A DNA stretch of 64,000 nt from Acidilobus saccharovorans 345-15. Lineage in GTDB: Archaea > Thermoproteota > Thermoprotei_A > Sulfolobales > Acidilobaceae. The stretch lies in NCBI RefSeq assembly GCF_000144915.1, contig NC_014374.1, positions 1 to 64,000 on the forward strand, in the 5' to 3' direction. Both the position numbers and the translations under genes were made by a program. Position 1 is the stretch's first letter, and every line of letters starts with the position of its first letter. Shown piece after piece: positions 1 to 64,000 of this stretch. The notes under the pieces were generated by a model. It was given only the letters and a program-made list of their open reading frames with translations, did no database searches and was not told the DNA's origin.

Positions 1-1050
1 GTTTCAACACCATTCCTTGGTTTCCCATTGGTAAATGAGATTGTGGTTACGCATCCAGAGCATAAGTTTCAACACCATTCCTTGGTTTCGCCGTTGAAGT
101 AGTCCTCGTCGTCGTGCACCACCTCCTCCAGTTTCAACACCATTCCTTGGTTTCTGATTGTAACTGGGGCGCTGACAGGGTACATGTAGGTGGTTTCAAC
201 ACCATTCCTTGGTTTCACGTGCCCTATGGAACGCTGAAGGTATACCTATCAAGGTCAAGTTTCAACGCCATTCCTTGGTTTCGCCAGAGTGTCAATTAAC
301 TCCCCCAACGTAAGCGGAGGGCGTTTCAACACCATTCCTTGGTTTCATCTCCTTCTTGTCCCTGCCCAGGTACGCAATTATGGTTTCAACACCATTCCTT
401 GGTTTCTTATGTCATACTCCTTTGCTGCCTCGTGGAGCTGTCCTGCTAGTTTCAACACCATTCCTTGGTTTCTAGAGGACTTTCTTAACAACGCCATTGA
501 TATCCTTGTAATCAGGTTTCAACACCATTCCTTGGTTTCTAGAGCATATAAAGGAGGAAGATATCGAGAAGTTCCTGTTTCAACACCATTCCTTGGTTTC
601 GCCAAGCACAAGCGACAACCCTAACCGCCCCCATGTGTTTCAACACCATTCCTTGGTTTCCAAGAGAAGTTTTATTTGACGCAGTAGACAACAAGGAAAG
701 AGGTTTCAACACCATTCCTTGGTTTCGCGTAGACCTGGAAGCGGTACTCTGCGTAGACAAGGGTTTCAACACCATTCCTTGGTTTCACATTTTGTTTAGG
801 CAGAGGACAGCAAATTTAACAGTGTTTCAACACCATTCCTTGGTTTCTAAATAACTCTCTCGTTCTCGTCTACCTCATAACGGTCGTTCCTAAGTTTCAA
901 CACCATTCCTTGGTTTCCAAGTTTGTTCAGAAAATTGCCTTGAAAGATTCAAGCTATTTCTGTTTCAACACCATTCCTTGGTTTCTCGGAAAGAGAGGAA
1001 AGAAGGGAAAGGGGTAACGTTGTTAAGTTTCAACACCATTCCTTGGTTTC
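1..1050 (-). CRISPR. CRISPR array 1, leftward, 17 repeats visible
   Basis: Seventeen 24-nt repeats start at 1, 66, 131, 193, 259, 323, 383, 449, 516, 577, 637, 703, 763, 824, 894, 962 and 1027. Read on the minus strand the repeat begins GAAACCAAGG and ends GTTGAAAC (type A); on the plus strand it begins GTTTCAACAC. One repeat (259) carries a single base change. Spacers are 36-46 nt and all differ. The leader lies on the right, so the newest spacers are near 1027 and the array continues beyond the left edge of the window. Most spacers are open in at least one frame, as expected for fragments of viral genes. The same repeat is used by array 4. Confidence 0.98.
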
Positions 1051-1240
1051 CGAGCCCTGAGCTGTTATGCTTGTCCCTGTCCTCCGCGCGGCCTGGGGCC
1101 TGCCCTTCCCCCGCTCCTCTGTCCCACTGTTGTCCTCTGCTGGGAAATACTTAAGTTTACCGCCGGCCCCCGGGGGACTTCCCATGTGAAACGTGGGAAT
1201 TACCCGGCTAAGTAGTTTATAAGGTAAATTAACAAAATAA
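1051..1240 (-). promoter_or_regulatory. Leader of array 1 (shortened)
   Basis: This stretch is homologous to the leaders of arrays 2, 3 and 4. In transcription direction it has an AT-rich start, a TATA box (CCTTATAAAC, about 1215-1224), one palindrome at 1179-1199 (TTCCCACGT, three bases, ACATGGGAA) and a conserved segment around AAACTTAAGTAT before the first repeat. The other three leaders carry two palindromes about 100 bp apart; here only one remains, and the sequence on either side matches leader 2 on both sides of a 100-bp gap. It begins right at the cas6 stop codon. Confidence 0.85.
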
Positions 1241-2143
1241 TCAAAACTGCTGCCTAGTGGCGGGCTGGGCCCCCTTGGGCCCAACGACCTCGGCCCTGAC
1301 CTCACCCATGCCCATGGCCCTCAGCTTCCCGACCCCCAGCTCCGACGCTATGGCAAGCAGCCTGTCAAGTATCGCGGAGCCCAAGCCCCCCTTGACGCTG
1401 TACAGGGCCCAGCCCGTGAAGCCCCTGAGGAGCCTGAGCCTCCCTAGGTAGTCCCTGCCTATCACGGCCGTCGTTGGCTTCACGTCGTAGTCCACCTCGA
1501 CAGCGTACATGTCGACCAGCCTGCCTACATAATAGTGGTACAGCGGGGCGTCGCCGCCCGCGCCGGAGAGCCCCAGGAGCAGCTTGGCTGCATATGCCGC
1601 TATGTACGCGGGCTCCGGCAGCAGCCTGTAGGCGTTTGGGACCCTCCTTGACAGACGCGAGGCCCAGGGCGGGGTCATGACCTTGAGCGGTATCGCTGTC
1701 GGCGTGAGGAACAAGAGCCTCACGGCCCCTCCCCTCCCGCCCAGGCCCACCGAGAGCTCCTCCCCCCTGACGAGGGAGGCCGAGGTTACCCTGTACTCCA
1801 GGGCCCCGGGGCCCAAGCTCACGCTGCCCTCGCAGGAGGCCAGCTGGGCCACCTGGGGCGCGGAGAGCGACGAGGCGACTGCCACCACGGCGCCCCTGAG
1901 CCTCTCGCCCTTCCTCACCACGATGGGCCTGTCGCCCTGGGAGTAGAGCCTCCTGCCGCTGCCGTCCGCGAGGGACCTGAAGGTCACCGCCTCCCTGTGG
2001 GCCAGGTAAAGCTCCCAGAGGGGGTGAAGGCAGCCGTTCGGGTCGGCGGCCGCCGACTTGAGGGCCTTGGAGGACATGGGCTGAAGTATTACGTCGTCCC
2101 TGGGCGTGACCTCGAGCTCAAGCCTCAGGAGCGCCCTCGGCAT
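1241..2143 (-). CDS. cas6: Cas6 CRISPR RNA endoribonuclease
   Basis: About 300 residues, the usual Cas6 length. It cuts the long CRISPR transcript inside each repeat to give crRNAs, here for both repeat types. The N-terminus (MPRALLRLELEVTPRD..., then VILQPMSSKAL) matches the first ferredoxin-like domain of crenarchaeal Cas6. Near the C-terminus, GRLRLLRGFTGW and the glycine-rich loop GVGKLRAMGMGEV are typical of the second domain. I chose the ATG at 2143 because the family starts there; a TTG 10 codons upstream is possible. It is the last gene of the adaptation block, 64 bp after csa3, and its stop codon lies at the start of leader 1. The catalytic residue varies in this family and cannot be named from sequence alone. 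Confidence 0.92.
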   Translation of the reverse strand: MPRALLRLELEVTPRDDVILQPMSSKALKSAAADPNGCLHPLWELYLAHREAVTFRSLADGSGRRLYSQGDRPIVVRKGERLRGAVVAVASSLSAPQVAQLASCEGSVSLGPGALEYRVTSASLVRGEELSVGLGGRGGAVRLLFLTPTAIPLKVMTPPWASRLSRRVPNAYRLLPEPAYIAAYAAKLLLGLSGAGGDAPLYHYYVGRLVDMYAVEVDYDVKPTTAVIGRDYLGRLRLLRGFTGWALYSVKGGLGSAILDRLLAIASELGVGKLRAMGMGEVRAEVVGPKGAQPATRQQF

Positions 2144-2207
2144 GTTGGACTCTATTATGTTAAGCAGTGACAAACTTCCGCCCGTCCGCCCGGTGGCCCG
2201 CCGAGCC

Positions 2208-2780
2208 TTAATCCTTCCTGAGGGCAGCCGCCACGGCGCCCCAGGGCGTGGGCCTCAGGCGGCCGCGCCCCTCCAGGAGGCCCGCGGACCTGAGAGACCA
2301 GGCCAGGTTGCTGGCGGTCTTCAGGCTGACGCCCATGCGGGCCGCCAGCCTCTCCACGCTCGAGGCCCCGGCCACGACAAGCCTGAGCGCCTTAAGCTGG
2401 TCGCCGCTGACGCCCAGTCGCCTGAGTGGGGTGAGCTCAAGCCGCCCGGCCCCAGGGACGAGGAGCCAGGCCCTGAAGCCCATCACTGCAGCCGCGGCCG
2501 CGAAGGCTGCCAGCAGCGGGGACTCAGGCCTGGGCCCGGCCCACGCGAGGACCTCGTCGTAGCCCCTCGCAAGCTCCTCCGAGAGCCCTGCCAGCAGGGA
2601 GGCCGCGTCGCCCGAGAGCTGCGAGGCCCTTAGCCACCTGAGGGCGGCCAGCGGGGCCTGGCGGCCGCCGTCGAATGACACGAGCACGGCCCTCTCGCCC
2701 TCCCTGGCGCCGAGCTCCTCGGCGGCGGCGAAGGCAGCGTCTGGCCTCAGCCACGGCATGAGGAGGAGCCTCAGTCCCAT
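2208..2780 (-). CDS. csa3: Csa3-like CARF/HTH transcription regulator
   Basis: About 190 residues. The N-terminal half is a Rossmann-like alpha/beta domain (strands LRLLLMPW, RAVLVSFDGG) as in CARF sensors; the C-terminal 70 residues form a winged helix-turn-helix (LKALRLVVAGASSVERLAARMG, then LKTASNLAWSLRSAGLL). This layout is that of Csa3, which in Sulfolobus activates adaptation genes and CRISPR leaders and binds cyclic tetra-adenylate. It overlaps cas4 by 10 bp when started at the ATG at 2780. By inference, its targets could be the palindromes in the four leaders. Sequence identity to known Csa3 seems modest, so another CARF-HTH regulator is possible. Confidence 0.78.
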   Translation of the reverse strand: MGLRLLLMPWLRPDAAFAAAEELGAREGERAVLVSFDGGRQAPLAALRWLRASQLSGDAASLLAGLSEELARGYDEVLAWAGPRPESPLLAAFAAAAAVMGFRAWLLVPGAGRLELTPLRRLGVSGDQLKALRLVVAGASSVERLAARMGVSLKTASNLAWSLRSAGLLEGRGRLRPTPWGAVAAALRKD

Positions 2781-3319
2781 GCGGGGCACACCCTCCTGAA
2801 CCAGCAGGAGCTGCACCTCTCAGACCTGTACGCCCTTGGGGGCTCCTCCGACTCAAGTACGTCCCTGACCCTGGCCACGAGCTCCTCCGCCTCCCTGAGG
2901 ACGTGGCCGTCAACCTCAAGGGCGAGGAGGTCGCCCCCGTGGTACAGGTAGGCCTCCCTGACCCTGCCCAGGAGCCTGTTGGCCAGCAGGGCGTAGAACT
3001 TGAGCTGGTTCGCGAAGGGCCTCAGCCTCTCCCCGGCGGCCCTGAAGGCCTTGACCTCGAGGACCCGCAGCCTCCCGCTCCCGGAGACCAGGTCAACGAC
3101 CCCGGCCGCCCCAAGCCCCCTGTCCCTCAGGGGCACCTCCTCAAGCCAGGGCCTCTCAAGGCCAAGCTTATAGGCGACGTCCGAGGCCCTGAGAGACCTG
3201 CCCGCCCTCATGCCCCAGGTCTCGGGCTCCCTGAGGCCAAGCCTCACCTTGAGCCACGGGAGGGCCGGGCAGTACGAGTAGTCCTTAACAGCTGTGCCGG
3301 TGACCGCGGCCTCAGCCAA
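2771..3319 (-). CDS. cas4: Cas4 nuclease of the adaptation complex
   Basis: 182 residues, RecB-type PD-(D/E)XK nuclease with an iron-sulfur cluster. The core is visible as GVVDLV followed by LRVLEVKAF, with QLKFYALL as the QxxxY motif. One cysteine near residue 17 (YSYCP) and three at the C-terminus (RCSSCWFRRVCP) would hold the 4Fe-4S cluster. Cas4 trims prespacers and helps select the PAM before integration. It overlaps cas2 by 8 bp and csa3 by 10 bp, so translation is probably coupled. Confidence 0.93.
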   Translation of the reverse strand: MAEAAVTGTAVKDYSYCPALPWLKVRLGLREPETWGMRAGRSLRASDVAYKLGLERPWLEEVPLRDRGLGAAGVVDLVSGSGRLRVLEVKAFRAAGERLRPFANQLKFYALLANRLLGRVREAYLYHGGDLLALEVDGHVLREAEELVARVRDVLESEEPPRAYRSERCSSCWFRRVCPAWD

Positions 3320-3596
3320 GGAGCGTCACCTCAGCAACCCTTGGCGCCGCCAGGGGCCTGCCCACCACGAGGGCGTTGGCCCACTCAACCTCGCTCAGGA
3401 GCACGACGTGCACCACGTCAGTCGAGTCGTCGACCAGCTGCGCCGCGGCCCTGGCAGCCTCCTTGGCCACCGCGAGGCCCCCGGGGCCAACGAAGGCGCT
3501 CCTCTGCACCCTTGAGAGGCCCATCCTCTCCAGCTCCCTGGAGAGCCTGAGCCTCCTCGAGTCGTCGCTCACGTCGTAAACCACCAGGACCCTCAC
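3312..3596 (-). CDS. cas2: Cas2 integration subunit
   Basis: 94 residues, close to the family norm. It starts with the signature MRVLVVYDVSDDSRR (first beta strand and the conserved aspartate) followed by the helix LRLSRELERMGLSRVQRSAFVG. Cas2 forms the central dimer of the Cas1-Cas2 integrase, which inserts new spacers next to the leader. Its start overlaps the cas1 stop by 4 bp. Confidence 0.95.
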   Translation of the reverse strand: MRVLVVYDVSDDSRRLRLSRELERMGLSRVQRSAFVGPGGLAVAKEAARAAAQLVDDSTDVVHVVLLSEVEWANALVVGRPLAAPRVAEVTLLG

Positions 3597-4582
3597 AGGG
3601 GCTCACCCCCGGCGTAGCATGAGTACGCCTGCCCTGACCTGAGCGAGGAGGCCAGCCTGTACGCGTACTCCCTGAGCGCCTCAGAGTACGTCATGGGCCT
3701 GTAGGCGCCGAGGGCCTGGTCCTTGAGCCTGTTGAAGAGCGCTTCAAGCAGAGCCCTCCTGGAGCCCACGTCGAGCAGCCCTCCCTCGAGCCTCGGCCTC
3801 CAGCCAGACGTCACCAGCGCCACCAGGGGCTCGTCAACGACTGGCGCCCTGAACTGCTCAACGTAGTCATAGACCAGCACGGGCCTGCCGCTCCTGTCCA
3901 CGTGGAGGAAGCCGGCGTAGGGGTCGAGGCCCGCCAGCAGCAGGGCCCTGAGGCCAAGGGAGTAGAGCACCGCGTACATGTAGTTGAGGCACGCGTTGAC
4001 AGGGTCGTCGCCCTCCTGGTCCCTGCCGTCGAAGCCGAGGTCCCTGGGCAGCAGCGAGGCCACGAAGCCCCAGTACTCCCTCGCGGCCGCGGCCTCAAGC
4101 TCGAGGAGCCTGGGCCTGAGGTCGTTGGGAGTCCCCCTCAGCTCCATGACTTCCCTGGCCAGCTCCCTCATCCTTGAGACGGTAGACTTAACGGTGGCCC
4201 CGGCCCTCAGGGCGAGCCTCCTCAGCGTTGACGCCTGGGAGAGCACCTTGCAGGCGACCAGGGACGAGGCCATCGAGCCGCCGAGCTCCCCTGAGGCTGC
4301 CATGTACTGGGCCCTCCTGGTCTCAGGCGTCCTTGAGTAGTGGCTCATGTAGGTCACCGAGACTGGCATGCCTCCCCTGTCGAGGACCACCATCTCGACG
4401 CCCGCCGCTGCCATGAGCCTGAGCGCCCTAGATGTCACGCTCACGCCGCCAGAGGCGACCACCACGAGGTCCACCTGGGAGAGGGGCACCTCCTCCCTCC
4501 TGCCGTCCTTTGACCTCACCACGAGGCTTGAGCCAGAGGCGCCCAGCAGGAGGCCGTAGCCAGTGAGGAGCAGCGCCCTCAA
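3593..4582 (-). CDS. cas1: Cas1 integrase
   Basis: 329 residues. The N-terminal beta domain is followed by the helical catalytic domain. The three metal-binding positions are visible: E163 (in ELEAAAAREYW), H227 (GFLHVDRSGRP) and D239 in the motif DYVEQFRAPVVD. Cas1 catalyses insertion of prespacers into the leader-proximal repeat. It shares 4-bp overlaps with csa1 and cas2. Together with the spacer-like insertion in crn1 (see 18072-18158), it is the likely enzyme behind that event. Confidence 0.96.
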   Translation of the reverse strand: MRALLLTGYGLLLGASGSSLVVRSKDGRREEVPLSQVDLVVVASGGVSVTSRALRLMAAAGVEMVVLDRGGMPVSVTYMSHYSRTPETRRAQYMAASGELGGSMASSLVACKVLSQASTLRRLALRAGATVKSTVSRMRELAREVMELRGTPNDLRPRLLELEAAAAREYWGFVASLLPRDLGFDGRDQEGDDPVNACLNYMYAVLYSLGLRALLLAGLDPYAGFLHVDRSGRPVLVYDYVEQFRAPVVDEPLVALVTSGWRPRLEGGLLDVGSRRALLEALFNRLKDQALGAYRPMTYSEALREYAYRLASSLRSGQAYSCYAGGEPL

Positions 4583-5472
4583 ACGGCCGCCACCCCACTC
4601 GAGGCCAGCTCCTCGGCCATGGAGTCCCTGGCCTCCAGGAACCTTGACCTTGGGCCCTCGCCCAGCAGGAGGCCGTGGACGCTGAGCGAGGGCGGGGAGA
4701 GGCTAACTGAGACGAGGAGGCCGTAGTCGAAAGGCACCTCGAGCTGCGACTCAAGGGCCATGGCGTAGCCGGCCATCTGGACCGCGTGCCAGTCCCTGGC
4801 CTGGCCCACCTTGAACTCCACGACGGCGCCGCTCATCAGCGCGTCGACCCTCAGCCTCCTCGCCAGGCCCAGCGGCGTCCCGTCGACCACGTACTCGGAG
4901 AGCCAGGGGGCCCAGGAGCCAGTTGCCGAGCCTCCCAGGAGCCTCTGCAGCGTGGCGTCCCCGGCGAGCATCACGGCGAGGGCCCCCTGGAGGTCCCTGA
5001 GCCTCTGGGCCTCGCCCGCGAGCCCGAGCTGGGAGGCGACTTCGGCGTAGGCCCTCGACTCCATGACCCTCCTGGCGGCCTCCCACGGCTCCACGCCGCG
5101 GCCCACGAGGCCCTGGAGGCCGTAGGCTACCCTCCTGAAGAGCTCGTGCACTGCGGCCCCGAGGAGCATCGCCGCGTCCTGCCTGGGCCCCCTGAGCCTC
5201 GCCTCGAGGGCCTCCCTCGGGCAGCAGCTGTAGTAGGCAACCTCGGCCACGCCGAGGCCGGCCCTGTACCTGGGCCTGACGGGCGGCCTGTCCCAGGCCC
5301 AGCCCCTCAGCTCAGAGGGGACGCTGAGCTGAAGACCGTGCAGGTACTTGAGCTCCTGCCTGAGCAGCTGCAGCACCCTCTGGCACCCCAGGGGGAGGTG
5401 GGGCGAGGAGCTCTTATTGATGATCTGAACACGCTCTGGGATAATCCCAATTGTTAAGTGACAAACGTACAT
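4579..5472 (-). CDS. csa1: Csa1 (Cas4-like) adaptation protein
   Basis: Up to 297 residues. The body (ELRGWAWDRPPVRP, GLGVAEVAYYSCCPREAL) is typical of Csa1, the second Cas4-like nuclease of type I-A adaptation operons. The nuclease core shows as RLRVDALMSGAVVEFKVGQ followed by WHAVQMAGYAMAL. The frame opens at ATG 5472, but a TATA-like AT-rich stretch covers 5468-5485 and the family usually begins closer to VLQLLRQEL, so the real start may be the GTG at 5376, which has GGGGTG upstream. It is the first gene of the block; its upstream region holds the divergent leader 2. Confidence 0.85.
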   Translation of the reverse strand: MYVCHLTIGIIPERVQIINKSSSPHLPLGCQRVLQLLRQELKYLHGLQLSVPSELRGWAWDRPPVRPRYRAGLGVAEVAYYSCCPREALEARLRGPRQDAAMLLGAAVHELFRRVAYGLQGLVGRGVEPWEAARRVMESRAYAEVASQLGLAGEAQRLRDLQGALAVMLAGDATLQRLLGGSATGSWAPWLSEYVVDGTPLGLARRLRVDALMSGAVVEFKVGQARDWHAVQMAGYAMALESQLEVPFDYGLLVSVSLSPPSLSVHGLLLGEGPRSRFLEARDSMAEELASSGVAAV

Positions 5473-5484
5473 TTAATGGATAAG

Positions 5485-5773
5485 CAGTTTTGATTATTTT
5501 GTTAATTTACCTTATAAACTACTTAGCCGGGTAATTCCCACGTTTCACATGGGAAGTCACATGCCCGGTGGGAGCGGTGGGAACATCAATTTTACTTAAC
5601 TAAACATCAGAGAAAGTTAAAAATTCATGGGGGCTTCCCATGTCTCACATGGGAAGTCCCCCGGGGGCCGGCGGTAAACTTAAGTATTCCCCTGCAGAGG
5701 ACAACGGTGGGACAGGAGGGCCGGCCCTGGCAAGGTGAGGGCCAAGGCCAGGGCACGGCATCCCATGGCTTGG
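5485..5773 (+). promoter_or_regulatory. Leader of array 2 (full length)
   Basis: It carries the TATA box CTTATAAACT at 5511-5520, then two palindromes of the form TTCCCA(T/C)GT, three bases, ACATGGGAA at 5535-5555 and 5635-5655, exactly 100 bp apart. Between them is a conserved segment with GGTGGGAGCGGTGGGA and TTTTACTTAACTAAAC. After the second palindrome comes AAACTTAAGTATTCC and a GC-rich run up to the first repeat. The outer 18 bp match the end of cas6 and the start of leader 1, so leaders 1 and 2 are inverted copies around the adaptation genes. Confidence 0.85.
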
Positions 5774-6382
5774 GAAACCACGAGATGGTGTTGCAACGAA
5801 GACCAACAGACTCAGGCTCTGAGTCAGGAAGCCTAAGGAAACCACGAGATGGTGTTGCAACAACTCCGTTACGTCAATGTCTACCGTGATCATGATGTCA
5901 GCCGGAAACCACGAGATGGTGTTGCAACGGTTGAACGCTACTTGTGCTAGAAAGTCGTCATCGTTTTCAAGAAACCACGAGATGGTGTTGCAACTAGAAC
6001 GTTAGCGGAATGACGCCAAGCTGGAATGCCGTGGAAACCACGAGATGGTGTTGCAACTTGCCCTGGCGTGGACCTTAGAACCCTGGTGCCTTGAGGAAAC
6101 CACGAGATGGTGTTGCAACCTGGGGAGCATGCCTAGGGAGAAGGCGTTGGCTAAAATAACCCTGGAAACCACGAGATGGTGTTGCAACTGAGGCATGGCC
6201 TCAGGGTCAAGGCGAAAGAAAGAAATGAAGGAAACCACGAGATGGTGTTGCAACTAGTGAAGTCCTTCAGTTCGGCCAAAAAAGCGCCATCAGGAAACCA
6301 CGAGATGGTGTTGCAACGTCTCAATGAGGTGTTGCAGTAGCTTCACGTCATTCCGTGCGAAACCAAGGAATGGTGTTGCAAC
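5774..6382 (+). CRISPR. CRISPR array 2, rightward, 10 repeats
   Basis: Repeats of 24 nt start at 5774, 5838, 5905, 5971, 6034, 6096, 6165, 6231 and 6294 and are identical (type B: begins GAAACCACGAGATGG, ends GTTGCAAC). The tenth, at 6359, is a hybrid: its first part is GAAACCAAGGAATGG as in type A, its end GTTGCAAC as in type B. A further decayed copy lies at about 6427-6450 (GGCAACCGCGGAATGATG...). Spacers are 38-45 nt. The leader is on the left, so the hybrid repeat is the oldest end. The array points at the 3' end of cmr3. Confidence 0.97.
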
Positions 6383-6579
6383 CAAAATAGCAAGACGCCT
6401 GCGCTGCTTTATTGAGATGATCAATTGGCAACCGCGGAATGATGTTTAACACCCTGGGGCCTGAGGAGACCAAGGTTCCAGAGTCAGAGGGGTAAAGGTG
6501 AGTTCGGTGAGGCGGAGGACGTCACTGCGGTGCCTGGAGGAGGGGCCCCTGCCAGTAAAACAGAAAAAGAAAAAAAGTG

Positions 6580-7452
6580 TCAGAACTCCATCACGGAGCC
6601 CCAGCCCCTCTCAGTGCAAAGCCCCACAGGCCCTTTCACGTCTACCTTAACCCCTGGCATGACCGCAAGTGCCATCGGCAGCCTCCTGCCGTTATCAAAC
6701 CCTAACGAGAGCAGCCTGTAGATGACGGCTGTGCACTCCCTGTCCCCCTCCTTAGTCTCCGCCTTAACGGGCGTCGCGGTCGCCTGGTTTTTGTCCCACA
6801 CTATCTTGTTATCATCAACTACGTCAACTATGGCAGGTGAAATCAAAACACTCCCTAGCCCGAGGGCGCCTTCCTTTACCTTGATGTCCTTTATGACCTC
6901 TATCTTAGCTGGCCTGGACTCGCCTCCAAAGGCGCCAATGGAGTTGTTGAGCTTTAAGGTCTTGTCATAGGCCTCGTCGTCATAAACTTCGACCAGCACG
7001 CCGTACCTCGTCGGACCCTCGCCTAGGATGTCCCTGGCTATCAGGCCTAGGTCCACGTCCCTCTCCATGTATATGTAGTTCTCCTTGGCGCCCTTGGTGC
7101 CCTTGTCAAGAGCTATGCCTATCTTCTTGATGTAGTGCCTGTCCTCCACCTTATAAAGCCTGAGCGACTCGCCTGAGGGGCAGAGCATGGCCCTGCCCTT
7201 CTTTGTAAACGAGTAGGCGCAGAGGTAGGACCCCCTGCTGCCCTCAACGTAGAACATGGGGCCCCTGAATCTTGGAGCGTCGCTGCCGAGGCCATTGACT
7301 ATGTAGGCGAGCTTGAGGAAGCCGTAGATCGTTGAGGGCAGCGGCATGGCCTCAAAGTAGCCCTGGTACATGCTGCCGCTCAGGAGGACCGAGCTCAGGC
7401 CTCCCCACCTGAAGACCGCGGGCGTCAAGGGCCTTATGAGCAGGTAGGTCAT
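6580..7452 (-). CDS. cmr3: Cmr3, type III-B effector subunit
   Basis: 290 residues, RAMP superfamily (Cas5-like). Cmr3 pairs with Cas10 at the base of the Cmr complex and holds the 5' handle of the crRNA. Visible family marks are the N-terminal LIRPLTPAVFRWGG, the middle FGGESRPA and the C-terminal glycine-rich CTERGWGSVMEF. It is the last gene of the cmr operon, 6 bp after cmr2, and its stop faces the distal end of array 2. Confidence 0.92.
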   Translation of the reverse strand: MTYLLIRPLTPAVFRWGGLSSVLLSGSMYQGYFEAMPLPSTIYGFLKLAYIVNGLGSDAPRFRGPMFYVEGSRGSYLCAYSFTKKGRAMLCPSGESLRLYKVEDRHYIKKIGIALDKGTKGAKENYIYMERDVDLGLIARDILGEGPTRYGVLVEVYDDEAYDKTLKLNNSIGAFGGESRPAKIEVIKDIKVKEGALGLGSVLISPAIVDVVDDNKIVWDKNQATATPVKAETKEGDRECTAVIYRLLSLGFDNGRRLPMALAVMPGVKVDVKGPVGLCTERGWGSVMEF

Positions 7453-7458
7453 CCCTCG

Positions 7459-10350
7459 TCACCTCATGTAGTCCACCGCAAGCACCACGCTGTAGAGCCT
7501 GTCCCCGCTGCAGACGGAGCTGCCGTCCCTTGAGGGCAGACAGGAGGACACCGAGGCCAGGTCGCTGACGTGCTTTTTCACCTTGCTCACGTCCGAGTTC
7601 CCCACCTTGTTCCTCTCTACAACTTCTAGCGCCAGCATGGTGTAGACGTCCTTTGCGGAGCCGTTGCCCATGGCCATCTCCATGTAGTCCTTAATGCCGA
7701 AGTAGTCGTGTATAAAGCTAACGCTTAGCCTCTTGCTGCTGATCGCGTCGTACAAGTCCCTCACGGCCTCCAGCAGCTGAGTGTTAAGCCTGCCGGCCTC
7801 GCTCAGCTTAAGCGTCGACACCAGCCACTCCAGGCTCCTTGCGATCCCCCTGCCGGAGTAGATGAAGAGGACGTCCTTCTCCTTAACGTGGTCCTTCTCC
7901 TCAAGGAGCTCGCTGGCGGTGCTTAAGGACAGCGGCAGTGGGTCCTTGTAGTGCGCCGGGAGGATGACGTAGCTCCTGCCATAGTTCGCCAGGGCGTCGA
8001 CCGGCATGTAGCCCTTTCCATCGCCCAGGTACTTAAAGCCGCTCACCGCGCCGCCCGAGAAGCCCCAGTAGGCCTTCCTGGTCTCCTCGACCGCGTCAAG
8101 CGGCACCAGCTCGCCCCTGTACTTGGTCGGCGAGAACGCCAGAAGGTCGTCACCGCCTACGTAGACGGGGCTGGCCCTCCTGTCCGTGAGGATCCTTATG
8201 TCGAGCACCGCCTGCGCTGTCAGGGCCCTTGACAGCGCATATGCATAGGCGGGAGTTATAGGTATCATGTATCTGGTCTCCGTGCCACCCCCGCTTGACA
8301 CGTCAAAAGTGCACGGCGGCTCCTCGCTCGCGGCCTTCTTCACATGGTCCAGGGACCTCTCGTAGCCCTTATCCTCGCTGGCCTCATTGTCCTCGTGGGC
8401 CAGCCGCTCCCTGACCTCTACTATCCTTTTGACCTCTTCAGACAGCTTCTTTTCGTCCTCCAGGCGGATGGCCATGGCAGTCTTTATGTAGTCTTCTATT
8501 GAGAAGCATTTGCCGTCGCCCTTCCTGAGCAGTCCGCTCCAGTAGCCCTTCCCCATGAAGTCCCCATCGGCCTTCAGTACTGCAAAGTAGGCGTCCCCAT
8601 ACTTCCTTATGATCTTCCTGAGCTCCTCCTCGTTCTTTATGTGATTAGCGGCCCTGTCCTTAATGAGGCTATACACGGTCTCGCAGGCTTCCCTGGAGCC
8701 GCCGTAACACTTCTCGTAGAGCTCAGCCAGGTACGGGCCCCTGACGTTCTCATTCCCAACGTAGGGCCCGAGGACCTCGTCCACGTTGAGCATTGCTATT
8801 TCAGAGGTTGACGGGAACCCGCGCCTCACCCCGCTGCCGACCAGGAGATCCATATCTTTGAGGACTTCGATGACCACGCGGCCGTCGTTGAGGGACCTCT
8901 TCAGGGCACAGTATGGGCACAGCCTGTCCTCCTCTTCCTCCCCCTCCTTCACGTCCCTGAGCCTCCTGAACTCAGCACCTGTCCGCCACGAGACGTAGCT
9001 CACGGCCGCTGGGAGCATGCCGCACATGGTGCAGAGGTGGTAGTCCCCCGAGCTGGTCAGGGATCTAACCGTGTCAGCCAGGTCGACGCCGTACATGTAC
9101 TTGACCTTTATCTTAAGCTCCTCGCTGTTAATGCGGTGCAGTAGGTACTCAAAGAACAGGGAGTACTCCACGGAAACGTACTGTCCGCTGCAGCTAAGGC
9201 TCCCCTCGGCAAGCCCTCTGATCGCGTCAGAGTACTTTTTAAACGCTTCACCAACGTCCAGGGCAACTACCCTTGGCCTGACCGGGGGCGTCTCCTTTGC
9301 CTTATCTATGTAACTCTTAAGGGGGCCGTCCCTTAGGAGGCCATCTATACCGGTTCTCTTAAACGCCTCCGACGCCACCTGCTCCCAGGCCTTCTTGAAG
9401 TTATCCCTCAACTGCCTCTCAACGTCATCGCGCTGCTCAGGCAGCAGCAAAACGACCTTGTCCCCCATCATTGACGTCAAGGGCCCGTCCTGAAGGCCAG
9501 CGTACTTCCTCCCGAGCTCAACGATTCTATCTCTCAGACGCTTGTCCTGAACCTTATTGGCGAGCCACGCTATGAAGAAGTGGTTGAGGCTGAGCTCTGG
9601 CCTGAGGACCACGTCGGGGCCGTACCTCTCCACGAAGGGCTCGATGGACCTCCACAGGAGGAGCGACGTGAGCCAGCTGGAGGCCCACAGGTCGCTGGTC
9701 TTCCTGCTAAATGATATGAACTCCTGCACCGAGGGGAAGTCTATCACGGCCACCGATCCATAGAACTGGGGCTTCGTGCCGTCGCACCTAAGTATGTTCA
9801 GCATGGCGGCCGTGGCGGTGGCGTGGTCAAATATCGTGTGCGTCGGGACCCTAGTGTCGGCCACTGGAACCCAGCAGGGCCCGTTCGGGGCGCAGGGGAA
9901 GTGCTCGTACCACAGGAGCGGGGCGAGGTAGTAGGCCACGTGATACTTCAGTCCCCCGGCATTCATGACGAGGCCAGAGAGCTCCCTGGCGTATTCTTTG
10001 ACTTTGTTAGCATCTATGTTGGGAGGTACTTTAATCTTGTACCAAGGCGCAAATAGGTTCTTCTTAACAATCTCTTCTGCCCTTGCCCCCGCCTCCACAT
10101 CCTTCAATAATAATGATATTACCCACCTGTCGAGCGAGGACGCAAGGTGGTCCGCTAAGGCCACCGCCGGTGGGAAGTTTCCCTGGACGGGGACGCCCAT
10201 CATGGAGAGCAGCTCCTTGGCATCATCCTCATGGCCTCCCTTGTCAGCAAGTATCGCCCTGGAAGGGCTCTTGGAGACTATCCACGCCTTCCACGGCGGG
10301 TCGTGGAAGTATGCTATGAGCTTCAGCTCTAACAGGTCACCTGACTGCAC
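7459..10350 (-). CDS. cmr2: Cmr2/Cas10, type III-B HD nuclease and cOA synthase
   Basis: 963 residues. The N-terminal HD domain begins with AYFHDPPWKAW (H16-D17) and has LADHLASSLDRW further on. A zinc site with two CxxC pairs (LCTMCGML, LCPYCALK) lies in the middle. The second Palm domain carries an intact cyclase motif, VYVGGDDLLAF, near residue 731. On target RNA binding, such proteins cut single-stranded DNA and make cyclic oligoadenylates; both sites look functional here. The start is a GTG with a strong GGAGGTGAGG upstream, overlapping cmr6 by 14 bp. Confidence 0.95.
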   Translation of the reverse strand: MQSGDLLELKLIAYFHDPPWKAWIVSKSPSRAILADKGGHEDDAKELLSMMGVPVQGNFPPAVALADHLASSLDRWVISLLLKDVEAGARAEEIVKKNLFAPWYKIKVPPNIDANKVKEYARELSGLVMNAGGLKYHVAYYLAPLLWYEHFPCAPNGPCWVPVADTRVPTHTIFDHATATAAMLNILRCDGTKPQFYGSVAVIDFPSVQEFISFSRKTSDLWASSWLTSLLLWRSIEPFVERYGPDVVLRPELSLNHFFIAWLANKVQDKRLRDRIVELGRKYAGLQDGPLTSMMGDKVVLLLPEQRDDVERQLRDNFKKAWEQVASEAFKRTGIDGLLRDGPLKSYIDKAKETPPVRPRVVALDVGEAFKKYSDAIRGLAEGSLSCSGQYVSVEYSLFFEYLLHRINSEELKIKVKYMYGVDLADTVRSLTSSGDYHLCTMCGMLPAAVSYVSWRTGAEFRRLRDVKEGEEEEDRLCPYCALKRSLNDGRVVIEVLKDMDLLVGSGVRRGFPSTSEIAMLNVDEVLGPYVGNENVRGPYLAELYEKCYGGSREACETVYSLIKDRAANHIKNEEELRKIIRKYGDAYFAVLKADGDFMGKGYWSGLLRKGDGKCFSIEDYIKTAMAIRLEDEKKLSEEVKRIVEVRERLAHEDNEASEDKGYERSLDHVKKAASEEPPCTFDVSSGGGTETRYMIPITPAYAYALSRALTAQAVLDIRILTDRRASPVYVGGDDLLAFSPTKYRGELVPLDAVEETRKAYWGFSGGAVSGFKYLGDGKGYMPVDALANYGRSYVILPAHYKDPLPLSLSTASELLEEKDHVKEKDVLFIYSGRGIARSLEWLVSTLKLSEAGRLNTQLLEAVRDLYDAISSKRLSVSFIHDYFGIKDYMEMAMGNGSAKDVYTMLALEVVERNKVGNSDVSKVKKHVSDLASVSSCLPSRDGSSVCSGDRLYSVVLAVDYMR

Positions 10351-11089
10351 CGCTCCTCACCTCCTCAAGCTCAACCTGAAGGTCGAGCTCACCATATCCC
10401 CTCGTGGTCCTCCTGCCCCAACCGGACACGGAGGAGTAAAAGATCGCCTGGAGGAGGAGCTTGAACGCGTCCTGGCCGCACGGCTCAAGCTCATCCCTCC
10501 TAAAAACAACAAAGCCTTCAAATGTGACGCCAGAGTTGACCGCGACAAACTTAACTGGGACCGGGTTAGCGTTGTACTCGTTGAAGGGCCTCCTCTCGGG
10601 GCTGTAGTGCGGGTTTATTATGTCATATACAAGTAGCCCGCCCTGCGAGGCCACCGGGTAGAAGTCCGTGAACGTCACCTTGCCCTCGGCCTTCCTGCTG
10701 CCAAAGACGCAGTCAGCCATTTTATCATCGCCTGAGACCTCGAGGAAGGCGTCCCTCACTATGCCCTTCGCCTGCGACCCTGGTATGTAGGGGACGTCGA
10801 TTATGAGGTCCCAGGCCAGCGGGACCTCAGTTATGAAGTAGATGGGGCTCCACCCGCCCATGAACTTCCTCTTGGTGGTGAGCTTCAAAGATATGAAGTC
10901 CATGCCCGAGCTGACGATCGATTGCCTGACCTCGTTTACGTACCCCCTCGCGCGGGACAGGTCCCAGCCCTTCACGAGGCCCTCGAGGGACATCGACCTG
11001 GCGTCCTCCCTGGGGCTGCCCTTAAGCATCTCCTGCTGGTACTTCAGGAGCGCACCAAGCAGCCTGTTGCCCCCCTGCTGGGCCGCCAT
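10337..11089 (-). CDS. cmr6: Cmr6, type III-B effector subunit
   Basis: About 250 residues, RAMP family (Cas7-like). Cmr6 caps the 3' end of the Cmr filament together with Cmr1. Visible marks: VPYIPGSQAKGIVRDAFLEV, CVFGSRKAEGKVTFTDFYPV and DIINPHY, followed by a glycine-rich GWGRRTTRGYGEL. I chose the ATG at 11089 because GAGGTGA sits 6 bases upstream and it clears the cmr1 stop; the open frame begins 12 codons earlier. Confidence 0.93.
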   Translation of the reverse strand: MAAQQGGNRLLGALLKYQQEMLKGSPREDARSMSLEGLVKGWDLSRARGYVNEVRQSIVSSGMDFISLKLTTKRKFMGGWSPIYFITEVPLAWDLIIDVPYIPGSQAKGIVRDAFLEVSGDDKMADCVFGSRKAEGKVTFTDFYPVASQGGLLVYDIINPHYSPERRPFNEYNANPVPVKFVAVNSGVTFEGFVVFRRDELEPCGQDAFKLLLQAIFYSSVSGWGRRTTRGYGELDLQVELEEVRSGAVR

Positions 11090-11094
11090 ATGGC

Positions 11095-12315
11095 TCACCT
11101 CGTCACGCGCTTGGCCCCACGACACCTAGCCTCGGCAGCCCTAGCCACGGCATCCACTAATTCGCTTATGACATCTCTGAGTTCCTCACCCCTGATCATG
11201 TCGCCCACCTTGGTCACTTCCCCTGAGCCGCTGCGGTGTTCCAGCATGCTGTAGATCTGCTCGTGGTCACGAAGTGAAAGGAACGGCAGGAAGTACAGCC
11301 TGTAGGCGTTGTTAACCCTCACGGGCGACGCCACCAACATTGACTGCCTGCGGCCGGGCTCCTCGGACTCCTCACTGACCAGGAAGTAGCCGGTGCTCTT
11401 TATCCGCCTCGGCAGCCCCAGGAGCCAGCTGTGGACCTCCGCGCTTGAGAGCCCGCCCCGCCCCATGACAGACCTTAGGTTGACCTTAAGGAAGGCCTCC
11501 TGAAGGACCCTCAGCGCCTCGTAGCTGTCCCTGGCCGTGCAGTTGGGGACCGCCCTGATCACGTCAGGGCCTTCGCCATCGACCAGTGGGGCAAGGGGTA
11601 CAGCGGATTCCTCCCACGAGTTCTCGGAGCTGCAGCCTGCGACCTCCTTAAACCTGTTGTAGTACAGTCTGAACGCCTCAGTTACGTTGCCGTCCTTTAC
11701 GTACGTGCACAGCTTCTCAATGAACTGGGAGCCCCCGGCCGGGCACTCCGAGGGCGCGAACCTGCCGAAGCCCCTGTTTGCGCCCCTGCCTACGCCCACG
11801 AAAGCCAGGGTTATCAGGACCCCTCCAACTACCAGGTCATCATACCCAGGATCCTTTTCAGCCCGCGACCTGTATATGCTGAGATCCAGGCCCCTGAGGT
11901 TCAAGGGCAACAGGTCGCCCTTTGAAAGCCCGCGCCTGTTGCCTAACAGCGTCAGCTTTACCCTGGGAAGCTGATCAAACTGCTTCGCTACATCGCCTGG
12001 CCCGAGCGTGCTCGCCCTAAAGACGTACCTCGAGACCATCCCGGTGGAGCCCAGGAAGCCGCTGACGAACTTCTCAGCCTCGGAGTAGTCGCTGAGGTCT
12101 CTCGCGCAGAACCTGTTGTAAACGGTCCTGAGGAACCACCGGAGCCTCCCATTAATTTCGTCCTCATCCACTTCCTGCGACGTTCTGGTGCTGTGGTCGC
12201 CTCCCCACCAGGGCGTCGTGGGGGTCAGCCTGAGCCTCGCCACCAGCCTCCTCTCATTGAACAGCCCCAGCGCCCTCATCCTGGCTTCCTTAACAAGGGT
12301 CTCGTCGAGGCTCAC
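11095..12315 (-). CDS. cmr1: Cmr1, type III-B effector subunit
   Basis: 406 residues, two RAMP domains as usual for Cmr1. The first domain shows LRLTPTTPWWGGDHS and INGRLRWFLRTVYN; a glycine-rich loop follows at FVGVGRGANRGFGRFAP. Cmr1 binds near the 3' end of the crRNA at the head of the complex. It overlaps cmr5 by 4 bp (ATGA). Confidence 0.93.
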   Translation of the reverse strand: MSLDETLVKEARMRALGLFNERRLVARLRLTPTTPWWGGDHSTRTSQEVDEDEINGRLRWFLRTVYNRFCARDLSDYSEAEKFVSGFLGSTGMVSRYVFRASTLGPGDVAKQFDQLPRVKLTLLGNRRGLSKGDLLPLNLRGLDLSIYRSRAEKDPGYDDLVVGGVLITLAFVGVGRGANRGFGRFAPSECPAGGSQFIEKLCTYVKDGNVTEAFRLYYNRFKEVAGCSSENSWEESAVPLAPLVDGEGPDVIRAVPNCTARDSYEALRVLQEAFLKVNLRSVMGRGGLSSAEVHSWLLGLPRRIKSTGYFLVSEESEEPGRRQSMLVASPVRVNNAYRLYFLPFLSLRDHEQIYSMLEHRSGSGEVTKVGDMIRGEELRDVISELVDAVARAAEARCRGAKRVTR

Positions 12316-12797
12316 AGGGGCATCGCCTCCAGCACCTTCTTGACCTCCAGGAGGTACTCTGAAAGCAGCCTCTCCTTCGCCAGCGCGAGCTCCTTTAAGG
12401 CTATCCCAAGCAGCGACTTGTAAATCTCCTCCTCGTTGCCGCCAACGCTCACGCTCTCGCCTACCCTGCTGAGCGCGTAGAGTATTATTGCGACGTAGCC
12501 CGCGTAGCCTGCGCCCTCGCTCCTCCTCAGCTCGTCACAGATGGCTGCCTTGACGCCATCATCGAGCTTTGCCTTGCCCGTCAGGTAGCTGTAGATGGCG
12601 CTCACTGCGGAGAACCTCTCTACCTTGGATAGGAAGAACGTGAAGGCCGGCTGGAAGCCCAGGCTTATCATGAGCGACGGGAAGTCCACGGCCCTCCTGA
12701 CTATGCCGGGCTTCGAGTTCGAGCTCCCGCCGCCCTGGCAGCCGGCGGCTATCAGCTTGGTGCCCACGTCGGCCGCGAAGCCCACGAAGTCGCTCAA
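12312..12797 (-). CDS. cmr5: Cmr5, small helical subunit
   Basis: 161 residues, predicted all-helical, the size and position of Cmr5 (Cas11). It builds the minor filament between Cas10 and Cmr6 and holds the target RNA strand. Recognition rests on operon position, size and helices such as PAFTFFLSKVERFSAVSAIYSYLTG and YAGYVAIILYALSR rather than a strict motif. It has an N-terminal glycine- and serine-rich loop (GCQGGGSSNSK). Confidence 0.82.
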   Translation of the reverse strand: MSDFVGFAADVGTKLIAAGCQGGGSSNSKPGIVRRAVDFPSLMISLGFQPAFTFFLSKVERFSAVSAIYSYLTGKAKLDDGVKAAICDELRRSEGAGYAGYVAIILYALSRVGESVSVGGNEEEIYKSLLGIALKELALAKERLLSEYLLEVKKVLEAMPL

Positions 12798-12804
12798 GGA
12801 CAGC

Positions 12805-13701
12805 TCACCTCACCGCGCCGCTGACGGCGCCAGTGCCGCTTACGATGAGCAGCCTCACGAGACCCTTGCCCACGGTCTCCTTGCCCCCTATGAAGAGCGA
12901 GGCCCTGTTAAGCTTGTTGCTGAGCTCTGTCATCACGTCTATGTCCCTGCACTCGTCGTTGCCCCCCATGGAGTCCACGCTGCCCCTCATGGAGTCCAGC
13001 ATGGCGCCAACCATAACCGTGCCCTGGGGCACGTACTCCTCAGTCCAGAGGGCCCTCTCCTTGACGGTCTTCGTCTTATCATCGAGGGCGTTCCTTGTGA
13101 CCCTTACCAGGGACGACTCCACAACCTGCAGCCCGACGTCGTCGTCAAAGACGTAGGCCTTGTCCTTTAGCAGGTACCCCAGAGACCTCGTGTCGACGCG
13201 GCCGCCAAGGACGTCGCTTACGTTTACCGTGTAGGCGTAACGGACCTCCCTCAGCCCCACTGTCACTGTGCCGCCGGCGCCCAAGGCCTTAGGTGGGCTG
13301 ACCCCTACGGTTGACAGGATGTCATAAGCCCTGTTAAGGAGGTACTTCGTGGTCACATATATGTAGCCCTCGGAGAGGCTTGGGGCCGGGTAGAGGAACG
13401 GCACCAGGTCGGTGAACACGAGCCTTCCCATAAATTTAGCCCCGCCCTCGTCAATGTCTGGGCCGAAGGCGCACCTCACTAGCTTATTGTCCTTATCGTT
13501 ACCGCCGCCCTTGTCGTTGGGCTTGCCGCTGCTTGGGGGCGTCAGGTGAAACCTCAGGGCGCCCTTGAAGGAGGAGCCTAATATGACTGGGTAGCCCATC
13601 GAGTCCCTCTGAAATGGAAGGTCAACGAAGCCCGGGGACCTGCCGGAGCCCACGTGAACGGGCGTCACGGCGTAGGCGAGGACCAATAACGAGCCGCCCA
13701 C
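12805..13701 (-). CDS. cmr4: Cmr4, type III-B backbone RNase
   Basis: 298 residues, Cas7-like RAMP. Several copies form the filament along the crRNA and cut the target RNA every six bases. The catalytic aspartate is in VDLPFQRD near residue 27, in the thumb-adjacent loop after VTPVHVGSGRSPG, as in known Cmr4. Further marks are VILGSSFKGALRFHL and CAFGPD. It is the first gene of the cmr operon, starting at GTG 13701, with a TATA box about 45 bp upstream. Confidence 0.94.
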   Translation of the reverse strand: MGGSLLVLAYAVTPVHVGSGRSPGFVDLPFQRDSMGYPVILGSSFKGALRFHLTPPSSGKPNDKGGGNDKDNKLVRCAFGPDIDEGGAKFMGRLVFTDLVPFLYPAPSLSEGYIYVTTKYLLNRAYDILSTVGVSPPKALGAGGTVTVGLREVRYAYTVNVSDVLGGRVDTRSLGYLLKDKAYVFDDDVGLQVVESSLVRVTRNALDDKTKTVKERALWTEEYVPQGTVMVGAMLDSMRGSVDSMGGNDECRDIDVMTELSNKLNRASLFIGGKETVGKGLVRLLIVSGTGAVSGAVR

Positions 13702-13739
13702 AGGCGCAGCACCACGGTAGTTGTATGTCTGTGGTAATA

Positions 13740-13755
13740 CATTATAAATTTACCC
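13740..13755 (-). promoter_or_regulatory. Promoter of the cmr operon
   Basis: Read on the minus strand, AAATTTATAATG at this place is a good archaeal TATA box, 40-50 bases before the cmr4 start. The 173-bp gap to csx1 has no gene, so cmr4-cmr3 can be transcribed apart from csx1. Confidence 0.6.
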
Positions 13756-13874
13756 CGCGTTGCGCCGCGTTTTAGCCAAAGTTGGGTCTTGCCTGGGGCC
13801 TACGGCCAGGTAAGCTCTGCGGCGGGCCTTACCGGCTCCCTGGCCACGGGCGTCGAGGGAGCGCGGCGAGAAAC

Positions 13875-15467
13875 TTACATATCAAGGCTGAGGCGGCCGC
13901 GCGATGCTTCCCCAGGCGGCGAGCGATGGGCCTTATCGAGATTGACGACCTTAAATAGGGACCTCTTAATGATTTCCATAAGTTTCCCACACGGGATCCT
14001 GCAATCGCCGCAGTCCCCCGAGAGGCAGGCCATGGGTGACCCGTCGCCCCTAACCTTTATCTTGACCGCGTTCTCCAGGATGCCAGCGTGGGCCACGAGG
14101 TTTCTCGCCGTGTATTCATTATTTACGGATGAAGAAGTGTGTCCCTTCAGCTCATAAAGGCACACGCCGTCAGACGCGAGCCGCCCCTTCACCTCATCCT
14201 TGCTGGAGTTAATTGCGTTGACAATGTTATCGTGCTCAATTTCTGTGGTAATCGTTATGCCCAGGCCTCTCCTGCTGTAGTTGTCCGCCTCCCTGGCCAG
14301 CTCGTTCAAGTTAAGGCAGCCGCCCTCAGGCTTAATGGTCGTGCCGCCGGCGAGGGCCAGGTACAGCATAGTCTCGAAGTCCTCGTTAAAGTCAGCATAC
14401 CTCGTGACCTCTACGCTGTCGCCGCCCTGGGTAACCTTCGTCAGCGTGAAGTACTCTTCTACAAAAGTGCTTGCCAGGTCGAGGATTGCGCGCTGCAGCT
14501 GCCCCGCGTCGAGGGCCGCGGCGCTGTAACAGGTAGAGCTGGAGGGGCCGCGGCCCAGGCCCTCCAGCTTCTCCAAGGCGTCCTCCAGAAAGTACGGCAT
14601 CAGGAAGAGGGCACCGACGTTTATTGACGCAGCCGCGGCCGTAAGCGAGGAGATGGCGGCCCTTATCGGCTTCCCGTGGAGCCCCACCAGGGCCCTCACC
14701 ACGTCGCGCGGGGCGCAGCGCCTTGGGGAGAGGAGCCTGGAGGTCCTCCTTGTCGGCAGCCTTATGCTGGGCAGCTGCCTCTGAAACGTCACGCTGAGCG
14801 TCAGCTCCGTCCTATCGTCAACATATGGGTCCAACGCCGAGAACCCCAGCGTCACCGGGACCGCCAGCGAGAGGGCCGAGGCGGCCCCTTGGACGGCCCT
14901 CACAGTCATTACCTGGAGCTGGTTGGGGGCGTTAGTCACGTCTGAGACCACGTAAACAGCGTCATAGTCGGCGGCCCTGAGCTCCAGCAGCTTCCTTGAG
15001 ATGTGATAGGCCGCCATGGCCTGGGAGTCATAGGGGCTGACGTCTATCCTCATGGAGCCGCCCCCGCTGAGCCTGAAGGTGCCCCTCAGCGGCACGGCCC
15101 TGAGCTCCAGGTTATCCTCCTTTATGAAATCTCCCAGTAGCCCGCATGAGTCGCTTGAGCTCTCAACCCCCTCCTCTATGTGCCTCCTCTGAAGACTTAA
15201 CAGCTCGTCCACAGCCTTCCAGTAGGGGCCTGAGGCCATGCCAAGTTCAGCTATAAGCGACTCCGGCACGAGACCGAGCACCCTTACCACGGCGTCTGGG
15301 AACATCCTCCTGAGGTAGACGTAGGTGACCGCAGCCGAGGGCACCTTGCCCTTAGACTCCACCCTGCACGAAAACCTGCCCCTGCGATCCTGGGCCAGGT
15401 AGGTGGCCGGCCTCAGGTACTTGACCGAGCCCAGGGGGGCCACTATGAGGGTCAGCGCCTTGCCCAT
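13875..15467 (-). CDS. csx1: Csx1-family CARF-HEPN ribonuclease
   Basis: 530 residues. The N-terminal half is a CARF domain that would bind cyclic tetra-adenylate made by Cas10; VSDVTNAPNQLQV stands where Csx1 proteins have their DxTHG-like signature. The C-terminal HEPN domain holds the catalytic RxxxxH as RNLVAHAG (R455, H460). Four cysteines near 484-496 (ACLSGDCGDCRIPCG) may bind a metal or form disulfides. When activated, such enzymes degrade RNA without sequence specificity. It lies upstream of cmr4 in the same direction and downstream of array 3, which is also read leftward. Confidence 0.9.
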   Translation of the reverse strand: MGKALTLIVAPLGSVKYLRPATYLAQDRRGRFSCRVESKGKVPSAAVTYVYLRRMFPDAVVRVLGLVPESLIAELGMASGPYWKAVDELLSLQRRHIEEGVESSSDSCGLLGDFIKEDNLELRAVPLRGTFRLSGGGSMRIDVSPYDSQAMAAYHISRKLLELRAADYDAVYVVSDVTNAPNQLQVMTVRAVQGAASALSLAVPVTLGFSALDPYVDDRTELTLSVTFQRQLPSIRLPTRRTSRLLSPRRCAPRDVVRALVGLHGKPIRAAISSLTAAAASINVGALFLMPYFLEDALEKLEGLGRGPSSSTCYSAAALDAGQLQRAILDLASTFVEEYFTLTKVTQGGDSVEVTRYADFNEDFETMLYLALAGGTTIKPEGGCLNLNELAREADNYSRRGLGITITTEIEHDNIVNAINSSKDEVKGRLASDGVCLYELKGHTSSSVNNEYTARNLVAHAGILENAVKIKVRGDGSPMACLSGDCGDCRIPCGKLMEIIKRSLFKVVNLDKAHRSPPGEASRGRLSLDM

Positions 15468-15681
15468 CTGAAGTCGCCCCCGAGGGCCTGCGACCGCTGA
15501 GCGATTAGGTGCCTAGGTCCAGCGGGCACAGGAGCTGCCCCACGGTTATCTTGCTATAGGATCATTTAAGCATTTCCAGCTCGTGACCCACCATGACGGC
15601 ACCCCCACCGGCTGTCCTAGTCGAGGCGGTCAGGCGAAGATGGCCGCGGCTGGGCTCTCAGGCCGAGTCAGGGGTTTGCAG

Positions 15682-17312
15682 GTTTCAACACAATCTTATG
15701 GTTTCAGTGTCGAGGATATGTTATAAGCATAGATTTCCTCTTGTTACAACACCATCTCGTGGTTTCGCGGATGTATCACCTAAAGCCGAAGTTTGTGATA
15801 AGGGTTACAACACCATCTCGTGGTTTCTGGATTACTTGCGGCAAACATACTTAGTTTCTACTCTTTGTTACAACACCATCTCGTGGTTTCCCGAGTATGT
15901 TCACGTCCTCTGCCTCAGAAAGGCCGAGCCTTTGTTACAACACCATCTCGTGGTTTCGCAGGCTCTGGAAGGCCATACTGTCCCTACAGAACCCAGACGT
16001 TACAACACCATCTCGTGGTTTCTTTCTATCTGAGGCGTGAGAGCATGGGTGAGAGGGTTTCTCGTTACAACACCATCTCGTGGTTTCGAAGTTTAAGCTA
16101 TTCTTGCTAACACATATCAATCAACTCAAGTTACAACACCATCTCGTGGTTTCAGTTTTTATGAAAAAATCCTTAAAGAACTTGGCCTTTCTTGTTACAA
16201 CACCATCTCGTGGTTTCGCGTTTATTCACGCGACCTGGGGCAGCGCAACAGTGGAAGAGTTACAACACCATCTCGTGGTTTCGCGTCTTTCTTTATAATT
16301 GACCATTCATGAATTTTGTTTTGTTACAACACCATCTCGTGGTTTCGTTGTATACGATAACTACGGGTTCTGGGTCCATCCAACCTTGTTACAACACCAT
16401 CTCGTGGTTTCTACAAACACGTTTGCCTGTTTGAAGAAGCTGGGCCTTATAGGTTACAACACCATCTCGTGGTTTCGTCTCAGAATGAAAGCTCGGAGGG
16501 GACTCCCCAGACTCGTTACAACACCATCTCGTGGTTTCCGAGAGACGTGAGCGAGGTGAGGAATGTGGAGAGCGAGTTGGGTTACAACACCATCTCGTGG
16601 TTTCACGGGGAAAGAAACCATCACCGGAACGGTAGTAGGGGGGAATGAGTTACAACACCATCTCGTGGTTTCGGCTGTTCAGTGCCTGCAGGAGCACCCA
16701 GAGTACTTGGGTTACAACACCATCTCGTGGTTTCGAGGTGCTAAAGAACGGGTTCACATCTGTCGTGGGCCACCCGTTACAACACCATCTCGTGGTTTCA
16801 GGAAGTTCAGTTCGTTGAACTTCTACGACATAATCTTTTGTTACAACACCATCTCGTGGTTTCTAGCCGTTCGGGATTGACGTGGAACGGCTGCGCTCTT
16901 ATGGGGTTACAACACCATCTCGTGGTTTCATTACATCTCAAGATCAGGGCTAACATGGAGCGGTTGGTTACAACACCATCTCGTGGTTTCTATTCATTAT
17001 GGACAAAGCGGTTCAATGTTTACAACAACACCCGTTACAACACCATCTCGTGGTTTCTCGTATGGGTCTTTTTTGGGCTCTACGCATGTTTGGAAAGTTA
17101 CAACACCATCTCGTGGTTTCTCAGCGCTACAAACATGTCCTTCCCAGCTGGCTACATAGGTTACAACACCATCTCGTGGTTTCTAGCTCTTTTTCTTCGC
17201 CTTGCCCCATGGCCCCATGGCCGTTACAACACCATCTCGTGGTTTCTATCAGGAGGTTGCCATCAGCATTTGTTCTGGCTGGGGCTAGGTTACAACACCA
17301 TCTCGTGGTTTC
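15682..17312 (-). CRISPR. CRISPR array 3, leftward, 26 repeats
   Basis: Twenty-five identical 24-nt repeats start at 15743, 15804, 15867, 15934, 15999, 16064, 16130, 16194, 16259, 16323, 16388, 16453, 16515, 16581, 16649, 16711, 16776, 16840, 16906, 16967, 17034, 17097, 17160, 17223 and 17289. On the minus strand they begin GAAACCACGAGATGG and end GTTGTAAC (type C, one base from type B). The oldest repeat, 15682-15705, is decayed and on the minus strand ends GTTGAAAC, like type A. Spacers are 37-44 nt. Two pairs of spacers encode the same short peptides with different codons (see findings). Leader on the right. Confidence 0.98.
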
Positions 17313-17590
17313 CGAGCCATGGGACGCCGTGCCTCGGCCTTAGCCTTCACGTGGCCCGGGGCGGCCCTCCTGTCCCACCACTGTTTTCTGCAGGGGAATA
17401 CTTAAGCCTACTGCCCGCCCTGCGGCCGCTTCCCATGTGAAACATGGGAAGTCGCCATAGGCCTTTAAATTTTCATAATGTTTAGTTAAGTAAAATTGAT
17501 GTTCCCACCGCTCCCACCGGGCAAGGCACTCCCATGTCTCACATGGGAAATACCCGGCTAAGTAGTTTATAAGGTAAAATAACAAAATAA
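17313..17590 (-). promoter_or_regulatory. Leader of array 3 (full length)
   Basis: Homologous to the other leaders in inverse orientation. In transcription direction: TATA box (CCTTATAAAC, about 17563-17572), palindrome at 17529-17549 (TTCCCATGT, three bases, ACATGGGA), conserved TTTTACTTAACTAAAC segment, second palindrome at 17430-17450 (TTCCCATGT, three bases, ACATGGGAA), then TTAAGTATTCC and the GC-rich leader end. The palindromes are 99 bp apart. Confidence 0.85.
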
Positions 17591-18010
17591 CATGTTAATC
17601 ATTATGAAAGGAGGATCCTGTGACTCTATGCTAGACACGGCTAGCAGGCTCGGGACAGCGACGACGGCCCTGTACCTCAGCTCGGGGGCCACGCCGAGGG
17701 TCAGGCACCGACCACCGCTACAGCCCTACGATTTTGGATGGAACCACAGGCCGCAGGGCCTCTTGAGTGGTATTTGTTGAGGGCCTGCGCGTGGAGGAAG
17801 TCCCCAAGTCCTAGGACTCAGGAGGACGCCGTACATGGAGCTCGTGTGGACGTGCACGGCACGCGGGCGTCCTTCAGGGCGAGCCGGGCCTCGCAGGGGA
17901 GCGCGGCCAGGAAGCAGCGCCTGCCGCTAGGGGTCCTGCAAAATAAAGGGACAGCCGCAGGCCCCGCGGTCGTGCAAGGGTTAAATACTCACGTAACCCT
18001 ATGACCTAAG
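17591..18010. other. Gap between leader 3 and crn1, no clear gene
   Basis: Short open frames exist (for example 17738-18004) but their composition does not show the strong codon bias of the neighbours and no family is recognised. The segment may hold remnants of an older gene. Just before crn1, GTTAAATACTC at about 17980-17990 is a plausible TATA box for that gene. Confidence 0.5.
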
Positions 18011-18889
18011 GTGAAGCGGTTGGCCCTGAGGTTCTCCCACCACATGACCGTCGGCACCTCATTCCTGAGGAACGCCTCCAGGTCAGCGGGCCTTATTATA
18101 ACATACAGATTCAACGATACGCTATGGATGAGGTACGCCTCCAGGTCAGCGGGCCTTAGCAGGGAGCAGGCGGAGCTCCTCGAGAGGTGCTCGAGGCTTG
18201 ATGTTGACGCCGAGGACGAGTGCGAGAGGCTCGCGGGGGCCGGCAGGAGCGACCCGCTGCTTGACAGGCTCAGGTCGTACCTGAGCTCAAGTCCCTACGA
18301 GGCCTCAGCGGAGCTGAACTCGCTTCAGCCCTTCCTGGAGGCCGGCATGGTGCAGAGGGTAGTCCTTTACTACTACTCGGACAGCGGGGCGGCCCACCTG
18401 GTGGCCCTGCTCCTGACCGAGTACCTTAAGCGGGCTGGCGTGGCGGCCGAGGCTGTCCCGGCCGGGGAGGGCGAGAGGAACCTGGCCGCGGGGCTCCTGA
18501 ACATAATGAGAGAGGTCGGCTCGAGGGCCCTCAGGGACCAGGGCGAGGGCTACACTATAATGCTCAACATAACCCCCGGCTTCAAGGCCGAGGCGGCCTA
18601 CTTCACCCTGGGCCTCATGCTGAGGAACATAACGGCCCTGGCCTACTACAGGCACGAGGCCATGAAGTCAACCGTTGGCGTGCCGCTGTTGCACACAACG
18701 GCCCTGAGGGACGCGGTGACCTCCCTGAGGGCGAAGGTGGGGGCGAGGCTGGAGGACCTGGACGCGAACGAGCTCGTTACTGTAATAGCGGCCAGGCTCA
18801 ACTCCGGCAGGCTCTCCCTGGGCCCCGTGGTAAAGGATGACCTTGTGTGGGCCGAGGAGCTCCTGGCCGCCTCGGGAATCACTTCGTGA
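18011..18889 (+). CDS. crn1: Crn1-type ring nuclease (APE2256 family CARF protein) with in-frame insertion
   Basis: 292 residues from a GTG start. It has the signature of the crenarchaeal APE2256/Crn1 family: GTSFLRN near the N-terminus (the family has GTSLLTN, with a catalytic serine) and NITPGFKAEAAY (family lysine in the GxKAE motif). Such CARF enzymes cut cyclic tetra-adenylate and switch off Csx1. Residues from about 29 to 49 (IITYRFNDTLWMRYASRSAGL) are an extra 21-residue segment made by a 63-bp insertion with a duplicated flank; without it the protein reads SFLRNASRSAGLSREQAELL. The insertion keeps the frame, but lies just after the active-site strand, so activity is uncertain. The C-terminal 80 residues look like a small helical or winged-helix domain. 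Confidence 0.82.
   Translation: MKRLALRFSHHMTVGTSFLRNASRSAGLIITYRFNDTLWMRYASRSAGLSREQAELLERCSRLDVDAEDECERLAGAGRSDPLLDRLRSYLSSSPYEASAELNSLQPFLEAGMVQRVVLYYYSDSGAAHLVALLLTEYLKRAGVAAEAVPAGEGERNLAAGLLNIMREVGSRALRDQGEGYTIMLNITPGFKAEAAYFTLGLMLRNITALAYYRHEAMKSTVGVPLLHTTALRDAVTSLRAKVGARLEDLDANELVTVIAARLNSGRLSLGPVVKDDLVWAEELLAASGITS
18072..18158 (+). repeat. 24-bp direct repeat flanking a 39-bp spacer-like insert in crn1
   Basis: Exact 24-bp copies at 18072-18095 and 18135-18158 (each starts ACGCCTCCAGG and ends GGGCCTTA) flank 39 bp (18096-18134) that are AT-rich (TTATAACATACAG...). With the five bases TGAGG and one mismatch to the left, the similarity extends to 30 bp. The unit length of 63 bp equals one repeat plus one spacer of the arrays next door. 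Simple tandem duplication does not explain it because the 39 bp (or at least 33 of them) occur only once. The best reading is a Cas1-Cas2 integration outside an array. Confidence 0.7.
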
Positions 18890-19430
18890 CCAAGGGCAGC
18901 CCGGAATTGCAAGGGCTTAGGGCACGCCCTCATCATGGCCTCGCAAGAGCCGGAGGACGTGTTCGGGGCTTGGGCCCAGGGCCGTCCGAAGCCCTGAGAC
19001 AAGCCCAGCGGCCTCAGGCCCCTTTTGCCCGCCGCTGAGCTCCTGTGAGCCATGTGGCGGGCAGAGCCTTAAGCTGGCCCCACTCCAGTTCGTGACTCCA
19101 TTGACCATTAGATGCCGCGCGTCGCTCCTCCTGACGTCAACTTATGACACAGGCAGCGGTCATCGCGGGCGTCAGCCCTCGGCCCATAGCGCTCATGTAC
19201 GGCTGTAAACTTGTGCTGGCCCTCAACGCCTGCGGCCAGGTCAATGTGGTAGGCGAGCGGCGTCGGTTGTCCAGCTGCCCAGGGCTGTAGTGGACCTTCC
19301 CAGGTCAAGGCTTGGACTCTCGCCTTAGGCTGCCCGCGGGACCCGCCCCTCCCTTTCCATTCACTTCTCCTCTCTTTCTTTTTCTTATTATTAAACTATT
19401 TTATAAACATTATAAACAGTGTTATGCTTT
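18890..19430. other. Gap between crn1 and leader 4, no clear gene
   Basis: About 540 bp without a convincing gene. Short frames on both strands (for example plus 19145-19291 and minus 19108-19308) lack recognisable motifs and overlap each other. A pyrimidine-rich tract at about 19352-19390 (CTTCTCCTCTCTTTC) followed by an AT-rich stretch could end crn1 transcription. The stretch TTTTATAAACATTATAAAC at about 19400-19418 contains two TATA-like elements close to the leader. Confidence 0.5.
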
Positions 19431-19723
19431 TGTTATTTTGTTAATTTACCTTATAAACTACTTAGCCGGGTAATTCCCATGTGAGACATGGGAAGTCACT
19501 TGCCCGGTGGGAGCGGTGGGAACATCAATTTTACTTAACTAAACATTATGAAAATTTAAAGGCCTATGGGGGCTTCCCATGTTCCACGTGGGAAGCTGCC
19601 CTGGAGCCGGCGGTAAACTTAAGTATTCCCGTGCAGAGGACAACGGTGGGACAGAGGGGCAGAGGAAGGGGCAGGCCCCTGGCACGGTAAGCGAACATAA
19701 CCTGTATGGTGTCCCAGAGCTCG
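19431..19723 (+). promoter_or_regulatory. Leader of array 4 (full length)
   Basis: Same layout as leader 2: TATA box (CCTTATAAAC, about 19449-19458), palindromes at 19474-19494 (TTCCCATGT, GAG, ACATGGGAA) and 19574-19594 (TTCCCATGT, TCC, ACGTGGGAA), exactly 100 bp apart, with GGTGGGAGCGGTGGGA and TTTTACTTAACTAAAC between them, then AAACTTAAGTATTCC and the GC-rich end. Leaders 3 and 4 form an inverted pair around crn1. Confidence 0.85.
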
Positions 19724-22481
19724 GAAACCAAGGAATGGTGTTGAAACTCTCTAAATACAATCGGCTTCTGATCCTTGGTAAATGCGAAACCAAGGAATGG
19801 TGTTGAAACCCTCATGTTCATTGGGATATAAATTGACAACTATCCACGGGAAACCAAGGAATGGTGTTGAAACGCTTCATGCCGATAAGGCCGGCTGACC
19901 TAAATTGGTTAAGAAGAAACCAAGGAATGGTGTTGAAACCATAGAAAGATAGTTTCAGGGGTTTAAATTTCCATAGGTTCAGGAAACCAAGGAATGGTGT
20001 TGAAACTGACGTTAGCGTGAACGGGGACAGGATAAGCATAACTATAAGAAACCAAGGAATGGTGTTGAAACACTAGAACTTTATCCATGTCCACAAACCA
20101 TGTTATGGCCGAAACCAAGGAATGGTGTTGAAACCGAGAAACCAATTAACTTAGACGCATACAAAAAGATAATTAACGAGTCAAGAAACCAAGGAATGGT
20201 GTTGAAACTAAGTATCTTCAAAGCCCTTATAAAACTTGCTACCCTCTTGAAGAAACCAAGGAATGGTGTTGAAACACGCAATCATAGCCTTTGATGTTAT
20301 CGCCACAGCTAACTAGAAACCAAGGAATGGTGTTGAAACCCTCCACTGGCCTGTAGGTATAGTTTGCGAAGTGGTATGCGAAACCAAGGAATGGTGTTGA
20401 AACCAAAAGTCCGTGTGGTCTTCCCCCTCAAAATCGAAATATTGCGAAACCAAGGAATGGTGTTGAAACTCTGCACAGTGCACACTGAACCTGTTGGCCT
20501 TTCCGCCAGAAACCAAGGAATGGTGTTGAAACTCTGAACAAACTTGCGGGTTTAACATTAACGAGAAATACGACAGTGAATAATAATATGAAACCAAGGA
20601 ATGGTGTTGAAACCTGCTATTATTTCGCTTGCATAATCTGTTGGCATACCCCTGTGGGAAACCAAGGAATGGTGTTGAAACATCAGCGTAAGCTGTTCAT
20701 ACTTCCTCTGTGCAATTACAGTCGAAACCAAGGAATGGTGTTGAAACACTTTCCACTCATATCTATTCTGAACGTCAACAATATACAGAAACCAAGGAAT
20801 GGTGTTGAAACAGGTTATACTGCCCCCAGCGGCTTCGGCCTCCCCAGCGAAACCAAGGAATGGTGTTGAAACCCATAGGGGAAGCTCCACTTCTTTCACA
20901 AACTCTGCGGAAACCAAGGAATGGTGTTGAAACGCAGCTTTGCCAGTTCTCCCTCAATAGTGTATTCATATGAAACCAAGGAATGGTGTTGAAACTTTAT
21001 GATATTAACGGTAGGCGCCGTGAGGACTATAGAAACCAAGGAATGGTGTTGAAACCTTGCTATCACGTCCCTAACGTTCATGCCCCTGGTCTTGAAACCA
21101 AGGAATGGTGTTGAAACTGGGGCCATTCTCTGCTATCTCATACACTTCTTTCATATGAAACCAAGGAATGGTGTTGAAACACTTGACCTCGTAATGATAT
21201 TCGTGGTCGGCATAGTGGGCTAGAAACCAAGGAATGGTGTTGAAACGCCTTTTCGGCGCTCACTTCCTCTTCCACTGTTGTGCCGCTGTAAAGGAGTCGT
21301 TTACGTCATACACCTTTGCAGTCAGAACTTCCTCTTCCACTGTTGTGCCGCCGAAACCAAGGAATGGTGTTGAAACGTAGGGACCAGTAATGACCGTGCT
21401 TCAGGGAGGAATAGGAGGAAACGAAACCAAGGAATGGTGTTGAAACAGTTCTTCAAACATCGCAAAAATAGCTGAGGAAAACGTGAAACCAAGGAATGGT
21501 GTTGAAACTTTATATAAAACCTGGTGAACTACATGGCTACTCGTAAGCTTCTGAAACCAAGGAATGGTGTTGAAACATCCTAATGACGTCCATTGGCACT
21601 CCAGGGACTTCCTCAAGAAACCAAGGAATGGTGTTGAAACTAGATATTTGGGCTCACGAAAATCTTTCTGTCATGAAGTAGAAACCAAGGAATGGTGTTG
21701 AAACTGCTGGATGCCGGTAGCGGGCCCCTTGGCACTTCTACGGTAGAACAGAAACCAAGGAATGGTGTTGAAACACTACGCCGTGGAGGCAATGTCCTTT
21801 GCTCTCGAGAGAAACCAAGGAATGGTGTTGAAACGTCCTCACCAGGCCCACAAGTTCAATTGGTGTTTTAGCGAGAAACCAAGGAATGGTGTTGAAACAC
21901 TTCCTGCGCGCTCACGCTCTCTCGCCTCGCTTTTCTGTGGAAACCAAGGAATGGTGTTGAAACTCTTATTTCTTCGCCGCCCCAGGCCGCTACTATTTCC
22001 GCGGAAACCAAGGAATGGTGTTGAAACCAGGTGAAACAAAATATAATATGTCAATTGCGTTGTTTAGGAAACTAAGGAATGGTGTTGAAACATGCACCAC
22101 AAGGTAGTATCCTTCGTCGAGATACCTACTCGAAACCAAGGAATGGTGTTGAAACTCACTGTTTCCCTCGCACGGGTTGGGTAGATTCCACGGAAACCAA
22201 GGAATGGTGTTGAAACTGTGGCAAGCTTTCTCCTTTGCTTTATCTCGCTTATTGTCTTTGCGAAACCAAGGAATGGTGTTGAAACATGGCGTTCTGCGCA
22301 AGAATGCCGTGCTGTGGTATGTCATAGGAAACTAAGGAATGGTGTTGAAACACCTCCCTCTTCAATTCTTCTTCCAGACTCTCCCCCACCTGGAAACCAA
22401 GGAATGATGTTGAAACTGGAAAGCGGTTTGTCGAAGAATATGATAAGTATGGCGATGGAAGCCATAGAATGATGTTGAAGT
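19724..22481 (+). CRISPR. CRISPR array 4, rightward, 42 repeats
   Basis: Type A repeats (begin GAAACCAAGG, end GTTGAAAC) start at 19724 and recur every 60-70 bp up to 22393, with a decayed final copy at 22458-22481. Single-base variants occur only towards the old end (22068, 22328: GAAACTAAGG; 22393: ATGATG). Most spacers are 36-46 nt. Exceptions are 50 nt (20135-20184), 57 nt (20533-20589) and a 106-nt interval (21247-21352) with an internal 25-bp duplication, where a repeat would be expected at 21288. The leader is on the left. Confidence 0.98.
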
Positions 22482-22738
22482 TGAAATTAACTACTACGCC
22501 CCTTGCCACGCTGGTGCTCTCAAGGACGCCACAGGGTTTCGTCGTGAAGCCGGTCTACGCGTACCAGAGGCTCCTGTGGGCGGTCAAGGCGTTCGCTGAC
22601 ATGCAGATCTTTAACTACCTGGAGAACATAATAGCTGCCCAGCGTGGCGGCGAGGGAGCTGGCTTAGTGCACGAGGCGCGGCCGAGCCCGTTGGCCCTGG
22701 GGGTCCTTGGGGTCATCCCCTGCCTGGCCATTCCTTGA
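22469..22738 (+). CDS. Unrecognised small ORF at the end of array 4
   Basis: A frame of 89 codons starts at an ATG inside the last decayed repeat (22469) and reads LKLTTTPLATLVLSRTPQG, then a segment YAYQRLLWAVKAFADMQIFNYLENIIAAQR with normal codon use. The last 25 residues look less gene-like. I do not recognise it. It may be the tail of a former cas gene that was cut off when the array grew up to it, or a small crenarchaeal protein. No promoter or ribosome site is evident. Confidence 0.35.
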   Translation: MMLKLKLTTTPLATLVLSRTPQGFVVKPVYAYQRLLWAVKAFADMQIFNYLENIIAAQRGGEGAGLVHEARPSPLALGVLGVIPCLAIP

Positions 22739-22891
22739 AGCGCCCTTGCCGCGGCGTTTATAGCAGCCAGGTATCAGCCGTGGAGCCGCGCTAGGGGTAA
22801 CAAAGAGCAGTCCAAGCAGCGATGTACAGTTCCCCTCATGGTCTCGCGCAGCGCTTATTAACATCATCCCTTAGCCACCTCTGGGGCTGCC

Positions 22892-24094
22892 ATGGTACTC
22901 ACGAGGGACCAGAGGCTGGTGCTGGTATCAACCACGCTAGACATGTTCCTGGAGGGAGTCTTCGTCACCCTCCCATCTGTGTCGGCCCTGCTCTCGTCAA
23001 TACCGTCGTGGGCCACCCCGCTGGTCTTCTCCACCATTCCCGTGGGCACCCTCATAGGCAACCTGGCCCTGGGCAGGCTCACCGACCTGAGGGGCAGGAA
23101 GTCCACTTACATGGCCATGCTCGGGGTCTACGCCCTGGGGGCCCTGCTGATACTTGCCTTCAACAGCCTCTACGCCGTCCTGGCGGGCCTTCTCATAACG
23201 CAGACGGCCATGGGGGGAGAGGTCCCCATAGTGCTGAGCTACATAGTCGAGAGCGCCCCGGCCGACATAAAGGAGAGGCTTGTCGTGCTCATAACTAACG
23301 TGGGCAACGTCGGCGCAGTTGTCATATCCGCGGTGGCCCTGGCCTTCGGCGGCCTCTCGGCTGCCTCCGGCAGGGCTGCCGTAGGGGCCCTGGTGGCCGG
23401 GGCCATAGCAATAATGGCTGTGACCCGCTCCATGGTGCCCGAGTCGAGGCCCTGGCTCTCCCTCAGGCCCGAGGAGAGGGGCAGGGTTGTCCTAGGGGCC
23501 GAGGCCAGGCTCTGGCTCGCCCTGCTAACACTCATGGCAGTTTCCTCGGTGCTCACCTTCGGCCTCCTGGCCCTCAGCATAGGACCCGAGGAGTTCCCAT
23601 CACACGCCCTCGAGATTATAATGCTCTACTTCGCGGGCGAGGCCCTGGGCGGGCTCATAGCGGCAGCTGCAATGGACAGGGTGGGCTCAAGGGCCTTCAC
23701 GCTGGCCAGCTTCGCGGGCGGCTTCGCCACGTCGCTGGCAGCCATACCTGCCCTCAGGGCCGGGCTAGCGCCATTCATGGCACTGCTGTTCGTTAACGGC
23801 GCCTTCACCGAGACCGTCTGGGCCTCGAGGAACGTCCTGGAGTCCCTGTCCTTCCCCACAACTTTCAGGGCCACGGGGATAGCCCTGGTCAGGGCGGCGC
23901 CCTACGTGCTGATGCTGGCGAGCTTCTTCGCCACGGCAGGCATGGGGGTCGTCGACTTCCTGTGGTACGCCACCGCCATGTGGGCCCTCGGCCTGGCGGC
24001 CTCTGCAGCCTGGATGGCCAGGGGCAGGGAGGTGGTGGGCTCGCCCGTGGCGATAAGGCCCGAGGACCTGGACAGGCTGAGGAGGAGGGCCTAG
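22892..24094 (+). CDS. MFS transporter, sugar-porter-like
   Basis: 400 residues with about 12 hydrophobic helices. The loop between helices 2 and 3 has the MFS motif [22 protein letters not shown] after helix 6 is the PESPR-like motif of sugar/organic acid porters. The substrate cannot be told. A TATA-like GCTTATTAACATC lies at about 22854-22866, about 25-40 bp upstream of the start. A paralogue with the same motifs is at 44578-45777. It has no operon partner upstream; the ABC genes follow after 37 bp. Confidence 0.88.
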
Positions 24095-24131
24095 CGTTAC
24101 AAAGCTTTATAGCCCCGCCTCACCCATCACC

Positions 24132-24863
24132 TTGGGAAGCCCCTTGGCCAACGCGATCGAGGTAAGGGACGTAGTCAAGTTCTACGGAACCGTGCCCGCC
24201 CTCAGGGGGCTCAGCTTCGAGGTGCCCGAGGGCGGCAGGTACGCCCTCCTGGGCCCCAACGGCGCTGGCAAGAGCACCACCCTGAGGCTGCTCGTGGGCC
24301 TCATGAAGCCCGACAGGGGCGAGGTCAGGGTCCTCGGCAGGGACCCGGCCGACGACTACAGTGTGAAGGCCCAAATGGGCTACCTGCCCGAGGACGCCAC
24401 GCCGTACCTGGCCCTCACGGTCAGGGAGAACCTGGAGTACATAGCGGCCCTGAGGGGCCTCGACGACCCTAGGGACAGGGCGGAGAAGATGATGGACCTC
24501 CTGGGTCTGAGGAAATACGAGAACTACAGGGTGTCGGCGCTCTCCAGGGGCAACGTGCAGAAGCTCGCCATAGCGCTGGCCATAATCCACGAGCCCAAGG
24601 TGGTGTTCCTGGACGAGCCCCTGAACTACCTCGACATACCGACCCAGGAGGAGGTCATAGGGGTGCTGAGCAGGATGGGCTCCACCATGCTCGTGTCGAC
24701 GCACATAATGAGCGTGGCCGGCAGGCTGACGGACCACATACTGATGATAAGCGGGGGGAGGCTCGTCTGGCAGGGCACCTTCGACGACCTGAGGAGGATG
24801 GCGAAGGAGGAGGAGCCGGTGGAGAGCGTCGTGGCGAGGCTGATGAGGAGTGTCGAGGCTTAA
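24132..24863 (+). CDS. ABC transporter ATP-binding protein
   Basis: 243 residues from a TTG start. Walker [10 protein letters not shown], the Q-loop region MGYLPED, signature LSRGNVQKL (variant of LSGGQ) and Walker B VVFLDEP are all present, with the H-loop at STHIMS. The short form with an N-terminal ALRGLSFEV is typical of ABC-2 exporters. It overlaps the permease gene by 14 bp, and both probably form one exporter or membrane-assembly system. Confidence 0.9.
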
Positions 24864-26322
24864 GCTCATAGCCTTCGTGGTCAAGACCAGGATATCCAGG
24901 CCCCTGCTCATAATAACCCTGATAATGCTGTTCTACGGCGTCATGAGCGGCGCCTACCTCTACGCGAACCACATAGAGCTCCCGCCGAGCGAGGTGGCCC
25001 AGGAGAGGACCATGGCCGTCATATACTCGGCCATAGTCATATTCCTGGCCTCGCTGCAGGGAGGCGTCACTGTGATAAAGTCAGACAGGGACTACCTCTT
25101 CACCCTGCCAATAAGCAGGGGGAGCCTCGCGCTCTCGCTCTACATAGGGCAGATGGTGCTCAGCGGCCTGCTGGCCATCGCCTGGCTCGGCTGGTACTTC
25201 CCGTTCATAGACGTGCCCCTGGGGTACGCTGTAGTCGACATGGTGCTCTTCGTGCTCCTGCTGACGTCGCTGACAGCTTCAATAGCGGAGCTGCAGGCCA
25301 AGAGGAGGGTCGCCGTGGCCGCTGCCCTGGCGGCCTGGTCGATATCAGCCCTGTTCAGGAACCCCGTCAGCCCCTCCGGGGTCTTCGACGGCTACTACCT
25401 GGCGGGCACGGCCACGCTAGCCATACTCTCCCTGGGCCTCACCTCCTACGTGGCCACGAGGCTCGGCAGGGCCCCGCTGCTCTACGGCTACTCCTCGGTG
25501 GTCAGCGAGGGCAGGGGGCAGGTGGCCTCGAGCGCGCTCTCCTTCGCGGGCGTCAGGGGGCTCAGGGCCGAGCTCAGGATGAAGCTCAACACTCTTACCA
25601 TAACTGGAAGGGTCGGGGGCTTCGGCGCCGGGGGCTCCAGGTACTTCACCCGCACCGTGAGCGTGAGGAAGTTCATGGGCTACATGTCGCTCGCCGCCGC
25701 GGCGTACCTGGCGGTCGGCGTGGCCCTAATGGCCACGGGGCTCGTCCCCCAGAGGCTGACCCCCCAGGGCCCTGGGAACGGGGTGCTCTTCGGGCTCCTC
25801 TTCGTGCCTGCCATCGCCGTTGAGGCCTTCTTCATAGGCTCCAGCGCCTCCCAGGTGGGCAACGAGAGGCCCTGGCTTGCCTTCACCGCCGCGGACCCCG
25901 GCGCCTACATGTGGCTGGGCGCCCTCTCCTGGTCCCTCGTGGTGCTCCTCGCCTCCCTCCCCTTCGCCGCCGCCTACCTTACCCTCTGGCTCATGGGCCT
26001 CAGGGAGGCGATTAACATGGTGCCGCAGCTGCTCCTGGTGGGCCCCGCCTTCTCCCTGCTTTCATACGCTGCCTCCGCCTACATGGCGGTGTCGCCGCAG
26101 GTGAGGAGCGAGGGGTTCATGCCGGGCCAGGTCAGGGCCAGGGGGCTGGTGATAACCTTTATAATTATAGTGCCGTTCGCCCTCATCTCAGCTGCGATGG
26201 CGTCGCTTAGCGTCAGCGTCTACAGCGGCCTCGCCTCGCTGCTTGTGGCGGCCCCCTTCATGGCCCTCAGGGGCTTCTGGAGGTCGGCCTCAAGGAGGAT
26301 AGTTGAGGCCGGCTACGTGTGA
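24850..26322 (+). CDS. ABC-2 type permease-like membrane protein
   Basis: 490 residues from a GTG start overlapping the ATPase gene. There are about 12 hydrophobic segments, for example [40 protein letters not shown] and [20 protein letters not shown]. The middle (residues 240-280) is a soluble loop with [14 protein letters not shown] earlier at about 77-91, a phrase seen in membrane components of ABC-2 exporters. The transported compound is unknown. Its end overlaps the convergent lhr gene by 10 bp. Confidence 0.8.
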
Positions 26323-28985
26323 GCCTCCTCGCCCTGGGCCTGCTGGACGCCCTCCTCCAGGACCTTGCCCTTTGACCTCAGGTACTCCATTATCCTGTCG
26401 TGGAGGTACGCCATTATCCTCTGCTTGTCCTCCATGAGCACCACGTCGCTGTACTCCTTTATGAACAGGTTGTGCGCGAAGGGCGACGGGTATGGCAGCG
26501 GCCCCCTTACGGTGACCTTGACCTCGCCGCCCTCTATCCACCTGAGGACCCTCCCCGCGTCCTGTATGTCCATGTAGTCCTCAAGTATCTCCCTGTAGGT
26601 CTCCCTTATGACTGGGCTGCCCGGCATCTCCTCAAGCATGACGTCGAGCAGCTTCTGCGCCGAGAGCTGCATCCTCTCCGGGCTCCTCTCGTGCCCCCTG
26701 TACCTCCTCAGTATCATGAAGCTCCTCTGGGCCACGTGCCTGAACCTCCTCCTCATCATCTCAGTCCTCACCACGGCGCCCTCGAGGAGCTGCCTGAGGT
26801 TGTCGCTCCTCACGGAGCTCAGCAGGTACCTTATGAGGCCCTCGTCCGGCTCCCTGCCCTCGTAGGTGAGCATGAAGGCGTTGTCCGTGACCGAGACCTT
26901 GACGGGCACGTTGAGCCTGTCGGAAAGCACCGCGCCGTAGGCCCTGGAGAGTGCGTCGTTGGTCCTCCTGCCGAAGAGGGTGTGGAAGGCTATGCTCCAC
27001 TCGCCCTCGTCGCCCTGGAAGTACTCTATGAGTATGTTCCTCCTGCCCGGCACGACGCCGGTGTAGGCCAGCTGCTCCCACACGTACTGAATTACCTCCT
27101 CGGCGGCGTGGGGCTCCAGCCTGTACTCCTCCACGAGCATCCTCCTGGCCTCGTCTAACTTGCCCTGGGCTATGAGCTCCCCAACCCTCTCCCTGAACTC
27201 CCCGACCAGGAGGGCGCTGTCGAAGGCCAGGGGCAGCATCTCGCTGAACCAGCTCGGCACCGTGGGCCTCTCGTTCTCGGCGGGCTCCACGTAAACCTTC
27301 ATGCCGTCAGCCCTGAGGAACCTGTAGGTCTTGCCCCCGAGGACGAATATGTCGCCGGGCTCAAGTATCTCGACGAACTCCTCCTCCAGGCTGCCTATGC
27401 TCTTGCCCTTAGATATGACCTTTATCTTGGCCTCGTCCGGTATCGTGCCCGCGTTGAGCTGGTATATCATCCTGGCGCTCCTCTTCCTGCCGAACTCCCC
27501 CAGGTCCTCGTCAAGCCTTATCTTTGAGTAGACCCCCTCGTCCTCGAGCCCCTGGCTCTTGCCGCCGAGGAAGCGGAGGACGCTCATGTAGTCCTCCCAG
27601 CTGAGCGCGTGGAACGGGTAGGCCCTCCTTATCACCCTGAAGGCCTCCTCCACCTTCCACGGCCTCTCTATTGACATGCCAACTATGTGCTGGGCCAGCA
27701 CGTCAAGCGGGTTCCTTGGTATCCTCACGTTGTCTATCTTCCTCTCCATGGCTGCCTTGGCCAGCACAGTGCACTCTATCAGGTCGTCCCTGTTAACAGC
27801 CACCATGACGCCCCTGCTCACCTGGCTCACGTGGTGCCCAGCCCTGCCAACCCTCTGGAGGAGCCTGCTCACGCTCTTCGGGCTGCTCAGGAGGACCACG
27901 AGGTCTATGTAGCCTATGTCTATGCCGAGCTCTAGGCTGGTGCTCGACACCACCAGCTTGAGCTCGCCCCTCTTCAGCCTCTCCTCTACGTCGAGCCTCA
28001 CCTCCCTCGAGAGGCTGCTGTGGTGGGCCTCTATCTCATCCATGTCAACGTAGCCCTTGGAGGACATGAGCTTCTTGAGCTTGAACACCACCCTCTCCGT
28101 GGCGCTCCTGGTGTTTGTGAAGACCAGCGTGGTCCTGGCGGTCCTCGAGAGCTCGGCCACGGTGTTGTATATTTCCTCGTTTATCTTTTCCGGGTCGCCG
28201 TGTATGAGGTCCACCTTAGGCGTTATCACCCTTATGTCGAAGGGCTTGGCGAACCTGGCGTCCACTATCTCCACTGGCCTCGGCGTCCCATCGTCGTAGT
28301 AGCCGCCCAGGAACCTGGCGACCTCCTCGAGGGGCGATATGGTTGCCGAGAGGCCTACCCTCTGGAGCCCCCTTCCCTGGGCCTCGCTGACCAGCTCCTC
28401 GAGCCTCTCCAGCGTCAGGGCGAGGTGCGAGCCCCTCTTGCTGGAGGCGAGCTCGTGTATCTCGTCAACTATGACCCACCTGGCGGTCGAGAGCCTCTCC
28501 CTGAACTTGGGGGCCACGAGGCTTATGGCGAGGCTCTCGGGCGTCGTTATAAGTATGTGAGGGGGCCTCCTCAGCATCTTTGCCTTCTCGTTGGCCGGCG
28601 TGTCGCTAGTCCTGGTGGCCACCCTGACCTCAGGGGGCTGGAAGCCCATGGACTTTGCCTTCTCGTATATCTCGCCCAGCGGCTGGACCAGGTTCCTGTA
28701 CATGTCGTTGTCCAGGGCCCTGAGGGGGCTGACGTAGACCGCGTATATCTTGTCCTCCAGCTCCCCCCTCTCCCCCATGGCGAGGAGGTCGTCGAGTATT
28801 GCAAGGAAGGCCGCGAGCGTCTTGCCCGTCCCAGTGGGGCTCGATATCAGCACGCTCCTCCCCTGCTTTATTAGCGGTATGGCCTCCCTCTGCGGGTCGG
28901 TGAAGGAGCCGTACTTCTCCCTGAACCAGGCGGCCACGTAGGGCCTCAGCAGCGAGAGTACTTCCTCGTCGTCCTGCAACGCCAC
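26313..28985 (-). CDS. lhr: Lhr-type superfamily 2 DNA helicase
   Basis: 890 residues, the length of archaeal Lhr core proteins. Motif I is SSPTGTGKT (K55), motif II DEIHELASSKRGSHLALTLERL, motif III SATISPL, motif VI QRVGRAGHH. After the RecA domains come the winged helix and the Lhr-specific C-terminal core. Archaeal Lhr is a 3'-5' helicase that unwinds forks and RNA-DNA hybrids, probably in repair of stalled replication. The start is a GTG. It is convergent with the ABC permease and stands alone. Confidence 0.93.
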   Translation of the reverse strand: MALQDDEEVLSLLRPYVAAWFREKYGSFTDPQREAIPLIKQGRSVLISSPTGTGKTLAAFLAILDDLLAMGERGELEDKIYAVYVSPLRALDNDMYRNLVQPLGEIYEKAKSMGFQPPEVRVATRTSDTPANEKAKMLRRPPHILITTPESLAISLVAPKFRERLSTARWVIVDEIHELASSKRGSHLALTLERLEELVSEAQGRGLQRVGLSATISPLEEVARFLGGYYDDGTPRPVEIVDARFAKPFDIRVITPKVDLIHGDPEKINEEIYNTVAELSRTARTTLVFTNTRSATERVVFKLKKLMSSKGYVDMDEIEAHHSSLSREVRLDVEERLKRGELKLVVSSTSLELGIDIGYIDLVVLLSSPKSVSRLLQRVGRAGHHVSQVSRGVMVAVNRDDLIECTVLAKAAMERKIDNVRIPRNPLDVLAQHIVGMSIERPWKVEEAFRVIRRAYPFHALSWEDYMSVLRFLGGKSQGLEDEGVYSKIRLDEDLGEFGRKRSARMIYQLNAGTIPDEAKIKVISKGKSIGSLEEEFVEILEPGDIFVLGGKTYRFLRADGMKVYVEPAENERPTVPSWFSEMLPLAFDSALLVGEFRERVGELIAQGKLDEARRMLVEEYRLEPHAAEEVIQYVWEQLAYTGVVPGRRNILIEYFQGDEGEWSIAFHTLFGRRTNDALSRAYGAVLSDRLNVPVKVSVTDNAFMLTYEGREPDEGLIRYLLSSVRSDNLRQLLEGAVVRTEMMRRRFRHVAQRSFMILRRYRGHERSPERMQLSAQKLLDVMLEEMPGSPVIRETYREILEDYMDIQDAGRVLRWIEGGEVKVTVRGPLPYPSPFAHNLFIKEYSDVVLMEDKQRIMAYLHDRIMEYLRSKGKVLEEGVQQAQGEEAHT

Positions 28986-29118
28986 TCCCCAGGGCCCTGG
29001 GACAGGCTAATGCCCGTAACCCTACCCTGGGCGGGCCGGGGAATATAGGGTACGATACTTACTCCTTCCCCCGGAGGTCCCCTGAGCCCAGCTAAGGAGG
29101 GGCGCTGGCTTCCAAGCG

Positions 29119-29916
29119 CTAGGACTCCTGCCCCCTTGAGGAGGCCGGGAAGGCGACCTTCCTTATTATCTCGTACAGCTTCTCGGGGTTCTTAGTGTAG
29201 AGCCTCAGCCTCGTCACGGTCCTCTTGCCCTGCCTTGTGAGCTCCACGAACCTCCTGTCCTTGTTAAGTACCACCTCTATGTCGGGGGGCAGGGGGAACC
29301 TTATGCCCTTTGTAGTGATCAGCCCCTTGATCACTATGCCCTTGTCGGTAACTATGTAGGAGGTCGGCACGTTGAGGGCGGGGAGCTTCTTTATCCTTGA
29401 GAGCGACCACATCATTATTCCCTGGTTTATCACGAAGTACCCCTCAAAGTAGAGCAGGAAGGCTATGAAGAGGAGGAGCCTGAGGTACTCGATGCCCACG
29501 TCCTTTATCTGCCTCCCGAAGAGCTCCAGGGACAGGTACGCGGCCAGGTCAGGCACGTACCTCCACAGCACGAAGAAGTAGGCCAGGCCTATGAGTATGC
29601 CGAGGGTCGTGTAGAGGGAGAACTTCGTCTGCTCCTGAAGGTCGACATATATCAGCGTGTCCTTGCTCTGTATGGCCCTAGTGTTGTCCTCGTGGAAGAG
29701 CCTCTTGCCGGAGAGCACCTCGGCCACGTAGGAGGACTTCTCGTTGAGGCCGCTGCTCATGAGTATGCTCTGCACGAACATGCTTATGGCTATGAACACG
29801 AATATGAGCAGGAAGAGGTACACGTTTATGCCTATGACCGCCGCCAGGGCGCTGTATATCAATATGTAGAGCTGGTTCAGCGCCACCATTCTGCCCATCT
29901 TCTCCATGTAGGCCAT
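29119..29916 (-). CDS. Membrane protein, DUF2208-like
   Basis: 265 residues with four hydrophobic segments: LYILIYSALAAVIGINVYLFLLIFVFIAISM near the N-terminus (two passes), LGILIGLAYFFVLWRYVP and LRLLLFIAFLLYFEGYFVI. The C-terminal 90 residues are soluble and basic (RFVELTRQGKRTVTRLRLYT), like a PH-type domain. I believe it belongs to the crenarchaeal family DUF2208, whose role is unknown; this assignment is from memory of the overall shape. It stands alone between lhr and the amidohydrolase. Confidence 0.65.
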   Translation of the reverse strand: MAYMEKMGRMVALNQLYILIYSALAAVIGINVYLFLLIFVFIAISMFVQSILMSSGLNEKSSYVAEVLSGKRLFHEDNTRAIQSKDTLIYVDLQEQTKFSLYTTLGILIGLAYFFVLWRYVPDLAAYLSLELFGRQIKDVGIEYLRLLLFIAFLLYFEGYFVINQGIMMWSLSRIKKLPALNVPTSYIVTDKGIVIKGLITTKGIRFPLPPDIEVVLNKDRRFVELTRQGKRTVTRLRLYTKNPEKLYEIIRKVAFPASSRGQES

Positions 29917-29990
29917 GGCTGAAGCCTCCGCTCTCTACTCCAGGGCCCGAGATTAAAGACTTAACATGCCAATGCCCTCAGGCCCAGGCG

Positions 29991-31107
29991 GTGAGCCAAG
30001 TGCACCTGAGGGCCTCCCTCGCGCTCATAGGCGACGACCTGAGGGCGGTCAGGGACGTCTGCGTCACTGTAGACGGTGATGGCTTTGTGGAGTCCGTGGA
30101 GGGCTGGGGCAGCTGCCCGTGGGACTCCGCAGGGGGGATGGGCCGCCCTCCTCCCCCAGCCGGCCAACGCCCACGTGCACAGCGCTGACGGCCGCTTCCC
30201 GGAGTTCGGCGTGGACCTGGGCCTTCACGAGCTCGTGGCCCCTCCTGATGGACTCAAGTACAGGCTGCTCTCCACGCTCGGCCCCACTGAGACGGCCCTG
30301 GGCATCTGGAGGACCTACAGGGCTGCCTACGAGCTCGGGGTCGGCCTCCTGGTCGACTTCAGGGAGGGGGGAGGCCTGGGGTGCCTCGCGGCCCAGAGGG
30401 CCAGGTCGATGGTGCCTGACATGGATGTGCTGGTGCTCGGCACCCCAGGGCCCTCGTTCCCCGGCTGGTGCCAGGGCCTTGGGCTCTCCAGCCCCCTCGA
30501 CTACAGCGAGGGGGTGCTGAGGGCTCTCACGTCGCAGCTCAGGCCGTCGTTCACGCACGTGGCCGAGGACCCGGAGAACAGGAGGGAGGGAGACCTTGAG
30601 GTGGCCCTGAGGGCCGGCTTCACAGCAATAGTGCACGGCACCCACCTCTCGCGGGACGACCTTCAGGCGATCGCCGAGAAGGGGGTCCCCCTTGTCATGT
30701 GCCCCAGGAGCAACATGTGGCACGGCCTCAGGCCCCCTCCCGTGGCCGACGCCATAAGCCTCGGCGTCACCCTGGGCCTCGGCAGCGACAACGCCGCCTG
30801 GAACCTGCCTGACCCGTGGGGCGAGGCCGAGGAGGCCATGCTCATAGCCAGGTCCCAGGGCCTCAGGGGCGCCCCCGCCGCCGTCCTGGAGGCCCTCATG
30901 GTTGGAGGCTACAGGGCGGCGGGCCTTGAGCCGAGGACCGTTGAGGAGGGCAGGAGGCTCCACGCGGTCCTCGTGGACGCCTACAGCACCGGCATACTCT
31001 CGGCCGCGGACACTGCCTCGGCGATAGTTAGGAGGGCCAGGGCCGGCCTGGCCCTCAGGGTTGACGGCTCACATCTCGCTTACCTTTCCAAGGCCGGCGT
31101 CTATTAG
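29991..31107 (+). CDS. Amidohydrolase-family protein, split by a frameshift
   Basis: The first part (from GTG 29991: VHLRASLALIGDDLRAVRDVCVT...) has the strand pattern that opens TIM-barrel amidohydrolases. After about 47 codons the frame must move at a run of six G (30132-30137); the second part continues WAALLPQPANAHVHSAD. Removing one G joins them into a protein of about 371 residues. Metal ligands are visible: HVHSAD, HGTHLS and GLGSDNA. The family includes cytosine, guanine and S-adenosylhomocysteine deaminases; the substrate is unclear. The 3' end overlaps the convergent SCP2 gene. The shift may be real or a sequencing error. Confidence 0.78.
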
Positions 31108-31422
31108 CTTCTTCAGGTTTATCGTGTCAAGCACGTCCCCGGTTATCTTCAGCTGCCCTCCCAGGAACGCCTTCATCGCGTCGAGCTGGCCCGACATCAT
31201 CCTCTCCAGCACGTCGGAGGTCGTGGTGAGGGTCGCTATTGGCTTCGGGTGCCTCCCCTCGACCACCCTAAGGGCGCCGCTCTTTATCTCAACGTAGAAG
31301 TCCCCCAGGCCCTGCACTGAGAACTGGTAGACCTTGTCCCAGCTCCTTATCTCCGGCACCTCCTCCACGGCCCTCGAGAAGAGCTGCTGGAGGGCCTTCC
31401 TAACGTCGTCCAGTGTAACCAA
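31069..31422 (-). CDS. SCP2-like sterol/lipid carrier domain protein
   Basis: 117 residues. The SCP2 fold shows as YQFSVQGLGDFYVEIKSGALRVVEGRHPKPIATLTTTSDVLERMMSG followed by AFLGGQLKITGDVLDTINLKKLI. Such proteins bind fatty acids or acyl-CoA. The open frame starts much earlier (31593), but the stretch before residue 58 is unlike the family; the TTG at 31422 with GGTGGGAG upstream gives the right length. The 31430-31600 region contains the divergent control region for the thiolase gene. Function with thiolase and DUF35 in lipid metabolism is an inference. Confidence 0.82.
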   Translation of the reverse strand: MVTLDDVRKALQQLFSRAVEEVPEIRSWDKVYQFSVQGLGDFYVEIKSGALRVVEGRHPKPIATLTTTSDVLERMMSGQLDAMKAFLGGQLKITGDVLDTINLKKLIDAGLGKVSEM

Positions 31423-31573
31423 ACTCCCACCAGGGCTGGGGTGACCGATGTAGGTAATAGCCCTGGATGGGCAAGCCGCAGTTATGGGCTTGCCTTGGCC
31501 CCTTTTAAACCCCTTAAGCCTTGGAGGCGGTTTTAAAGGGCCCCACGCCTTGATGTATCTAACTTCCCAAGCC

Positions 31574-31606
31574 TTAACACGTAAGGCCCTCATGCCTTAC
31601 GCTTAA
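31574..31606. promoter_or_regulatory. Inverted repeat upstream of the thiolase gene
   Basis: CGTAAGGC at 31580-31587 and GCCTTACG at 31594-31601 form a perfect 8-bp dyad around six bases; TTAA flanks both sides (31574-31577, 31603-31606). It lies 13-45 bp before the TTG start of the thiolase gene, where an operator of a dimeric repressor, for example a TetR-type lipid regulator, could sit. Confidence 0.55.
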
Positions 31607-31618
31607 CCAGGTGAGCGC

Positions 31619-32809
31619 TTGAGGAACGTGGCAATAGTGGGATACGGCCACACGAAGTTCGGGGTCAGGAACGAGGTGAACCTGGCCGAGCTAGCCTACG
31701 AGGCCATAAGGGAGGCCCTCGAGAAGGCGGGCCTGGAGCCTAAGGACGTGGAGCACGTGGTCGTCTCAAACGTGGGCGGCTGGAGCAGCGAGCCCCTGCC
31801 TGCCGTGGTGGTTGCAGAGTACGCCGGGCTCTCCGGCAAGCCCCTGCACAGGGTGGAGGCCGCCTGCGCCTCCGGCTCCTCAGCCCTGGCCTCGGCCTAC
31901 GAGGCCGTGGCCTCAGGCATGGCAGACATAGCACTCGCGGTTGGAGTTGAGAAGATGAACGAGAGCCCGACCCCCAACGTGGTGGAGCTCATAGGCAGGG
32001 CCGGCAACTACTTCTGGGAGTTCCAGAACTTCGGCCTGACCTTCCCCGGCTACTACGCCCTCTACGCCACGGCCTACATGAACAAGTACGGGGCCACGGA
32101 GGAGGACTTCTGCAGGGTCGCCGTCAAGAACCACTACTACGCCAGCATGAACCCCAAGGCGCAGTTCCCGAGGAAGATAGACCTCGAGACTTGCATGAGC
32201 AGCAGGTACATAGCCTGGCCCATAAAGCTCTACGACTCCTCGCCCATAACCGACGGGGCCGCCGCGGTGGTCCTGGCGAGCGAGGAGGTCGCCAAGAAGC
32301 TGACCGACTCGCCGGTGTGGATACACTCCATAGGCATGGCCTCGGGCACGGCGAACCTGTCCAGGAGGGACGACTTCACTGGGCTCATGGCGGCCCAGCT
32401 GGCGGCCAGGGCGGCCTACAAGGTGGCCGGCCTTGAGGCTGAGAACACCGCAAGGTACTTTGACGTGGCCGAGGTCCACGACTGCTTCACCATAGCTGAG
32501 GTCATGGCCTACGAGGACCTGGGCTTCGTGAAGCGCGGCGAGGGCTACAAGCTTGTCAGGGAGGGGCAGACCTACATAGGCGGCCTCATACCGGTCAACC
32601 TCAGCGGGGGGCTCAAGGCCAAGGGGCACCCGCTGGGGGCCACGGGGATAAGCATGGCGGTTGAGCTGACCAAGCAGCTCCTCCACGAGGTGGAGCCCGG
32701 GAGGCAGGCCACCATAAACAAGGGCATGGCCGTGGCACACAACGTCGGCGGCACGGGCCACTACGCCTACGTCACCGTGCTGGGCCTCGAGAAGCCCAGG
32801 GGGAGGTGA
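31619..32809 (+). CDS. Acetyl-CoA acetyltransferase (archaeal thiolase, SCPx type)
   Basis: 396 residues from a TTG start, with GGTG upstream. The acyl-accepting cysteine is C83 in EAACASGSSAL; the other thiolase boxes are EVHDCFTIAEV and LSGGLKAKGHPLGATG. Archaeal thiolases of this type condense two acetyl-CoA for the mevalonate route, working with a DUF35 protein and HMG-CoA synthase. The DUF35 gene follows after 6 bp, but no HMG-CoA synthase gene is in the window, so another 3-ketoacyl-CoA substrate is also possible. Confidence 0.92.
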   Translation: MRNVAIVGYGHTKFGVRNEVNLAELAYEAIREALEKAGLEPKDVEHVVVSNVGGWSSEPLPAVVVAEYAGLSGKPLHRVEAACASGSSALASAYEAVASGMADIALAVGVEKMNESPTPNVVELIGRAGNYFWEFQNFGLTFPGYYALYATAYMNKYGATEEDFCRVAVKNHYYASMNPKAQFPRKIDLETCMSSRYIAWPIKLYDSSPITDGAAAVVLASEEVAKKLTDSPVWIHSIGMASGTANLSRRDDFTGLMAAQLAARAAYKVAGLEAENTARYFDVAEVHDCFTIAEVMAYEDLGFVKRGEGYKLVREGQTYIGGLIPVNLSGGLKAKGHPLGATGISMAVELTKQLLHEVEPGRQATINKGMAVAHNVGGTGHYAYVTVLGLEKPRGR

Positions 32810-32815
32810 GGGGTC

Positions 32816-33355
32816 GTGAGCCAGAGGCAGGAGGCCGACGCCTACCTAAAGCAGCTTGAGGCCTACGCCAACGCCATGAAGTCGTCCGTCGGGGTCCCGG
32901 TCATAGTGGACCCCAAGACAAACGTGGCCATATGGTACGACCAGAGGGAGATGAGGTTCAAGTTCCTGATAAGCGTCGAGAGGACGAGGAGGTTCTTCGA
33001 GGCCCTCAGCGAGGGCAAGGTGCTCGCCACCAGGTGCAGGCAGACGGGCGAGGTCTTCTTCCCGCCGCAGGTGGACTGCCCCGGCGTCAAGGACGGCGAG
33101 GTGGAGTGGGTGGAGCTGCCCAGGGAGGGCGAGCTGGTGACCTACACTGTGATATACACTAAGCCCTACAGCTTCAGCCACTACGACGACTACACGGTGG
33201 GCATAGCCAGGCTCAGCAACGGCGTCCAGGTGCTTGCCTGGGTCAGGGAGAGGGACCCGAAGAGGCTGAGGGTCGGCATGAAGGTCAGGCTGGAGGTCGT
33301 TAAGAGGGAGCCGGAGGGCTACCTCACCTACGAGCTCGTGCCTGAGCAGCCTTAG
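32816..33355 (+). CDS. DUF35 OB-fold acyl-CoA-associated protein
   Basis: 179 residues from a GTG start. A rubredoxin-like zinc part (TRCRQTGEVFFPPQVDCPGV, with only two of the usual four cysteines) is followed by an OB fold (LVTYTVIYTKPYSFSHYDDYTVGIARLSNG). In archaea such proteins bridge thiolase and HMG-CoA synthase and channel acetoacetyl-CoA. The gene follows the thiolase at once, as in that complex. The N-terminal 55 residues extend beyond the shortest DUF35 proteins. Confidence 0.88.
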   Translation: MSQRQEADAYLKQLEAYANAMKSSVGVPVIVDPKTNVAIWYDQREMRFKFLISVERTRRFFEALSEGKVLATRCRQTGEVFFPPQVDCPGVKDGEVEWVELPREGELVTYTVIYTKPYSFSHYDDYTVGIARLSNGVQVLAWVRERDPKRLRVGMKVRLEVVKREPEGYLTYELVPEQP

Positions 33356-33391
33356 CTGACTTTTTGCAGGCCGCCGCCCTGCGGCCGGCCG

Positions 33392-34696
33392 CTAGCCTAT
33401 GACCTTGTTGGCCACCAGCAGGTCCTTCATGGCGGCCGAGTAGGAGTACTCGCTGTAGTACTCATACTCAAAGGCAGGGCCGGTCTCGTTGACCATTTGC
33501 CCCTGCTGGCTCACGTAGGAGACCCCAATTACCCTGAGTCCAAGGTAGTAGGCCCTGGCAGCGACTATGTAGCCGTGGATGGCGGCGTTGCTCACGTTTG
33601 ACAGCGCTGAGAACGCGGCCGGGGCGTCGCTCACGCTGTTAAGGTCCAGGTGCTCAACTATGTAGATGGTTACGTTGGCCGCCTCCTCCGCTGCGGTAGG
33701 ACCTATGTAGACGCTCGGGAACCAGGGGCTGTCAGAGATGCCCCTCACTATGACCCACGGTATCCCGAGCCTCGAGTTGACGTAGGCGAACCCCATGCCC
33801 TCGTTCTCCCCCGCGTCGGTCTCGTAGAGCGCGTTCTGCTGGGCCATCCAGGAGAGCGGCTCCGTCCACTGGTTGGCCGAGCCTATGACCCCCACTATGA
33901 CCCTGGGCACGAGCTCGCCGCTGACGTTGAGGCCGGTCACGTTGGCCAGGGGAATGGGGCTCAGCGCTGAGGCAGCCCGCTCGGCTATCTCCACCAGCTG
34001 GGCCGAGGCCGCCAGGTACTCAACGTAGACGTAGCTGAGGTCGACGCCATAGCCGTAGCCGTAGGAGGAGGCGTTGGAGTACGACGGCATGGCCTCGCCG
34101 AAGCCCGACACCAGGTCGCCCCTGAGCGGCGTCACGTTGACGACCTCGACGCCCGAGTACGGCGTCTCGCTGTAGGCCATGGTTGAGTTCACCAGGGACG
34201 CCCTGTGGTAGTGTATGCTCGACTTGTCAACCACGAAGGCGCCTATCACGACGTCGCCTGGGACCACGTAGGGGTTCCTGCTGCCCGCCGTGCCCGATAG
34301 TATGGCGGCCCTCACGTTAAACAGCGCGTCCATGAGCGTCGTGGCCTCCACGGCGGCGTACTCCTTCTCGCCGCTCCTTACCAGGACAACTGGCGTGCCG
34401 CCTATGCTGCCCACGTAGAAGGTGTAGCCCGAGTAGTTGACAATGGCCGCGAGCTTCATGGCCGCCAGCAGGGGCGCCATCTCCATTGCCATGGGCGTCA
34501 CTATGCCCACCCTGGGGGTCCTGAGGACTCTCTCGAGGGCCGAGGGCGTTACTGGGGTGCCGTTTACGAAGGAGGCCCTGACCCCAGGGCTGAGGCCTAC
34601 GCCCGCTCCGCCGTGGGCGGCCAGGACGAAGCCGCCAAGGAACAGGCCCACAAGAAAGAAGACGACCGCGACCCCGACAAGGCCCAGGGACCTCAA
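33392..34696 (-). CDS. Secreted or membrane-anchored nucleoside phosphorylase-like protein
   Basis: About 434 residues. A hydrophobic N-terminus (LGLVGVAVVFFLVGLFLGGFVLAA) would export or anchor it; many NxS/T sites follow, as usual for glycosylated archaeal surface proteins. The body resembles MTA/SAH nucleosidases and purine phosphorylases: VGIVTPMAMEMAPLL, LSGTAGSRNPYVVPGDVVIG, then ENEGMGFAYVNSRLGIPWVIVRGISDSPW with the catalytic SD. The protein may salvage nucleosides outside the cell. A TATA box (TTTATAAG, about 34730-34737) argues for the TTG at 34696, though the frame opens at GTG 34717. Confidence 0.75.
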   Translation of the reverse strand: MRSLGLVGVAVVFFLVGLFLGGFVLAAHGGAGVGLSPGVRASFVNGTPVTPSALERVLRTPRVGIVTPMAMEMAPLLAAMKLAAIVNYSGYTFYVGSIGGTPVVLVRSGEKEYAAVEATTLMDALFNVRAAILSGTAGSRNPYVVPGDVVIGAFVVDKSSIHYHRASLVNSTMAYSETPYSGVEVVNVTPLRGDLVSGFGEAMPSYSNASSYGYGYGVDLSYVYVEYLAASAQLVEIAERAASALSPIPLANVTGLNVSGELVPRVIVGVIGSANQWTEPLSWMAQQNALYETDAGENEGMGFAYVNSRLGIPWVIVRGISDSPWFPSVYIGPTAAEEAANVTIYIVEHLDLNSVSDAPAAFSALSNVSNAAIHGYIVAARAYYLGLRVIGVSYVSQQGQMVNETGPAFEYEYYSEYSYSAAMKDLLVANKVIG

Positions 34697-34762
34697 GCCA
34701 ACACCCAGCAGGAGCACTCCTTAGATTGCTTATAAATATCCTTGAAACCTTTTCCATGAAAT

Positions 34763-34819
34763 TTAACTTGTTCAAGTTAATAGCGTTGAAGGGGCCCGCT
34801 TAAGGGCCGTTAACGCTCC
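34763..34819. promoter_or_regulatory. Palindrome and hairpin upstream of the aldolase gene
   Basis: TTAACTTG and CAAGTTAA (34763-34770, 34773-34780) form a dyad; a further copy of TAACTTG lies at about 34831. Between them AGCGTT ... AACGCT and GGCCC ... GGGCC form a nested stem (about 34782-34819). The group lies between the divergent nucleosidase and aldolase genes and may bind a regulator or end leftover transcription. Confidence 0.5.
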
Positions 34820-34883
34820 CTTCAGGAGCTGTAACTTGAACTTATTAGACACGGTGACCCCTCACCTCGTGGAGGTTAAGGCT

Positions 34884-35720
34884 ATGACGCACCCAGGCGT
34901 TAACTACGGTGCCGTCGGCGTCAGGGTGAGGCTCGGCAGGATCCTCAGGGACGGCAAGGCCGTGATATTCGCCTTCGACCACGGCTTTGAGCACGGCCCC
35001 AAGGACTTCCCCGAGGACAGGGTGGCGGCCAGGAACATAATACAGCAGGTCGTCGACGCCGGCGTTGACGCGATAATGCTCCTGCCCGGCATGGCCAGGC
35101 TGACGCACGACATATGGGCCGGCAGGACGGCCCTCATAGTAAAGCTGACCAGCAAGACTGAGCTAAGGCCCGAGAGCTCCATATACCTGCAGACCAGGCT
35201 GGCCACCGTGGAGGACGCCGTTGCACTCGGCGCCGACGCCGTCGCGGCCACGGTCTACTGGGGCAGCGAGCACGAGTCGGAGATGATGGAGAACTGGATG
35301 ATAATAAAGGAGGAGGCGGAGGCCTACGGCATGCCCGCCCTCCAGCTCGCGTACCCCAGGGGATCGCACTTCAAGAACTGGTACGACCCCGAGGTGGTCA
35401 TGTACGGCGTGAGGGCCGCCATAGAGGTCGGCGCTGACCTGATAAAGACCTACTACACCGGCTCGAGGGAGACCTTCGCCAAGGTGGTCGAGATGGCCCA
35501 GGGCATACCCGTCGTCATGAGCGGCGGCGCCGTGAGGGACAGGCCGGTCGACTTCCTCACCGACCTCAGCAACGTGATAGCGGCCGGCGGCAGCGGCGTG
35601 GCCGTCGGGAGGAACGTGTTTAGGGCCAAGGACATAAAGTCCATGGCCAGGGCAGTAATGGCCGTGGTCCACGAGGGCCTGAGCCCGGAGGAGGCGGCGA
35701 AGCGCTTCAACCTTGAGTGA
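34884..35720 (+). CDS. Archaeal class I fructose-bisphosphate aldolase (DhnA type)
   Basis: 278 residues. The TIM-barrel marks are AVIFAFDHGFEHGP and the Schiff-base lysine K188 in ADLIKTYYTG; MSGGAV and GGSGVAVGRNVF bind the phosphates. It cleaves fructose 1,6-bisphosphate to the two triose phosphates. I chose ATG 34884, with GGAGGT 8 bases upstream; the frame opens at TTG 34836. The PfkB kinase follows after 18 bp, which suggests a small glycolytic operon. Related DhnA-type aldolases in aromatic amino acid synthesis are an alternative. Confidence 0.88.
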   Translation: MTHPGVNYGAVGVRVRLGRILRDGKAVIFAFDHGFEHGPKDFPEDRVAARNIIQQVVDAGVDAIMLLPGMARLTHDIWAGRTALIVKLTSKTELRPESSIYLQTRLATVEDAVALGADAVAATVYWGSEHESEMMENWMIIKEEAEAYGMPALQLAYPRGSHFKNWYDPEVVMYGVRAAIEVGADLIKTYYTGSRETFAKVVEMAQGIPVVMSGGAVRDRPVDFLTDLSNVIAAGGSGVAVGRNVFRAKDIKSMARAVMAVVHEGLSPEEAAKRFNLE

Positions 35721-35738
35721 TGGTGGTGTTCCAAGCTT

Positions 35739-36701
35739 ATGGAGCAGAAGGACCTTGACGTCGTCGCCATAGGGCACGCGCTCGTCGACCTCAGGTTCAC
35801 GGTGAGCAAGTTCGCCTCCCCCGACGAGGAGGCTGACATAGAGGAGCAGAGCACGGGCCCCGGCGGCTCAGCGATAAACGTGGCCCTGATAACCTCAAGG
35901 CTCGGGGGCAAGGCAGCCGTAATAACCAAGATAGGGCTTGACAACTTCGGCAGGCAGATAGTCGAGGAGCTGGTCAGGAGCAAGGTCGACATATCTGGCC
36001 TCAAGGTTGGCTTCGGCTCGACGGGCTTCTCAGTGCTCATGATAGACAAGGAGGGCAACATAGTGCTCTACGGCTACAAGGGCTGCGCGGAGAAGCTCGA
36101 CCCAGACGAGATAGACGAGAAGGTCATAGCTAGGGGCAAGTTCGTCCACATAGCCAGCCTGAGGCCCGACACGAGCCTCAGGGCGGCCGTCAGGGCCAAG
36201 GAGCTCGACGCCATGGTCTCCTGGGACCCCGGGAGGAGGCTCAGCATGGCTGGCCTGAAGGCCCTCAGGGGGCTCATAAAGTTCGTCGACATAGTTGAGC
36301 TTAACAGCAGGGAGTGCGCCAACCTAACCGGAATAAGGGACCCCGTGGCCTGCGCCGAGGAGATACAGAGGGTGGGGCCCTCCACAGTGATAGTGAAGAT
36401 GGGCCCCAGGGGGCTCTACGCCCTGAGCGACGACTTCACGGGCTACGTGCCGGCCTTCAAGGTCAGCGTGGTCAGGGACTCGACGGGCAGCGGGGACACC
36501 TTCGCGGCCGCCATGCTGCTGAGGCTCTCAAGGGGCGATAAGCTCAGGGACGCCCTAGTCTACGCCCAGGCCGTGGCCGCCCTCAAGGTTACTATGCTTG
36601 GGGCCAACGCGCTGCCCCCCATTGAGGAGATAGAGAAGTTCTACCAGGAGCACAGGAAGGAGGTTGAGGCAGGCATAGCGGACAAGCCGCCGGCTGAGTG
36701 A
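35739..36701 (+). CDS. PfkB-family sugar kinase, possibly 6-phosphofructokinase
   Basis: 320 residues, ribokinase fold. The first PfkB signature is GPGGSAINVALITSRLGG; the second is DSTGSGDTFAAAMLL with the catalytic base D253. The phosphate-transfer residues and the anion hole are intact. ATP-dependent PFKs of Aeropyrum and related species belong to this family, and the aldolase just upstream makes PFK the most attractive substrate assignment, but nucleoside or KDG kinase cannot be excluded. It overlaps ubiX by 4 bp. Confidence 0.85.
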   Translation: MEQKDLDVVAIGHALVDLRFTVSKFASPDEEADIEEQSTGPGGSAINVALITSRLGGKAAVITKIGLDNFGRQIVEELVRSKVDISGLKVGFGSTGFSVLMIDKEGNIVLYGYKGCAEKLDPDEIDEKVIARGKFVHIASLRPDTSLRAAVRAKELDAMVSWDPGRRLSMAGLKALRGLIKFVDIVELNSRECANLTGIRDPVACAEEIQRVGPSTVIVKMGPRGLYALSDDFTGYVPAFKVSVVRDSTGSGDTFAAAMLLRLSRGDKLRDALVYAQAVAALKVTMLGANALPPIEEIEKFYQEHRKEVEAGIADKPPAE

Positions 36702-37291
36702 TTGGCTTGCCCTGCGGCACCCTCTCAGTTGCGATAACCGGGGCCAGCGGGGTAAGGTACGGCATAAGGCTCCTTCAGGCCGCCTCAGAGCTGGGGCTCA
36801 GGCTCTCGGGGGTAATTGTGACCAGGTCCGCCGACCTGGTGGCCCAGGCTGAGGAGGGCATGAGGGCCGGCGAGCTCCTTGAGCTGGCCTCAAGGTACTC
36901 GCAAACCTACAGTGAGGACGACATGACCTCCCCCCTGGCCTCCTCCAGCAGCCAGCCAGACTGCATGGCAATAGTGCCCGCCAGCATGAAGACCGTGGCC
37001 CTGATAGCCAACGGCCTCGAGCTGAACCTCGTGGCCAGGGCGGCGCTTGCCATGCTTAGGCTCAGGAGGCCCCTCGTGGTGGCCTTCAGGGAGGCGCCGC
37101 TTGGGGTGGCGGAGCTCAGGAACCTGCTCTCGCTCGCCGAGATGGGGGCGGTGGTGATGCCCCTGGCCCCGGGCTTCTACTCCAAGCCCAGGACAGTTGA
37201 GGACCTGGTAGACTTCATGGTTGGAAAGATCCTGGACTCGCTGGGGGTTGACAACAGCCTCTACCTCAGGTGGAGGGGAGGGAGGCCTTAG
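36698..37291 (+). CDS. ubiX: Flavin prenyltransferase UbiX
   Basis: 197 residues. The N-terminal ITGASGVRYGIRLL binds FMN; EDDMTSPLASSSS and VPASMKTVALIANG are typical UbiX boxes, as is VVAFREAPL. It makes prenylated FMN for UbiD-type decarboxylases. No ubiD is in the window. The gene overlaps pfkB by 4 bp and the convergent PIN-like gene by 26 bp. Confidence 0.93.
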   Translation: MIGLPCGTLSVAITGASGVRYGIRLLQAASELGLRLSGVIVTRSADLVAQAEEGMRAGELLELASRYSQTYSEDDMTSPLASSSSQPDCMAIVPASMKTVALIANGLELNLVARAALAMLRLRRPLVVAFREAPLGVAELRNLLSLAEMGAVVMPLAPGFYSKPRTVEDLVDFMVGKILDSLGVDNSLYLRWRGGRP

Positions 37292-37874
37292 CCTTCTCTA
37301 TGGCCTCTATCATCGCCTTGGCCAGGCTCTCCTTGCCCGGGAACTCGTTCGGGGGCATGTAGTGGACCTCCACGTTGCCCAGCTGCGAGGCCGTGACCTC
37401 GGCCTGGCCGGCGAGCCTCTTGTCGCCCGTGAAGAAGAGCACCCTCCTGGCCCCCCTGGCGACCCTCTCAACGACCTTAAGCACGTCAAAGTCGTCGTTG
37501 GCTGGCTCCAGCACCCTCCTGGGCCCCGCCTGCTGGGGCGCCTGGAGGCCCCTCCCAACTATCACGTGGAGCTCGACGTCAGGCTCCTCCCTCTCTATGA
37601 CGTCAGGGTAGTAGCCCCTGAACATCTGGTCAAGGACTGCGGCCACGCCGCCTCTCTCGCCCCGCTGGGCCTGCTGGGCGGCGGGGGCCTGCTGGGCCTC
37701 CTGCTGGCCCTCCACTATGTTCCTGACCACCGTCAGCCTGCCGCTGGCTATGACGTCACCATCTATCAACACTATGAACAGGTCCCCGGGCCCCTCCCTG
37801 TCCAGCTGGGACAGCTGGGACGGGTCCACGACCCTGACATCCCTGCAGTCAAACACTATGAGCTTCCTGGCCAC
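37266..37874 (-). CDS. PIN-like domain protein of unknown role
   Basis: 202 residues. KLIVFDCRDVRVVDPSQLSQL, FIVLIDGDVIASG and RRVLFFTGDKRLAGQAEV follow the pattern of PIN or NYN nuclease domains, with acidic residues D9, D39 and D154-type positions at strand ends. In the middle there is a low-complexity Q/A-rich stretch (GQQEAQQAPAAQQAQRG), probably a linker. I do not recognise a named family. Whether the acidic set is complete enough for RNase activity is not clear. Confidence 0.6.
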   Translation of the reverse strand: MARKLIVFDCRDVRVVDPSQLSQLDREGPGDLFIVLIDGDVIASGRLTVVRNIVEGQQEAQQAPAAQQAQRGERGGVAAVLDQMFRGYYPDVIEREEPDVELHVIVGRGLQAPQQAGPRRVLEPANDDFDVLKVVERVARGARRVLFFTGDKRLAGQAEVTASQLGNVEVHYMPPNEFPGKESLAKAMIEAIEKAKASLPST

Positions 37875-37950
37875 GCCTGACCCTCACGTGTTCGCCTAAC
37901 GCTAAACTTATATGGTTACGCGCGACTATACAGCCCGGCCGGTGTTAATA

Positions 37951-38628
37951 ATGGGAGAGAGCATCACCTCCAACACCATCATTGAGAGGCTCATAACTAT
38001 GGCCCAGGGGGTTGAGGACACCTCAAGCCACATGCTCCAGGTGCTCAGCTCGGCCCCCATCTCGCCGGAGCTCATTGAGAAGACCTACAGGCAGGACCTG
38101 CTCCAGTTCAGGGACGTGGTCACCAAGGGCAAGGAGGGGCTCCTCGACTACATAGCCAACGGGAGGCTCAGCCTCATAGCCTACAAGGAGTTCTACATAG
38201 AGGCCGCCCTGCAGATGGAGTGCATAATGAGCAGGCTCGAGGCGGGCACCTACAGGCTCCTGCTGAGCCTCAGCCTTGAGAGGAACCTGCCCGAGAGCCT
38301 CGTGGAGAGCGTCAGGGGCCTGCTGAGGGAGCTGCAGGGCTCTTCAATAGCCCTGGTCGACATGCTGAGGGCCAGCGAGGGCCCTGTGAAGGACCCGGCC
38401 GCGAGGAGGAAGCTCCTCGACGACAAGTTCGACCTGGTCAGCGAGTCTGAGAAGAGGGCCGACGCTATATACCGCGAGGCGCTGGCCATGGTGGCCGAGA
38501 GGTACTCCAACGAGGCCGCCAAGCTGCTCATGCTCAAGGAGGTCATAGACTCCTTCGAGGACGCTGTAGACTGCGCCTACAACGCCTCGACCTACGTGAG
38601 GCTAGTCGGCCTTGGACTCCTCAGCTGA
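37951..38628 (+). CDS. DUF47/PhoU-like helical protein
   Basis: About 225 residues, nearly all helical, acidic-basic heptads throughout (for example LITMAQGVEDTSSHMLQVLSS and LLDDKFDLVSESEKRADAIYREAL, with the E/D-rich metal-binding pattern of PhoU-like proteins). These often regulate a phosphate permease, but no such gene is next to it. A TATA box (ACTTATATGG, about 37905-37914) covers the first possible ATG, so I use the ATG at 37951. The end overlaps endA by 17 bp. Confidence 0.75.
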   Translation: MGESITSNTIIERLITMAQGVEDTSSHMLQVLSSAPISPELIEKTYRQDLLQFRDVVTKGKEGLLDYIANGRLSLIAYKEFYIEAALQMECIMSRLEAGTYRLLLSLSLERNLPESLVESVRGLLRELQGSSIALVDMLRASEGPVKDPAARRKLLDDKFDLVSESEKRADAIYREALAMVAERYSNEAAKLLMLKEVIDSFEDAVDCAYNASTYVRLVGLGLLS

Positions 38629-39175
38629 GCCCGTCAGGGCCAAGTTAATAGGCGGCGTCGTGGTAGTCCCCTCTGTGGAGGGCTCCAGGAGGCTCTACTC
38701 CATCGGCTTCTACGGCAGGCCCATGGGCGTGGAGAAGGTCAGGGACCCGAGCTCCATATCGTCCCCCCTCGTCCTTGACCCCCTGGAGGCCCTGTACCTG
38801 GTTGAAAGGGGCATGATAGAGGTCGAGGGCGAGGACGGCAGGGTCCTTGACTTCAGCGGCCTGAGGGAGGCCCTGGGGCTCACCGGCAGGCAGGAGAAGC
38901 TGTACCTGCTCTACAGGTCCCTGAGGTCAAGGGGGCTCGTGGTCAGGTCAGGCCTCAAGTACGGGGCCTCCTTTGTGGCCTACAGGAAGGGGCCGGGGCT
39001 GGAGCACGCCCCGTTCATAATACACTACTACGACCCCGACGAGCCCTTCGACCCCGTTGAGCTGGTGAGGGCCGGGAGGCTGAGCCACAGTGTCAAGAAG
39101 ACGTTCATCGTCGCCACCACTGGCCAGGTAGGGGAGGAGCCATATTATATAATGCTTAAATGGCTTCGTCCCTAA
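38612..39175 (+). CDS. endA: tRNA-splicing endonuclease subunit EndA
   Basis: 187 residues from a TTG start. The C-terminal catalytic domain shows GLVVRSGLKYGASFVAYRKGPGLEHAPFIIHYY and SHSVKKTFIVAT; the catalytic set would be a Tyr (117 or 124), H132 and K162. It cuts introns from pre-tRNA at the bulge-helix-bulge motif. Crenarchaeal EndA is usually a heterotetramer with a second, inactive subunit that is not in this window. It is translationally coupled to the DUF47 gene. Confidence 0.9.
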   Translation: MDSSAEPVRAKLIGGVVVVPSVEGSRRLYSIGFYGRPMGVEKVRDPSSISSPLVLDPLEALYLVERGMIEVEGEDGRVLDFSGLREALGLTGRQEKLYLLYRSLRSRGLVVRSGLKYGASFVAYRKGPGLEHAPFIIHYYDPDEPFDPVELVRAGRLSHSVKKTFIVATTGQVGEEPYYIMLKWLRP

Positions 39176-39206
39176 CTAATTCCTCTGAGCGAAGGGCGGA
39201 ACAGCT

Positions 39207-39596
39207 GTGAGCTTCGGCCACAGAAGACAAGGGGACCCGAGGCCTGAGGCCAGCCAGGGGACTAGGCAGGAGCCAAGGCCAAAGCCCATAGGGGACAGGT
39301 GCAACCCCCTGTGCCCCTTCTTCAGGTGCGGCCAGAGGGCGCTGAGGGTGTCGGTTGAGCACTACAGGGGAAGGCCTGTAAAGGTAGCCATGTGCTCGCT
39401 GGTGGGCGACAGGTGCGTGGGCACCCAGTGCAGGTACGCCTACTGTGAGAAGAAGGCCATGCTGCCAGACGGCAGGTGCTCCTTCGCCATAGAGAGCAGG
39501 GCGAGGCAGGTGAAGTCATTCGAGGAGGAGCTGAAGGAGGAAGGGGAGCTGCCCGGGCTGGCGATCAAAGATAAGAGGCTGTCCGACGAGCTCTAG
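39207..39596 (+). CDS. Small cysteine-rich protein, possibly metal-binding
   Basis: 129 residues from a GTG start. The middle holds a dense cysteine pattern: CNPLCPFFRCGQ, CSLVGDRCVGTQCRYAYC and CSF, nine cysteines in all. This could bind zinc or an iron-sulfur cluster. The N-terminal 30 residues are basic and disordered-looking (RRQGDPRPEASQGTRQEPRPKP). I do not recognise the family; it follows endA in the same direction after 31 bp. Codon use is normal, so it is a real gene. Confidence 0.7.
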   Translation: MSFGHRRQGDPRPEASQGTRQEPRPKPIGDRCNPLCPFFRCGQRALRVSVEHYRGRPVKVAMCSLVGDRCVGTQCRYAYCEKKAMLPDGRCSFAIESRARQVKSFEEELKEEGELPGLAIKDKRLSDEL

Positions 39597-40443
39597 CCCC
39601 CTGCTGCCTCAGCTCAGAGCTCGGGACCACCCTGACGTCGGCGATGGCCACGCCGTCAAAGGATGCTATGAGGCGAGACACCCTCTTCTTGATCCTGTAG
39701 GCCCTTGCCAGCGTCGTCTCCGGCGGCAGCGCTATTATGGCCTGCACCAGGTAGAAGGAGCCGGCCCTGGCCACGTATATCCTGAGGGGCCTCAGCCCCA
39801 TGGCTGCTATGCCCCTGCCTATGGCCTCCCTGAGGCCGGTGCCGAAGACCTCGGCGCCCAGCAGCGACTGGAGCGAGGTCCAGGAGCTCTCAGCCGCGTT
39901 GTAGAGGACTACCAACATCATAGCGCCCAACACCACAGGCGTGAGGCTGAAGTAAGCCGTCGATATCACTCCCCCCGCGACTAAGTCAAGGGCGGTGTCG
40001 ACGCTGGCGTGCATCAGGTCCGACTTCACTATGAGCAGCCTCATGTACCTGACCTCGGCTATGGCAACTGACGCCGAGAGGGCGGCGCTGGCCCAGAGTA
40101 TCCAGGAGGTCCAGGAGGGCATCACCTGGGGGCCGGCGAGTGAGTCGGCGAAGGCCGAGGCCACAAGGTAGACCACGAATATGGACACCAGTATGGTCAC
40201 TATGCCCTCGGCGTTGTAGAGGCCCCAGGGGAACGACCTGGACCTCCTGTAGGCGACCTTCAGCAGGACGGCGTACAGCACCGCGAGGAGGGAGTCGAAC
40301 AGGGCGTGGTAGCCGTCAGCCTGAAGCAGGTAGTAGCCCCTCCCGAGGCCGAGGTAGAGCTCGTAGACGGCCAGCGGGAGGCCCGCCAGCCCGGTGACCA
40401 GGAACAGCCTTGACGCGTGCCTCAGCAGGCTCCTCGATATCAA
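39565..40443 (-). CDS. Cation diffusion facilitator (divalent metal exporter)
   Basis: 292 residues with six membrane segments. The metal-site HxxxD pairs are visible in helices 2 and 5: DGYHALFDSL and DLMHASVDTALDLVAG. The C-terminal cytosolic domain (GIAAMGLRPLRIYVARAG...) is the ferredoxin-like CDF tail. It exports zinc, manganese or iron against protons. A DtxR-like box at 40523-40538 upstream suggests regulation by metal. Its 3' end overlaps the cysteine-rich gene by 32 bp. Confidence 0.9.
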   Translation of the reverse strand: MISRSLLRHASRLFLVTGLAGLPLAVYELYLGLGRGYYLLQADGYHALFDSLLAVLYAVLLKVAYRRSRSFPWGLYNAEGIVTILVSIFVVYLVASAFADSLAGPQVMPSWTSWILWASAALSASVAIAEVRYMRLLIVKSDLMHASVDTALDLVAGGVISTAYFSLTPVVLGAMMLVVLYNAAESSWTSLQSLLGAEVFGTGLREAIGRGIAAMGLRPLRIYVARAGSFYLVQAIIALPPETTLARAYRIKKRVSRLIASFDGVAIADVRVVPSSELRQQGARARRTASYL

Positions 40444-40522
40444 GCGGCATCACCTCTGGCCATCACCCCCTGCCAGGAAGGGGCTACTCCATATCTATAG
40501 TTGTGTCCAGCCCCTTATTAAT

Positions 40523-40538
40523 TTTAGGTACGCCTAAA
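40523..40538. promoter_or_regulatory. DtxR/SirR-like metal operator
   Basis: TTTAGG, four bases, CCTAAA at this place matches the half-sites of iron- and manganese-dependent repressors (TTAGGT...CCTAA). It lies in the 98-bp gap before the CDF gene, next to an AT-rich TATA-like stretch (TTATTAATT, about 40515-40523). Confidence 0.5.
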
Positions 40539-40541
40539 GCC

Positions 40542-41348
40542 CTAGGAGAGGCCCATCTCGTCCCTCATCTCCTTGGCCCTCCTGGTGGCCTCCAGCACGG
40601 CCTCCATGAGCGTCCTCTTGAGCCCGTTGCCCTGGAGCACCATGACCCCCCTTATGGTTGTGCCTGCGGGGGTCAGCACCATGTCTCTGACCTGGTGGGG
40701 AGGCCTGCCGGTCTCAAGCAGGTTCCTGGAGGTGCCCATCATAGCCATGAGGGTGGCCCTGTATGCCAGGTCCCTCGGGAGGCCGGCCGCTATGCCGCCC
40801 AGGGCCAGCGCGTCTATTACCTCCGCTATGAACGCCGGGGCGCTGCCGCTCAGGGCGGTGAGGGCGTCCATGTACCTCTCGTCAACCCACTCCACCGTGC
40901 CGAGCCTCCTGAAGAGCTCCTCGGCGGCCGACCTGGCGGCCTGGTCACAGTTGGGGCCGGCCGAGAGCGTGGTGAAGCCCTCGTTGACCTCTACGTTTAT
41001 GTTTGTCATCCCCCTTATCACCTTGGCCTTCGGAGCCCTCGAGGCTATGTAGCCCGTGCTGACGGCTGCCGCGAGGGACACGAGCGGCTTGCCCTCGAGC
41101 TCGGCCGCCACCTCCCTGAGCACGTCAGCCACGACGTAGGGCTTGACAGTGAGGATCACCAGGTCGGCCTCCCTGACGGCCTCAACGTTATCCGTGGTGG
41201 CCTCGACGCCCAGGCCCCTGAGCCTCTCCACGGTTGAGCTGCTCCTGGCGGTGGCGACTACCCTGTAGCCCCCTCCGGCCCTCAGGAGGCCCCTGATTAT
41301 TGCGCCCCCTATGGTTCCAGCGCCTATAACTGCGACCGCCCTGTCCAC
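40542..41348 (-). CDS. proC: Pyrroline-5-carboxylate reductase
   Basis: About 268 residues from GTG 41348. The NAD(P) fold is VAVIGAGTIGGAIIRGLL; the substrate region has ALSGSAPAFIAEVIDALALGG and MVLTPAGTTIRGVMVL, all ProC family marks. It catalyses the last step of proline synthesis. The open frame starts much farther upstream, but those 74 residues have no family match and overlap the divergent gene; a TATA box (CTTAAAAATCC, about 41378-41390) supports the shorter form. Confidence 0.93.
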   Translation of the reverse strand: MDRAVAVIGAGTIGGAIIRGLLRAGGGYRVVATARSSSTVERLRGLGVEATTDNVEAVREADLVILTVKPYVVADVLREVAAELEGKPLVSLAAAVSTGYIASRAPKAKVIRGMTNINVEVNEGFTTLSAGPNCDQAARSAAEELFRRLGTVEWVDERYMDALTALSGSAPAFIAEVIDALALGGIAAGLPRDLAYRATLMAMMGTSRNLLETGRPPHQVRDMVLTPAGTTIRGVMVLQGNGLKRTLMEAVLEATRRAKEMRDEMGLS

Positions 41349-41418
41349 GTTCCCACTGGGCTCAGGGCTAAGGCTCAGGATTTTTAAGCCTTGATGACAA
41401 TGCTTCAGCGGTGCCAGC

Positions 41419-42204
41419 ATGCTGAGCGAGGACGGCGCGAGGCTCCTGAGGGACACCATGGACATGCCCTCGATATTCCTCCTCGGCTCCCTTGAGGGCA
41501 CCCAGTGGCTCAGCTCCCTCGAGGAGGTGAGGGAGGTAGACGGCGACGTCGTTGGCCTCCAGAGGTCCAACTACTCGGAGGACTACTTCATAGACGTCGT
41601 GTGCAGGGGGCCCTGCTCCGGCGCCCTAGGGGCCGCGCTTGACTACCTCAGGTCTTACGGCAGGGCCTGGGTATCAACGTCAAACTTCGGCGTGATACAG
41701 GAGCTGGTTAGGGGCGGGGCCAGGGTCGAGGGCCTGACGGCCTTTCACGTCATGGAGGTTGACAGGGCCAGCTTCAGGAGGTTCGAGGGGAGGCCGGACT
41801 TCATCCAGTTCTCGACGCTGGACGAGCACCACATAGAGGACCTCAGGGACCTCCTCTCCAAGTGGGACGAGTCAAGGGCCCAGTGGGCCGACGACATGAT
41901 AATGAGGAGCACCGCCTTTGGGGCGTGGGACGGCGAGAGGCTGGTTGGGGTGGCCGCCACCTACGCCATGGCCGAGGGCTGGTGGTACCTGGGCTCCCTC
42001 TTCGTGGACCCCGAGTACAGGAGCAGGAAGGTTGGCATAAGCCTCTCGAGCGTGGCCACCGAGGAGGCCCTGGCGAGGGTCGAGAGGGTCTACATAACAG
42101 TTGAGGTGGATAACATCACTAGCCTGGCGATCAACTCCCTCCTGAACTACAGGTCCAGGGGGATAAGCTACCTGGCGCTGGTAAGCCTGGCTCAGTCCCC
42201 CTGA
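41419..42204 (+). CDS. GNAT-family acetyltransferase-like protein
   Basis: 261 residues. The C-terminal 130 residues form a GNAT domain: GVAATYAMAEGWWYLGSLFVDPEYRSRKVGISLSSVATEEAL is the acetyl-CoA binding motif (here R-S-R-K-V-G-I in place of the usual R/Q-x-x-G-x-G/A), and VERVYITVEVDNITSLAINSLLNYRSRG is the family end. The N-terminal half is a second, divergent GNAT-like fold. The substrate is unknown. It is divergent from proC and convergent with the GPN gene. Confidence 0.78.
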   Translation: MLSEDGARLLRDTMDMPSIFLLGSLEGTQWLSSLEEVREVDGDVVGLQRSNYSEDYFIDVVCRGPCSGALGAALDYLRSYGRAWVSTSNFGVIQELVRGGARVEGLTAFHVMEVDRASFRRFEGRPDFIQFSTLDEHHIEDLRDLLSKWDESRAQWADDMIMRSTAFGAWDGERLVGVAATYAMAEGWWYLGSLFVDPEYRSRKVGISLSSVATEEALARVERVYITVEVDNITSLAINSLLNYRSRGISYLALVSLAQSP

Positions 42205-42986
42205 TCCTCGTCAACGTCGTATATCCTGTAGTCGTCCCCTCCCTCGAGGACCTCCTGCACCTTGCCGTAGAGCTCCTTCAGGCTCACGTCGTCGTAGGCG
42301 CTGACGGGAAGTATCTCACCTATGTAGCCCGCCTCGTACAGGGCCCTGGCGAGGCTCAGCGACAGGTTGAGCTCGGTGCCGCTCAGCACCTTCGAGTCCC
42401 TGACCGCCGCCTCGAGGTAGCCCTCCTCGTGCAGCATGGGGAGCACGTTGTTCACGACCTCAGGGCTCAGCAGGTCGGCCTTGCTGATCACGTTTACCTG
42501 CGGCCTCCTGAGCCTCACGTTAACGGAGGACGCCAGGGTCAGTATGGACACTATGTCGGCTGGGCTCTCGAAGAACACCGAGTCCATGAGGAACACTGTG
42601 ACCGCCTTGTCGTCCTGTATGAGGGCGTCGAGCACCAGGGGGCCTCCCACCCTGTAGGCGAAGGGCTCTAGCTGGCCCGGGGTGTCCACTATCACGTAGT
42701 CCGGCCTGAACTGCTCGACCTCCTCCCTGACCTTGTCCACGTGGTTTATCAGCGAGTCTATGGCGCTCACCAGGGCCCCGTTCGGCCCTAGGCCCTTCTC
42801 CATGAACTCCTCCGCCGTCACGTAGTCCCTCACGTCGACGTCAGGCTCGTAGGGCGGCTTGTCCTCGGCCGGGTCAAAGTTCACCTTGACCACCGTGGCC
42901 CCGAGTGACTCCATGGCTGAGGCTAACTGCATGGTTAGTGTGCTCTTGCCGGAGCCCGCGGGCCCCACCATCACTATGAACTTCAA
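42192..42986 (-). CDS. GPN-loop GTPase
   Basis: About 264 residues. Walker A is VGPAGSGKST; the GPN loop is GLGPNGALV; Walker B VDTPGQLEPF; base recognition SKAD. Archaeal GPN proteins form closed dimers; eukaryotic relatives assemble RNA polymerase II. The TTG start at 42986 (LKFIVMVGPAG) fits the family; a longer start exists at 43022. It overlaps the GNAT gene by 13 bp tail to tail. Confidence 0.93.
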   Translation of the reverse strand: MKFIVMVGPAGSGKSTLTMQLASAMESLGATVVKVNFDPAEDKPPYEPDVDVRDYVTAEEFMEKGLGPNGALVSAIDSLINHVDKVREEVEQFRPDYVIVDTPGQLEPFAYRVGGPLVLDALIQDDKAVTVFLMDSVFFESPADIVSILTLASSVNVRLRRPQVNVISKADLLSPEVVNNVLPMLHEEGYLEAAVRDSKVLSGTELNLSLSLARALYEAGYIGEILPVSAYDDVSLKELYGKVQEVLEGGDDYRIYDVDEDQGD

Positions 42987-43126
42987 GGCCAAGCACCGGG
43001 CTGGGGAAAGCCTCGCGCACACGCAGACCCGGGACGCGGGTCAGTTCGCGCGGGGCGTCCTCCCGGTCAGGCTAAGCCTTTTTATCCGAGGCTTAATAAC
43101 CTTAACATCGCTTCCAAGGGACCCCA

Positions 43127-43504
43127 ATGGCTGAGCTGGTGGAGTGCAGCGACGACTTCAGGGTAGAGAGGGCCCACCTGGCGGTCTCCGTTGGCTCAGG
43201 AGACGTGGAGGTCCTCTCCACCCCGAGCCTCCTCGCGTTTGTCGAGTCCGTGGCCTCAAGGTGCCTCTCGGGGGCCGTGAGCCCGGGGTACACCACGGTA
43301 GGCACCTACGTGGAGCTGAGGCACAAGGCCCCCGCGCCCCAGGGGGCGACGGTCAAGGTAACGGTGAGGGTTGAGAACTTCGACGGCAAGAGGGCCAGGC
43401 TCAGCTTCAGGGCCGAGTGCTGCGGGAGGCTGGTAGGCGAGGGGGTGCACGAGAGGGTCGTGGTAAACAAGGACGACTTCCTCAGGAGGGCCGGGGTAAG
43501 GTAG
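43127..43504 (+). CDS. Hotdog-fold thioesterase, FlK-like
   Basis: 125 residues. VLSTPSLLAFVESVASRCLSG, then YTTVGTYVELRHKAPAPQGATVKVTVRV and HERVVVNKDDF follow the hotdog pattern of fluoroacetyl-CoA thioesterase-like proteins, which hydrolyse short acyl-CoA. The catalytic set (Thr/Glu/His) of that family is partly visible as E, T and H. Promoter: CTTTTTATCCG at about 43077-43087, 40-50 bp upstream. Confidence 0.82.
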   Translation: MAELVECSDDFRVERAHLAVSVGSGDVEVLSTPSLLAFVESVASRCLSGAVSPGYTTVGTYVELRHKAPAPQGATVKVTVRVENFDGKRARLSFRAECCGRLVGEGVHERVVVNKDDFLRRAGVR

Positions 43505-43546
43505 AAACGCCTAAAAGCCCTCCATCCTCGCCTTCACTGACCTGAA

Positions 43547-44581
43547 ATGATTTACGTGAGGCTCGGCTGGAGCGGCGTGAAGGTCTCCAGGCTGTGCCTG
43601 GGCACGTGGCACCTGCCGCCCTCAAGGCAGGTCGACGAGTTCGGGGTCCTCAAGGTCGACGAGGAGGAGGCCCTGAAGGCCATGAGGAGGGCCTACGACC
43701 TCGGGGTCAACTTCATAGACACCGCCAACAGGTACCACGGCATAATGCAGCCCGTGGACCTGAACCACGTCGGCAACTCAGAGAGGGTCGTGGGCAAGTT
43801 CCTGGCGACCGTTGACAGGGAGTCCATAGTGCTGGCCACCAAGGTGAGGGGGCAGATGGCCGCGTGGCCCAACGGCGAGGGCCTCAGCAGGAAGCACATA
43901 ATGTGGCAGGCGAGGGAGAGCCTGAGGAGGCTCGGCACTGACCACATAGACCTGTACCAGCTCCACTGGCCGGACCCCGACACACCAAAGCTGGAGACGC
44001 TGAGGGCCCTCCAGGACCTGGTGAGGATGGGCCTGGTGAACTACACGGGCATAAGCAATCACCCCGCCCACGACGTTGTCGAGTTCCTGGAGCTGGCGGA
44101 CAGGGTGGGGGTCGACCGCTTCGTAACTATGCAGGAGCTCTACAACATACTCGAGAGGGGCATAGAGAGGGACGGCAGGCTTGAGGTGGCCAAGAGGTAT
44201 GGCCTGGCGGTGATGGTGTACAGCCCACTGGCCCAGGGGGTGCTGACGGGCAAGTACTACGACTTCAAGGAGAACAGGTGGGCCGTGCCGGAGCTGAGCA
44301 GGGCGTCAATAACGGATGAGATACGCAGGAGGTACTTCAGCGACAGGACGGCGGCAGTTCTGAAAGCCATGAAGGAGGTCGCGGACTCGAAGGGCATAAC
44401 CATGGCCCAGCTCGCCCTGGCCTGGGTGATCAAGAGGTCGGAGCAGCTGGGCGTCACGCTCATACCCATAACCAGCGCCACCAAGGCCTCTCACATAGAC
44501 GAGGCGGTCGAGGCCCTCAGCGTGAGCCTGAAGGACGACGACATGAAGGCCATAGACGAGGCCCTCCAGGGCAGGGGCTAG
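43547..44581 (+). CDS. Aldo/keto reductase
   Basis: 344 residues, TIM barrel. The catalytic tetrad is D58 (FIDTANRY), Y63, K99 (LATKVRG) and H140 (LYQLHWPDPD). The NADPH part is VTLIPITSATKASHIDEAV. It reduces aldehydes or ketones; the substrate is unknown. It follows the thioesterase in the same direction after 42 bp and ends 4 bp into the convergent MFS gene. Confidence 0.9.
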   Translation: MIYVRLGWSGVKVSRLCLGTWHLPPSRQVDEFGVLKVDEEEALKAMRRAYDLGVNFIDTANRYHGIMQPVDLNHVGNSERVVGKFLATVDRESIVLATKVRGQMAAWPNGEGLSRKHIMWQARESLRRLGTDHIDLYQLHWPDPDTPKLETLRALQDLVRMGLVNYTGISNHPAHDVVEFLELADRVGVDRFVTMQELYNILERGIERDGRLEVAKRYGLAVMVYSPLAQGVLTGKYYDFKENRWAVPELSRASITDEIRRRYFSDRTAAVLKAMKEVADSKGITMAQLALAWVIKRSEQLGVTLIPITSATKASHIDEAVEALSVSLKDDDMKAIDEALQGRG

Positions 44582-45777
44582 CGCTTCCTCACGGGGACCT
44601 GTATATCTGATATGGCCTCAAGGGGCCTGCGCGCCGTGTCCATGCCCCTGGCGAGCCAGAGGGCCGCACCGGAGAGGCCAACAGCCCACAGGCCCACGTT
44701 GTAGACCAGGTACGAGAACTCGCTGAAGGGCTGCGTGAAGAATATGGAGGCCGTGTAGAGCGCGTAGGCCGCCGCCCTCACCGCGCCAACCCCGGTGGCC
44801 CTGAGCCTCGTGGGGAACAGCTCGGGCTCCAGGACCACCCTGGCCGCCCAGGCCATCTCGCCGAAGACCCCGTTGAGGAAGAGCAGGGACTCAAACGCCA
44901 TCAGCGACGACCTGGCCACCACGTACTGGGGTATGAACAGGGCCATGGTTATGACGCCCCCGAGGTATGCTATGAACGGGAACGTCCTCCTGCTTGTCGA
45001 GTCTATTATAGGCAGGAGGGCGAAGCCTGCGAGGGACTCGCCCAGGTTGTAGGTGAACACTATCAGGCTCGTCAGCCTGGGGAACAGGTAGGGGCCTATA
45101 ACCAGGGCCATGAGGGCGTAGGTGAGCACGACGGTTATGGCCATGGTCAGCAGGAGGTAAACCCTGACCGCGTAGTCGCCCCTCCCCAGCGAGACCCTCT
45201 CCCCTGACCTGTACTTGAGCCACCTGAAGGACTCCGGCGCCATGAACCTGGTGACAACTATCACGGGCACTGCCGATGCCAGCAGGAGGGCGAAGGCGAG
45301 CCTCTGGAGGCCCACTGAAAAGCTCGTGACGAGCGATATGGCTGAAGCCGTGAGGGCGCCCACGTTCGCGGCGTTTGTGACCCCCACAAGTATCTTGCCC
45401 CTGTGGGCCTCCGGCGCCTCCTCGGCTAGGTAGGCCAGCAGGGTGGTCTCGTCGCCGCCCAGCGAGAACTCCGCGAGGGCTATGCCGACTATGAGGTCCA
45501 GGGGGCCGGTGGCGAACAGTATAAACGGTATGGAGGCGGCGAAGAGCACCATGTCAACTATGAAGCCGCTCTTCCTGCCGAAGGCGTCCGTGAACCTGCC
45601 CATTATGAAGCTGCCGGCCAGGAGGGAGGCGGGGGAGGCGACCAGGAGGTACACGTCGTAGCTGCTGGGGACCACGGGCCACTCGGTCAGCAGCGGCGCC
45701 AGCGCGAGCACCACTCCCCAGGCGAACATGGTCACCGTGGCGCTGGCCACTATCACCGGAAGCCTCCTGCCCGACAT
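44578..45777 (-). CDS. MFS transporter, paralogue of the one at 22892
   Basis: 399 residues with about 12 helices. MGRFTDAFGRKSGFI is the MFS loop 2-3 motif; MAPESFRWLKYR after helix 6 is the PESPR-like motif; GDETTLLAYLAEEAPEAHRGK parallels the first transporter. The pair shares layout and length and comes from an old duplication. The substrate is not known; an acidic residue pair in helix 4 (GGDE) hints at proton coupling. Start ATG 45777; the operator at 45789-45807 lies just upstream. Confidence 0.88.
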   Translation of the reverse strand: MSGRRLPVIVASATVTMFAWGVVLALAPLLTEWPVVPSSYDVYLLVASPASLLAGSFIMGRFTDAFGRKSGFIVDMVLFAASIPFILFATGPLDLIVGIALAEFSLGGDETTLLAYLAEEAPEAHRGKILVGVTNAANVGALTASAISLVTSFSVGLQRLAFALLLASAVPVIVVTRFMAPESFRWLKYRSGERVSLGRGDYAVRVYLLLTMAITVVLTYALMALVIGPYLFPRLTSLIVFTYNLGESLAGFALLPIIDSTSRRTFPFIAYLGGVITMALFIPQYVVARSSLMAFESLLFLNGVFGEMAWAARVVLEPELFPTRLRATGVGAVRAAAYALYTASIFFTQPFSEFSYLVYNVGLWAVGLSGAALWLARGMDTARRPLEAISDIQVPVRKR

Positions 45778-45788
45778 GGGAATCCTTG

Positions 45789-45807
45789 TTACTACTGCCA
45801 GTAGTAA
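45789..45807. promoter_or_regulatory. Perfect 19-bp palindrome at the MFS promoter
   Basis: TTACTACTG, one C, CAGTAGTAA is a perfect dyad. It lies between the TATA-like TTTAAATTAC (minus strand, about 45806-45815) and the start of the MFS gene at 45777, so it covers the likely transcription start. A bound repressor would block the transporter gene. Confidence 0.65.
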
Positions 45808-45890
45808 TTTAAACGTATTATTCCATACGGGCCCTCGAGCCGAGGTGAGCTGGGCTGCCGTGGGTCCCAGCGGGCTCCGCCGACAGGCTG

Positions 45891-46130
45891 GTGATATCCC
45901 AGTCGCTCAAGCTCAAGGACGGCGAGACCCTCAGGGTCGAGAGCTTCAAGGGGGACCGCTGGCTTGAGATCACCAGGAAGAGGGGCGACGGTTTCTCAGT
46001 CACGGAGCACGGCTTCAAGAACGCCACCTACGAGGTGGGCGAGGAGGAGCTGAGGCAGCTGCTCAGGAGGCTCATTGACTTCGAGTTCCCCAGGAGCCAC
46101 CAGCTAAGGGTGAGCAAGTCAAAGGGATGA
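45891..46130 (+). CDS. Small conserved-looking protein of unknown function
   Basis: 79 residues from a GTG start. LKLKDGETLRVESFKGDRWLEITRKRGDGFSVTEHGFKNATYEVGEEELRQLLRRLIDFEFPRSHQLRVS shows alternating strands and one helix, like small crenarchaeal beta-rich proteins. No family is recognised. The 3' end overlaps the LutB-like gene by 12 bp tail to tail. Codon use is like that of neighbours, which supports it as a gene. Confidence 0.6.
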   Translation: MISQSLKLKDGETLRVESFKGDRWLEITRKRGDGFSVTEHGFKNATYEVGEEELRQLLRRLIDFEFPRSHQLRVSKSKG

Positions 46131-47321
46131 CGTGAACCTCCTCTTCAGGTCAGCGAGTATGCCGGAGATGGGTATCTCGACGGGGCACGCCACGTCGCAC
46201 CTGCCGCAGCCGAGGCAGAGCATCGCCAGGGCCGCGCCCCTGTCAACTCCCTCGGTTATGGCAGTCCAGTTGACGCCCATGGGCCCACCGTACGTTGAGC
46301 CTCCCCAGTTGTTTGCCACCTGGCCCCACACGGGGCAGACGAACTGGCAGTAGCCGCACCTTATGCACCTGAGCTGCTCCCTGAGCACCACGTCCTTGGC
46401 TGCCGCCCTCCTGCCGTGGTCCACAAGGACAACGTGGACCTCAACGGGGCCGTGGGCGCCGTAGACCCTCCTGTGCCCTATGTCGCCGGTGCTGCTCGGG
46501 CCGGCTATGAGGCTTACGTAGGTGGGCGGGTAGAGGCCGGCGAAGGCCGCCTGCACGAGTATTACCTTGAATGCGTCAAGCATCGTTGGGACCAGCTTCT
46601 CGACCCCCACGAAGGCTATGTGAAGCCTGGGCAGGTTCGTGACCATCCTTATGTTGCCCTCGTTCTCGACAAGCAGCAGGGCCCCCTCCCTGGCGGCCAA
46701 CGCGTTGCCCCCGCTTATGCCCACGTCTGCGCTTACGAACTTGGACCTGAGGAACTCCCTCACCTTGGCCACCATCTGCTGGGGCGCGTCGCTGGGGCTG
46801 ACGTCAAGGCCCAGCCTGTCCCTCAGCAGCTGCGCCACCCTGGCCACAGTCATGTGTATTGCAGGCGCTATGGAGTGCATGGGCTTCCCTCCCTCAAGCT
46901 GCACGAGCAGCTGCCCCAGGTCGGTCTCCCAGACCTCGTTGCCGGCCTCCTCCAGGGCCTCCCTTATGCCGAGCTCCTCGGCAGTCATGGACTTCGACAT
47001 GACTACAACCTTGCCCCTGCCCACCAGGCTGAGGGCCAGCTCCCTGGCCTCCCTGGCGTCGGCGGCGTAGTGGGGGACCGCGTTAACAGACTTAAGCGAC
47101 CTCATGGCCTCGTCTATGAGCTCGTCCATGTGGGCTATGGAGTACTCCTTTATTGCCTTGACCTCCCTGGCCAGCTGGACTATGTCAGGCCTGGACTCCA
47201 GGAACCTCCTCACCCTCTCCTCGGAGCCAGGCACGTAGGTGTGGAGGGCCTCCTGAAGGTCTGGGTCCTCCAGGGCCCTCAGTATGGCCCTGGCGTACCC
47301 CTCGAGGAGCTCGTCACTCAC
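46119..47321 (-). CDS. LutB-like iron-sulfur protein (LUD domain)
   Basis: 400 residues. The N-terminal 300 residues form a LUD domain (LVGRGKVVVMSKSMTAEELGI, VGISGGNALAAREGALLLVENEGNIRMVTNLP). The C-terminus has two 4Fe-4S motifs, CIRCGYCQFVCPVW and CLGCGRCDVACPVEI. Relatives in bacteria (LutB) oxidise L-lactate together with LutA and LutC. Start is GTG, overlapping the lutA-like stop by 8 bp. No separate lutC-like gene follows in the window, so the acceptor is open. Confidence 0.86.
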   Translation of the reverse strand: MSDELLEGYARAILRALEDPDLQEALHTYVPGSEERVRRFLESRPDIVQLAREVKAIKEYSIAHMDELIDEAMRSLKSVNAVPHYAADAREARELALSLVGRGKVVVMSKSMTAEELGIREALEEAGNEVWETDLGQLLVQLEGGKPMHSIAPAIHMTVARVAQLLRDRLGLDVSPSDAPQQMVAKVREFLRSKFVSADVGISGGNALAAREGALLLVENEGNIRMVTNLPRLHIAFVGVEKLVPTMLDAFKVILVQAAFAGLYPPTYVSLIAGPSSTGDIGHRRVYGAHGPVEVHVVLVDHGRRAAAKDVVLREQLRCIRCGYCQFVCPVWGQVANNWGGSTYGGPMGVNWTAITEGVDRGAALAMLCLGCGRCDVACPVEIPISGILADLKRRFTSSL

Positions 47322-48268
47322 CGCCTATCACCTCGGCCAGGTCAAGGAGCCTTATCGGGACCCCTGAGGACCTCGAGGCCCTGCGGAGGTTCACGTAGCA
47401 TATGGGGCACATGGTTATCGCCGTGTCGCCCGCGCCCGCCAGCTCCCTGACCCTGGTCGCCGCCACAGCCTGGGCAAGCGAGGGGAGGAGGGCCTCGAGG
47501 GGGCCGCCGCAGCAGTAGGTCCACCTGCCGGACCTGCTGACCTCCGTCACATTGACGCCCGCCTCCCTCAGGAGCTCCCTGGGCCTGTCTACAATGCCGA
47601 GCTTCCTCGCGTACACGCACGAGTCGTGCACGGTCGCCGCCAGCCCGCGCCTGGCCGTGGGCCTCACGAGCTCCATGTAGTTCACGGCCCTTAGGCCCTC
47701 CCCGAGGACCTCCTGGTAGCCCCTGGTGACGGTGTCCATGGTGTGGGGGTCCACCACTATGAGCTCCTCGTAGCCGGCGGACCTCACTGCCCTCACCACC
47801 CTCTCGGCGTGCCTCCTGAAGGCCTCAGCCATGCCGTAGTCCCTGAGCAGCGCCCCGCTGTACATGTCAGAGAGCTCGGGCACGTAGTCGAACTCCGCGC
47901 CGGAGGCGAGCAGCAGCCTCGCCATCGACCTCAGGACCCTCCTTGACCACTCCACGAGCTCGGGGTCAGGCCTGACGAGCAGTGAGAGGTCGAGCCTCCT
48001 TGAGGCCACCCTTGCGGCCCTCAGGGCCGCCCAGCTGACCCCCTCGGCCCTCTCAAGGCTTCGGAGGAGCTCCACCGTGCCCTCTATGTAGGGCACCAGC
48101 TGGTAGAGGGCCCCGGTGAAGAGCAGCCTCCCGCTCCCCCCTCCTCCCAAGGCCAAGGCCCTCGGACCACCTCGACGCGAACCCCGGGGGCACTGGCATT
48201 GGGTAGCCCGTCCTCTCGTCGAGCTCCGCCATGAGGTTAAGGAGCTCAGCGAACTTCAAGCCTGACAC
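47314..48268 (-). CDS. LutA-like CCG-domain protein, split by a frameshift
   Basis: The main part (RLLFTGALYQLVPYIEGTVELL to the end) has one complete CCG cluster motif: HDSCVYARKLG, YCCGGPLEALLP and CPICYVNL. These proteins bind non-cubane iron-sulfur clusters and pass electrons, as in HdrB, GlpC and LutA. The N-terminus (KFAELLNLMAELDERTGYPMP, then VPPGFASRWSEGL) lies in another frame from GTG 48268. The shift occurs at six G on the minus strand (48136-48141); removing one G joins the parts into about 317 residues. As with the amidohydrolase, error or real change cannot be told apart here. Confidence 0.8.
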
Positions 48269-48336
48269 TGAGCCCCTGAGGCTGGCCCAAGCTAATTAGC
48301 CTGCCTGCGGCGCGTTTACGTAACCCCTTATGGCAT

Positions 48337-49104
48337 TCAGAGGTAGCCCTCCTCGTCCTCTTCGTCCTCCTCGGCCTCGTACTCCGGCGGCCCGCCGCTC
48401 CCCTTCCCAGCGGTCTTAGCCACCCTCCACTTCTTTGTGTCCTCGTCGTATATTATGAGGCCGCTCCTCACCATCTTGTTGAACAGCGCTGCCGCCCTGT
48501 CACCCATGTCGGCCTGCACCTTGTCGCTCACCTGCCTCGGGTCCTTGAGCGAGGTGGACTCCACCTCGGCCACGAACTTCTTCCAGAACTCCGGGTCCAC
48601 CGCTGCCTTGCCGTCGCTCAGGGTGAGCACCACCGCCCCCTCCCTGCCCAGCTTGGCGAAGAACTTGTCAGGGGCCTTGAGCCACGGCAGCTCCTCCTGG
48701 AAGACCACCCCCTGCCTCCTCAGCCTCTCAACCGCCGTGCTGCCACCCTGCCTGCCCCCAGCCTCGGCCTCCCTCCTCTCGGCCTGCGGCTGCGCGGCCT
48801 GCCTCTCCTGCCTCAGCGACTCTATGTCCTCCTCTATCTGGGCCAGCCTCTTGGCCAGGTCGTCCACCTTCTGGGTGAACGGGTTCAGCATGTCCTGTAT
48901 TAGCCTCTCGAGCCTCTTGGCAAGCCCCTCTAAGCTCTCCCCCTGGGCCGGGGGAGAAGGGCCCCCGCCCTTGACTATGGCCTCCAGGTACGACCTCACG
49001 TCCTGGTAGCCGGCGTCCTTGGCCCTCCTCTCAAGGGCCGCCAGCTCCGCGTCAGTCAGCCTCAGCTCTATCACGGTGTACTTGTCAACCTTTGACTGGG
49101 ACAA
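48337..49104 (-). CDS. Ribbon-helix-helix/coiled-coil protein of unknown role
   Basis: 255 residues in three parts. Residues 8-45 (YTVIELRLTDAELAALERRAKDAGYQDVRSYLEAIV) look like a ribbon-helix-helix DNA-binding domain. Residues 55-110 are a coiled coil (LEGLAKRLERLIQDMLNPFTQKVDDLAKRLAQIEEDIESLRQ). After a Q/A/E-rich linker, residues 130-235 look like a winged-helix domain (ALFNKMVRSGLIIYDEDTKKWRV). The tail is very acidic (EYEAEEDEEDEEGYL). This could be a chromatin or partition protein. No family is recognised. Confidence 0.68.
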   Translation of the reverse strand: MSQSKVDKYTVIELRLTDAELAALERRAKDAGYQDVRSYLEAIVKGGGPSPPAQGESLEGLAKRLERLIQDMLNPFTQKVDDLAKRLAQIEEDIESLRQERQAAQPQAERREAEAGGRQGGSTAVERLRRQGVVFQEELPWLKAPDKFFAKLGREGAVVLTLSDGKAAVDPEFWKKFVAEVESTSLKDPRQVSDKVQADMGDRAAALFNKMVRSGLIIYDEDTKKWRVAKTAGKGSGGPPEYEAEEDEEDEEGYL

Positions 49105-49172
49105 GACCGACCCCCGCCTGTTACCTGGTCCTCGTGGCCTAATTAGTGAAGATCAATAAAAGAGGTATGAGG

Positions 49173-50093
49173 CTACCTCAGGGCCTGAAGCGCCACAGAG
49201 AAGAGGCCCGTGAGGTGGAAGGCCCTCCCTATCACGTCGCCGAACAGGAGGCCCGCGGCGGTGGCCCCGAGGAGTATCAGCAGCCCCAGGCCGAGCTCCC
49301 TGGCGAAGCTGGTCCCGTTGACCGTGGCGCTGTAGAAGTGGAACGCCGCCAGGACACCTATGCCTATCATCAGGGACGCCGCCAGGGCCTCGGCGGTGCT
49401 GCTCAGCAGCAGGTAAGGTATGCCCAGCAGCAGGGCCGTCACGAAGTAGGAGAGGCCCGTGGCCGCCGCGCTGAGGCCTGGCCTCGTGGTCCCCTCCTGC
49501 CTGGACTGCAGGAAGGCCGCCGCGGCCATGGATATGGCTGCCGAGAAGCCCACCAGGAGGCCGGCGAGCCCAACTATGAGGGTCCTCGCCGTGGCCCCCA
49601 GGAAGCCAGCGTAGACGCCAACTAGCTCAGTTATCGCATCTGCCATCCCGAGGGCCACGAAGCCCAGGTACTCAACCCTGACGTCCTTGAGCCCCCTGAG
49701 GAACTCCGACTCGTGGCCCTCCTCGTCGGCTATTATCTGCTCAAGCCTTGGCCTGAGCTCCTGGGGCATCCTGGGCATGAACCTCCTGTACTCCCTCGCG
49801 GCGCTGGCCTCCCTCCTCTCCAGGGCCTCCAAGGTGAACACTGGCCCAAAGACCTTGTAAAGCAGCCTGAAAGCCCTGCCCGGCGGCGACGCCTGGCAGT
49901 CCCTGCCTAGGAGGGACCTCCAGAAGAGGTAGTGGCCCCTCTCCTGCTCGGCTGCCTGCCTCAGCTTCTGCGAGAGCTCGCCCTCCTCCTCGTCAGCCAG
50001 GGCCTCGTAGAGCAGGTATGTGCCCAGCTCGTCCCTGCAGTAGGCCTCTATCTTCCTCATGTCCTCCTCAGTTAGGCTTAGCTGGGACTGCAT
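49173..50093 (-). CDS. Ferritin-like domain fused to VIT1/CCC1 iron transporter
   Basis: 306 residues. The first 140 form a ferritin/rubrerythrin-like four-helix bundle with the di-iron ligands E-x6-Y motifs (ELGTYLLYEALADEEEG, AEQERGHYLFW, EEGHESEF). The rest has five membrane helices, with GMADAITELVGVYAGFLGA as the VIT1 family signature. Such fusions export or store iron and manganese in response to oxidative stress. TATA-like CGTTATATC lies before the start at about 50123-50131. Confidence 0.88.
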   Translation of the reverse strand: MQSQLSLTEEDMRKIEAYCRDELGTYLLYEALADEEEGELSQKLRQAAEQERGHYLFWRSLLGRDCQASPPGRAFRLLYKVFGPVFTLEALERREASAAREYRRFMPRMPQELRPRLEQIIADEEGHESEFLRGLKDVRVEYLGFVALGMADAITELVGVYAGFLGATARTLIVGLAGLLVGFSAAISMAAAAFLQSRQEGTTRPGLSAAATGLSYFVTALLLGIPYLLLSSTAEALAASLMIGIGVLAAFHFYSATVNGTSFARELGLGLLILLGATAAGLLFGDVIGRAFHLTGLFSVALQALR

Positions 50094-50143
50094 GGCCCAC
50101 CTGAAATCATGTGGCCCCGTGACCGTTATATCTTTCTACAGAT

Positions 50144-50659
50144 TTAGCCCCGCCTTAAGTTGACGTAGGCCTCCAACAGGGCTATGGTCTTGAGGTCCCT
50201 CGCCTGCCCAAGGGCCTCCTCGGGCCTCATGAAGGCGAGGCTTATGACCTCGTCAGGCTCAAGCCTCTGGCCAACCCTTGTCAGGCCCTCAGCTATGTAG
50301 CCGTGCTGCACCTCATCGCTGTAGCCCGGGCTCACGTAGGCCTCGTAAACCTTCGTCAGCCTTGACGCCCTGTAGCCCGTCTCCTCCTCCAGCTCCCTCA
50401 TGGCCGCCTCCTCGGGCGTCTCGCCCCGCTCAACCCTGCCCGCCGGGGCCTCAAGGACCCAGGAGCCAGTGGCGGGCCTCCACTGCCTCTCAAGTATGAC
50501 CCTGCCGTCCTCAAGCACGGGCAGCACGGCCACGGAGAGGCCGAAGGTCACCCTGTCGGCGTCGAACTCCCTGCCGTTGTAGGAGAACCTTACCCTCTCA
50601 AGCCTCACCCTGGCCCCCGAGCAGAGCTCCTCGCTCGAGCTCAGCCTGGGCTCGCTCAC
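50144..50659 (-). CDS. NUDIX hydrolase, ADP-ribose pyrophosphatase type
   Basis: 171 residues. The Nudix box is GRVERGETPEEAAMRELEEETGY, complete with the REXXEE core (RELEEE). The N-terminal strands FDADRVTFGLSVAVLPVLEDGRVILERQWR resemble ADP-ribose pyrophosphatases. It would clear ADP-ribose or related dinucleotides. It overlaps the peptidase gene by 4 bp, so both are translated from one message. Confidence 0.92.
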   Translation of the reverse strand: MSEPRLSSSEELCSGARVRLERVRFSYNGREFDADRVTFGLSVAVLPVLEDGRVILERQWRPATGSWVLEAPAGRVERGETPEEAAMRELEEETGYRASRLTKVYEAYVSPGYSDEVQHGYIAEGLTRVGQRLEPDEVISLAFMRPEEALGQARDLKTIALLEAYVNLRRG

Positions 50660-52605
50660 CTGCCCTCACCCAGGTGGCCCTTCATCCAGTCAAGCATCAG
50701 CTTGAGGTACTCAACCCTTGTCTTGGGCCTGCCGCTCCTGGTCAGGTCGTGGTCCTCGCCGGGGAAGAGGGCCAGCTTAACCTCAACGCCGAGCACCTTG
50801 AGCGCGGTGAAGAGCTGGAGGGCCTGGCTCACGGGGCACCTGTAGTCCTCAAGGGCGTGCATTATGAGCAGCGGCGTTGTAACGGACTCTATGTAGGTCA
50901 TCGGGCTCGCCTTGAGGTACTGCTCGGCCGACTTCCACGGAGGCTGGGCCATCAGCTGGTCCTCGTCGAAGAACCAGCCTATGTCGCTTGTGCCCCAGTC
51001 GCTGTAGAACTCCACGCAGCTCCTCTCAGTCATGGCTGCCCTGAACCTGGAGGTGTGGGTTATAACCCAGTTGGTCATGAACCCCCCGTAGCTCCCGCCG
51101 GCCACGCCCGCCCTGCCGGGGTCGAGCTGCTGGAACTGCCTCGTGGCCTCGTCAGCTATAGTCATGAGGTCCTCGTAGTCGACGGTGCCCCACCTGCCCC
51201 TTATGTCAGCGAAGTCCTCGCTGTAGCCGTCGCTCCCCCTCGGGTTGCCGTAGACCACGGCTATCCCAGCCGAGGCGAGGACGTGGAAGGCCACCATGAA
51301 GCCGTAGCCGTAGCTCGTCTTAGGCCCTCCATGTATGTAGAGCATCCACGGCACCTTCCCCTTGGCGTCCCTGGGCAGCAGCGCCCAGAAGTCAAGCTCC
51401 GTGCCGTCCCTCGCCCTTGCCCTGGCCTTGAAGGCCCTCGGCAGCGAGGCCTGCCTTAGGAAGTCGTCGTTGAAGGACGTGAGCCTCTTGCCCGAGGTCC
51501 CCCTTAGCACGTAGAGCTCCGCGGGCTCGGACTCGTTCATCTGCGTGTAGTAGACCACGTCGGAGGACTGGGCCACGCTGAAGTCGTCGATCACCGCGTC
51601 CTCAGGCCTGAGCACGGGCTCCACCCTGCCGCTGAGTGTCGCCCTGTACAGCCACGCCCTGCCGGCGTCGCTGACGCTGAAGTAGAGCCAGCCGCCCGAG
51701 GCCTGTATTGGCTTAGTGCAGGAGGGCCCCCTGGCCTCGCTGTTGACGCTGTTGAGCAGGTTCCTGTCGAGGCCAAGCTCTACCTTTGTCAACTCCCCGG
51801 TCTTCAAGTTATAGGAGTGAAGCTTGTAGTGGCTCGAGAGCCCCCTCTCGAACCTGTGCATGAGCAGGGCAATGCTGTTGCCGTCCGAGGACCAGGCCAG
51901 GCCAGCTATCGAGACCTTGGAGAGCAGCTGCACGTCCTCGCCAGTCTCAACGTTAATGAGCCTCAGCTCGTCGTACTGGGCGTGCACCTCCTCGAGCTGC
52001 TTAACGTACGCTATGCTCCTGCCGTCCGGGGACCAGGCGAAGTCGCTCACGTCAAGCGCGTGGGAGGTCAGCCTCCTGGGCTCCCCTCCGTTGGCGCTGA
52101 CCAGGTAGATGTTCCTGGGCCTGTCAAATATGTAGCCCTCCCCGTTGAAGAAGGGCGGGAGCCTCTCTATCACCAGGGCCTCCCTCTTGGAGTAGTCCTT
52201 CCACTCGCCCTGCCCAAGCGGCCTCCTGGCCAGGAACGCTATTGAGCTCCCCGCAGGGGACCACGATATTGCTGAGGCCCCGAAGCTCCAGGTGAAGAGG
52301 GGCACGGGCTCGTAGCCGGGCCTCATTAACATGACGGAGGTCTGGGCCGGCTGCCCCTCCTGCCTCACTGTCCTGATGAAGGCTATCGTCTGACCGTCCG
52401 GGGACCATGCGGGGCAGGAGTCCCCAGGGCCTGAGGTCACGGGGTAGTAGGACCTGCCGTCGTAGAGCCATATGGAGCTGTCGTACCTGTTCTGCTGAAG
52501 GTCAGGCCTTGAGACCACGAACAGGGCCCTGGAGCCGTCGGGCGAGGCCGCCGGGCTTGAGACTAAGGTGAGCTTGGAGAGGTCCTCAGGCGACATGCCT
52601 GACAA
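50656..52605 (-). CDS. S9-family acylaminoacyl peptidase
   Basis: 649 residues. The N-terminal beta-propeller shows repeated WSPDG blades (PAWSPDGQTIAFIR, FAWSPDGRSIAYVK, LAWSSDGNSIALL). The C-terminal alpha/beta hydrolase has the nucleophile in GGSYGG, the aspartate in ALEDYRCP and the histidine in GEDHDLTRSG. Such enzymes remove N-acyl or short peptides in the cytoplasm; there is no signal peptide. Upstream there is the M1 peptidase gene in the same direction, 55 bp away. Confidence 0.94.
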   Translation of the reverse strand: MSGMSPEDLSKLTLVSSPAASPDGSRALFVVSRPDLQQNRYDSSIWLYDGRSYYPVTSGPGDSCPAWSPDGQTIAFIRTVRQEGQPAQTSVMLMRPGYEPVPLFTWSFGASAISWSPAGSSIAFLARRPLGQGEWKDYSKREALVIERLPPFFNGEGYIFDRPRNIYLVSANGGEPRRLTSHALDVSDFAWSPDGRSIAYVKQLEEVHAQYDELRLINVETGEDVQLLSKVSIAGLAWSSDGNSIALLMHRFERGLSSHYKLHSYNLKTGELTKVELGLDRNLLNSVNSEARGPSCTKPIQASGGWLYFSVSDAGRAWLYRATLSGRVEPVLRPEDAVIDDFSVAQSSDVVYYTQMNESEPAELYVLRGTSGKRLTSFNDDFLRQASLPRAFKARARARDGTELDFWALLPRDAKGKVPWMLYIHGGPKTSYGYGFMVAFHVLASAGIAVVYGNPRGSDGYSEDFADIRGRWGTVDYEDLMTIADEATRQFQQLDPGRAGVAGGSYGGFMTNWVITHTSRFRAAMTERSCVEFYSDWGTSDIGWFFDEDQLMAQPPWKSAEQYLKASPMTYIESVTTPLLIMHALEDYRCPVSQALQLFTALKVLGVEVKLALFPGEDHDLTRSGRPKTRVEYLKLMLDWMKGHLGEGR

Positions 52606-52660
52606 GTTGAACCCCAGGTATCGCTGCGGTGGGAAAAATAAAAGCTAGGGCCTGAAGGCC

Positions 52661-55012
52661 TCACTGCCTCAGCCTTGAGTAGGCCTCCAGGATCTCCAGG
52701 CCTCCCCTTACCTCCGCGCTCCTGCCGTCCGGCCTTGAGGCGAAGAAGTCGCTGACCTCCTTCTCCCTCCCGAGCCCTATGAACGGCAGGTAGCCCAGGA
52801 GCCACCTCTGCACTATCGCCGTCCCCTCGAAGGCCTTCTCCAGCCTGTCGAGGCCCCCGTCCCTGAGCCAGCCCCAGACCAGGTCCCTGCCATCGGGGTT
52901 GAGCCCAACCGTGAGCACGTAGAGCATGTCCTGCCTCTTCCCTGAGGCTATCCACTCTATGGCCTGCTGCAGGGCCGACCTGTCCCTTATCTGGGCCGCG
53001 GCCACGAGGACCTTTATCCTCTCAGAGTCCAGCTGCTGCCTCTCGTGCTCCCTCCTCAGGCCCTCAAGGTCGCCTGCGGCCACCGCGTAAGCCGTGTATA
53101 CCGCCTGCCTCATGTTTGGGTCGACTTCCTTGCCGAACTGGGACGCGAGCTCGTTGGCGAAGGAGCGGTCCATTATGGCCAGCCTGTTCGCCACCCTCCC
53201 CGCCAGCTCCCTGTGCTGCTCCTCGGGCCTCCTGGACTGGAGGGCGAACTGCGACCTGTGGTAGTCTATGGCCCTCTGGGCGAACACGGCCGGGTTTACA
53301 AGGAACAGGTTGAAGAGCTCGCTGCTCAGCTCGAGGGCGGGCAGGTAGTCGGGGACGCTGAAGTTCATGTCAACTACCCTGAGGTAGTCGTCCCTGCTGA
53401 CCAGGCCGGCGAGCATGAAGTAGTAGTAGTCGTTGAGGAGCCCGTAGGTTTCAAACTGGTTCAGCCTGGCGAGCCTCGAGAGGTCCGGGTAGAGGACCCT
53501 GTAGAAGCCAGCCCTGTCGAGGTTCACCTTGAGCTGCCTCACCTCCTCGCCCACGTCGACCTCGTGGACCCTGGAGCTGAATATGGCGTCTACCCTCCTG
53601 CCGTTGACCTCGATGGTGGCCGGCACCATGTACGTCAGGTCCTCCAGCTTTCCTGAGAGCGAGAACCTGTGCTGCTCGAGCCTCACCCTGCTGCCCTCCA
53701 CCGTGACCCTGAGGTACGGGTAGCCGGGCTTCGTGATCCAGTCGTTCATGAGGTCCGCCACCGGCACCGACGTGAACGGCTGTATGGCGGTCCAGAGGTC
53801 CTGGGCCACGGCGTTTGAGTAGGCGTGGTGCTCCAGGTACGACGACAGCCCTTTCCTGAACGACTCGCCCAGGAAGTACTCGACCATCCTGAGTATGCTT
53901 GCTCCCTTGCCGTAGCTTATGTCATCAAATATCTCCTCTATCTCATCAGGTGACGAGACCTCCACGTGTATTGGGTGGGTCGTGCTCAGGGAGTCCCTCA
54001 CCATGGCGCCGTCGGTCTCGCCGAGCAGGAAGTTCTCCCACATGAGGAGCTCCGGGGCGAAGGAGCTGACCGCCTTGTAGCTCATGAATGTCGCGAAGCT
54101 CTCGTTCAGCCAGAGGTCGTCCCACCACTTCATGGTCACAAGGTCGCCGAACCACTGGTGGGCTATCTCATGGGCCACCACCTCGGCGACCCTCCTGCGC
54201 TGGGCCATGTCGGCGTCCTCAGGCGCGAGGAGGGCGCTCTCCCTGAAGGTTATGGCGCCCCAGTTCTCCATGGCGCCGAAGGCGAACTCCGGGACGGCTA
54301 TCAGGTGCATCTTGGGCAGCGGGTATGGTATGCCGAAGTACCTCTCGTAGAAGTCCACGCTGTTCCTGGCGGCCCACAGGGCCAGGGAGCCGTACTTTGT
54401 CTTGCCCGGGACGGCGGCGAGCACGTAGCGGCCGCCGCTGTCGACTACCTCCTCCCACTTGCCTATGCCTACGTATAGCAGGTAGGTCGACATGGGCGGG
54501 GTCTCCATGAACTCAACTACCTTCTTGTCGCCATCAAGCGTCACCCTCTCTATGGGCATGTTTGATATGGCGTGGAGGTCCCTGGGCACCCTCACCGAGA
54601 GCTTGAACCTGGCCTTGTAGGCCGGGTTGTCGACGCACGGGAACATCTCCCTGGCGTGGACGGACTCGAACTGCGTCGATATGACGTAGCCGCCCTCGTA
54701 GGGGGCCCTGTATATGCCCACAAGCTTCTCAGCCGCCTCGCCCTCAAAGTCCACCTCGAGGGTGCCCGAGAACCTGCCGGTCCTTACCGTGACCCCCTCG
54801 TCGTCCTGCGCGAACTGGACCGGGGACCCGTTGGCCTTGACCGAGGTCACCTTCACGCCCTTTGCGTCAAGCCTCAGGTCCTCCTGCGTCTCAAGCTCTA
54901 TGGACTCGTGGCCCCTGTACCTGAAGCCATCAAAGTCCATGAATATTACATACCTCTTTATCGTGGCCTTGGGACCGAACGCCAAGCTTAGTCCCAGAGG
55001 CCTGTTATACAA
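52661..55012 (-). CDS. M1-family zinc aminopeptidase (tricorn-factor type)
   Basis: 783 residues, the length of tricorn interacting factors F2/F3. The exopeptidase motif is GAMENWGAITFRE; the zinc site is HEIAHQWFGDLVTMKWWDDLWLNE (about residue 279). The C-terminal 300 residues form the helical superhelix of the family. It removes single residues from peptides made by the proteasome or tricorn. The start is preceded by a run with TATA-like AACTACATAAAAAG (about 55010-55023). Together with the S9 peptidase it forms a peptide-degradation pair. Confidence 0.94.
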   Translation of the reverse strand: MYNRPLGLSLAFGPKATIKRYVIFMDFDGFRYRGHESIELETQEDLRLDAKGVKVTSVKANGSPVQFAQDDEGVTVRTGRFSGTLEVDFEGEAAEKLVGIYRAPYEGGYVISTQFESVHAREMFPCVDNPAYKARFKLSVRVPRDLHAISNMPIERVTLDGDKKVVEFMETPPMSTYLLYVGIGKWEEVVDSGGRYVLAAVPGKTKYGSLALWAARNSVDFYERYFGIPYPLPKMHLIAVPEFAFGAMENWGAITFRESALLAPEDADMAQRRRVAEVVAHEIAHQWFGDLVTMKWWDDLWLNESFATFMSYKAVSSFAPELLMWENFLLGETDGAMVRDSLSTTHPIHVEVSSPDEIEEIFDDISYGKGASILRMVEYFLGESFRKGLSSYLEHHAYSNAVAQDLWTAIQPFTSVPVADLMNDWITKPGYPYLRVTVEGSRVRLEQHRFSLSGKLEDLTYMVPATIEVNGRRVDAIFSSRVHEVDVGEEVRQLKVNLDRAGFYRVLYPDLSRLARLNQFETYGLLNDYYYFMLAGLVSRDDYLRVVDMNFSVPDYLPALELSSELFNLFLVNPAVFAQRAIDYHRSQFALQSRRPEEQHRELAGRVANRLAIMDRSFANELASQFGKEVDPNMRQAVYTAYAVAAGDLEGLRREHERQQLDSERIKVLVAAAQIRDRSALQQAIEWIASGKRQDMLYVLTVGLNPDGRDLVWGWLRDGGLDRLEKAFEGTAIVQRWLLGYLPFIGLGREKEVSDFFASRPDGRSAEVRGGLEILEAYSRLRQ

Positions 55013-55070
55013 CTACATAAAAAGTGTTAGCACTTGTGAAGGAACAAATGAAGGGGCTAAACGACGGGCC

Positions 55071-56462
55071 TCAGTGCCTCCTGAGCAGGAAGAAGGCCAC
55101 GAGAAGGAGTCCGACTACCACTGCAGAGCCTCCTATGACCTCCTTGGCTGGCGCGCTGCCGCTCGGCACAGTTACCACCACGGAGCTCAGGTTGCCTATC
55201 GTGGTCTGCGACGGCTTCACAGCGACGCCGTCGACGCCAACAAGGGTGACCTCCTCCCCCTCGACGGAGGCGAAGGCCTTAGCTATGTGGTCAAGCCCGT
55301 TCTGCTCGTAGAACTGCGACGCGTTGCTGAAGAGGTACTGTATGGCGACCAGCGTGTCCTTGGGGCTCTTGGCGTTGGCCTTTATTATCATGGGGCTCCT
55401 GAAGCTGAAAGTCACGCTGTGGCCGTAGCCCGTTACGTTTATCTCCTCCGTCGAGGGCACCACTACCCTGAAGTTCTGCTGTATGTAACTTATGAGCTCT
55501 GACGTGGCGTTGATGAATGGCTCGGCGTTGTCAGCCAGCTCGCCCAGGAGGCCACCGTAGTCACCCAGGTCCGCGCCTCCCTGGAGGTCGCCCTGCTTGG
55601 CTAGGGCCTGCGCGCCCCCAGTTAAGGCCTTCCCCAGAAGCCCTATCAGGTCGTTGGAGGCGTTTACGCTGACCTCCCCTGAGGCCACCCTGGCCTGGTA
55701 GTTAACGTAATAGTGGTAGCTGCCGTTTATGAAGCCGGGCGTCAGGGCCGCCCCTATGAGGGCCTGCACCAGGCCCAGGGTGGTGTTGGGCGGCGCTGGC
55801 GTGGCGTTAACTACAGCCTTGAGCAGCACCTCTGTGAACGTCGAGTTCTCGTAGACCTTGAGCTCAGTTATGTTTATGCCCGTAGTGTTCAGGCTCTCGT
55901 ACTTGGCCAGCTGTATGGGCGCAAGGTACGGGGTGTGGGACACGTTCACATTTAACGTTATAACGTACTCGGGCGAGGGCGACGTAACCGCCTCTATGAG
56001 CCTGTAGAGGCTCACGTTGGCCTCAAACTGGCCCTCGCTGCCCACCACGGCCACAGTGCCGTTGAACCTGAGCTCCGACGCCCTCCCGTTGGAGGTCCTG
56101 TTGATGAAGCCTGAGGCGTTAAGCGACTGCAGGCCCAGCCCGCTGCCCTCGAACTTGCCCATCCCGCTGAACTTGAAGTGCGCGTGCCTGGGCAGCTGGC
56201 CGCTGTATGTGAGCCTCAGGTAGGTCGATGCGCTGTAGTACGTGACCTCAAGGCTCAGGTTCTCCCTGGGGACCTCGTGCTCAAGCGACGCCGTCCCGTT
56301 AACCAACACGACTACCGCGCTGTTGGGGTAGACGTAGATGTAGTTGCTCTTGTTGACGTGAACGCCCTCAGCAAGCGAGGTCGCGGGGTAGAGGACTATG
56401 GCCGCTATTAACAGCATTGACGCGGCCGCGGCGAGGGCCCTCCTGATGTCCAATAACTTCAC
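55071..56462 (-). CDS. Secreted surface protein with C-terminal membrane anchor
   Basis: 463 residues. A signal peptide (RRALAAAASMLLIAAIVLYPATSLAEG) and a C-terminal helix ending in positive charge (VIGGSAVVVGLLLVAFFLLRRH) frame an extracellular part with about 20 NxS/T sites, as in glycosylated crenarchaeal S-layer-associated proteins. I do not recognise a domain. The gene is divergent from the next surface protein at 56589 and may belong to the same set. Confidence 0.75.
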   Translation of the reverse strand: MKLLDIRRALAAAASMLLIAAIVLYPATSLAEGVHVNKSNYIYVYPNSAVVVLVNGTASLEHEVPRENLSLEVTYYSASTYLRLTYSGQLPRHAHFKFSGMGKFEGSGLGLQSLNASGFINRTSNGRASELRFNGTVAVVGSEGQFEANVSLYRLIEAVTSPSPEYVITLNVNVSHTPYLAPIQLAKYESLNTTGINITELKVYENSTFTEVLLKAVVNATPAPPNTTLGLVQALIGAALTPGFINGSYHYYVNYQARVASGEVSVNASNDLIGLLGKALTGGAQALAKQGDLQGGADLGDYGGLLGELADNAEPFINATSELISYIQQNFRVVVPSTEEINVTGYGHSVTFSFRSPMIIKANAKSPKDTLVAIQYLFSNASQFYEQNGLDHIAKAFASVEGEEVTLVGVDGVAVKPSQTTIGNLSSVVVTVPSGSAPAKEVIGGSAVVVGLLLVAFFLLRRH

Positions 56463-56588
56463 CTCAAGGAACTTAAAGTGTCGGGAAGAGTTATATGCAT
56501 ATCTGCATAATGCAACGCTGGGCTTCCATTCCCTCGCGCACTGCTCACCGCTTTTAACTTCACAGGCGACCGAGCACGGGGCTCAAGC

Positions 56589-57854
56589 TTGATACCTAGG
56601 TGGGCTGTGGCGGTCCTAGTTTACTCAATACTGATAGCCGGGGCCATCTTCGCTGCCGCCTACCCCTACGTGAGCGCCTCCACCGACTGGGGGGTGCTCC
56701 TGGAGGGCCGCAGGCTCATCTACTTCAGCCCAAGCAGCGGGTGGGTGGTCGCCGATGGGAACGGCACGGCTGTGGCCTACTTCAACGGCAGGTGGCTCTC
56801 GCTTAACGTCACCGCGACGGCCGCGTGCCAGCTGGGGGACCAGCTCATAGTGGTCGGCTCATCCCACGACAGGCCCTCGCTGGTGGACCTCAGCGGCTCC
56901 GAGGCCACGTACTACAGCGTTGATGATTACGGCTACCTCACTGCCGTCTCCTGTCAAAACGGCGTCGTTGCCGCGGCCGGCGTGCTCAACACGACCCCGT
57001 TCCCGCCCTACAGGCTCCTGGCGGTCTCGCTGAGGAACGGCTCGCTGAGGGCGTACGCGACTAACTTCACCACCCTGGTGCCCCCTTACAGCGCGGCCCC
57101 GCTCAGTGGCGGGGTTGCCGTAGCTTTCAGCGACAGCTACCTAGTCTACGTGAACCCCTCGGGGGCCCAGGCGTACTACTACGGCAGCAACGTCACCATA
57201 GACTACGTTGGCAGCTACGACGGGGCGCCGCTCCTGGCGGGCTCGGAGATGGTCAACGACCTGCAGGAGGCCATGATATCCCTTAACGGGACGGCATATG
57301 TCTACAGCGATGAGGCCTACGTCTTCGCTGCTGCTAGGACTCTGAACGGCCTCGCCCTTTACCTTAGGCCGCCGTCCGGGTGGGCCTCAGTGCTATACAC
57401 CTACGGCGGACTTCCAGAGGCCGAGACCACGGCGGCGCTCGACTACCCGTTCTCCCTGACCGCCGCCTACCCGTTCCTCCACGGCATCGTGTACCTCGGC
57501 CAGCTGTTCGTGGGCTCAGGGAGCGACTACATAGCTCTCTACATCAATGGGACCGTGCAGGGCTACCTTGAGGCCAACGGCTCCGTCATAGGGTGGGCCA
57601 CGTCCTCAAGGCCCGCGGTGGTCACCCCCTCCCTCCTGGAGAGGTCCCACCTGAGCCCCCTGGGATCCTACAGGCTGTCCCTGCAGGGGCTTAACGTCAG
57701 CGCCTCGCGCGGGGAGCCCGCGCCGACGGGCCCGCTGAGGCTGGAGCCCATTAGGCTGGAGCACGGCTTCTATAACAACGCCGTGGGCTACTCTGTTGAC
57801 GCAATAATAGTCGGCACCATAATACTTGCGTTCACTGAGAGGAGGAGCTTATGA
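56589..57854 (+). CDS. Membrane-anchored extracellular protein
   Basis: 421 residues from a TTG start. N-terminal signal anchor AVLVYSILIAGAIFAAAYPYVSA; C-terminal helix VDAIIVGTIILAF followed by TERRS. The middle shows repeated short strands with glycine and aspartate turns (GRRLIYFSPSSGWVVADGNG, FVGSGSDYIALYINGT), which would suit a beta-propeller. Function unknown. A shared control region of 126 bp separates it from the divergent surface protein; TTATATGCATATC at about 56490-56502 holds TATA-like sequence. It runs 23 bp into the convergent sat gene. Confidence 0.72.
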   Translation: MIPRWAVAVLVYSILIAGAIFAAAYPYVSASTDWGVLLEGRRLIYFSPSSGWVVADGNGTAVAYFNGRWLSLNVTATAACQLGDQLIVVGSSHDRPSLVDLSGSEATYYSVDDYGYLTAVSCQNGVVAAAGVLNTTPFPPYRLLAVSLRNGSLRAYATNFTTLVPPYSAAPLSGGVAVAFSDSYLVYVNPSGAQAYYYGSNVTIDYVGSYDGAPLLAGSEMVNDLQEAMISLNGTAYVYSDEAYVFAAARTLNGLALYLRPPSGWASVLYTYGGLPEAETTAALDYPFSLTAAYPFLHGIVYLGQLFVGSGSDYIALYINGTVQGYLEANGSVIGWATSSRPAVVTPSLLERSHLSPLGSYRLSLQGLNVSASRGEPAPTGPLRLEPIRLEHGFYNNAVGYSVDAIIVGTIILAFTERRSL

Positions 57855-59004
57855 AGAGCCTGTCCCTGAGCTTTATCAGGGCGTCGGCCACCTCTGGCCT
57901 CATCATGTAGTCCGGCGGCCTCTGGCCCTCCGAGAGGAGCTTCCTTATCTCGGTCCCGCTTATCCTCCTCCTGTACTCGTCGCCGTGAGGGCATATCTTG
58001 TCATTAACTATGCCGCCGCACTTCACGCAGTAGAACGCCTCCCTGAGGAACAGCGGGGTTATCCCAAGGTCTGGGAACTCCTTGAATATGTTCCACGCGT
58101 CGTAGGGGCCGTAGAAGGAGCCGACGCCAGCGTGGTCCCTGCCAACTATTATGTGGGTTGCCCCGAAGTTCTTCCTTATTATGGCGTGGTGTATGGCCTC
58201 CTTGGGGCCTGCGTAGACCATCTTCATCCTGAGCACGCTGAAGACGTAGCTCGACCTGGGGAAGTAGTCCCTCAGCAGGACCTCATAGGCAGCAACTATG
58301 GCGTCGTCCGTGAAGTCGCCTGGCTTCTTCCAGCCGACGAGGGGGTTCACGAAGAGGCCGTCGACGAAGCTCAGGGCCGCCTTCATGACGTACTCGTGCC
58401 CCATGTGAGGGGCGTTCCTTGTCTGAAACGCCGCTACGCTCCTCCAGCCCAGCTGGTCGAAGAGCACCCTGGTCTCCTTGGGCCACAGCCTGTACTTCTC
58501 GAACGGCTCGGGCAGCTCAGCGAACTGCTCAACCTTGCCTCCTATGAGGGCCTGCCCCTCCCTCCTGTAGAGGAGGGCCACGCCCGGGTGGGCCTGGTCG
58601 GTGGTGCCGAAGACTCTCTCGGCGAAGGCCTTCCTGTCCCACTGGTAGGCGTCCTCAACGCTCATTATGGCGAACCTGACGCCCTTGTAGGACAGCGCTA
58701 TCTCCGAGCCGAGGACCTCCTTGGCCAGCCTGGGCTCCACGTCAAGCACTATGGGTATGGTCCACGGGAGGTCGTTCGTGAGCCTCGAGTTCCTCAGCAC
58801 GCTCTCGTACTCGTCCTCTGTCATAAAGCCCTCGAGGGGGCTGTAGACTCCGTGCGTTATGTTGGCCACGTCATACGCTAACGCCCCGGAGAGCTCAACG
58901 GCCGGAAGCTCAGCGGCCTCGCAGGAGAGCTTCTCCGCCCTGGGCCCCCTGGCCACCCTGTCAATAAGCCTTCCTCCGTGGGGCTGGGATGCCATCCTGG
59001 ACAC
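57832..59004 (-). CDS. sat: ATP sulfurylase (sulfate adenylyltransferase)
   Basis: 390 residues. The nucleotide-binding motifs are FQTRNAPHMGHE and GRDHAGVGSFY; the zinc site is CVKCGGIVNDKICPHG, as in archaeal and thermophilic Sat proteins. It joins ATP and sulfate to APS. Together with the APS kinase at 59357 it would make PAPS, or, in reverse, gain ATP from APS in sulfur metabolism. The RHH gene lies just 1 bp upstream and is co-transcribed. Confidence 0.95.
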   Translation of the reverse strand: MSRMASQPHGGRLIDRVARGPRAEKLSCEAAELPAVELSGALAYDVANITHGVYSPLEGFMTEDEYESVLRNSRLTNDLPWTIPIVLDVEPRLAKEVLGSEIALSYKGVRFAIMSVEDAYQWDRKAFAERVFGTTDQAHPGVALLYRREGQALIGGKVEQFAELPEPFEKYRLWPKETRVLFDQLGWRSVAAFQTRNAPHMGHEYVMKAALSFVDGLFVNPLVGWKKPGDFTDDAIVAAYEVLLRDYFPRSSYVFSVLRMKMVYAGPKEAIHHAIIRKNFGATHIIVGRDHAGVGSFYGPYDAWNIFKEFPDLGITPLFLREAFYCVKCGGIVNDKICPHGDEYRRRISGTEIRKLLSEGQRPPDYMMRPEVADALIKLRDRLFISSSSQ

Positions 59005-59005
59005 C

Positions 59006-59254
59006 TCACAGGTAGCCCAGGCTCTTGAGCTTCCTCAGTATCTCCTCCTTCTCCTCCTCGCTCACGGCGCTCTGCACCTTCTCCCTCTCCATGTCGCTCA
59101 CCACCTCCCTGAGGACGTACGTGACGAACTGGGAGACGCTGTTGAAGCCGGTGCCTGCTATGAGGCTCTTTATCCTGTCGTAGAGCGGGGTCGGTATTGA
59201 GACTGTCGTGTACCTCCCCCTCTCGCCCTCAGGCCTCCTGGCCATTGGCTTCAC
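59006..59254 (-). CDS. Ribbon-helix-helix regulator of the sulfate genes
   Basis: 82 residues from a GTG start. RGRYTTVSIPTPLYDRIKSLIAGTGFNSVSQFVTYVLREVV is a CopG/RHH fold, with TTVSIP as the DNA-contacting strand. The tail (VSEEEKEEILRKLKSLGYL) resembles that of the RHH protein at 59877-60092 (KEDEEAVKDRLRRLGYL), so they are paralogues. It sits first in an operon with sat, and perfect palindromes lie right before its start, so self-control is likely. Confidence 0.85.
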   Translation of the reverse strand: MKPMARRPEGERGRYTTVSIPTPLYDRIKSLIAGTGFNSVSQFVTYVLREVVSDMEREKVQSAVSEEEKEEILRKLKSLGYL

Positions 59255-59258
59255 CGCC

Positions 59259-59306
59259 TAATTAAATTTAATTAGGGATATTTAAGCTTAATTAAGCTTA
59301 ATTAAA
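59259..59306. promoter_or_regulatory. Two perfect AT palindromes between the RHH and APS kinase genes
   Basis: A 16-bp palindrome (TAATTAAA and its mirror, 59259-59274) and a 20-bp palindrome (TTAAGCTTAA and its mirror, 59282-59301) lie in an otherwise GC-rich region, 5 bp from the RHH start and 50 bp before the APS kinase start. They are good binding sites for an RHH dimer pair. TATA for the APS kinase: GCTTTAAAGCC at about 59313-59323. Confidence 0.65.
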
Positions 59307-59356
59307 GCCCACGCTTTAAAGCCCCTTAGGACGCGTCGGCTCGGCGGTGTTGGGGC

Positions 59357-59899
59357 TTGAGGGGGCTAGTTGCCTGGCTGACAGGCCTGCCGGGAAGCGG
59401 CAAGACCACGATAGCAAACGCCGCGGCCGAGAGGCTCAGGGCCATGGGCTACAGGGTCGAGGTGCTTGACGGCGACTGGTTCAGGTCCCACATAGACCCC
59501 GAGGCGGGCTACACAAAGGAGGAGAGGGTGAGGCACCTGGTCAGGGCCTCGTGGGTGGCCAGGCTCCTGGCAAGGAACGGGGTAATAGTGATATGCAGCT
59601 TCGTCTCCCCCTACAGGGACGCCAGGGAGGAGGTCAGGAAGATAATATCCGAGGAGGCGGACTTCCTCGAGGTCTACGTCAAGTGCCCGCTGGAGGAGTG
59701 CATAAGGAGGGACCCCAAGGGCCTCTACAGGAAGGCCCTAGCAGGTGAGATCAGGCACTTCACGGGGATCTCGGACCCCTACGAGGAGCCGCTGAGCCCC
59801 GACCTGGTGCTTGACACTGTAAACAACAGCGTTGAGGAGAACGCCGAGAAGCTGGTTAACCTCATAACCTCAAGGCTCAGAGGTAGCCGAGCCTCCTGA
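59357..59899 (+). CDS. cysC: APS kinase (adenylylsulfate kinase)
   Basis: 180 residues from a TTG start. P-loop GLPGSGKTT (residues 10-18); substrate part VLDGDWFRSHIDPEAGYTKEERVRHL; SFVSPYRDAREEVR and EVYVKCPLEECIRRDPKGLYRKA are typical of the family. It phosphorylates APS to PAPS. It is divergent from the RHH-sat operon and runs 23 bp into a second RHH gene on the other strand. Confidence 0.95.
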   Translation: MRGLVAWLTGLPGSGKTTIANAAAERLRAMGYRVEVLDGDWFRSHIDPEAGYTKEERVRHLVRASWVARLLARNGVIVICSFVSPYRDAREEVRKIISEEADFLEVYVKCPLEECIRRDPKGLYRKALAGEIRHFTGISDPYEEPLSPDLVLDTVNNSVEENAEKLVNLITSRLRGSRAS

Positions 59900-60092
59900 G
59901 CCTGTCCTTCACGGCCTCCTCGTCCTCCTTGCTCATGACGCTGGTCTCCTGCTCCTCCAGCAGCTGCCTGAGGAGGAACTCAACGAGCTCGTCAACGGAC
60001 TTGAAGGTCCCCTGGGCCTCCACGTAGTTCTTGGCCTTCTCGTAGAGGTCCCTGGGTATGGACACCTGGGCCCTCTCCTCGGTCAACGCCAT
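59877..60092 (-). CDS. Second ribbon-helix-helix protein
   Basis: 71 residues. EERAQVSIPRDLYEKAKNYVEAQGTFKSVDELVEFLLRQLL is an RHH fold, with the DNA-contacting strand at AQVSIP. The tail is similar to that of the RHH protein at 59006. ATG 60092 is the natural start; a longer frame of 51 residues before it has no family look. It overlaps the APS kinase 3' end by 23 bp. Confidence 0.8.
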   Translation of the reverse strand: MALTEERAQVSIPRDLYEKAKNYVEAQGTFKSVDELVEFLLRQLLEEQETSVMSKEDEEAVKDRLRRLGYL

Positions 60093-60126
60093 CCCCGGCC
60101 TGCGCCTGGCTGTGAAGCTAATAAGG

Positions 60127-60501
60127 CTAGTAGCAGGGGCTCCCCATGGCCCTGAGCCTCTTCCTCCTCCTGGCCCTAAGCAGCGCCCTGAGAAGCTCCA
60201 GCAGGGGGAGCCAGAAGGAGAGCACGGCCATGCTGGGCTCGTCAAGGGCCACGTGCCTTATCACGCTGTCGTTCAGGTTGGCCCTGTCCCTGTGCACCAC
60301 GTAGAAGTGCTTGAACTCGAGCACGTGGAGGCAGCTGCCGTCGCTCAGTGTGGCCCTCCAGTTTCTCAGCTGCCCCCTGGGCTTCCCGAAGGAGGGCTCG
60401 AGGCACTGCTCCTCAGGCCTGGGCACGGAGTCCTTGGGCACAACGTAGTCAACGTGGTAAGGCGCCTTGACCATTGCCCTCTCTATGGCCAGCCAGTCCA
60501 T
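60127..60501 (-). CDS. Hypothetical protein
   Basis: 124 residues from ATG 60501 (MDWLAIERAMVKAPYHVDYVVP). The middle (WRATLSDGSCLHVLEFKHFYVVHRDRANL) looks like a small mixed alpha/beta domain; the end has a hydrophobic helix SMAVLSFWLPLLELLRALLRARRRKRL. Codon use is normal and the start is clear, so I take it as real, but I do not recognise it. It is divergent from the next gene. Confidence 0.6.
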   Translation of the reverse strand: MDWLAIERAMVKAPYHVDYVVPKDSVPRPEEQCLEPSFGKPRGQLRNWRATLSDGSCLHVLEFKHFYVVHRDRANLNDSVIRHVALDEPSMAVLSFWLPLLELLRALLRARRRKRLRAMGSPCY

Positions 60502-60547
60502 TGGACCGCCACGAAGGCGTAATTTGCCGTAAAATAAAACAGTTAGC

Positions 60548-60988
60548 ATGTGCTGCAAAATGAGCGAGGAGTGCAGGGGCACCCTGAGGGCCGTGGCAGG
60601 GCTCATAGCGCTGGGGATGACTAAGGAGATGATAAGGGCCGCCCTACACTACGACTTTAAGCTTGACATGAACGACGAGCAGTTCGAGTCCCTTTACTTC
60701 AGGGCCGCCAAGTGCGTCGAGGAAGGCCTAGTAAAGGTCAGGAGCTGGTCCACCCCGTTCAGGCCAGGGGACTGCAACAACGAGGTCGTGAGGGAGGTGG
60801 CCGCCATGATAATGAGGGGCGAGGACCTGGACTCCATAGTGCCTGCAGTGCTCAGGAGACACTACATGCTGAGGAGCGGCACCGCCTACAGGGTGCTGAC
60901 CCAGAGGGACGTGGAGTATGCCTACGACGTCGCGCTCCTCTGCATTAAGGACAAGGTGGAGAGGGCCAAGAAGTGGTCAGCACCTTGA
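60548..60988 (+). CDS. Hypothetical helical protein
   Basis: 146 residues. It appears all-helical, with CRGTLRAVAGLIALGMTKEMIRAALHY and VVREVAAMIMRGEDLDSIVPAVLRRHYML as two similar halves (each has an A-x-L/M-I-x-x-G-x-x-x-x-x-I pattern), which suggests an internal repeat. Five cysteines are spread out. No family recognised. TATA-like GTAAAATAAAAC at about 60530-60541 lies just before the start; the 3' end overlaps the oxidoreductase by 12 bp. Confidence 0.6.
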   Translation: MCCKMSEECRGTLRAVAGLIALGMTKEMIRAALHYDFKLDMNDEQFESLYFRAAKCVEEGLVKVRSWSTPFRPGDCNNEVVREVAAMIMRGEDLDSIVPAVLRRHYMLRSGTAYRVLTQRDVEYAYDVALLCIKDKVERAKKWSAP

Positions 60989-61963
60989 GGAGGAGTATAT
61001 GTCGAGGACGGCCCTGAGGTCCCTGAGCTCAAGCTCGGTGGGCATAGGGTTGTCCTTCCTCCTGCCGTCAACGTAGTCGGCGAACGCCCTTACCTCCTCA
61101 CCTATCATGTCCTTCTTCGCCACCTCAACCCTTGAGCCGTTGACCACCAGGTCCCCGTGCCTGGCGAAGTACCTGAAGCCCCTGGACTCCAGGAAGAGCC
61201 TCGAGGAGGGGTCCTCGTATATGGACCCCTTGTCGCCGTAGACCTCTATTATGGGCGCCGGGGCGGCGCTCCTGAAGGCCCAGCCGTACATGTAGACCCC
61301 CCTGGCGCCCGACCTGAAGTTAAACATCGCGACCCCCACGTCCTCCCCCTCCATGTCGACGCTGCCCGTGCGGTAGACCATGGAGCACACGGACGAGTAG
61401 TCGCCCGCCACGTTAAGCATGACGTGTATCATGTGTATGCCGCCGTCTATGACTGCCCCGCCGCCCATGAGCTCCTTGACCTTCCTCCAGGTCCTCGGCT
61501 GGTTGTAGTGTATGTCCCTCACTATCACCGTGTGAACCCTGCCCACGTTGGGCAGCTGCCTGTAGAGCTCGTTGAAAGTCTCGTCAAAGTGGTAGTTCTC
61601 GGCAACCATGAACTTGAGGCCGGAGGACTCAGCGGCCCTGACTATGGCCTCTGCCTCCTCCATGTTCCTGGCTATGGGCTTCTCAAGCATGACGTGCTTG
61701 CCCGCCCTGAGGGCCCTCGTCGCCATGGGCATGTGGGCGTCGTGGCTTATGACCAGGTCAACCGCGTCAACCTTCGACGAGAGGACGTCATCATAGTTTG
61801 TGAAGTAGCCCGCGGCCCCGAACCTCTCCGCTATGGCCTTGGCCTCCTGCTCGGAGGAGCTGTAGGTGTAGTACTCTATGTCGAAGCCCTCGTCCTTAAG
61901 CCTCGACATGGCGGCCAGGTGGACGGAGCCGAAGCCCCTGCTGCCGACGACCGCTATCCTCAA
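60977..61963 (-). CDS. Gfo/Idh/MocA-family dehydrogenase
   Basis: About 328 residues. Rossmann fold LRIAVVGSRGFGSVHLAAMSRL, then LRAGKHVMLEKPIARNMEEA with the family motif EKP, and the C-terminal sheet with GGGAVIDGGIHMIHVML (H as possible catalytic residue). It oxidises a sugar or inositol-like substrate with NAD(P). I use TTG 61963 so that the protein begins with the Rossmann strand; the frame opens at ATG 61996. Confidence 0.87.
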   Translation of the reverse strand: MRIAVVGSRGFGSVHLAAMSRLKDEGFDIEYYTYSSSEQEAKAIAERFGAAGYFTNYDDVLSSKVDAVDLVISHDAHMPMATRALRAGKHVMLEKPIARNMEEAEAIVRAAESSGLKFMVAENYHFDETFNELYRQLPNVGRVHTVIVRDIHYNQPRTWRKVKELMGGGAVIDGGIHMIHVMLNVAGDYSSVCSMVYRTGSVDMEGEDVGVAMFNFRSGARGVYMYGWAFRSAAPAPIIEVYGDKGSIYEDPSSRLFLESRGFRYFARHGDLVVNGSRVEVAKKDMIGEEVRAFADYVDGRRKDNPMPTELELRDLRAVLDIYSSSRC

Positions 61964-62010
61964 CGCTGGTCCCAGGAGAAAGAAGGGGCCTGGCAAAAAG
62001 GCTTATGCAC

Positions 62011-63381
62011 TTACCTTCCGCCGAACGAGGCCCTCTCTATCGCGAAGCCCACCACTACGAAGGGCAGGCTGACGAAGACTATCATAAGGCCTGGGAACAG
62101 TATCCACCACCACCACCCGTTGAGCGCGGCGTTGGCGTCGTACGCGGCGTCAAGTATGCCTCCCCACGTCACTATGTTGGGCGGGGCTATGCCTATGAAG
62201 GCGAGCGTCTCAACAAGCAGTATCGCCCCGGGTATCCCGAGCACGGTGTAGGCCACTATGAACGGCACCAGCCTGGGCAGGAAGTGCGTCAGGAACGTCC
62301 TGTAGGAGGGTATGCCCATCAGCTTGTCAGCCTCGACGAACGAGTTTGTCTTTATGCTCTGGGCCGCGCTCCTGGCTATTATTGCGTAAAACGGCCAGCT
62401 CAGGAAGGTTATCAGGAGGGCCTCCTCCATTATTGAGAGGCCCGACTTCAGCAGCAGCCCAAGGGCCACCAGGAACGGCAGGGCTGGCAGGGCCAGTATG
62501 ACCGTGCTGAACCAGTTGAGCGCGGCGTCCGTCTTGCCGCCCAGGAAGCCCGCGTATCCACCTATGAAGGCGCCTATGAGCACCCCCAGCAGCGAGGTGA
62601 CCACCCCTATCTCAAGCGCGTTGGGGAGCCCAAGCAGTATGCCAAGGAATATCGGCCTGCCGTAGATGTCTGTGCCCAGCGCCCCGTAGGCGTTCCCCAT
62701 GACCCTCACCTGGGCGGCCTTGAACTTGGCGGGCCCGGCGGTCGCGATGAAGACATTCACCCTGTAGGTGCCCAGCTCCGTTGGGCCCACGGTCCTCCTG
62801 GAGAGGTTGCTGAACAGGGCCGTTGCGAGGGCCTGCGTGGTCAGCACCGTGGGCACGGTGCCCGTCTTCTGGAGCAGGTAGGCCGAGAGAGGCTTGGCCA
62901 GGGCGCTGAGGTCAAAGGAGTACGTCGTTCCCGTCACGGTCACTGTGGCATTGACAGTTGACCCTGAGGGCTTAACCCACTCCACCAGCATGTACTGCAT
63001 CGTTGCGTTGGAGGCGAAGTTGAATACCACGTCCGTTGGGACCTTTGAGTAGCGCCACTCAAAGATGTACGTGAGCTCATACACGTAGACGGTGCCGACG
63101 TGCTCATACACCTTCACGGAGTGGGGGTTCACGTACAGGGAGGGGGCGTAGCTGGAGGGGCTCAGCGCCGCCATCCAGGAAGGCGCCGCGACCGTTGGGT
63201 ATGCGCTCTCCCAGTACTGGAGGTTGTTTATGTAGTTGAAAGCCACGCTCTTGGGCCACGTGCTCACGTAGGCGGCGAGCCCAACAAACACAAATATTAT
63301 CACGAGCGCTGCCAGGGCGCTCTTACTCTTCAGCACGTACTTCAGGTAGAACGTAAAGCTGGATCCTGCCTCCTCCGACAT
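62011..63381 (-). CDS. ABC transporter permease, DppC/OppC-like
   Basis: 456 residues. One helix near the N-terminus (LAALVIIFVFVGLAAYVS), a long extracellular insertion of about 190 residues, then five helices with the permease EAA loop (SFVEADKLMGIPSYRTFLTHFLP). The insertion is much larger than in bacterial DppC (about 300 residues in all). It works with the DppB-like protein from the next gene to import peptides or sugars. Confidence 0.88.
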   Translation of the reverse strand: MSEEAGSSFTFYLKYVLKSKSALAALVIIFVFVGLAAYVSTWPKSVAFNYINNLQYWESAYPTVAAPSWMAALSPSSYAPSLYVNPHSVKVYEHVGTVYVYELTYIFEWRYSKVPTDVVFNFASNATMQYMLVEWVKPSGSTVNATVTVTGTTYSFDLSALAKPLSAYLLQKTGTVPTVLTTQALATALFSNLSRRTVGPTELGTYRVNVFIATAGPAKFKAAQVRVMGNAYGALGTDIYGRPIFLGILLGLPNALEIGVVTSLLGVLIGAFIGGYAGFLGGKTDAALNWFSTVILALPALPFLVALGLLLKSGLSIMEEALLITFLSWPFYAIIARSAAQSIKTNSFVEADKLMGIPSYRTFLTHFLPRLVPFIVAYTVLGIPGAILLVETLAFIGIAPPNIVTWGGILDAAYDANAALNGWWWWILFPGLMIVFVSLPFVVVGFAIERASFGGR

Positions 63382-63387
63382 TCAAAT

Positions 63388-64000
63388 TCACCCTTGGCTT
63401 GCCCTTATCCTCGGGTCCAGTATCCCCTTTATTATCTCGTTAAGGAACAACGCTATTACAAGCACAAGGGTCAGCACGTAAGTTATCGCCATAACGGTCG
63501 CCTCGTCCGACTCAAGCACGGCATAATACGTAAGCAGCCCTATGCCTGGCCACACGAACACTATCTCGGTGGTCAGGCCTCCGGCGAAGGAGCTCGCCAG
63601 CCACAGCATGGCCTGAGTCGCTATTGAGGGCGATGCCGTCTTAAGTATGTGGCCGAACACTATCCTCCTCTCTGGCAGCCCCCTGGCCTTAGCCGTGAGC
63701 ACGAAGTCCTCCTTGGTTGTTGCCAGGGTCAGGCTCCTGACCACGTAGGCGAAGCCTCCCACGTTAACTATGAAGAACGCCAGGAGCGGCAAGGTCATGT
63801 GGTCCAGGAGGCTCGCCACGTACTGAAGGGGCTCCCTGGAGAAGTTGAGCCCGGCGCTCACTATGCCCCCGGGCGGGAACCAGCGGAGACCGTAGGCCAG
63901 GCCCGCTATGAGCAGGAAGCCTATCCACCACGTGGGCAGGCTCTGGTGCACGACGGCTATCACGGGTATGGCCTTATCGTAGGCGGAGCCCTGGTACCTG
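63388..64000 (-). CDS. ABC transporter permease, DppB/OppB-like (partial)
   Basis: The frame is open to the right edge of the window; about 203 C-terminal residues are visible. IPVIAVVHQSLPTWWIGFLLIAGLAYGLRWFPPGG is a DppB hallmark; FVLTAKARGLPERRIVFGHILKTA is the EAA loop, and FAGGLTTEIVFVWPGIGLLTYYAVLESDE is near the end. It precedes the DppC-like gene by 6 bp. The binding protein and ATPases are expected upstream, beyond the window. Confidence 0.9.
   Translation of the reverse strand, partial: RYQGSAYDKAIPVIAVVHQSLPTWWIGFLLIAGLAYGLRWFPPGGIVSAGLNFSREPLQYVASLLDHMTLPLLAFFIVNVGGFAYVVRSLTLATTKEDFVLTAKARGLPERRIVFGHILKTASPSIATQAMLWLASSFAGGLTTEIVFVWPGIGLLTYYAVLESDEATVMAITYVLTLVLVIALFLNEIIKGILDPRIRASQG

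Follow-up and report, generated by a model that had tools for sequence, protein, structure and literature searches.

Two neighbouring CRISPR spacers of Acidilobus saccharovorans probably derive from acrIIIB1-family anti-CRISPR genes

Two neighbouring spacers in a CRISPR array of Acidilobus saccharovorans 345-15 encode the signature motif of a viral inhibitor of type III-B CRISPR systems, AcrIIIB1. Judging from their sequences, both spacers probably originated in acrIIIB1-family anti-CRISPR genes carried by elements resembling rudiviruses or lipothrixviruses, and their crRNAs, antisense to the gene, would be loaded into a Cmr complex. The analysed window is the first 64 kb of the single-contig genome (1,496,453 bp) and contains four CRISPR arrays with 91 complete spacers. 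Both focal spacers lie in array 3 (15682–17312, − strand, 25 spacers). The + strand of spacer 1 (16864–16905, 42 nt) reads, after an initial T, AGC CGT TCG GGA TTG ACG TGG AAC GGC TGC GCT CTT ATG GG and encodes SRSGLTWNGCALM in the sole fully open + frame; its crRNA is the reverse complement. The + strand of spacer 2 (16930–16966, 37 nt) reads, after an initial AT, TAC ATC TCA AGA TCA GGG CTA ACA TGG AGC GGT TG and encodes YISRSGLTWSG, which carries the same motif. Copies of the repeat GTTACAACACCATCTCGTGGTTTC at 16840–16863, 16906–16929, and 16967–16990 bound the spacers exactly. The coordinates, the shared peptide SRSGLTW(N/S)G, and the spacer order given in the original prediction, made from the letters alone, proved right.

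The right flank of array 3 (17313–17592, − strand, outer limit approximate) shows homology to the flanks on the left of arrays 2 and 4 and on the right of array 1, and since this homology is common to the four arrays, the flanks were identified as leaders. Array 2 (5774–6382, + strand, 9 spacers) has its leader on the left. The 3′ handle of the array 3 repeat is GTTGTAAC on the − strand. Together with the leader flanks and the degenerate distal repeat at 15682, this handle indicates that array 3 is transcribed on the − strand, right to left, with newer spacers toward the right. Spacer 2 is thus the newer of the two, as had been claimed. The further claim that the neighbours were captured one after the other held for adjacency and order, but adjacency does not strictly prove successive capture because intervening spacers could have been lost. 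Several other features of the arrays were recorded. Array 1 continues past the record start, where it has six further spacers; at window positions 1–1050 and genome positions 1496055–1496453, where the array crosses that point, its distal repeats change from ..TTCCTTGG.. to ..TCAGATGG... The leaders of arrays 3 and 4 face each other with a CARF-domain gene (18011–18889) in between, and contain repeated palindromes of the TTCCCATGT...ACATGGGAA type at 17430–17560 and 19460–19600. A 106-bp "spacer" of array 4 (21247–21352) contains a near-exact internal direct duplication (..CTTCCTCTTCCACTGTTGTGCCGC..) and has CAACAGTGGAAGA in common with the array 3 spacer at 16218. Arrays with the same repeat were not found in three relatives within the genus.

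Over the stretch that spacers 1 and 2 share, 17 of 29 nt are identical, and the match spans the entire overlap. Among the nine shared codons, eight of which are degenerate, third positions differ in seven, first positions in three, and second positions in two, confirming the earlier observation that the codons differ at nearly all silent positions. The Ser and Arg codons change codon box, codon choice differs throughout, and the codons of spacer 1 are GC-richer than those of spacer 2. The pair is the top-scoring one among all pairs of the 91 spacers (BLOSUM score 46). This score was reached in about 1% of 896 shuffles of the whole set when all pairs were considered (at least 10 shuffles at 46 or more; p ~0.01), and in 2 of 896 when only neighbouring spacers were considered (p ~0.002). 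Two other pairs of spacers also share peptides antisense to their crRNAs. In array 3, the spacers at 16673–16710 and 16991–17033 have the peptide AVQCLQ in common, encoding AVQCLQEHPEYL and AVQCLQQH(P), with no viral match of note in INPHARED or IMG/VR. The spacers at 473–515 (array 1) and 22028–22067 (array 4) both encode LNNAIDIL with synonymous differences only, and gave no convincing viral match. An origin of the focal spacers from the host itself was rejected, since within the host genome the motif was confined to the two spacers and it was absent from the other genomes of the order (98 genomes).

A composite of both peptides was compared by tblastn with 50,697 phage records. All 19 hits fell on one site, in a hypothetical protein of 240 residues that Sulfolobus rudiviruses encode (YISRSGLTFNGC), with 75–92% identity over 12 residues. 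Since the E-values of 1–4 were unconvincing alone, the match was checked by further routes. A PHROGs scan with the composite returned only phrog_6092 (E=0.0077), a hit that depends on the composite, as each short peptide singly gave nothing in PHROGs or Pfam. The rudivirus gene found by tblastn is itself a member of PHROG 6092, whose homologues extend across Rudiviridae and Lipothrixviridae and include SIRV2 gp48, which is acrIIIB1 (PMC11065993). The signature motif of the family is C..Y.S[RNH]SG[LM]T..GC, and its 12-residue window ranks first of 229 in conservation in the family alignment. A coding pattern for the motif matched 18 loci among the 2.9 million contigs of IMG/VR, and 18 of 18 were AcrIIIB1 homologues. 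When the 91 spacers were compared in six frames with 13 crenarchaeal virus sequences, the focal spacers ranked first and second, at the same site; the 99th percentile of shuffled spacers in this panel was 47, so that the panel scan is insufficient alone and the family-specific tests suffice. In a scan against the family only, the focal spacers scored 50 and 47, and the maximum among 3000 shuffled spacers was 43. Likewise, they scored 10.9 and 9.3 bits against the family HMM, and the best of 5721 scored shuffled spacers reached 5.1.

Wherever the spacers extend over an invariant position of the family (Y, S, S, G, T, G, C), they agree with it. Both spacers encode the motif in the form YxSRSG[LM]TxxGC, and their differences from SIRV9 (W for F, S for N) sit at family-variable columns; known AcrIIIB1 homologues have F, Q, R, K, S, V, or T where the spacers have Trp, and the targeted viruses are known from spacer-length pieces only. 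A sequence search of the PDB found no homologue. In a confident AlphaFold2 model of gp48 (pLDDT 90, pTM 0.84), the motif is placed in a loop between strands, and a Foldseek search with the model gave no significant fold match. The identification is based on 11–13 residues per spacer and is corroborated by the occurrence of two spacers, the family-specific scores, and the strand. A chance origin, in which nine identical residues would be encoded by coincidence in two unrelated spacers of 40 nt, could draw on the approximately 1% of shuffled spacer sets that reach the pair score. It is nevertheless very improbable, because the two spacers, taken independently, point to the same codons of a single virus family and outscore every shuffled control in the family tests, and the Y and Cys extensions also match on either side. 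Two further spacers were noted as weak AcrIIIB1 candidates, neither significant once corrected for 91 spacers: 16347–16387 in array 3 (VVYDNYGFWVHPT, 3.1 bits, a value that the null reaches in about 4 of 5721) and 22092–22131 in array 4 (SRYLDEGYYLVVH), which resembles the C-terminal YLLVHP.

The protospacer search in viral databases that had been proposed with the original prediction yielded no exact protospacer. In blastn searches of INPHARED phages and PLSDB plasmids, no near-exact protospacers were found, and scans of IMG/VR, INPHARED, and plasmids revealed no near-identical protospacers of the focal spacers; the best spacer-to-gene identity was 22 of 29 nt. Pattern hits for SRSGLTW(N/S)G in IMG/VR and in bacterial and archaeal genomes were judged to be chance from reading frame and context, and the last IMG/VR pattern matched three loci. 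No rudivirus or lipothrixvirus infecting Acidilobus was found in the collections or literature searched. Acidilobus viruses appear to be missing from the collections, which makes the absence of protospacers uninformative. A class-wide genome search for the AcrIIIB1 family, run without a positive control, found none. When natural spacers were compared with SIRV2 gp48 across 214 genomes of the order, short matches were obtained, and 0 of 15 examined lay inside a repeat array.

The original prediction read the pair as repeated capture of one site in diverged viruses. Two captures at one site of viral genes that are homologous but diverged are well supported, and the gene can be assigned to the AcrIIIB1 family, but separate viruses are unproven because SIRV1 has two copies of the gene. 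An internal repeat within one viral protein was also looked for as the source of both spacers and was rejected, as the motif occurs once in each of the 17 homologues checked. A single virus with two tandem diverged acrIIIB1 copies could have given both spacers, so that two viruses would be unnecessary; in SIRV1 the adjacent copies gp40 and gp41 match at 18 of 30 nt over the motif, much like the 17 of 29 nt for the spacers. Two such paralogues would account for the pair equally well, yet we consider this source rather unlikely, since most viruses have one copy (PMC11065993) and codon choice diverges all along the two spacers, with spacer 1 the GC-richer. Two diverged viruses are thus the preferred source. 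Both spacers would have been taken at the codons of the signature motif, and the encoded peptides would remain alike because the motif is under the strongest protein-level constraint, with the DNA drifting silently beneath it. The nucleotides contradict the idea that such spacers are selected because viruses are unable to alter the target. Since 12 of 29 bases differ with the protein kept, the site is free to change at that level, and protein constraint gives a CRISPR target no protection. Given how crRNAs pair with their targets, neither of two spacers that differ this much should serve against the target of the other.

A laboratory precedent exists for spacers against this gene. S. islandicus LAL14/1 infected with SIRV2M gained the spacer Y433 against the acrIIIB1 transcript, and Y433 alone gave complete resistance to wild-type SIRV2 (PMC9682418). 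The sequence of Y433, obtained from primers in PMC9682418, maps exactly to gp48 nt 116–158, where it encodes SGMTQEGCVQVMQ. Aligned on the motif, Y433 shares 37 nt with the equivalent of spacer 1 and 25 nt with that of spacer 2, and the strand is the same. Y433 in strain CR1Y433 therefore resembles the focal spacers in its target transcript, codons, and strand, and in its type III-B host. In contrast, Y433 was acquired in the laboratory from a virus already without another Acr, whereas here two spacers stand in the array of a sequenced genome, in another genus and against other viruses, and their protective effect is inferred from Sulfolobus.

Three independent captures (the two spacers here and Y433) share one strand and fall in a 55-nt stretch of a gene of approximately 720 nt, which would fit an acquisition hot spot in which sequence or PAM density draws the adaptation machinery to the motif. 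In gp48, 7 of 27 CCN-licensed antisense protospacers overlap the motif, because NGG, and with it CCN PAMs, is provided by its conserved glycine codons. The three captures are only suggestive as hot-spot evidence. The pair was noticed because the motif is the most conserved part of the gene, where two captures stay recognisable as identical peptides, and a capture from another part of the gene would go unseen. As 26% of the licensed sites lie on the motif, the position of Y433 is unremarkable. For the PAM check proposed earlier, CCN-licensed sites do overlap the motif in gp48 and Y433 has CCA at the PAM position, but the 3′ bases of spacer 2 (TG followed by Y, the next codon being non-Gly in all known homologues) misfit a CCN PAM. 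The hot spot put forward in the original prediction was not demonstrated; it is possible but unnecessary, and we regard it as improbable.

The host carries the inhibitor's presumed counterpart beside array 3. A complete Cmr (type III-B) set, Cas10/Cmr2 with Cmr1 and Cmr3–Cmr6, adjoins the array at 6580–13701 on the − strand. Cas10/Cmr2 (7459–10350), Cmr6 (10337–11125), Cmr1 (11095–12315), and Cmr4 (12805–13701) were identified by profile matches. Cmr3 (6580–7452) was weak in NCBIfam and clear in PADLOC (E=1.9e-18), and Cmr5 (12312–12797) was recognised by PADLOC (E=1.4e-81) and fell below the curated cut-off in another profile search. The − strand also encodes a Csx1-like CARF-HEPN ribonuclease (13875–15467), Cas6 for crRNA processing (1241–2173), and an adaptation module of a Csa3-like regulator, Cas4, Cas1, and Cas4/Csa1 (2208–5472). 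For type I(-A) Cas7/Csa2 (DevR), neither PF01905 nor TIGR02583 had a match in the whole genome; both detect in Methanocaldococcus jannaschii, the positive control. RAMP-domain hits in the genome occur only within the Cmr cassette. Since no type I Cas7 was detected and RAMP proteins are confined to the cassette, type III-B is the sole interference module detected.

Type III interference requires a crRNA complementary to the target mRNA. As array 3 is transcribed from the − strand and the acr peptides are encoded on the + strand, both crRNAs would be antisense to acr mRNA. Among the spacers in general, an antisense excess was not significant (36 against 30, judged from open frames). Bound to Cmr complexes, AcrIIIB1 prevents III-B from acting against middle and late genes and does not block targeting of early ones (PMC10681719), and acrIIIB1 (SIRV2 gp48) is expressed immediately after infection (PMC11065993). 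We therefore propose, with Sulfolobus as the guide, that Acidilobus viruses may carry an acrIIIB1-family gene that is expressed early, and that the host may be protected against them by these crRNAs. The crRNAs would load into the neighbouring Cmr complex, the early acr transcript would be cut, and Cas10 and Csx1 would be triggered before the inhibitor builds up, so that the inhibitor would be bypassed.

A second anti-type-III gene appears to be represented in array 2. The − strand of the spacer at 6120–6164 encodes RVILANAFSLGMLP, which is the motif at the N-terminus of DUF1874 (AcrIII-1/Crn2 ring nuclease family, PF08960), and its crRNA is on the + strand, so that the peptide is antisense to the crRNA, as for the focal spacers in array 3. 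The matching DUF1874 starts are KVYLANAFSINML in SIRV2 gp37 and RVYLANAFSLNMLP on a contig of a genome of the same family (L151), the latter identical to RVILANAFSLGMLP at 12 of 14 positions. Against the DUF1874 family (SIRV2 gp37, STIV B116, L149, L151, and L152), the spacer scored 56, and the best of 3000 shuffles scored 40. In the panel of 13 virus sequences its score was 44, and only the comparison with its own family reveals it. Early expression has been described for STIV B116 (PMC7213978). PF08960 had no match in the host genome, where the encoded peptide occurs only in this spacer, and no protospacer was found. The target, known here from 14 N-terminal residues alone, might be an anti-CRISPR of a virus or else a Crn2 of cellular type on some other element. 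In another genome of the same family, a run of short ORFs beside metabolic genes (approximately positions 2000–10500 of L162, G136:C54) resembles an integrated mobile element and includes a gene for a DUF1874 protein (MGRVYLANAFSPSMLP).

Whether acr genes were struck by luck bears on how these spacers are to be interpreted. Under random sampling without selection, most spacers would stem from a single virus group with genomes of about 35 kb. A birthday-type estimate for 91 spacers and genomes of 30–40 kb gives 1.4–1.8 overlapping same-strand pairs, and the two further candidate peptide pairs among the spacers agree with this. On the other hand, for ordinary rudi- and lipothrixviruses, 23–40% of random 40-nt windows score at least 47 against the panel; only two spacers reach 47 here, and both lie in an acr gene. 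About 1% of recognisable windows fall in acr genes (6 of 565), yet the only clearly matching spacers strike acr genes. Since the window scan covered 61–78% of each genome, the panel contains related viruses from the same families, and the two spacers may be non-independent, no p-value is claimed. Random sampling is conceivable but short of likely. Either acr-directed spacers have been preferentially retained, or Acidilobus viruses share with known viruses little beyond mobile counter-defence genes.

A more speculative reading, less probable than not, is that in this host, where type III-B is the sole interference module detected, CRISPR memory has been selected against early anti-CRISPR genes, with AcrIIIB1 struck twice, AcrIII-1 once, and possibly more. 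If true, such spacers would still work against inhibitor-carrying viruses and would constitute a natural anti-anti-CRISPR memory. LAL14/1 is without natural spacers against SIRV2 early genes, and the study that described Y433 asks why (PMC9682418); array 3 looks like a natural case of such early-gene spacers. It matches the same codons as Y433, in another genus and in a genome where only type III-B interference was found. In addition, comparison of spacers at the protein level can name targets missed by nucleotide searches. The proposal predicts that undiscovered Acidilobus viruses carry homologues of AcrIIIB1 and AcrIII-1, and it raises the testable question of whether selection favours spacers against the inhibitor of the very system that uses them.

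Follow-up and report, generated by a model that had tools for sequence, protein, structure and literature searches.

Candidate off-target Cas1-Cas2 integrations in a crn1 ring-nuclease gene and a CRISPR spacer of Acidilobus saccharovorans

The crn1-like ring-nuclease gene of Acidilobus saccharovorans contains a short AT-rich stretch enclosed by two exact copies of a 24-bp sequence, which raises the question of how this 63-bp unit arose and whether the strain's own spacer acquisition machinery made it. The earlier note on this DNA had put forward integration by Cas1-Cas2. Off-target Cas1-Cas2 integration, at a probability of about 0.5, explains the crn1 unit better than any other single reading, the odds given here for this and all other readings being a matter of judgement and not a computed posterior. 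Coordinates refer to the window, which is the whole 64,000-nucleotide stretch of DNA that was analysed, except where they are given as genome positions.

The repeat-flanked unit in crn1

The gene (18011-18889, forward strand) has a GTG start and encodes 292 amino acids. Its earlier assignment to the Crn1 ring nucleases holds, with a match to the family profile PF09651 (E 1.3e-22), a further match to the PADLOC profile CARF7 (E 8.8e-57), the CARF fold and the GTS of motif I. Direct reading and a repeat search both place the exact copies of the 24-bp direct repeat at 18072-18095 and 18135-18158 on the forward strand, with a period of 63 bp and a gap of 39 bp (18096-18134, forward strand) between them. 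The unit keeps the reading frame of the 292-residue ORF and adds 21 residues to its product. Among the genuine spacers of the strain, 41 of 188 orientations would stay in frame and open at this site, a count that is of little help to either side. The earlier description of the 39 bp as AT-rich is borne out by a GC content of 36%, against 65% in the rest of crn1 (GC3 87%); none of the 777 other 39-nt windows in the gene is as AT-rich, and genome-wide the proportion is 2.8%. Compared with the spacers, which have a mean GC of 0.47 (sd 0.09), the core stands at 0.36, and 16% of spacers are equally low or lower.

The repeat runs further than the earlier note had it. The six bases that precede the two copies agree at five positions (TGAGGA at 18066-18071 on the forward strand, matching TGAGGT at 18129-18134), so that a 30-bp repeat with one mismatch (A18071 / T18134; 18066-18095 and 18129-18158) around a 33-bp insert (18096-18128) is an equally valid call. 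An end-match of this type is expected by chance in 0.3% (TGAGG) to 0.8% (five of six bases) of genome hexamers, and it is found at 0 of 188 spacer ends. The longer extent of the repeat speaks against a duplicated stretch of exactly 24 bp.

Two simpler origins were rejected. A plain 63-bp tandem duplication does not account for the unit, as its first 33 nt and the 33 before them are identical at just 11 positions, and the best score for an archaeal bulge-helix-bulge intron (6/8) was equalled or beaten by 154 of 200 shuffles. The RNA fold at the unit, which was checked alongside the intron reading, was unremarkable (z -0.25).

The protein model used was built from three sequences (mean pLDDT 75.7), the single-sequence fold being poor (pLDDT 44), and it resembles SSO1393 (3qyf; Z 18.2, rmsd 3.2, 198 aligned) and Sis0811 (Z 18.1, rmsd 3.0, 194 aligned). 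Residues 33-44 have pLDDT below 50 in this model and lie between the GTS helix (17-25) and the following helix (51-61), the insert being modelled as a low-confidence loop that leads from the one to the other. The Crn1 ring nucleases Sso1393 (3qyf), Sis0811 (7pq2) and Sso2081 (7ygh) share the CARF fold and the GTS of motif I with the protein described here; unlike it, 3qyf and 7pq2 are short after motif I in the family-profile alignment, Sso2081 having been compared by fold only. According to the available part of one report, Ser11, in the GTS motif, is important in Sso2081 and not clearly so in its orthologue Sis0455 (PMC10018336). Altered ring-nuclease activity through the added loop is conceivable.

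CRISPR-Cas setting and a second unit nested in a spacer

The adaptation genes cas4 (2771-3319; PF01930 E 1.6e-11), cas2 (3312-3596; PF09827 E 2.9e-13), cas1 (3593-4582; PF01867 E 1.3e-59 and PADLOC E 1.6e-63) and csa1/cas4a (4579-5472; PADLOC Cas4a E 1.4e-47), all on the reverse strand, occupy 2771-5472, about 13 kb from the crn1 unit, in agreement with what had been noted before from the sequence. The reverse strand also carries the type III-B effector genes cmr3, cas10, cmr6, cmr1, cmr5 and cmr4 (6580-13701; PADLOC) and a csx1-like CARF-HEPN gene (13875-15467; PADLOC Csx1/Csm6 E 3.1e-72). Elsewhere in the window, a large helicase-like ORF at 26313-28985 has DpdJ as its best PADLOC match (E 1.1e-152) and is BrxHI-like as well.

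One CRISPR array on the forward strand (19724-22416) is built on the 24-nt repeat GAAACCAAGGAATGGTGTTGAAAC, with 24 and 17 repeats flanking the nested unit described below, and another on the reverse strand (15682-17312) has 26 copies of a second 24-nt repeat and its leader on the right. A further array outside the window (genome 1415505-1415918, in L094) has a different 24-nt repeat, GAATCCGCTCAATGGAATTGAAAG. The repeats of all three array families are thus 24 nt long, the length to which the earlier note had likened the crn1 repeat. The comparison of the 39-bp core with spacers also stands: the first two families have 94 spacers, 91 of them 36-46 nt long and 10 of them 39 nt, within an overall range of 36-57 nt. 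The spacers at 20111-20184 and 20509-20589, at 50 and 57 nt, exceed the 36-46 range and contain no internal repeat of at least 13 bp. The leaders at 1051-1200, 5624-5773, 17313-17462 and 19574-19723 are strongly alike by eye and have CTTAAGTATT in common. Leader ends in the genome are CTCG in four of five cases and CTTGG in one, each before G.

A second unit of the same build as that in crn1, which the earlier note had missed, lies 3.1 kb from it, inside a spacer of the forward-strand array. Comparison of the leaders drew attention to an interval of 106 nt (21247-21352, forward strand) between the repeats at 21223-21246 and 21353-21376, laid out as 15 nt, a 25-bp direct repeat (21262-21286), 40 nt with a GC content of 0.42 (21287-21326), the second copy of the 25-bp repeat (21327-21351) and 1 nt, the nested features all being on the forward strand. 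The interval corresponds to a 41-nt spacer with a 65-bp nested insertion, since 106 - 65 leaves 41 nt, which is a normal length. The 25 bp may be 24 plus one base that agrees by chance, and with a duplication of 24 bp the insert is 41 nt and includes A21327. A duplication of repeat length (25 bp), an insert of spacer length (40-41 nt) and a normal spacer left over are all found together here, and the interval is, as judged from its layout, what integration into a spacer would leave. Among repeats of at least 13 bp in the arrays of the first two families, CRISPR repeats aside, there was no second nested case. No spacer-in-a-spacer case was found in the literature searched, in so far as its text was available, which does not establish the absence of such a case from print.

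Published work on related enzymes gives an indication of the sites that Cas1 favours. According to the available text of PMC5815122, integration by S. solfataricus Cas1-Cas2 in vitro occurs throughout plasmids, with G or C favoured at +1 and C at -2, and disintegration rates given for Sulfolobus Cas1 are, by the base at +1, 0.06 per min for G, 0.013 for C, 0.0058 for A and 0.0009 for T (from the accessible part of PMC4574026). These parts of the two reports describe a type I-A machinery with little site specificity in vitro (PMC4574026, PMC5815122), which is a likeness to the present case, and the base rule is a preference and not a defining rule. The S. solfataricus preference fits one register of the array unit and four of the five leaders in A. 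saccharovorans, the remaining leader having G at -2, and the crn1 junctions do not fit it. Non-specific integration by Cas1 of S. islandicus was reduced in vitro by Csa3a, which has been proposed to prevent it outside arrays, as stated in the portion of PMC9456107 that was available.

The fitting register of the array unit, with a 24-bp duplication at 21263-21286, has the junctions CTCA/CTTC and TTCG/GCGG, the second of which contains the TCG/G common to four of the five leader-repeat junctions of the genome. The alternative register (GCTC/ACTT and TCGG/CGGC) is a poorer fit. As 15% of positions in the same stretch score as well as the better register or higher, the junction test alone is weak for the array unit. 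The occurrence of a second unit of the same build, in a spacer, makes stray Cas1-Cas2 integration in this strain likely, and the evidence for a Cas1-Cas2 origin is stronger for the nested array unit than for the crn1 unit.

We infer Cas1-Cas2 as the maker of either unit, an invader as the origin of the 39 bp, and an ancestor that lacked the crn1 unit. A 39-bp prespacer, probably derived from an AT-rich virus or plasmid, would have been joined by the strain's own Cas1-Cas2, possibly with Cas4, to both strands of crn1 at points 24 bp from each other. Gap filling would have duplicated those 24 bp, and the resulting 63-bp unit would have been fixed in frame.

Alternative origins of the crn1 unit

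The main case for Cas1 consists of the lengths 24 and 39, the base composition and the second unit in the genome, and the main case against it at crn1 consists of the junction bases and the TGAGG match. The integration proposed in the earlier note stands in its 24/39 architecture, composition and nearby adaptation genes, to which the second unit is added, and is weakened by the extension of the repeat to 30 bp and by the disfavoured bases at the junctions. These junctions, AGGA/ACGC and CTGC/TAAG, have A and T at +1 and G and G at -2, which are the two least-favoured bases at +1 with no C at -2, according to a preference measured on the Cas1 of another species. By the published rates, 8% of positions in crn1 score equally low or lower. 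Neither flank of the unit showed any likeness to the leaders by eye.

The same two features lend some weight to the chief rival, an unlikely but not negligible one, which is generic repair without any part for Cas1-Cas2. At a staggered break or a template switch, a short piece of AT-rich DNA would have served as a 33-bp filler, with 30 bp duplicated around it and one of these bases mutated since. Such an origin accommodates the imperfect 30-bp repeat and junction bases that are poor for Cas1, and a length of 33 bp lies outside the local spacer range of 36-57 nt. It also leaves the equality of 24 and 39 with the CRISPR lengths to accident, and no other such event was found outside the arrays in 1.5 Mb. 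The genome, a single contig of 1,496,453 bp with 99.96% completeness, was scanned whole, in stretches, for exact repeats of at least 16 bp within 200 bp of each other. With arrays and tandem repeats excluded, the crn1 unit is the only exact repeat of at least 20 bp with a gap of 36-46 bp, and scans of the 1.5-Mb genome gave no third unit beside those in crn1 and the array spacer.

A looser scan (21 of 24 positions matching, period 40-160) returned 17 rows, including the crn1 unit and several from one tandem array. The one other row that was followed further, a near-24-bp repeat at genome 292720, was rejected as a second event, the gene aligning over its full length with its counterpart in G003, a genome of the same genus, with identical repeat spacing and no indel. 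A 20-bp exact repeat with a period of 85 lies within one gene at genome 292724/292809 (L038 8724-8743 and 8809-8828) and at 447359/447444 in G003 (L151 7359 and 7444); the repeats of the two genomes differ at two positions, each altered in the first and the second copy alike, as though the two co-evolved.

Genomes of the same genus served as controls, cas1 being present in none of the three (one of which is only 84% complete). The repeat scan of G003 covered 1.2 of 1.54 Mb (78%), with 16-mers of at least four copies left out, and gave 26 rows, 22 of them with a period divisible by three. None of the 26 is at least 20 bp long with a gap of 36-46 bp; three rows of 16-19 bp have such a gap, and in one of these the gap has 42% GC. 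This last repeat (G003 100204; L134 204-281) is 19 bp long with a gap of 40 bp, in a genome without cas1, and no clear gene is seen there by eye. Alignment of the source genome with G003 covered about 1.0 Mb at 76.7% identity, and none of the 149 indels of at least 12 bp has a repeat of at least 10 bp around a unique gap, which again speaks against generic repair, with the reservation that 115 of the indels are shorter than 30 bp, only 34 are long enough, and old repeats would have decayed, weakening this control.

The missing source of the filler is a further point against repair. Comparison of the core with nearby DNA and with known local spacers gave nothing better than shuffles, and its best match in its own genome is 13 nt (E 0.48), so that both origins were rejected. 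The 39 bp have no second place within the 64-kb window, and the 33-bp core, at up to three mismatches, has no other place in 214 genomes of the order or 398 of the phylum, its own included. Searches in phages, in plasmids and by patterns in IMG/VR, which took up the comparison with viral and plasmid sequences suggested earlier, found no source for the 39-bp core. By blastn it matched 46 phage records (45 from Vibrio and 1 from Lactobacillus) and one plasmid, with a best E of 0.3, as expected by chance. Viral matches of 17-18 nt (L026, L106-L108) were set aside as chance as well, just 22-24 of 39 positions agreeing; L026 itself resembles a gut phage by eye. About 64 genuine spacers from two array stretches gave no match at E 0.1 in the same phage collection, and the nested unit gave none in phages, nor in IMG/VR by two exact patterns. 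Because genuine spacers and the nested unit are also unmatched, the missing source for the core says little. One spacer of A. saccharovorans has been reported, in the part of PMC3285040 available, to have its match in an S. islandicus insertion sequence, from which it follows that spacer sources can lie elsewhere.

It is improbable that the unit is the scar of a mobile element (an insertion sequence, a MITE or an integrated virus) that made a duplication of 24-30 bp before its interior was lost. Such a scar could leave foreign-looking, AT-rich DNA flanked by direct repeats, and against this neither the core nor the repeat has another copy in the genome.

About as improbable, or slightly more so, is a native loop of variable length in this Crn1 lineage, with the repeat formed by slow local evolution and not by a single insertion. 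The spacing from GTS to Cys, taken by eye, ranges from 23 to 43 residues in five homologues and is 46 here (25 without the unit), and the stretch behind the GTS motif in which the loop lies varies much in length. The nearest homologue, from Candidatus Hestiella (L104; L003 is this same stretch of contig), is 35-40% identical depending on the method. Its NAS aligns with copy 1 and its YESKGGLS with copy 2, so that Y42 and GLS of copy 2 have counterparts in the nearest relative, and since the two motifs can be aligned with either copy the ancestral state is not readable from it. The earlier note would have given up an insertion if relatives all carried the 21 residues as a normal loop; by eye, neither the Candidatus Hestiella protein nor any other printed homologue has them (L020, L025 and L103 left out of this comparison). 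At 35-40% identity for the nearest, no empty crn1 site was found among the relatives. Searches of the three other genomes in the genus, of which one is 84% complete, gave no match to the protein, and a viral-contig search with it gave no relative. A native loop is further at odds with 24 bp that are exact, silent sites included, next to AT-rich codons, and with the poor match (11/33) that already speaks against plain tandem duplication.

A sequencing or assembly artefact is very improbable, the unit being known from a single genome, but one that is a single contig of 99.96% completeness, and being in frame and open, as just 41 of 188 spacer orientations would be.

Possible natural marks of spacer acquisition in host genes

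Off-target integration by Cas1-Cas2, preferred here for the crn1 unit, is already known from test tubes, and it is also known from engineered E. coli. The joint reading, in which off-target integration took place naturally at two sites within 3.3 kb, once nested in a spacer and once in frame in a gene for the type III off-switch as a 21-residue loop beside the catalytic motif, is tentative and falls somewhat short of an even chance. Non-canonical integration by E. coli Cas1-Cas2 placed spacers outside the proper array site (Nivala, Shipman and Church 2018, as cited in the available part of PMC9456107), and the units described here may be likened to it. They differ from off-target integration in E. 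coli in being natural and fixed, in an archaeal coding gene in frame and in a spacer, and in not having been observed as they happened. The E. coli experiment was reportedly carried out in a type I-E bacterium. Another likeness is to the system of PMC8047081, in which, as far as the accessible text describes it, a new spacer is added away from the leader; the new spacer-repeat units of that system lie within the array, whereas 24-25 bp of a spacer or gene, instead of the repeat, are duplicated in A. saccharovorans.

A pair of integration marks that is natural and fixed, with one mark lying in frame within a CRISPR regulator, would be a new form of a process known from experiments. A unit nested in a spacer has an empty-site logic built in, the spacer having a normal length of 41 nt without the unit, needs no relative for comparison and could be looked for across all CRISPR arrays. 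If the joint reading is true, Cas1-Cas2 would supply host proteins with small insertions in frame. Should the crn1 unit share its origin with the array unit, spacer acquisition can also rewrite proteins of the host, in this case one that should limit its own immune signal.
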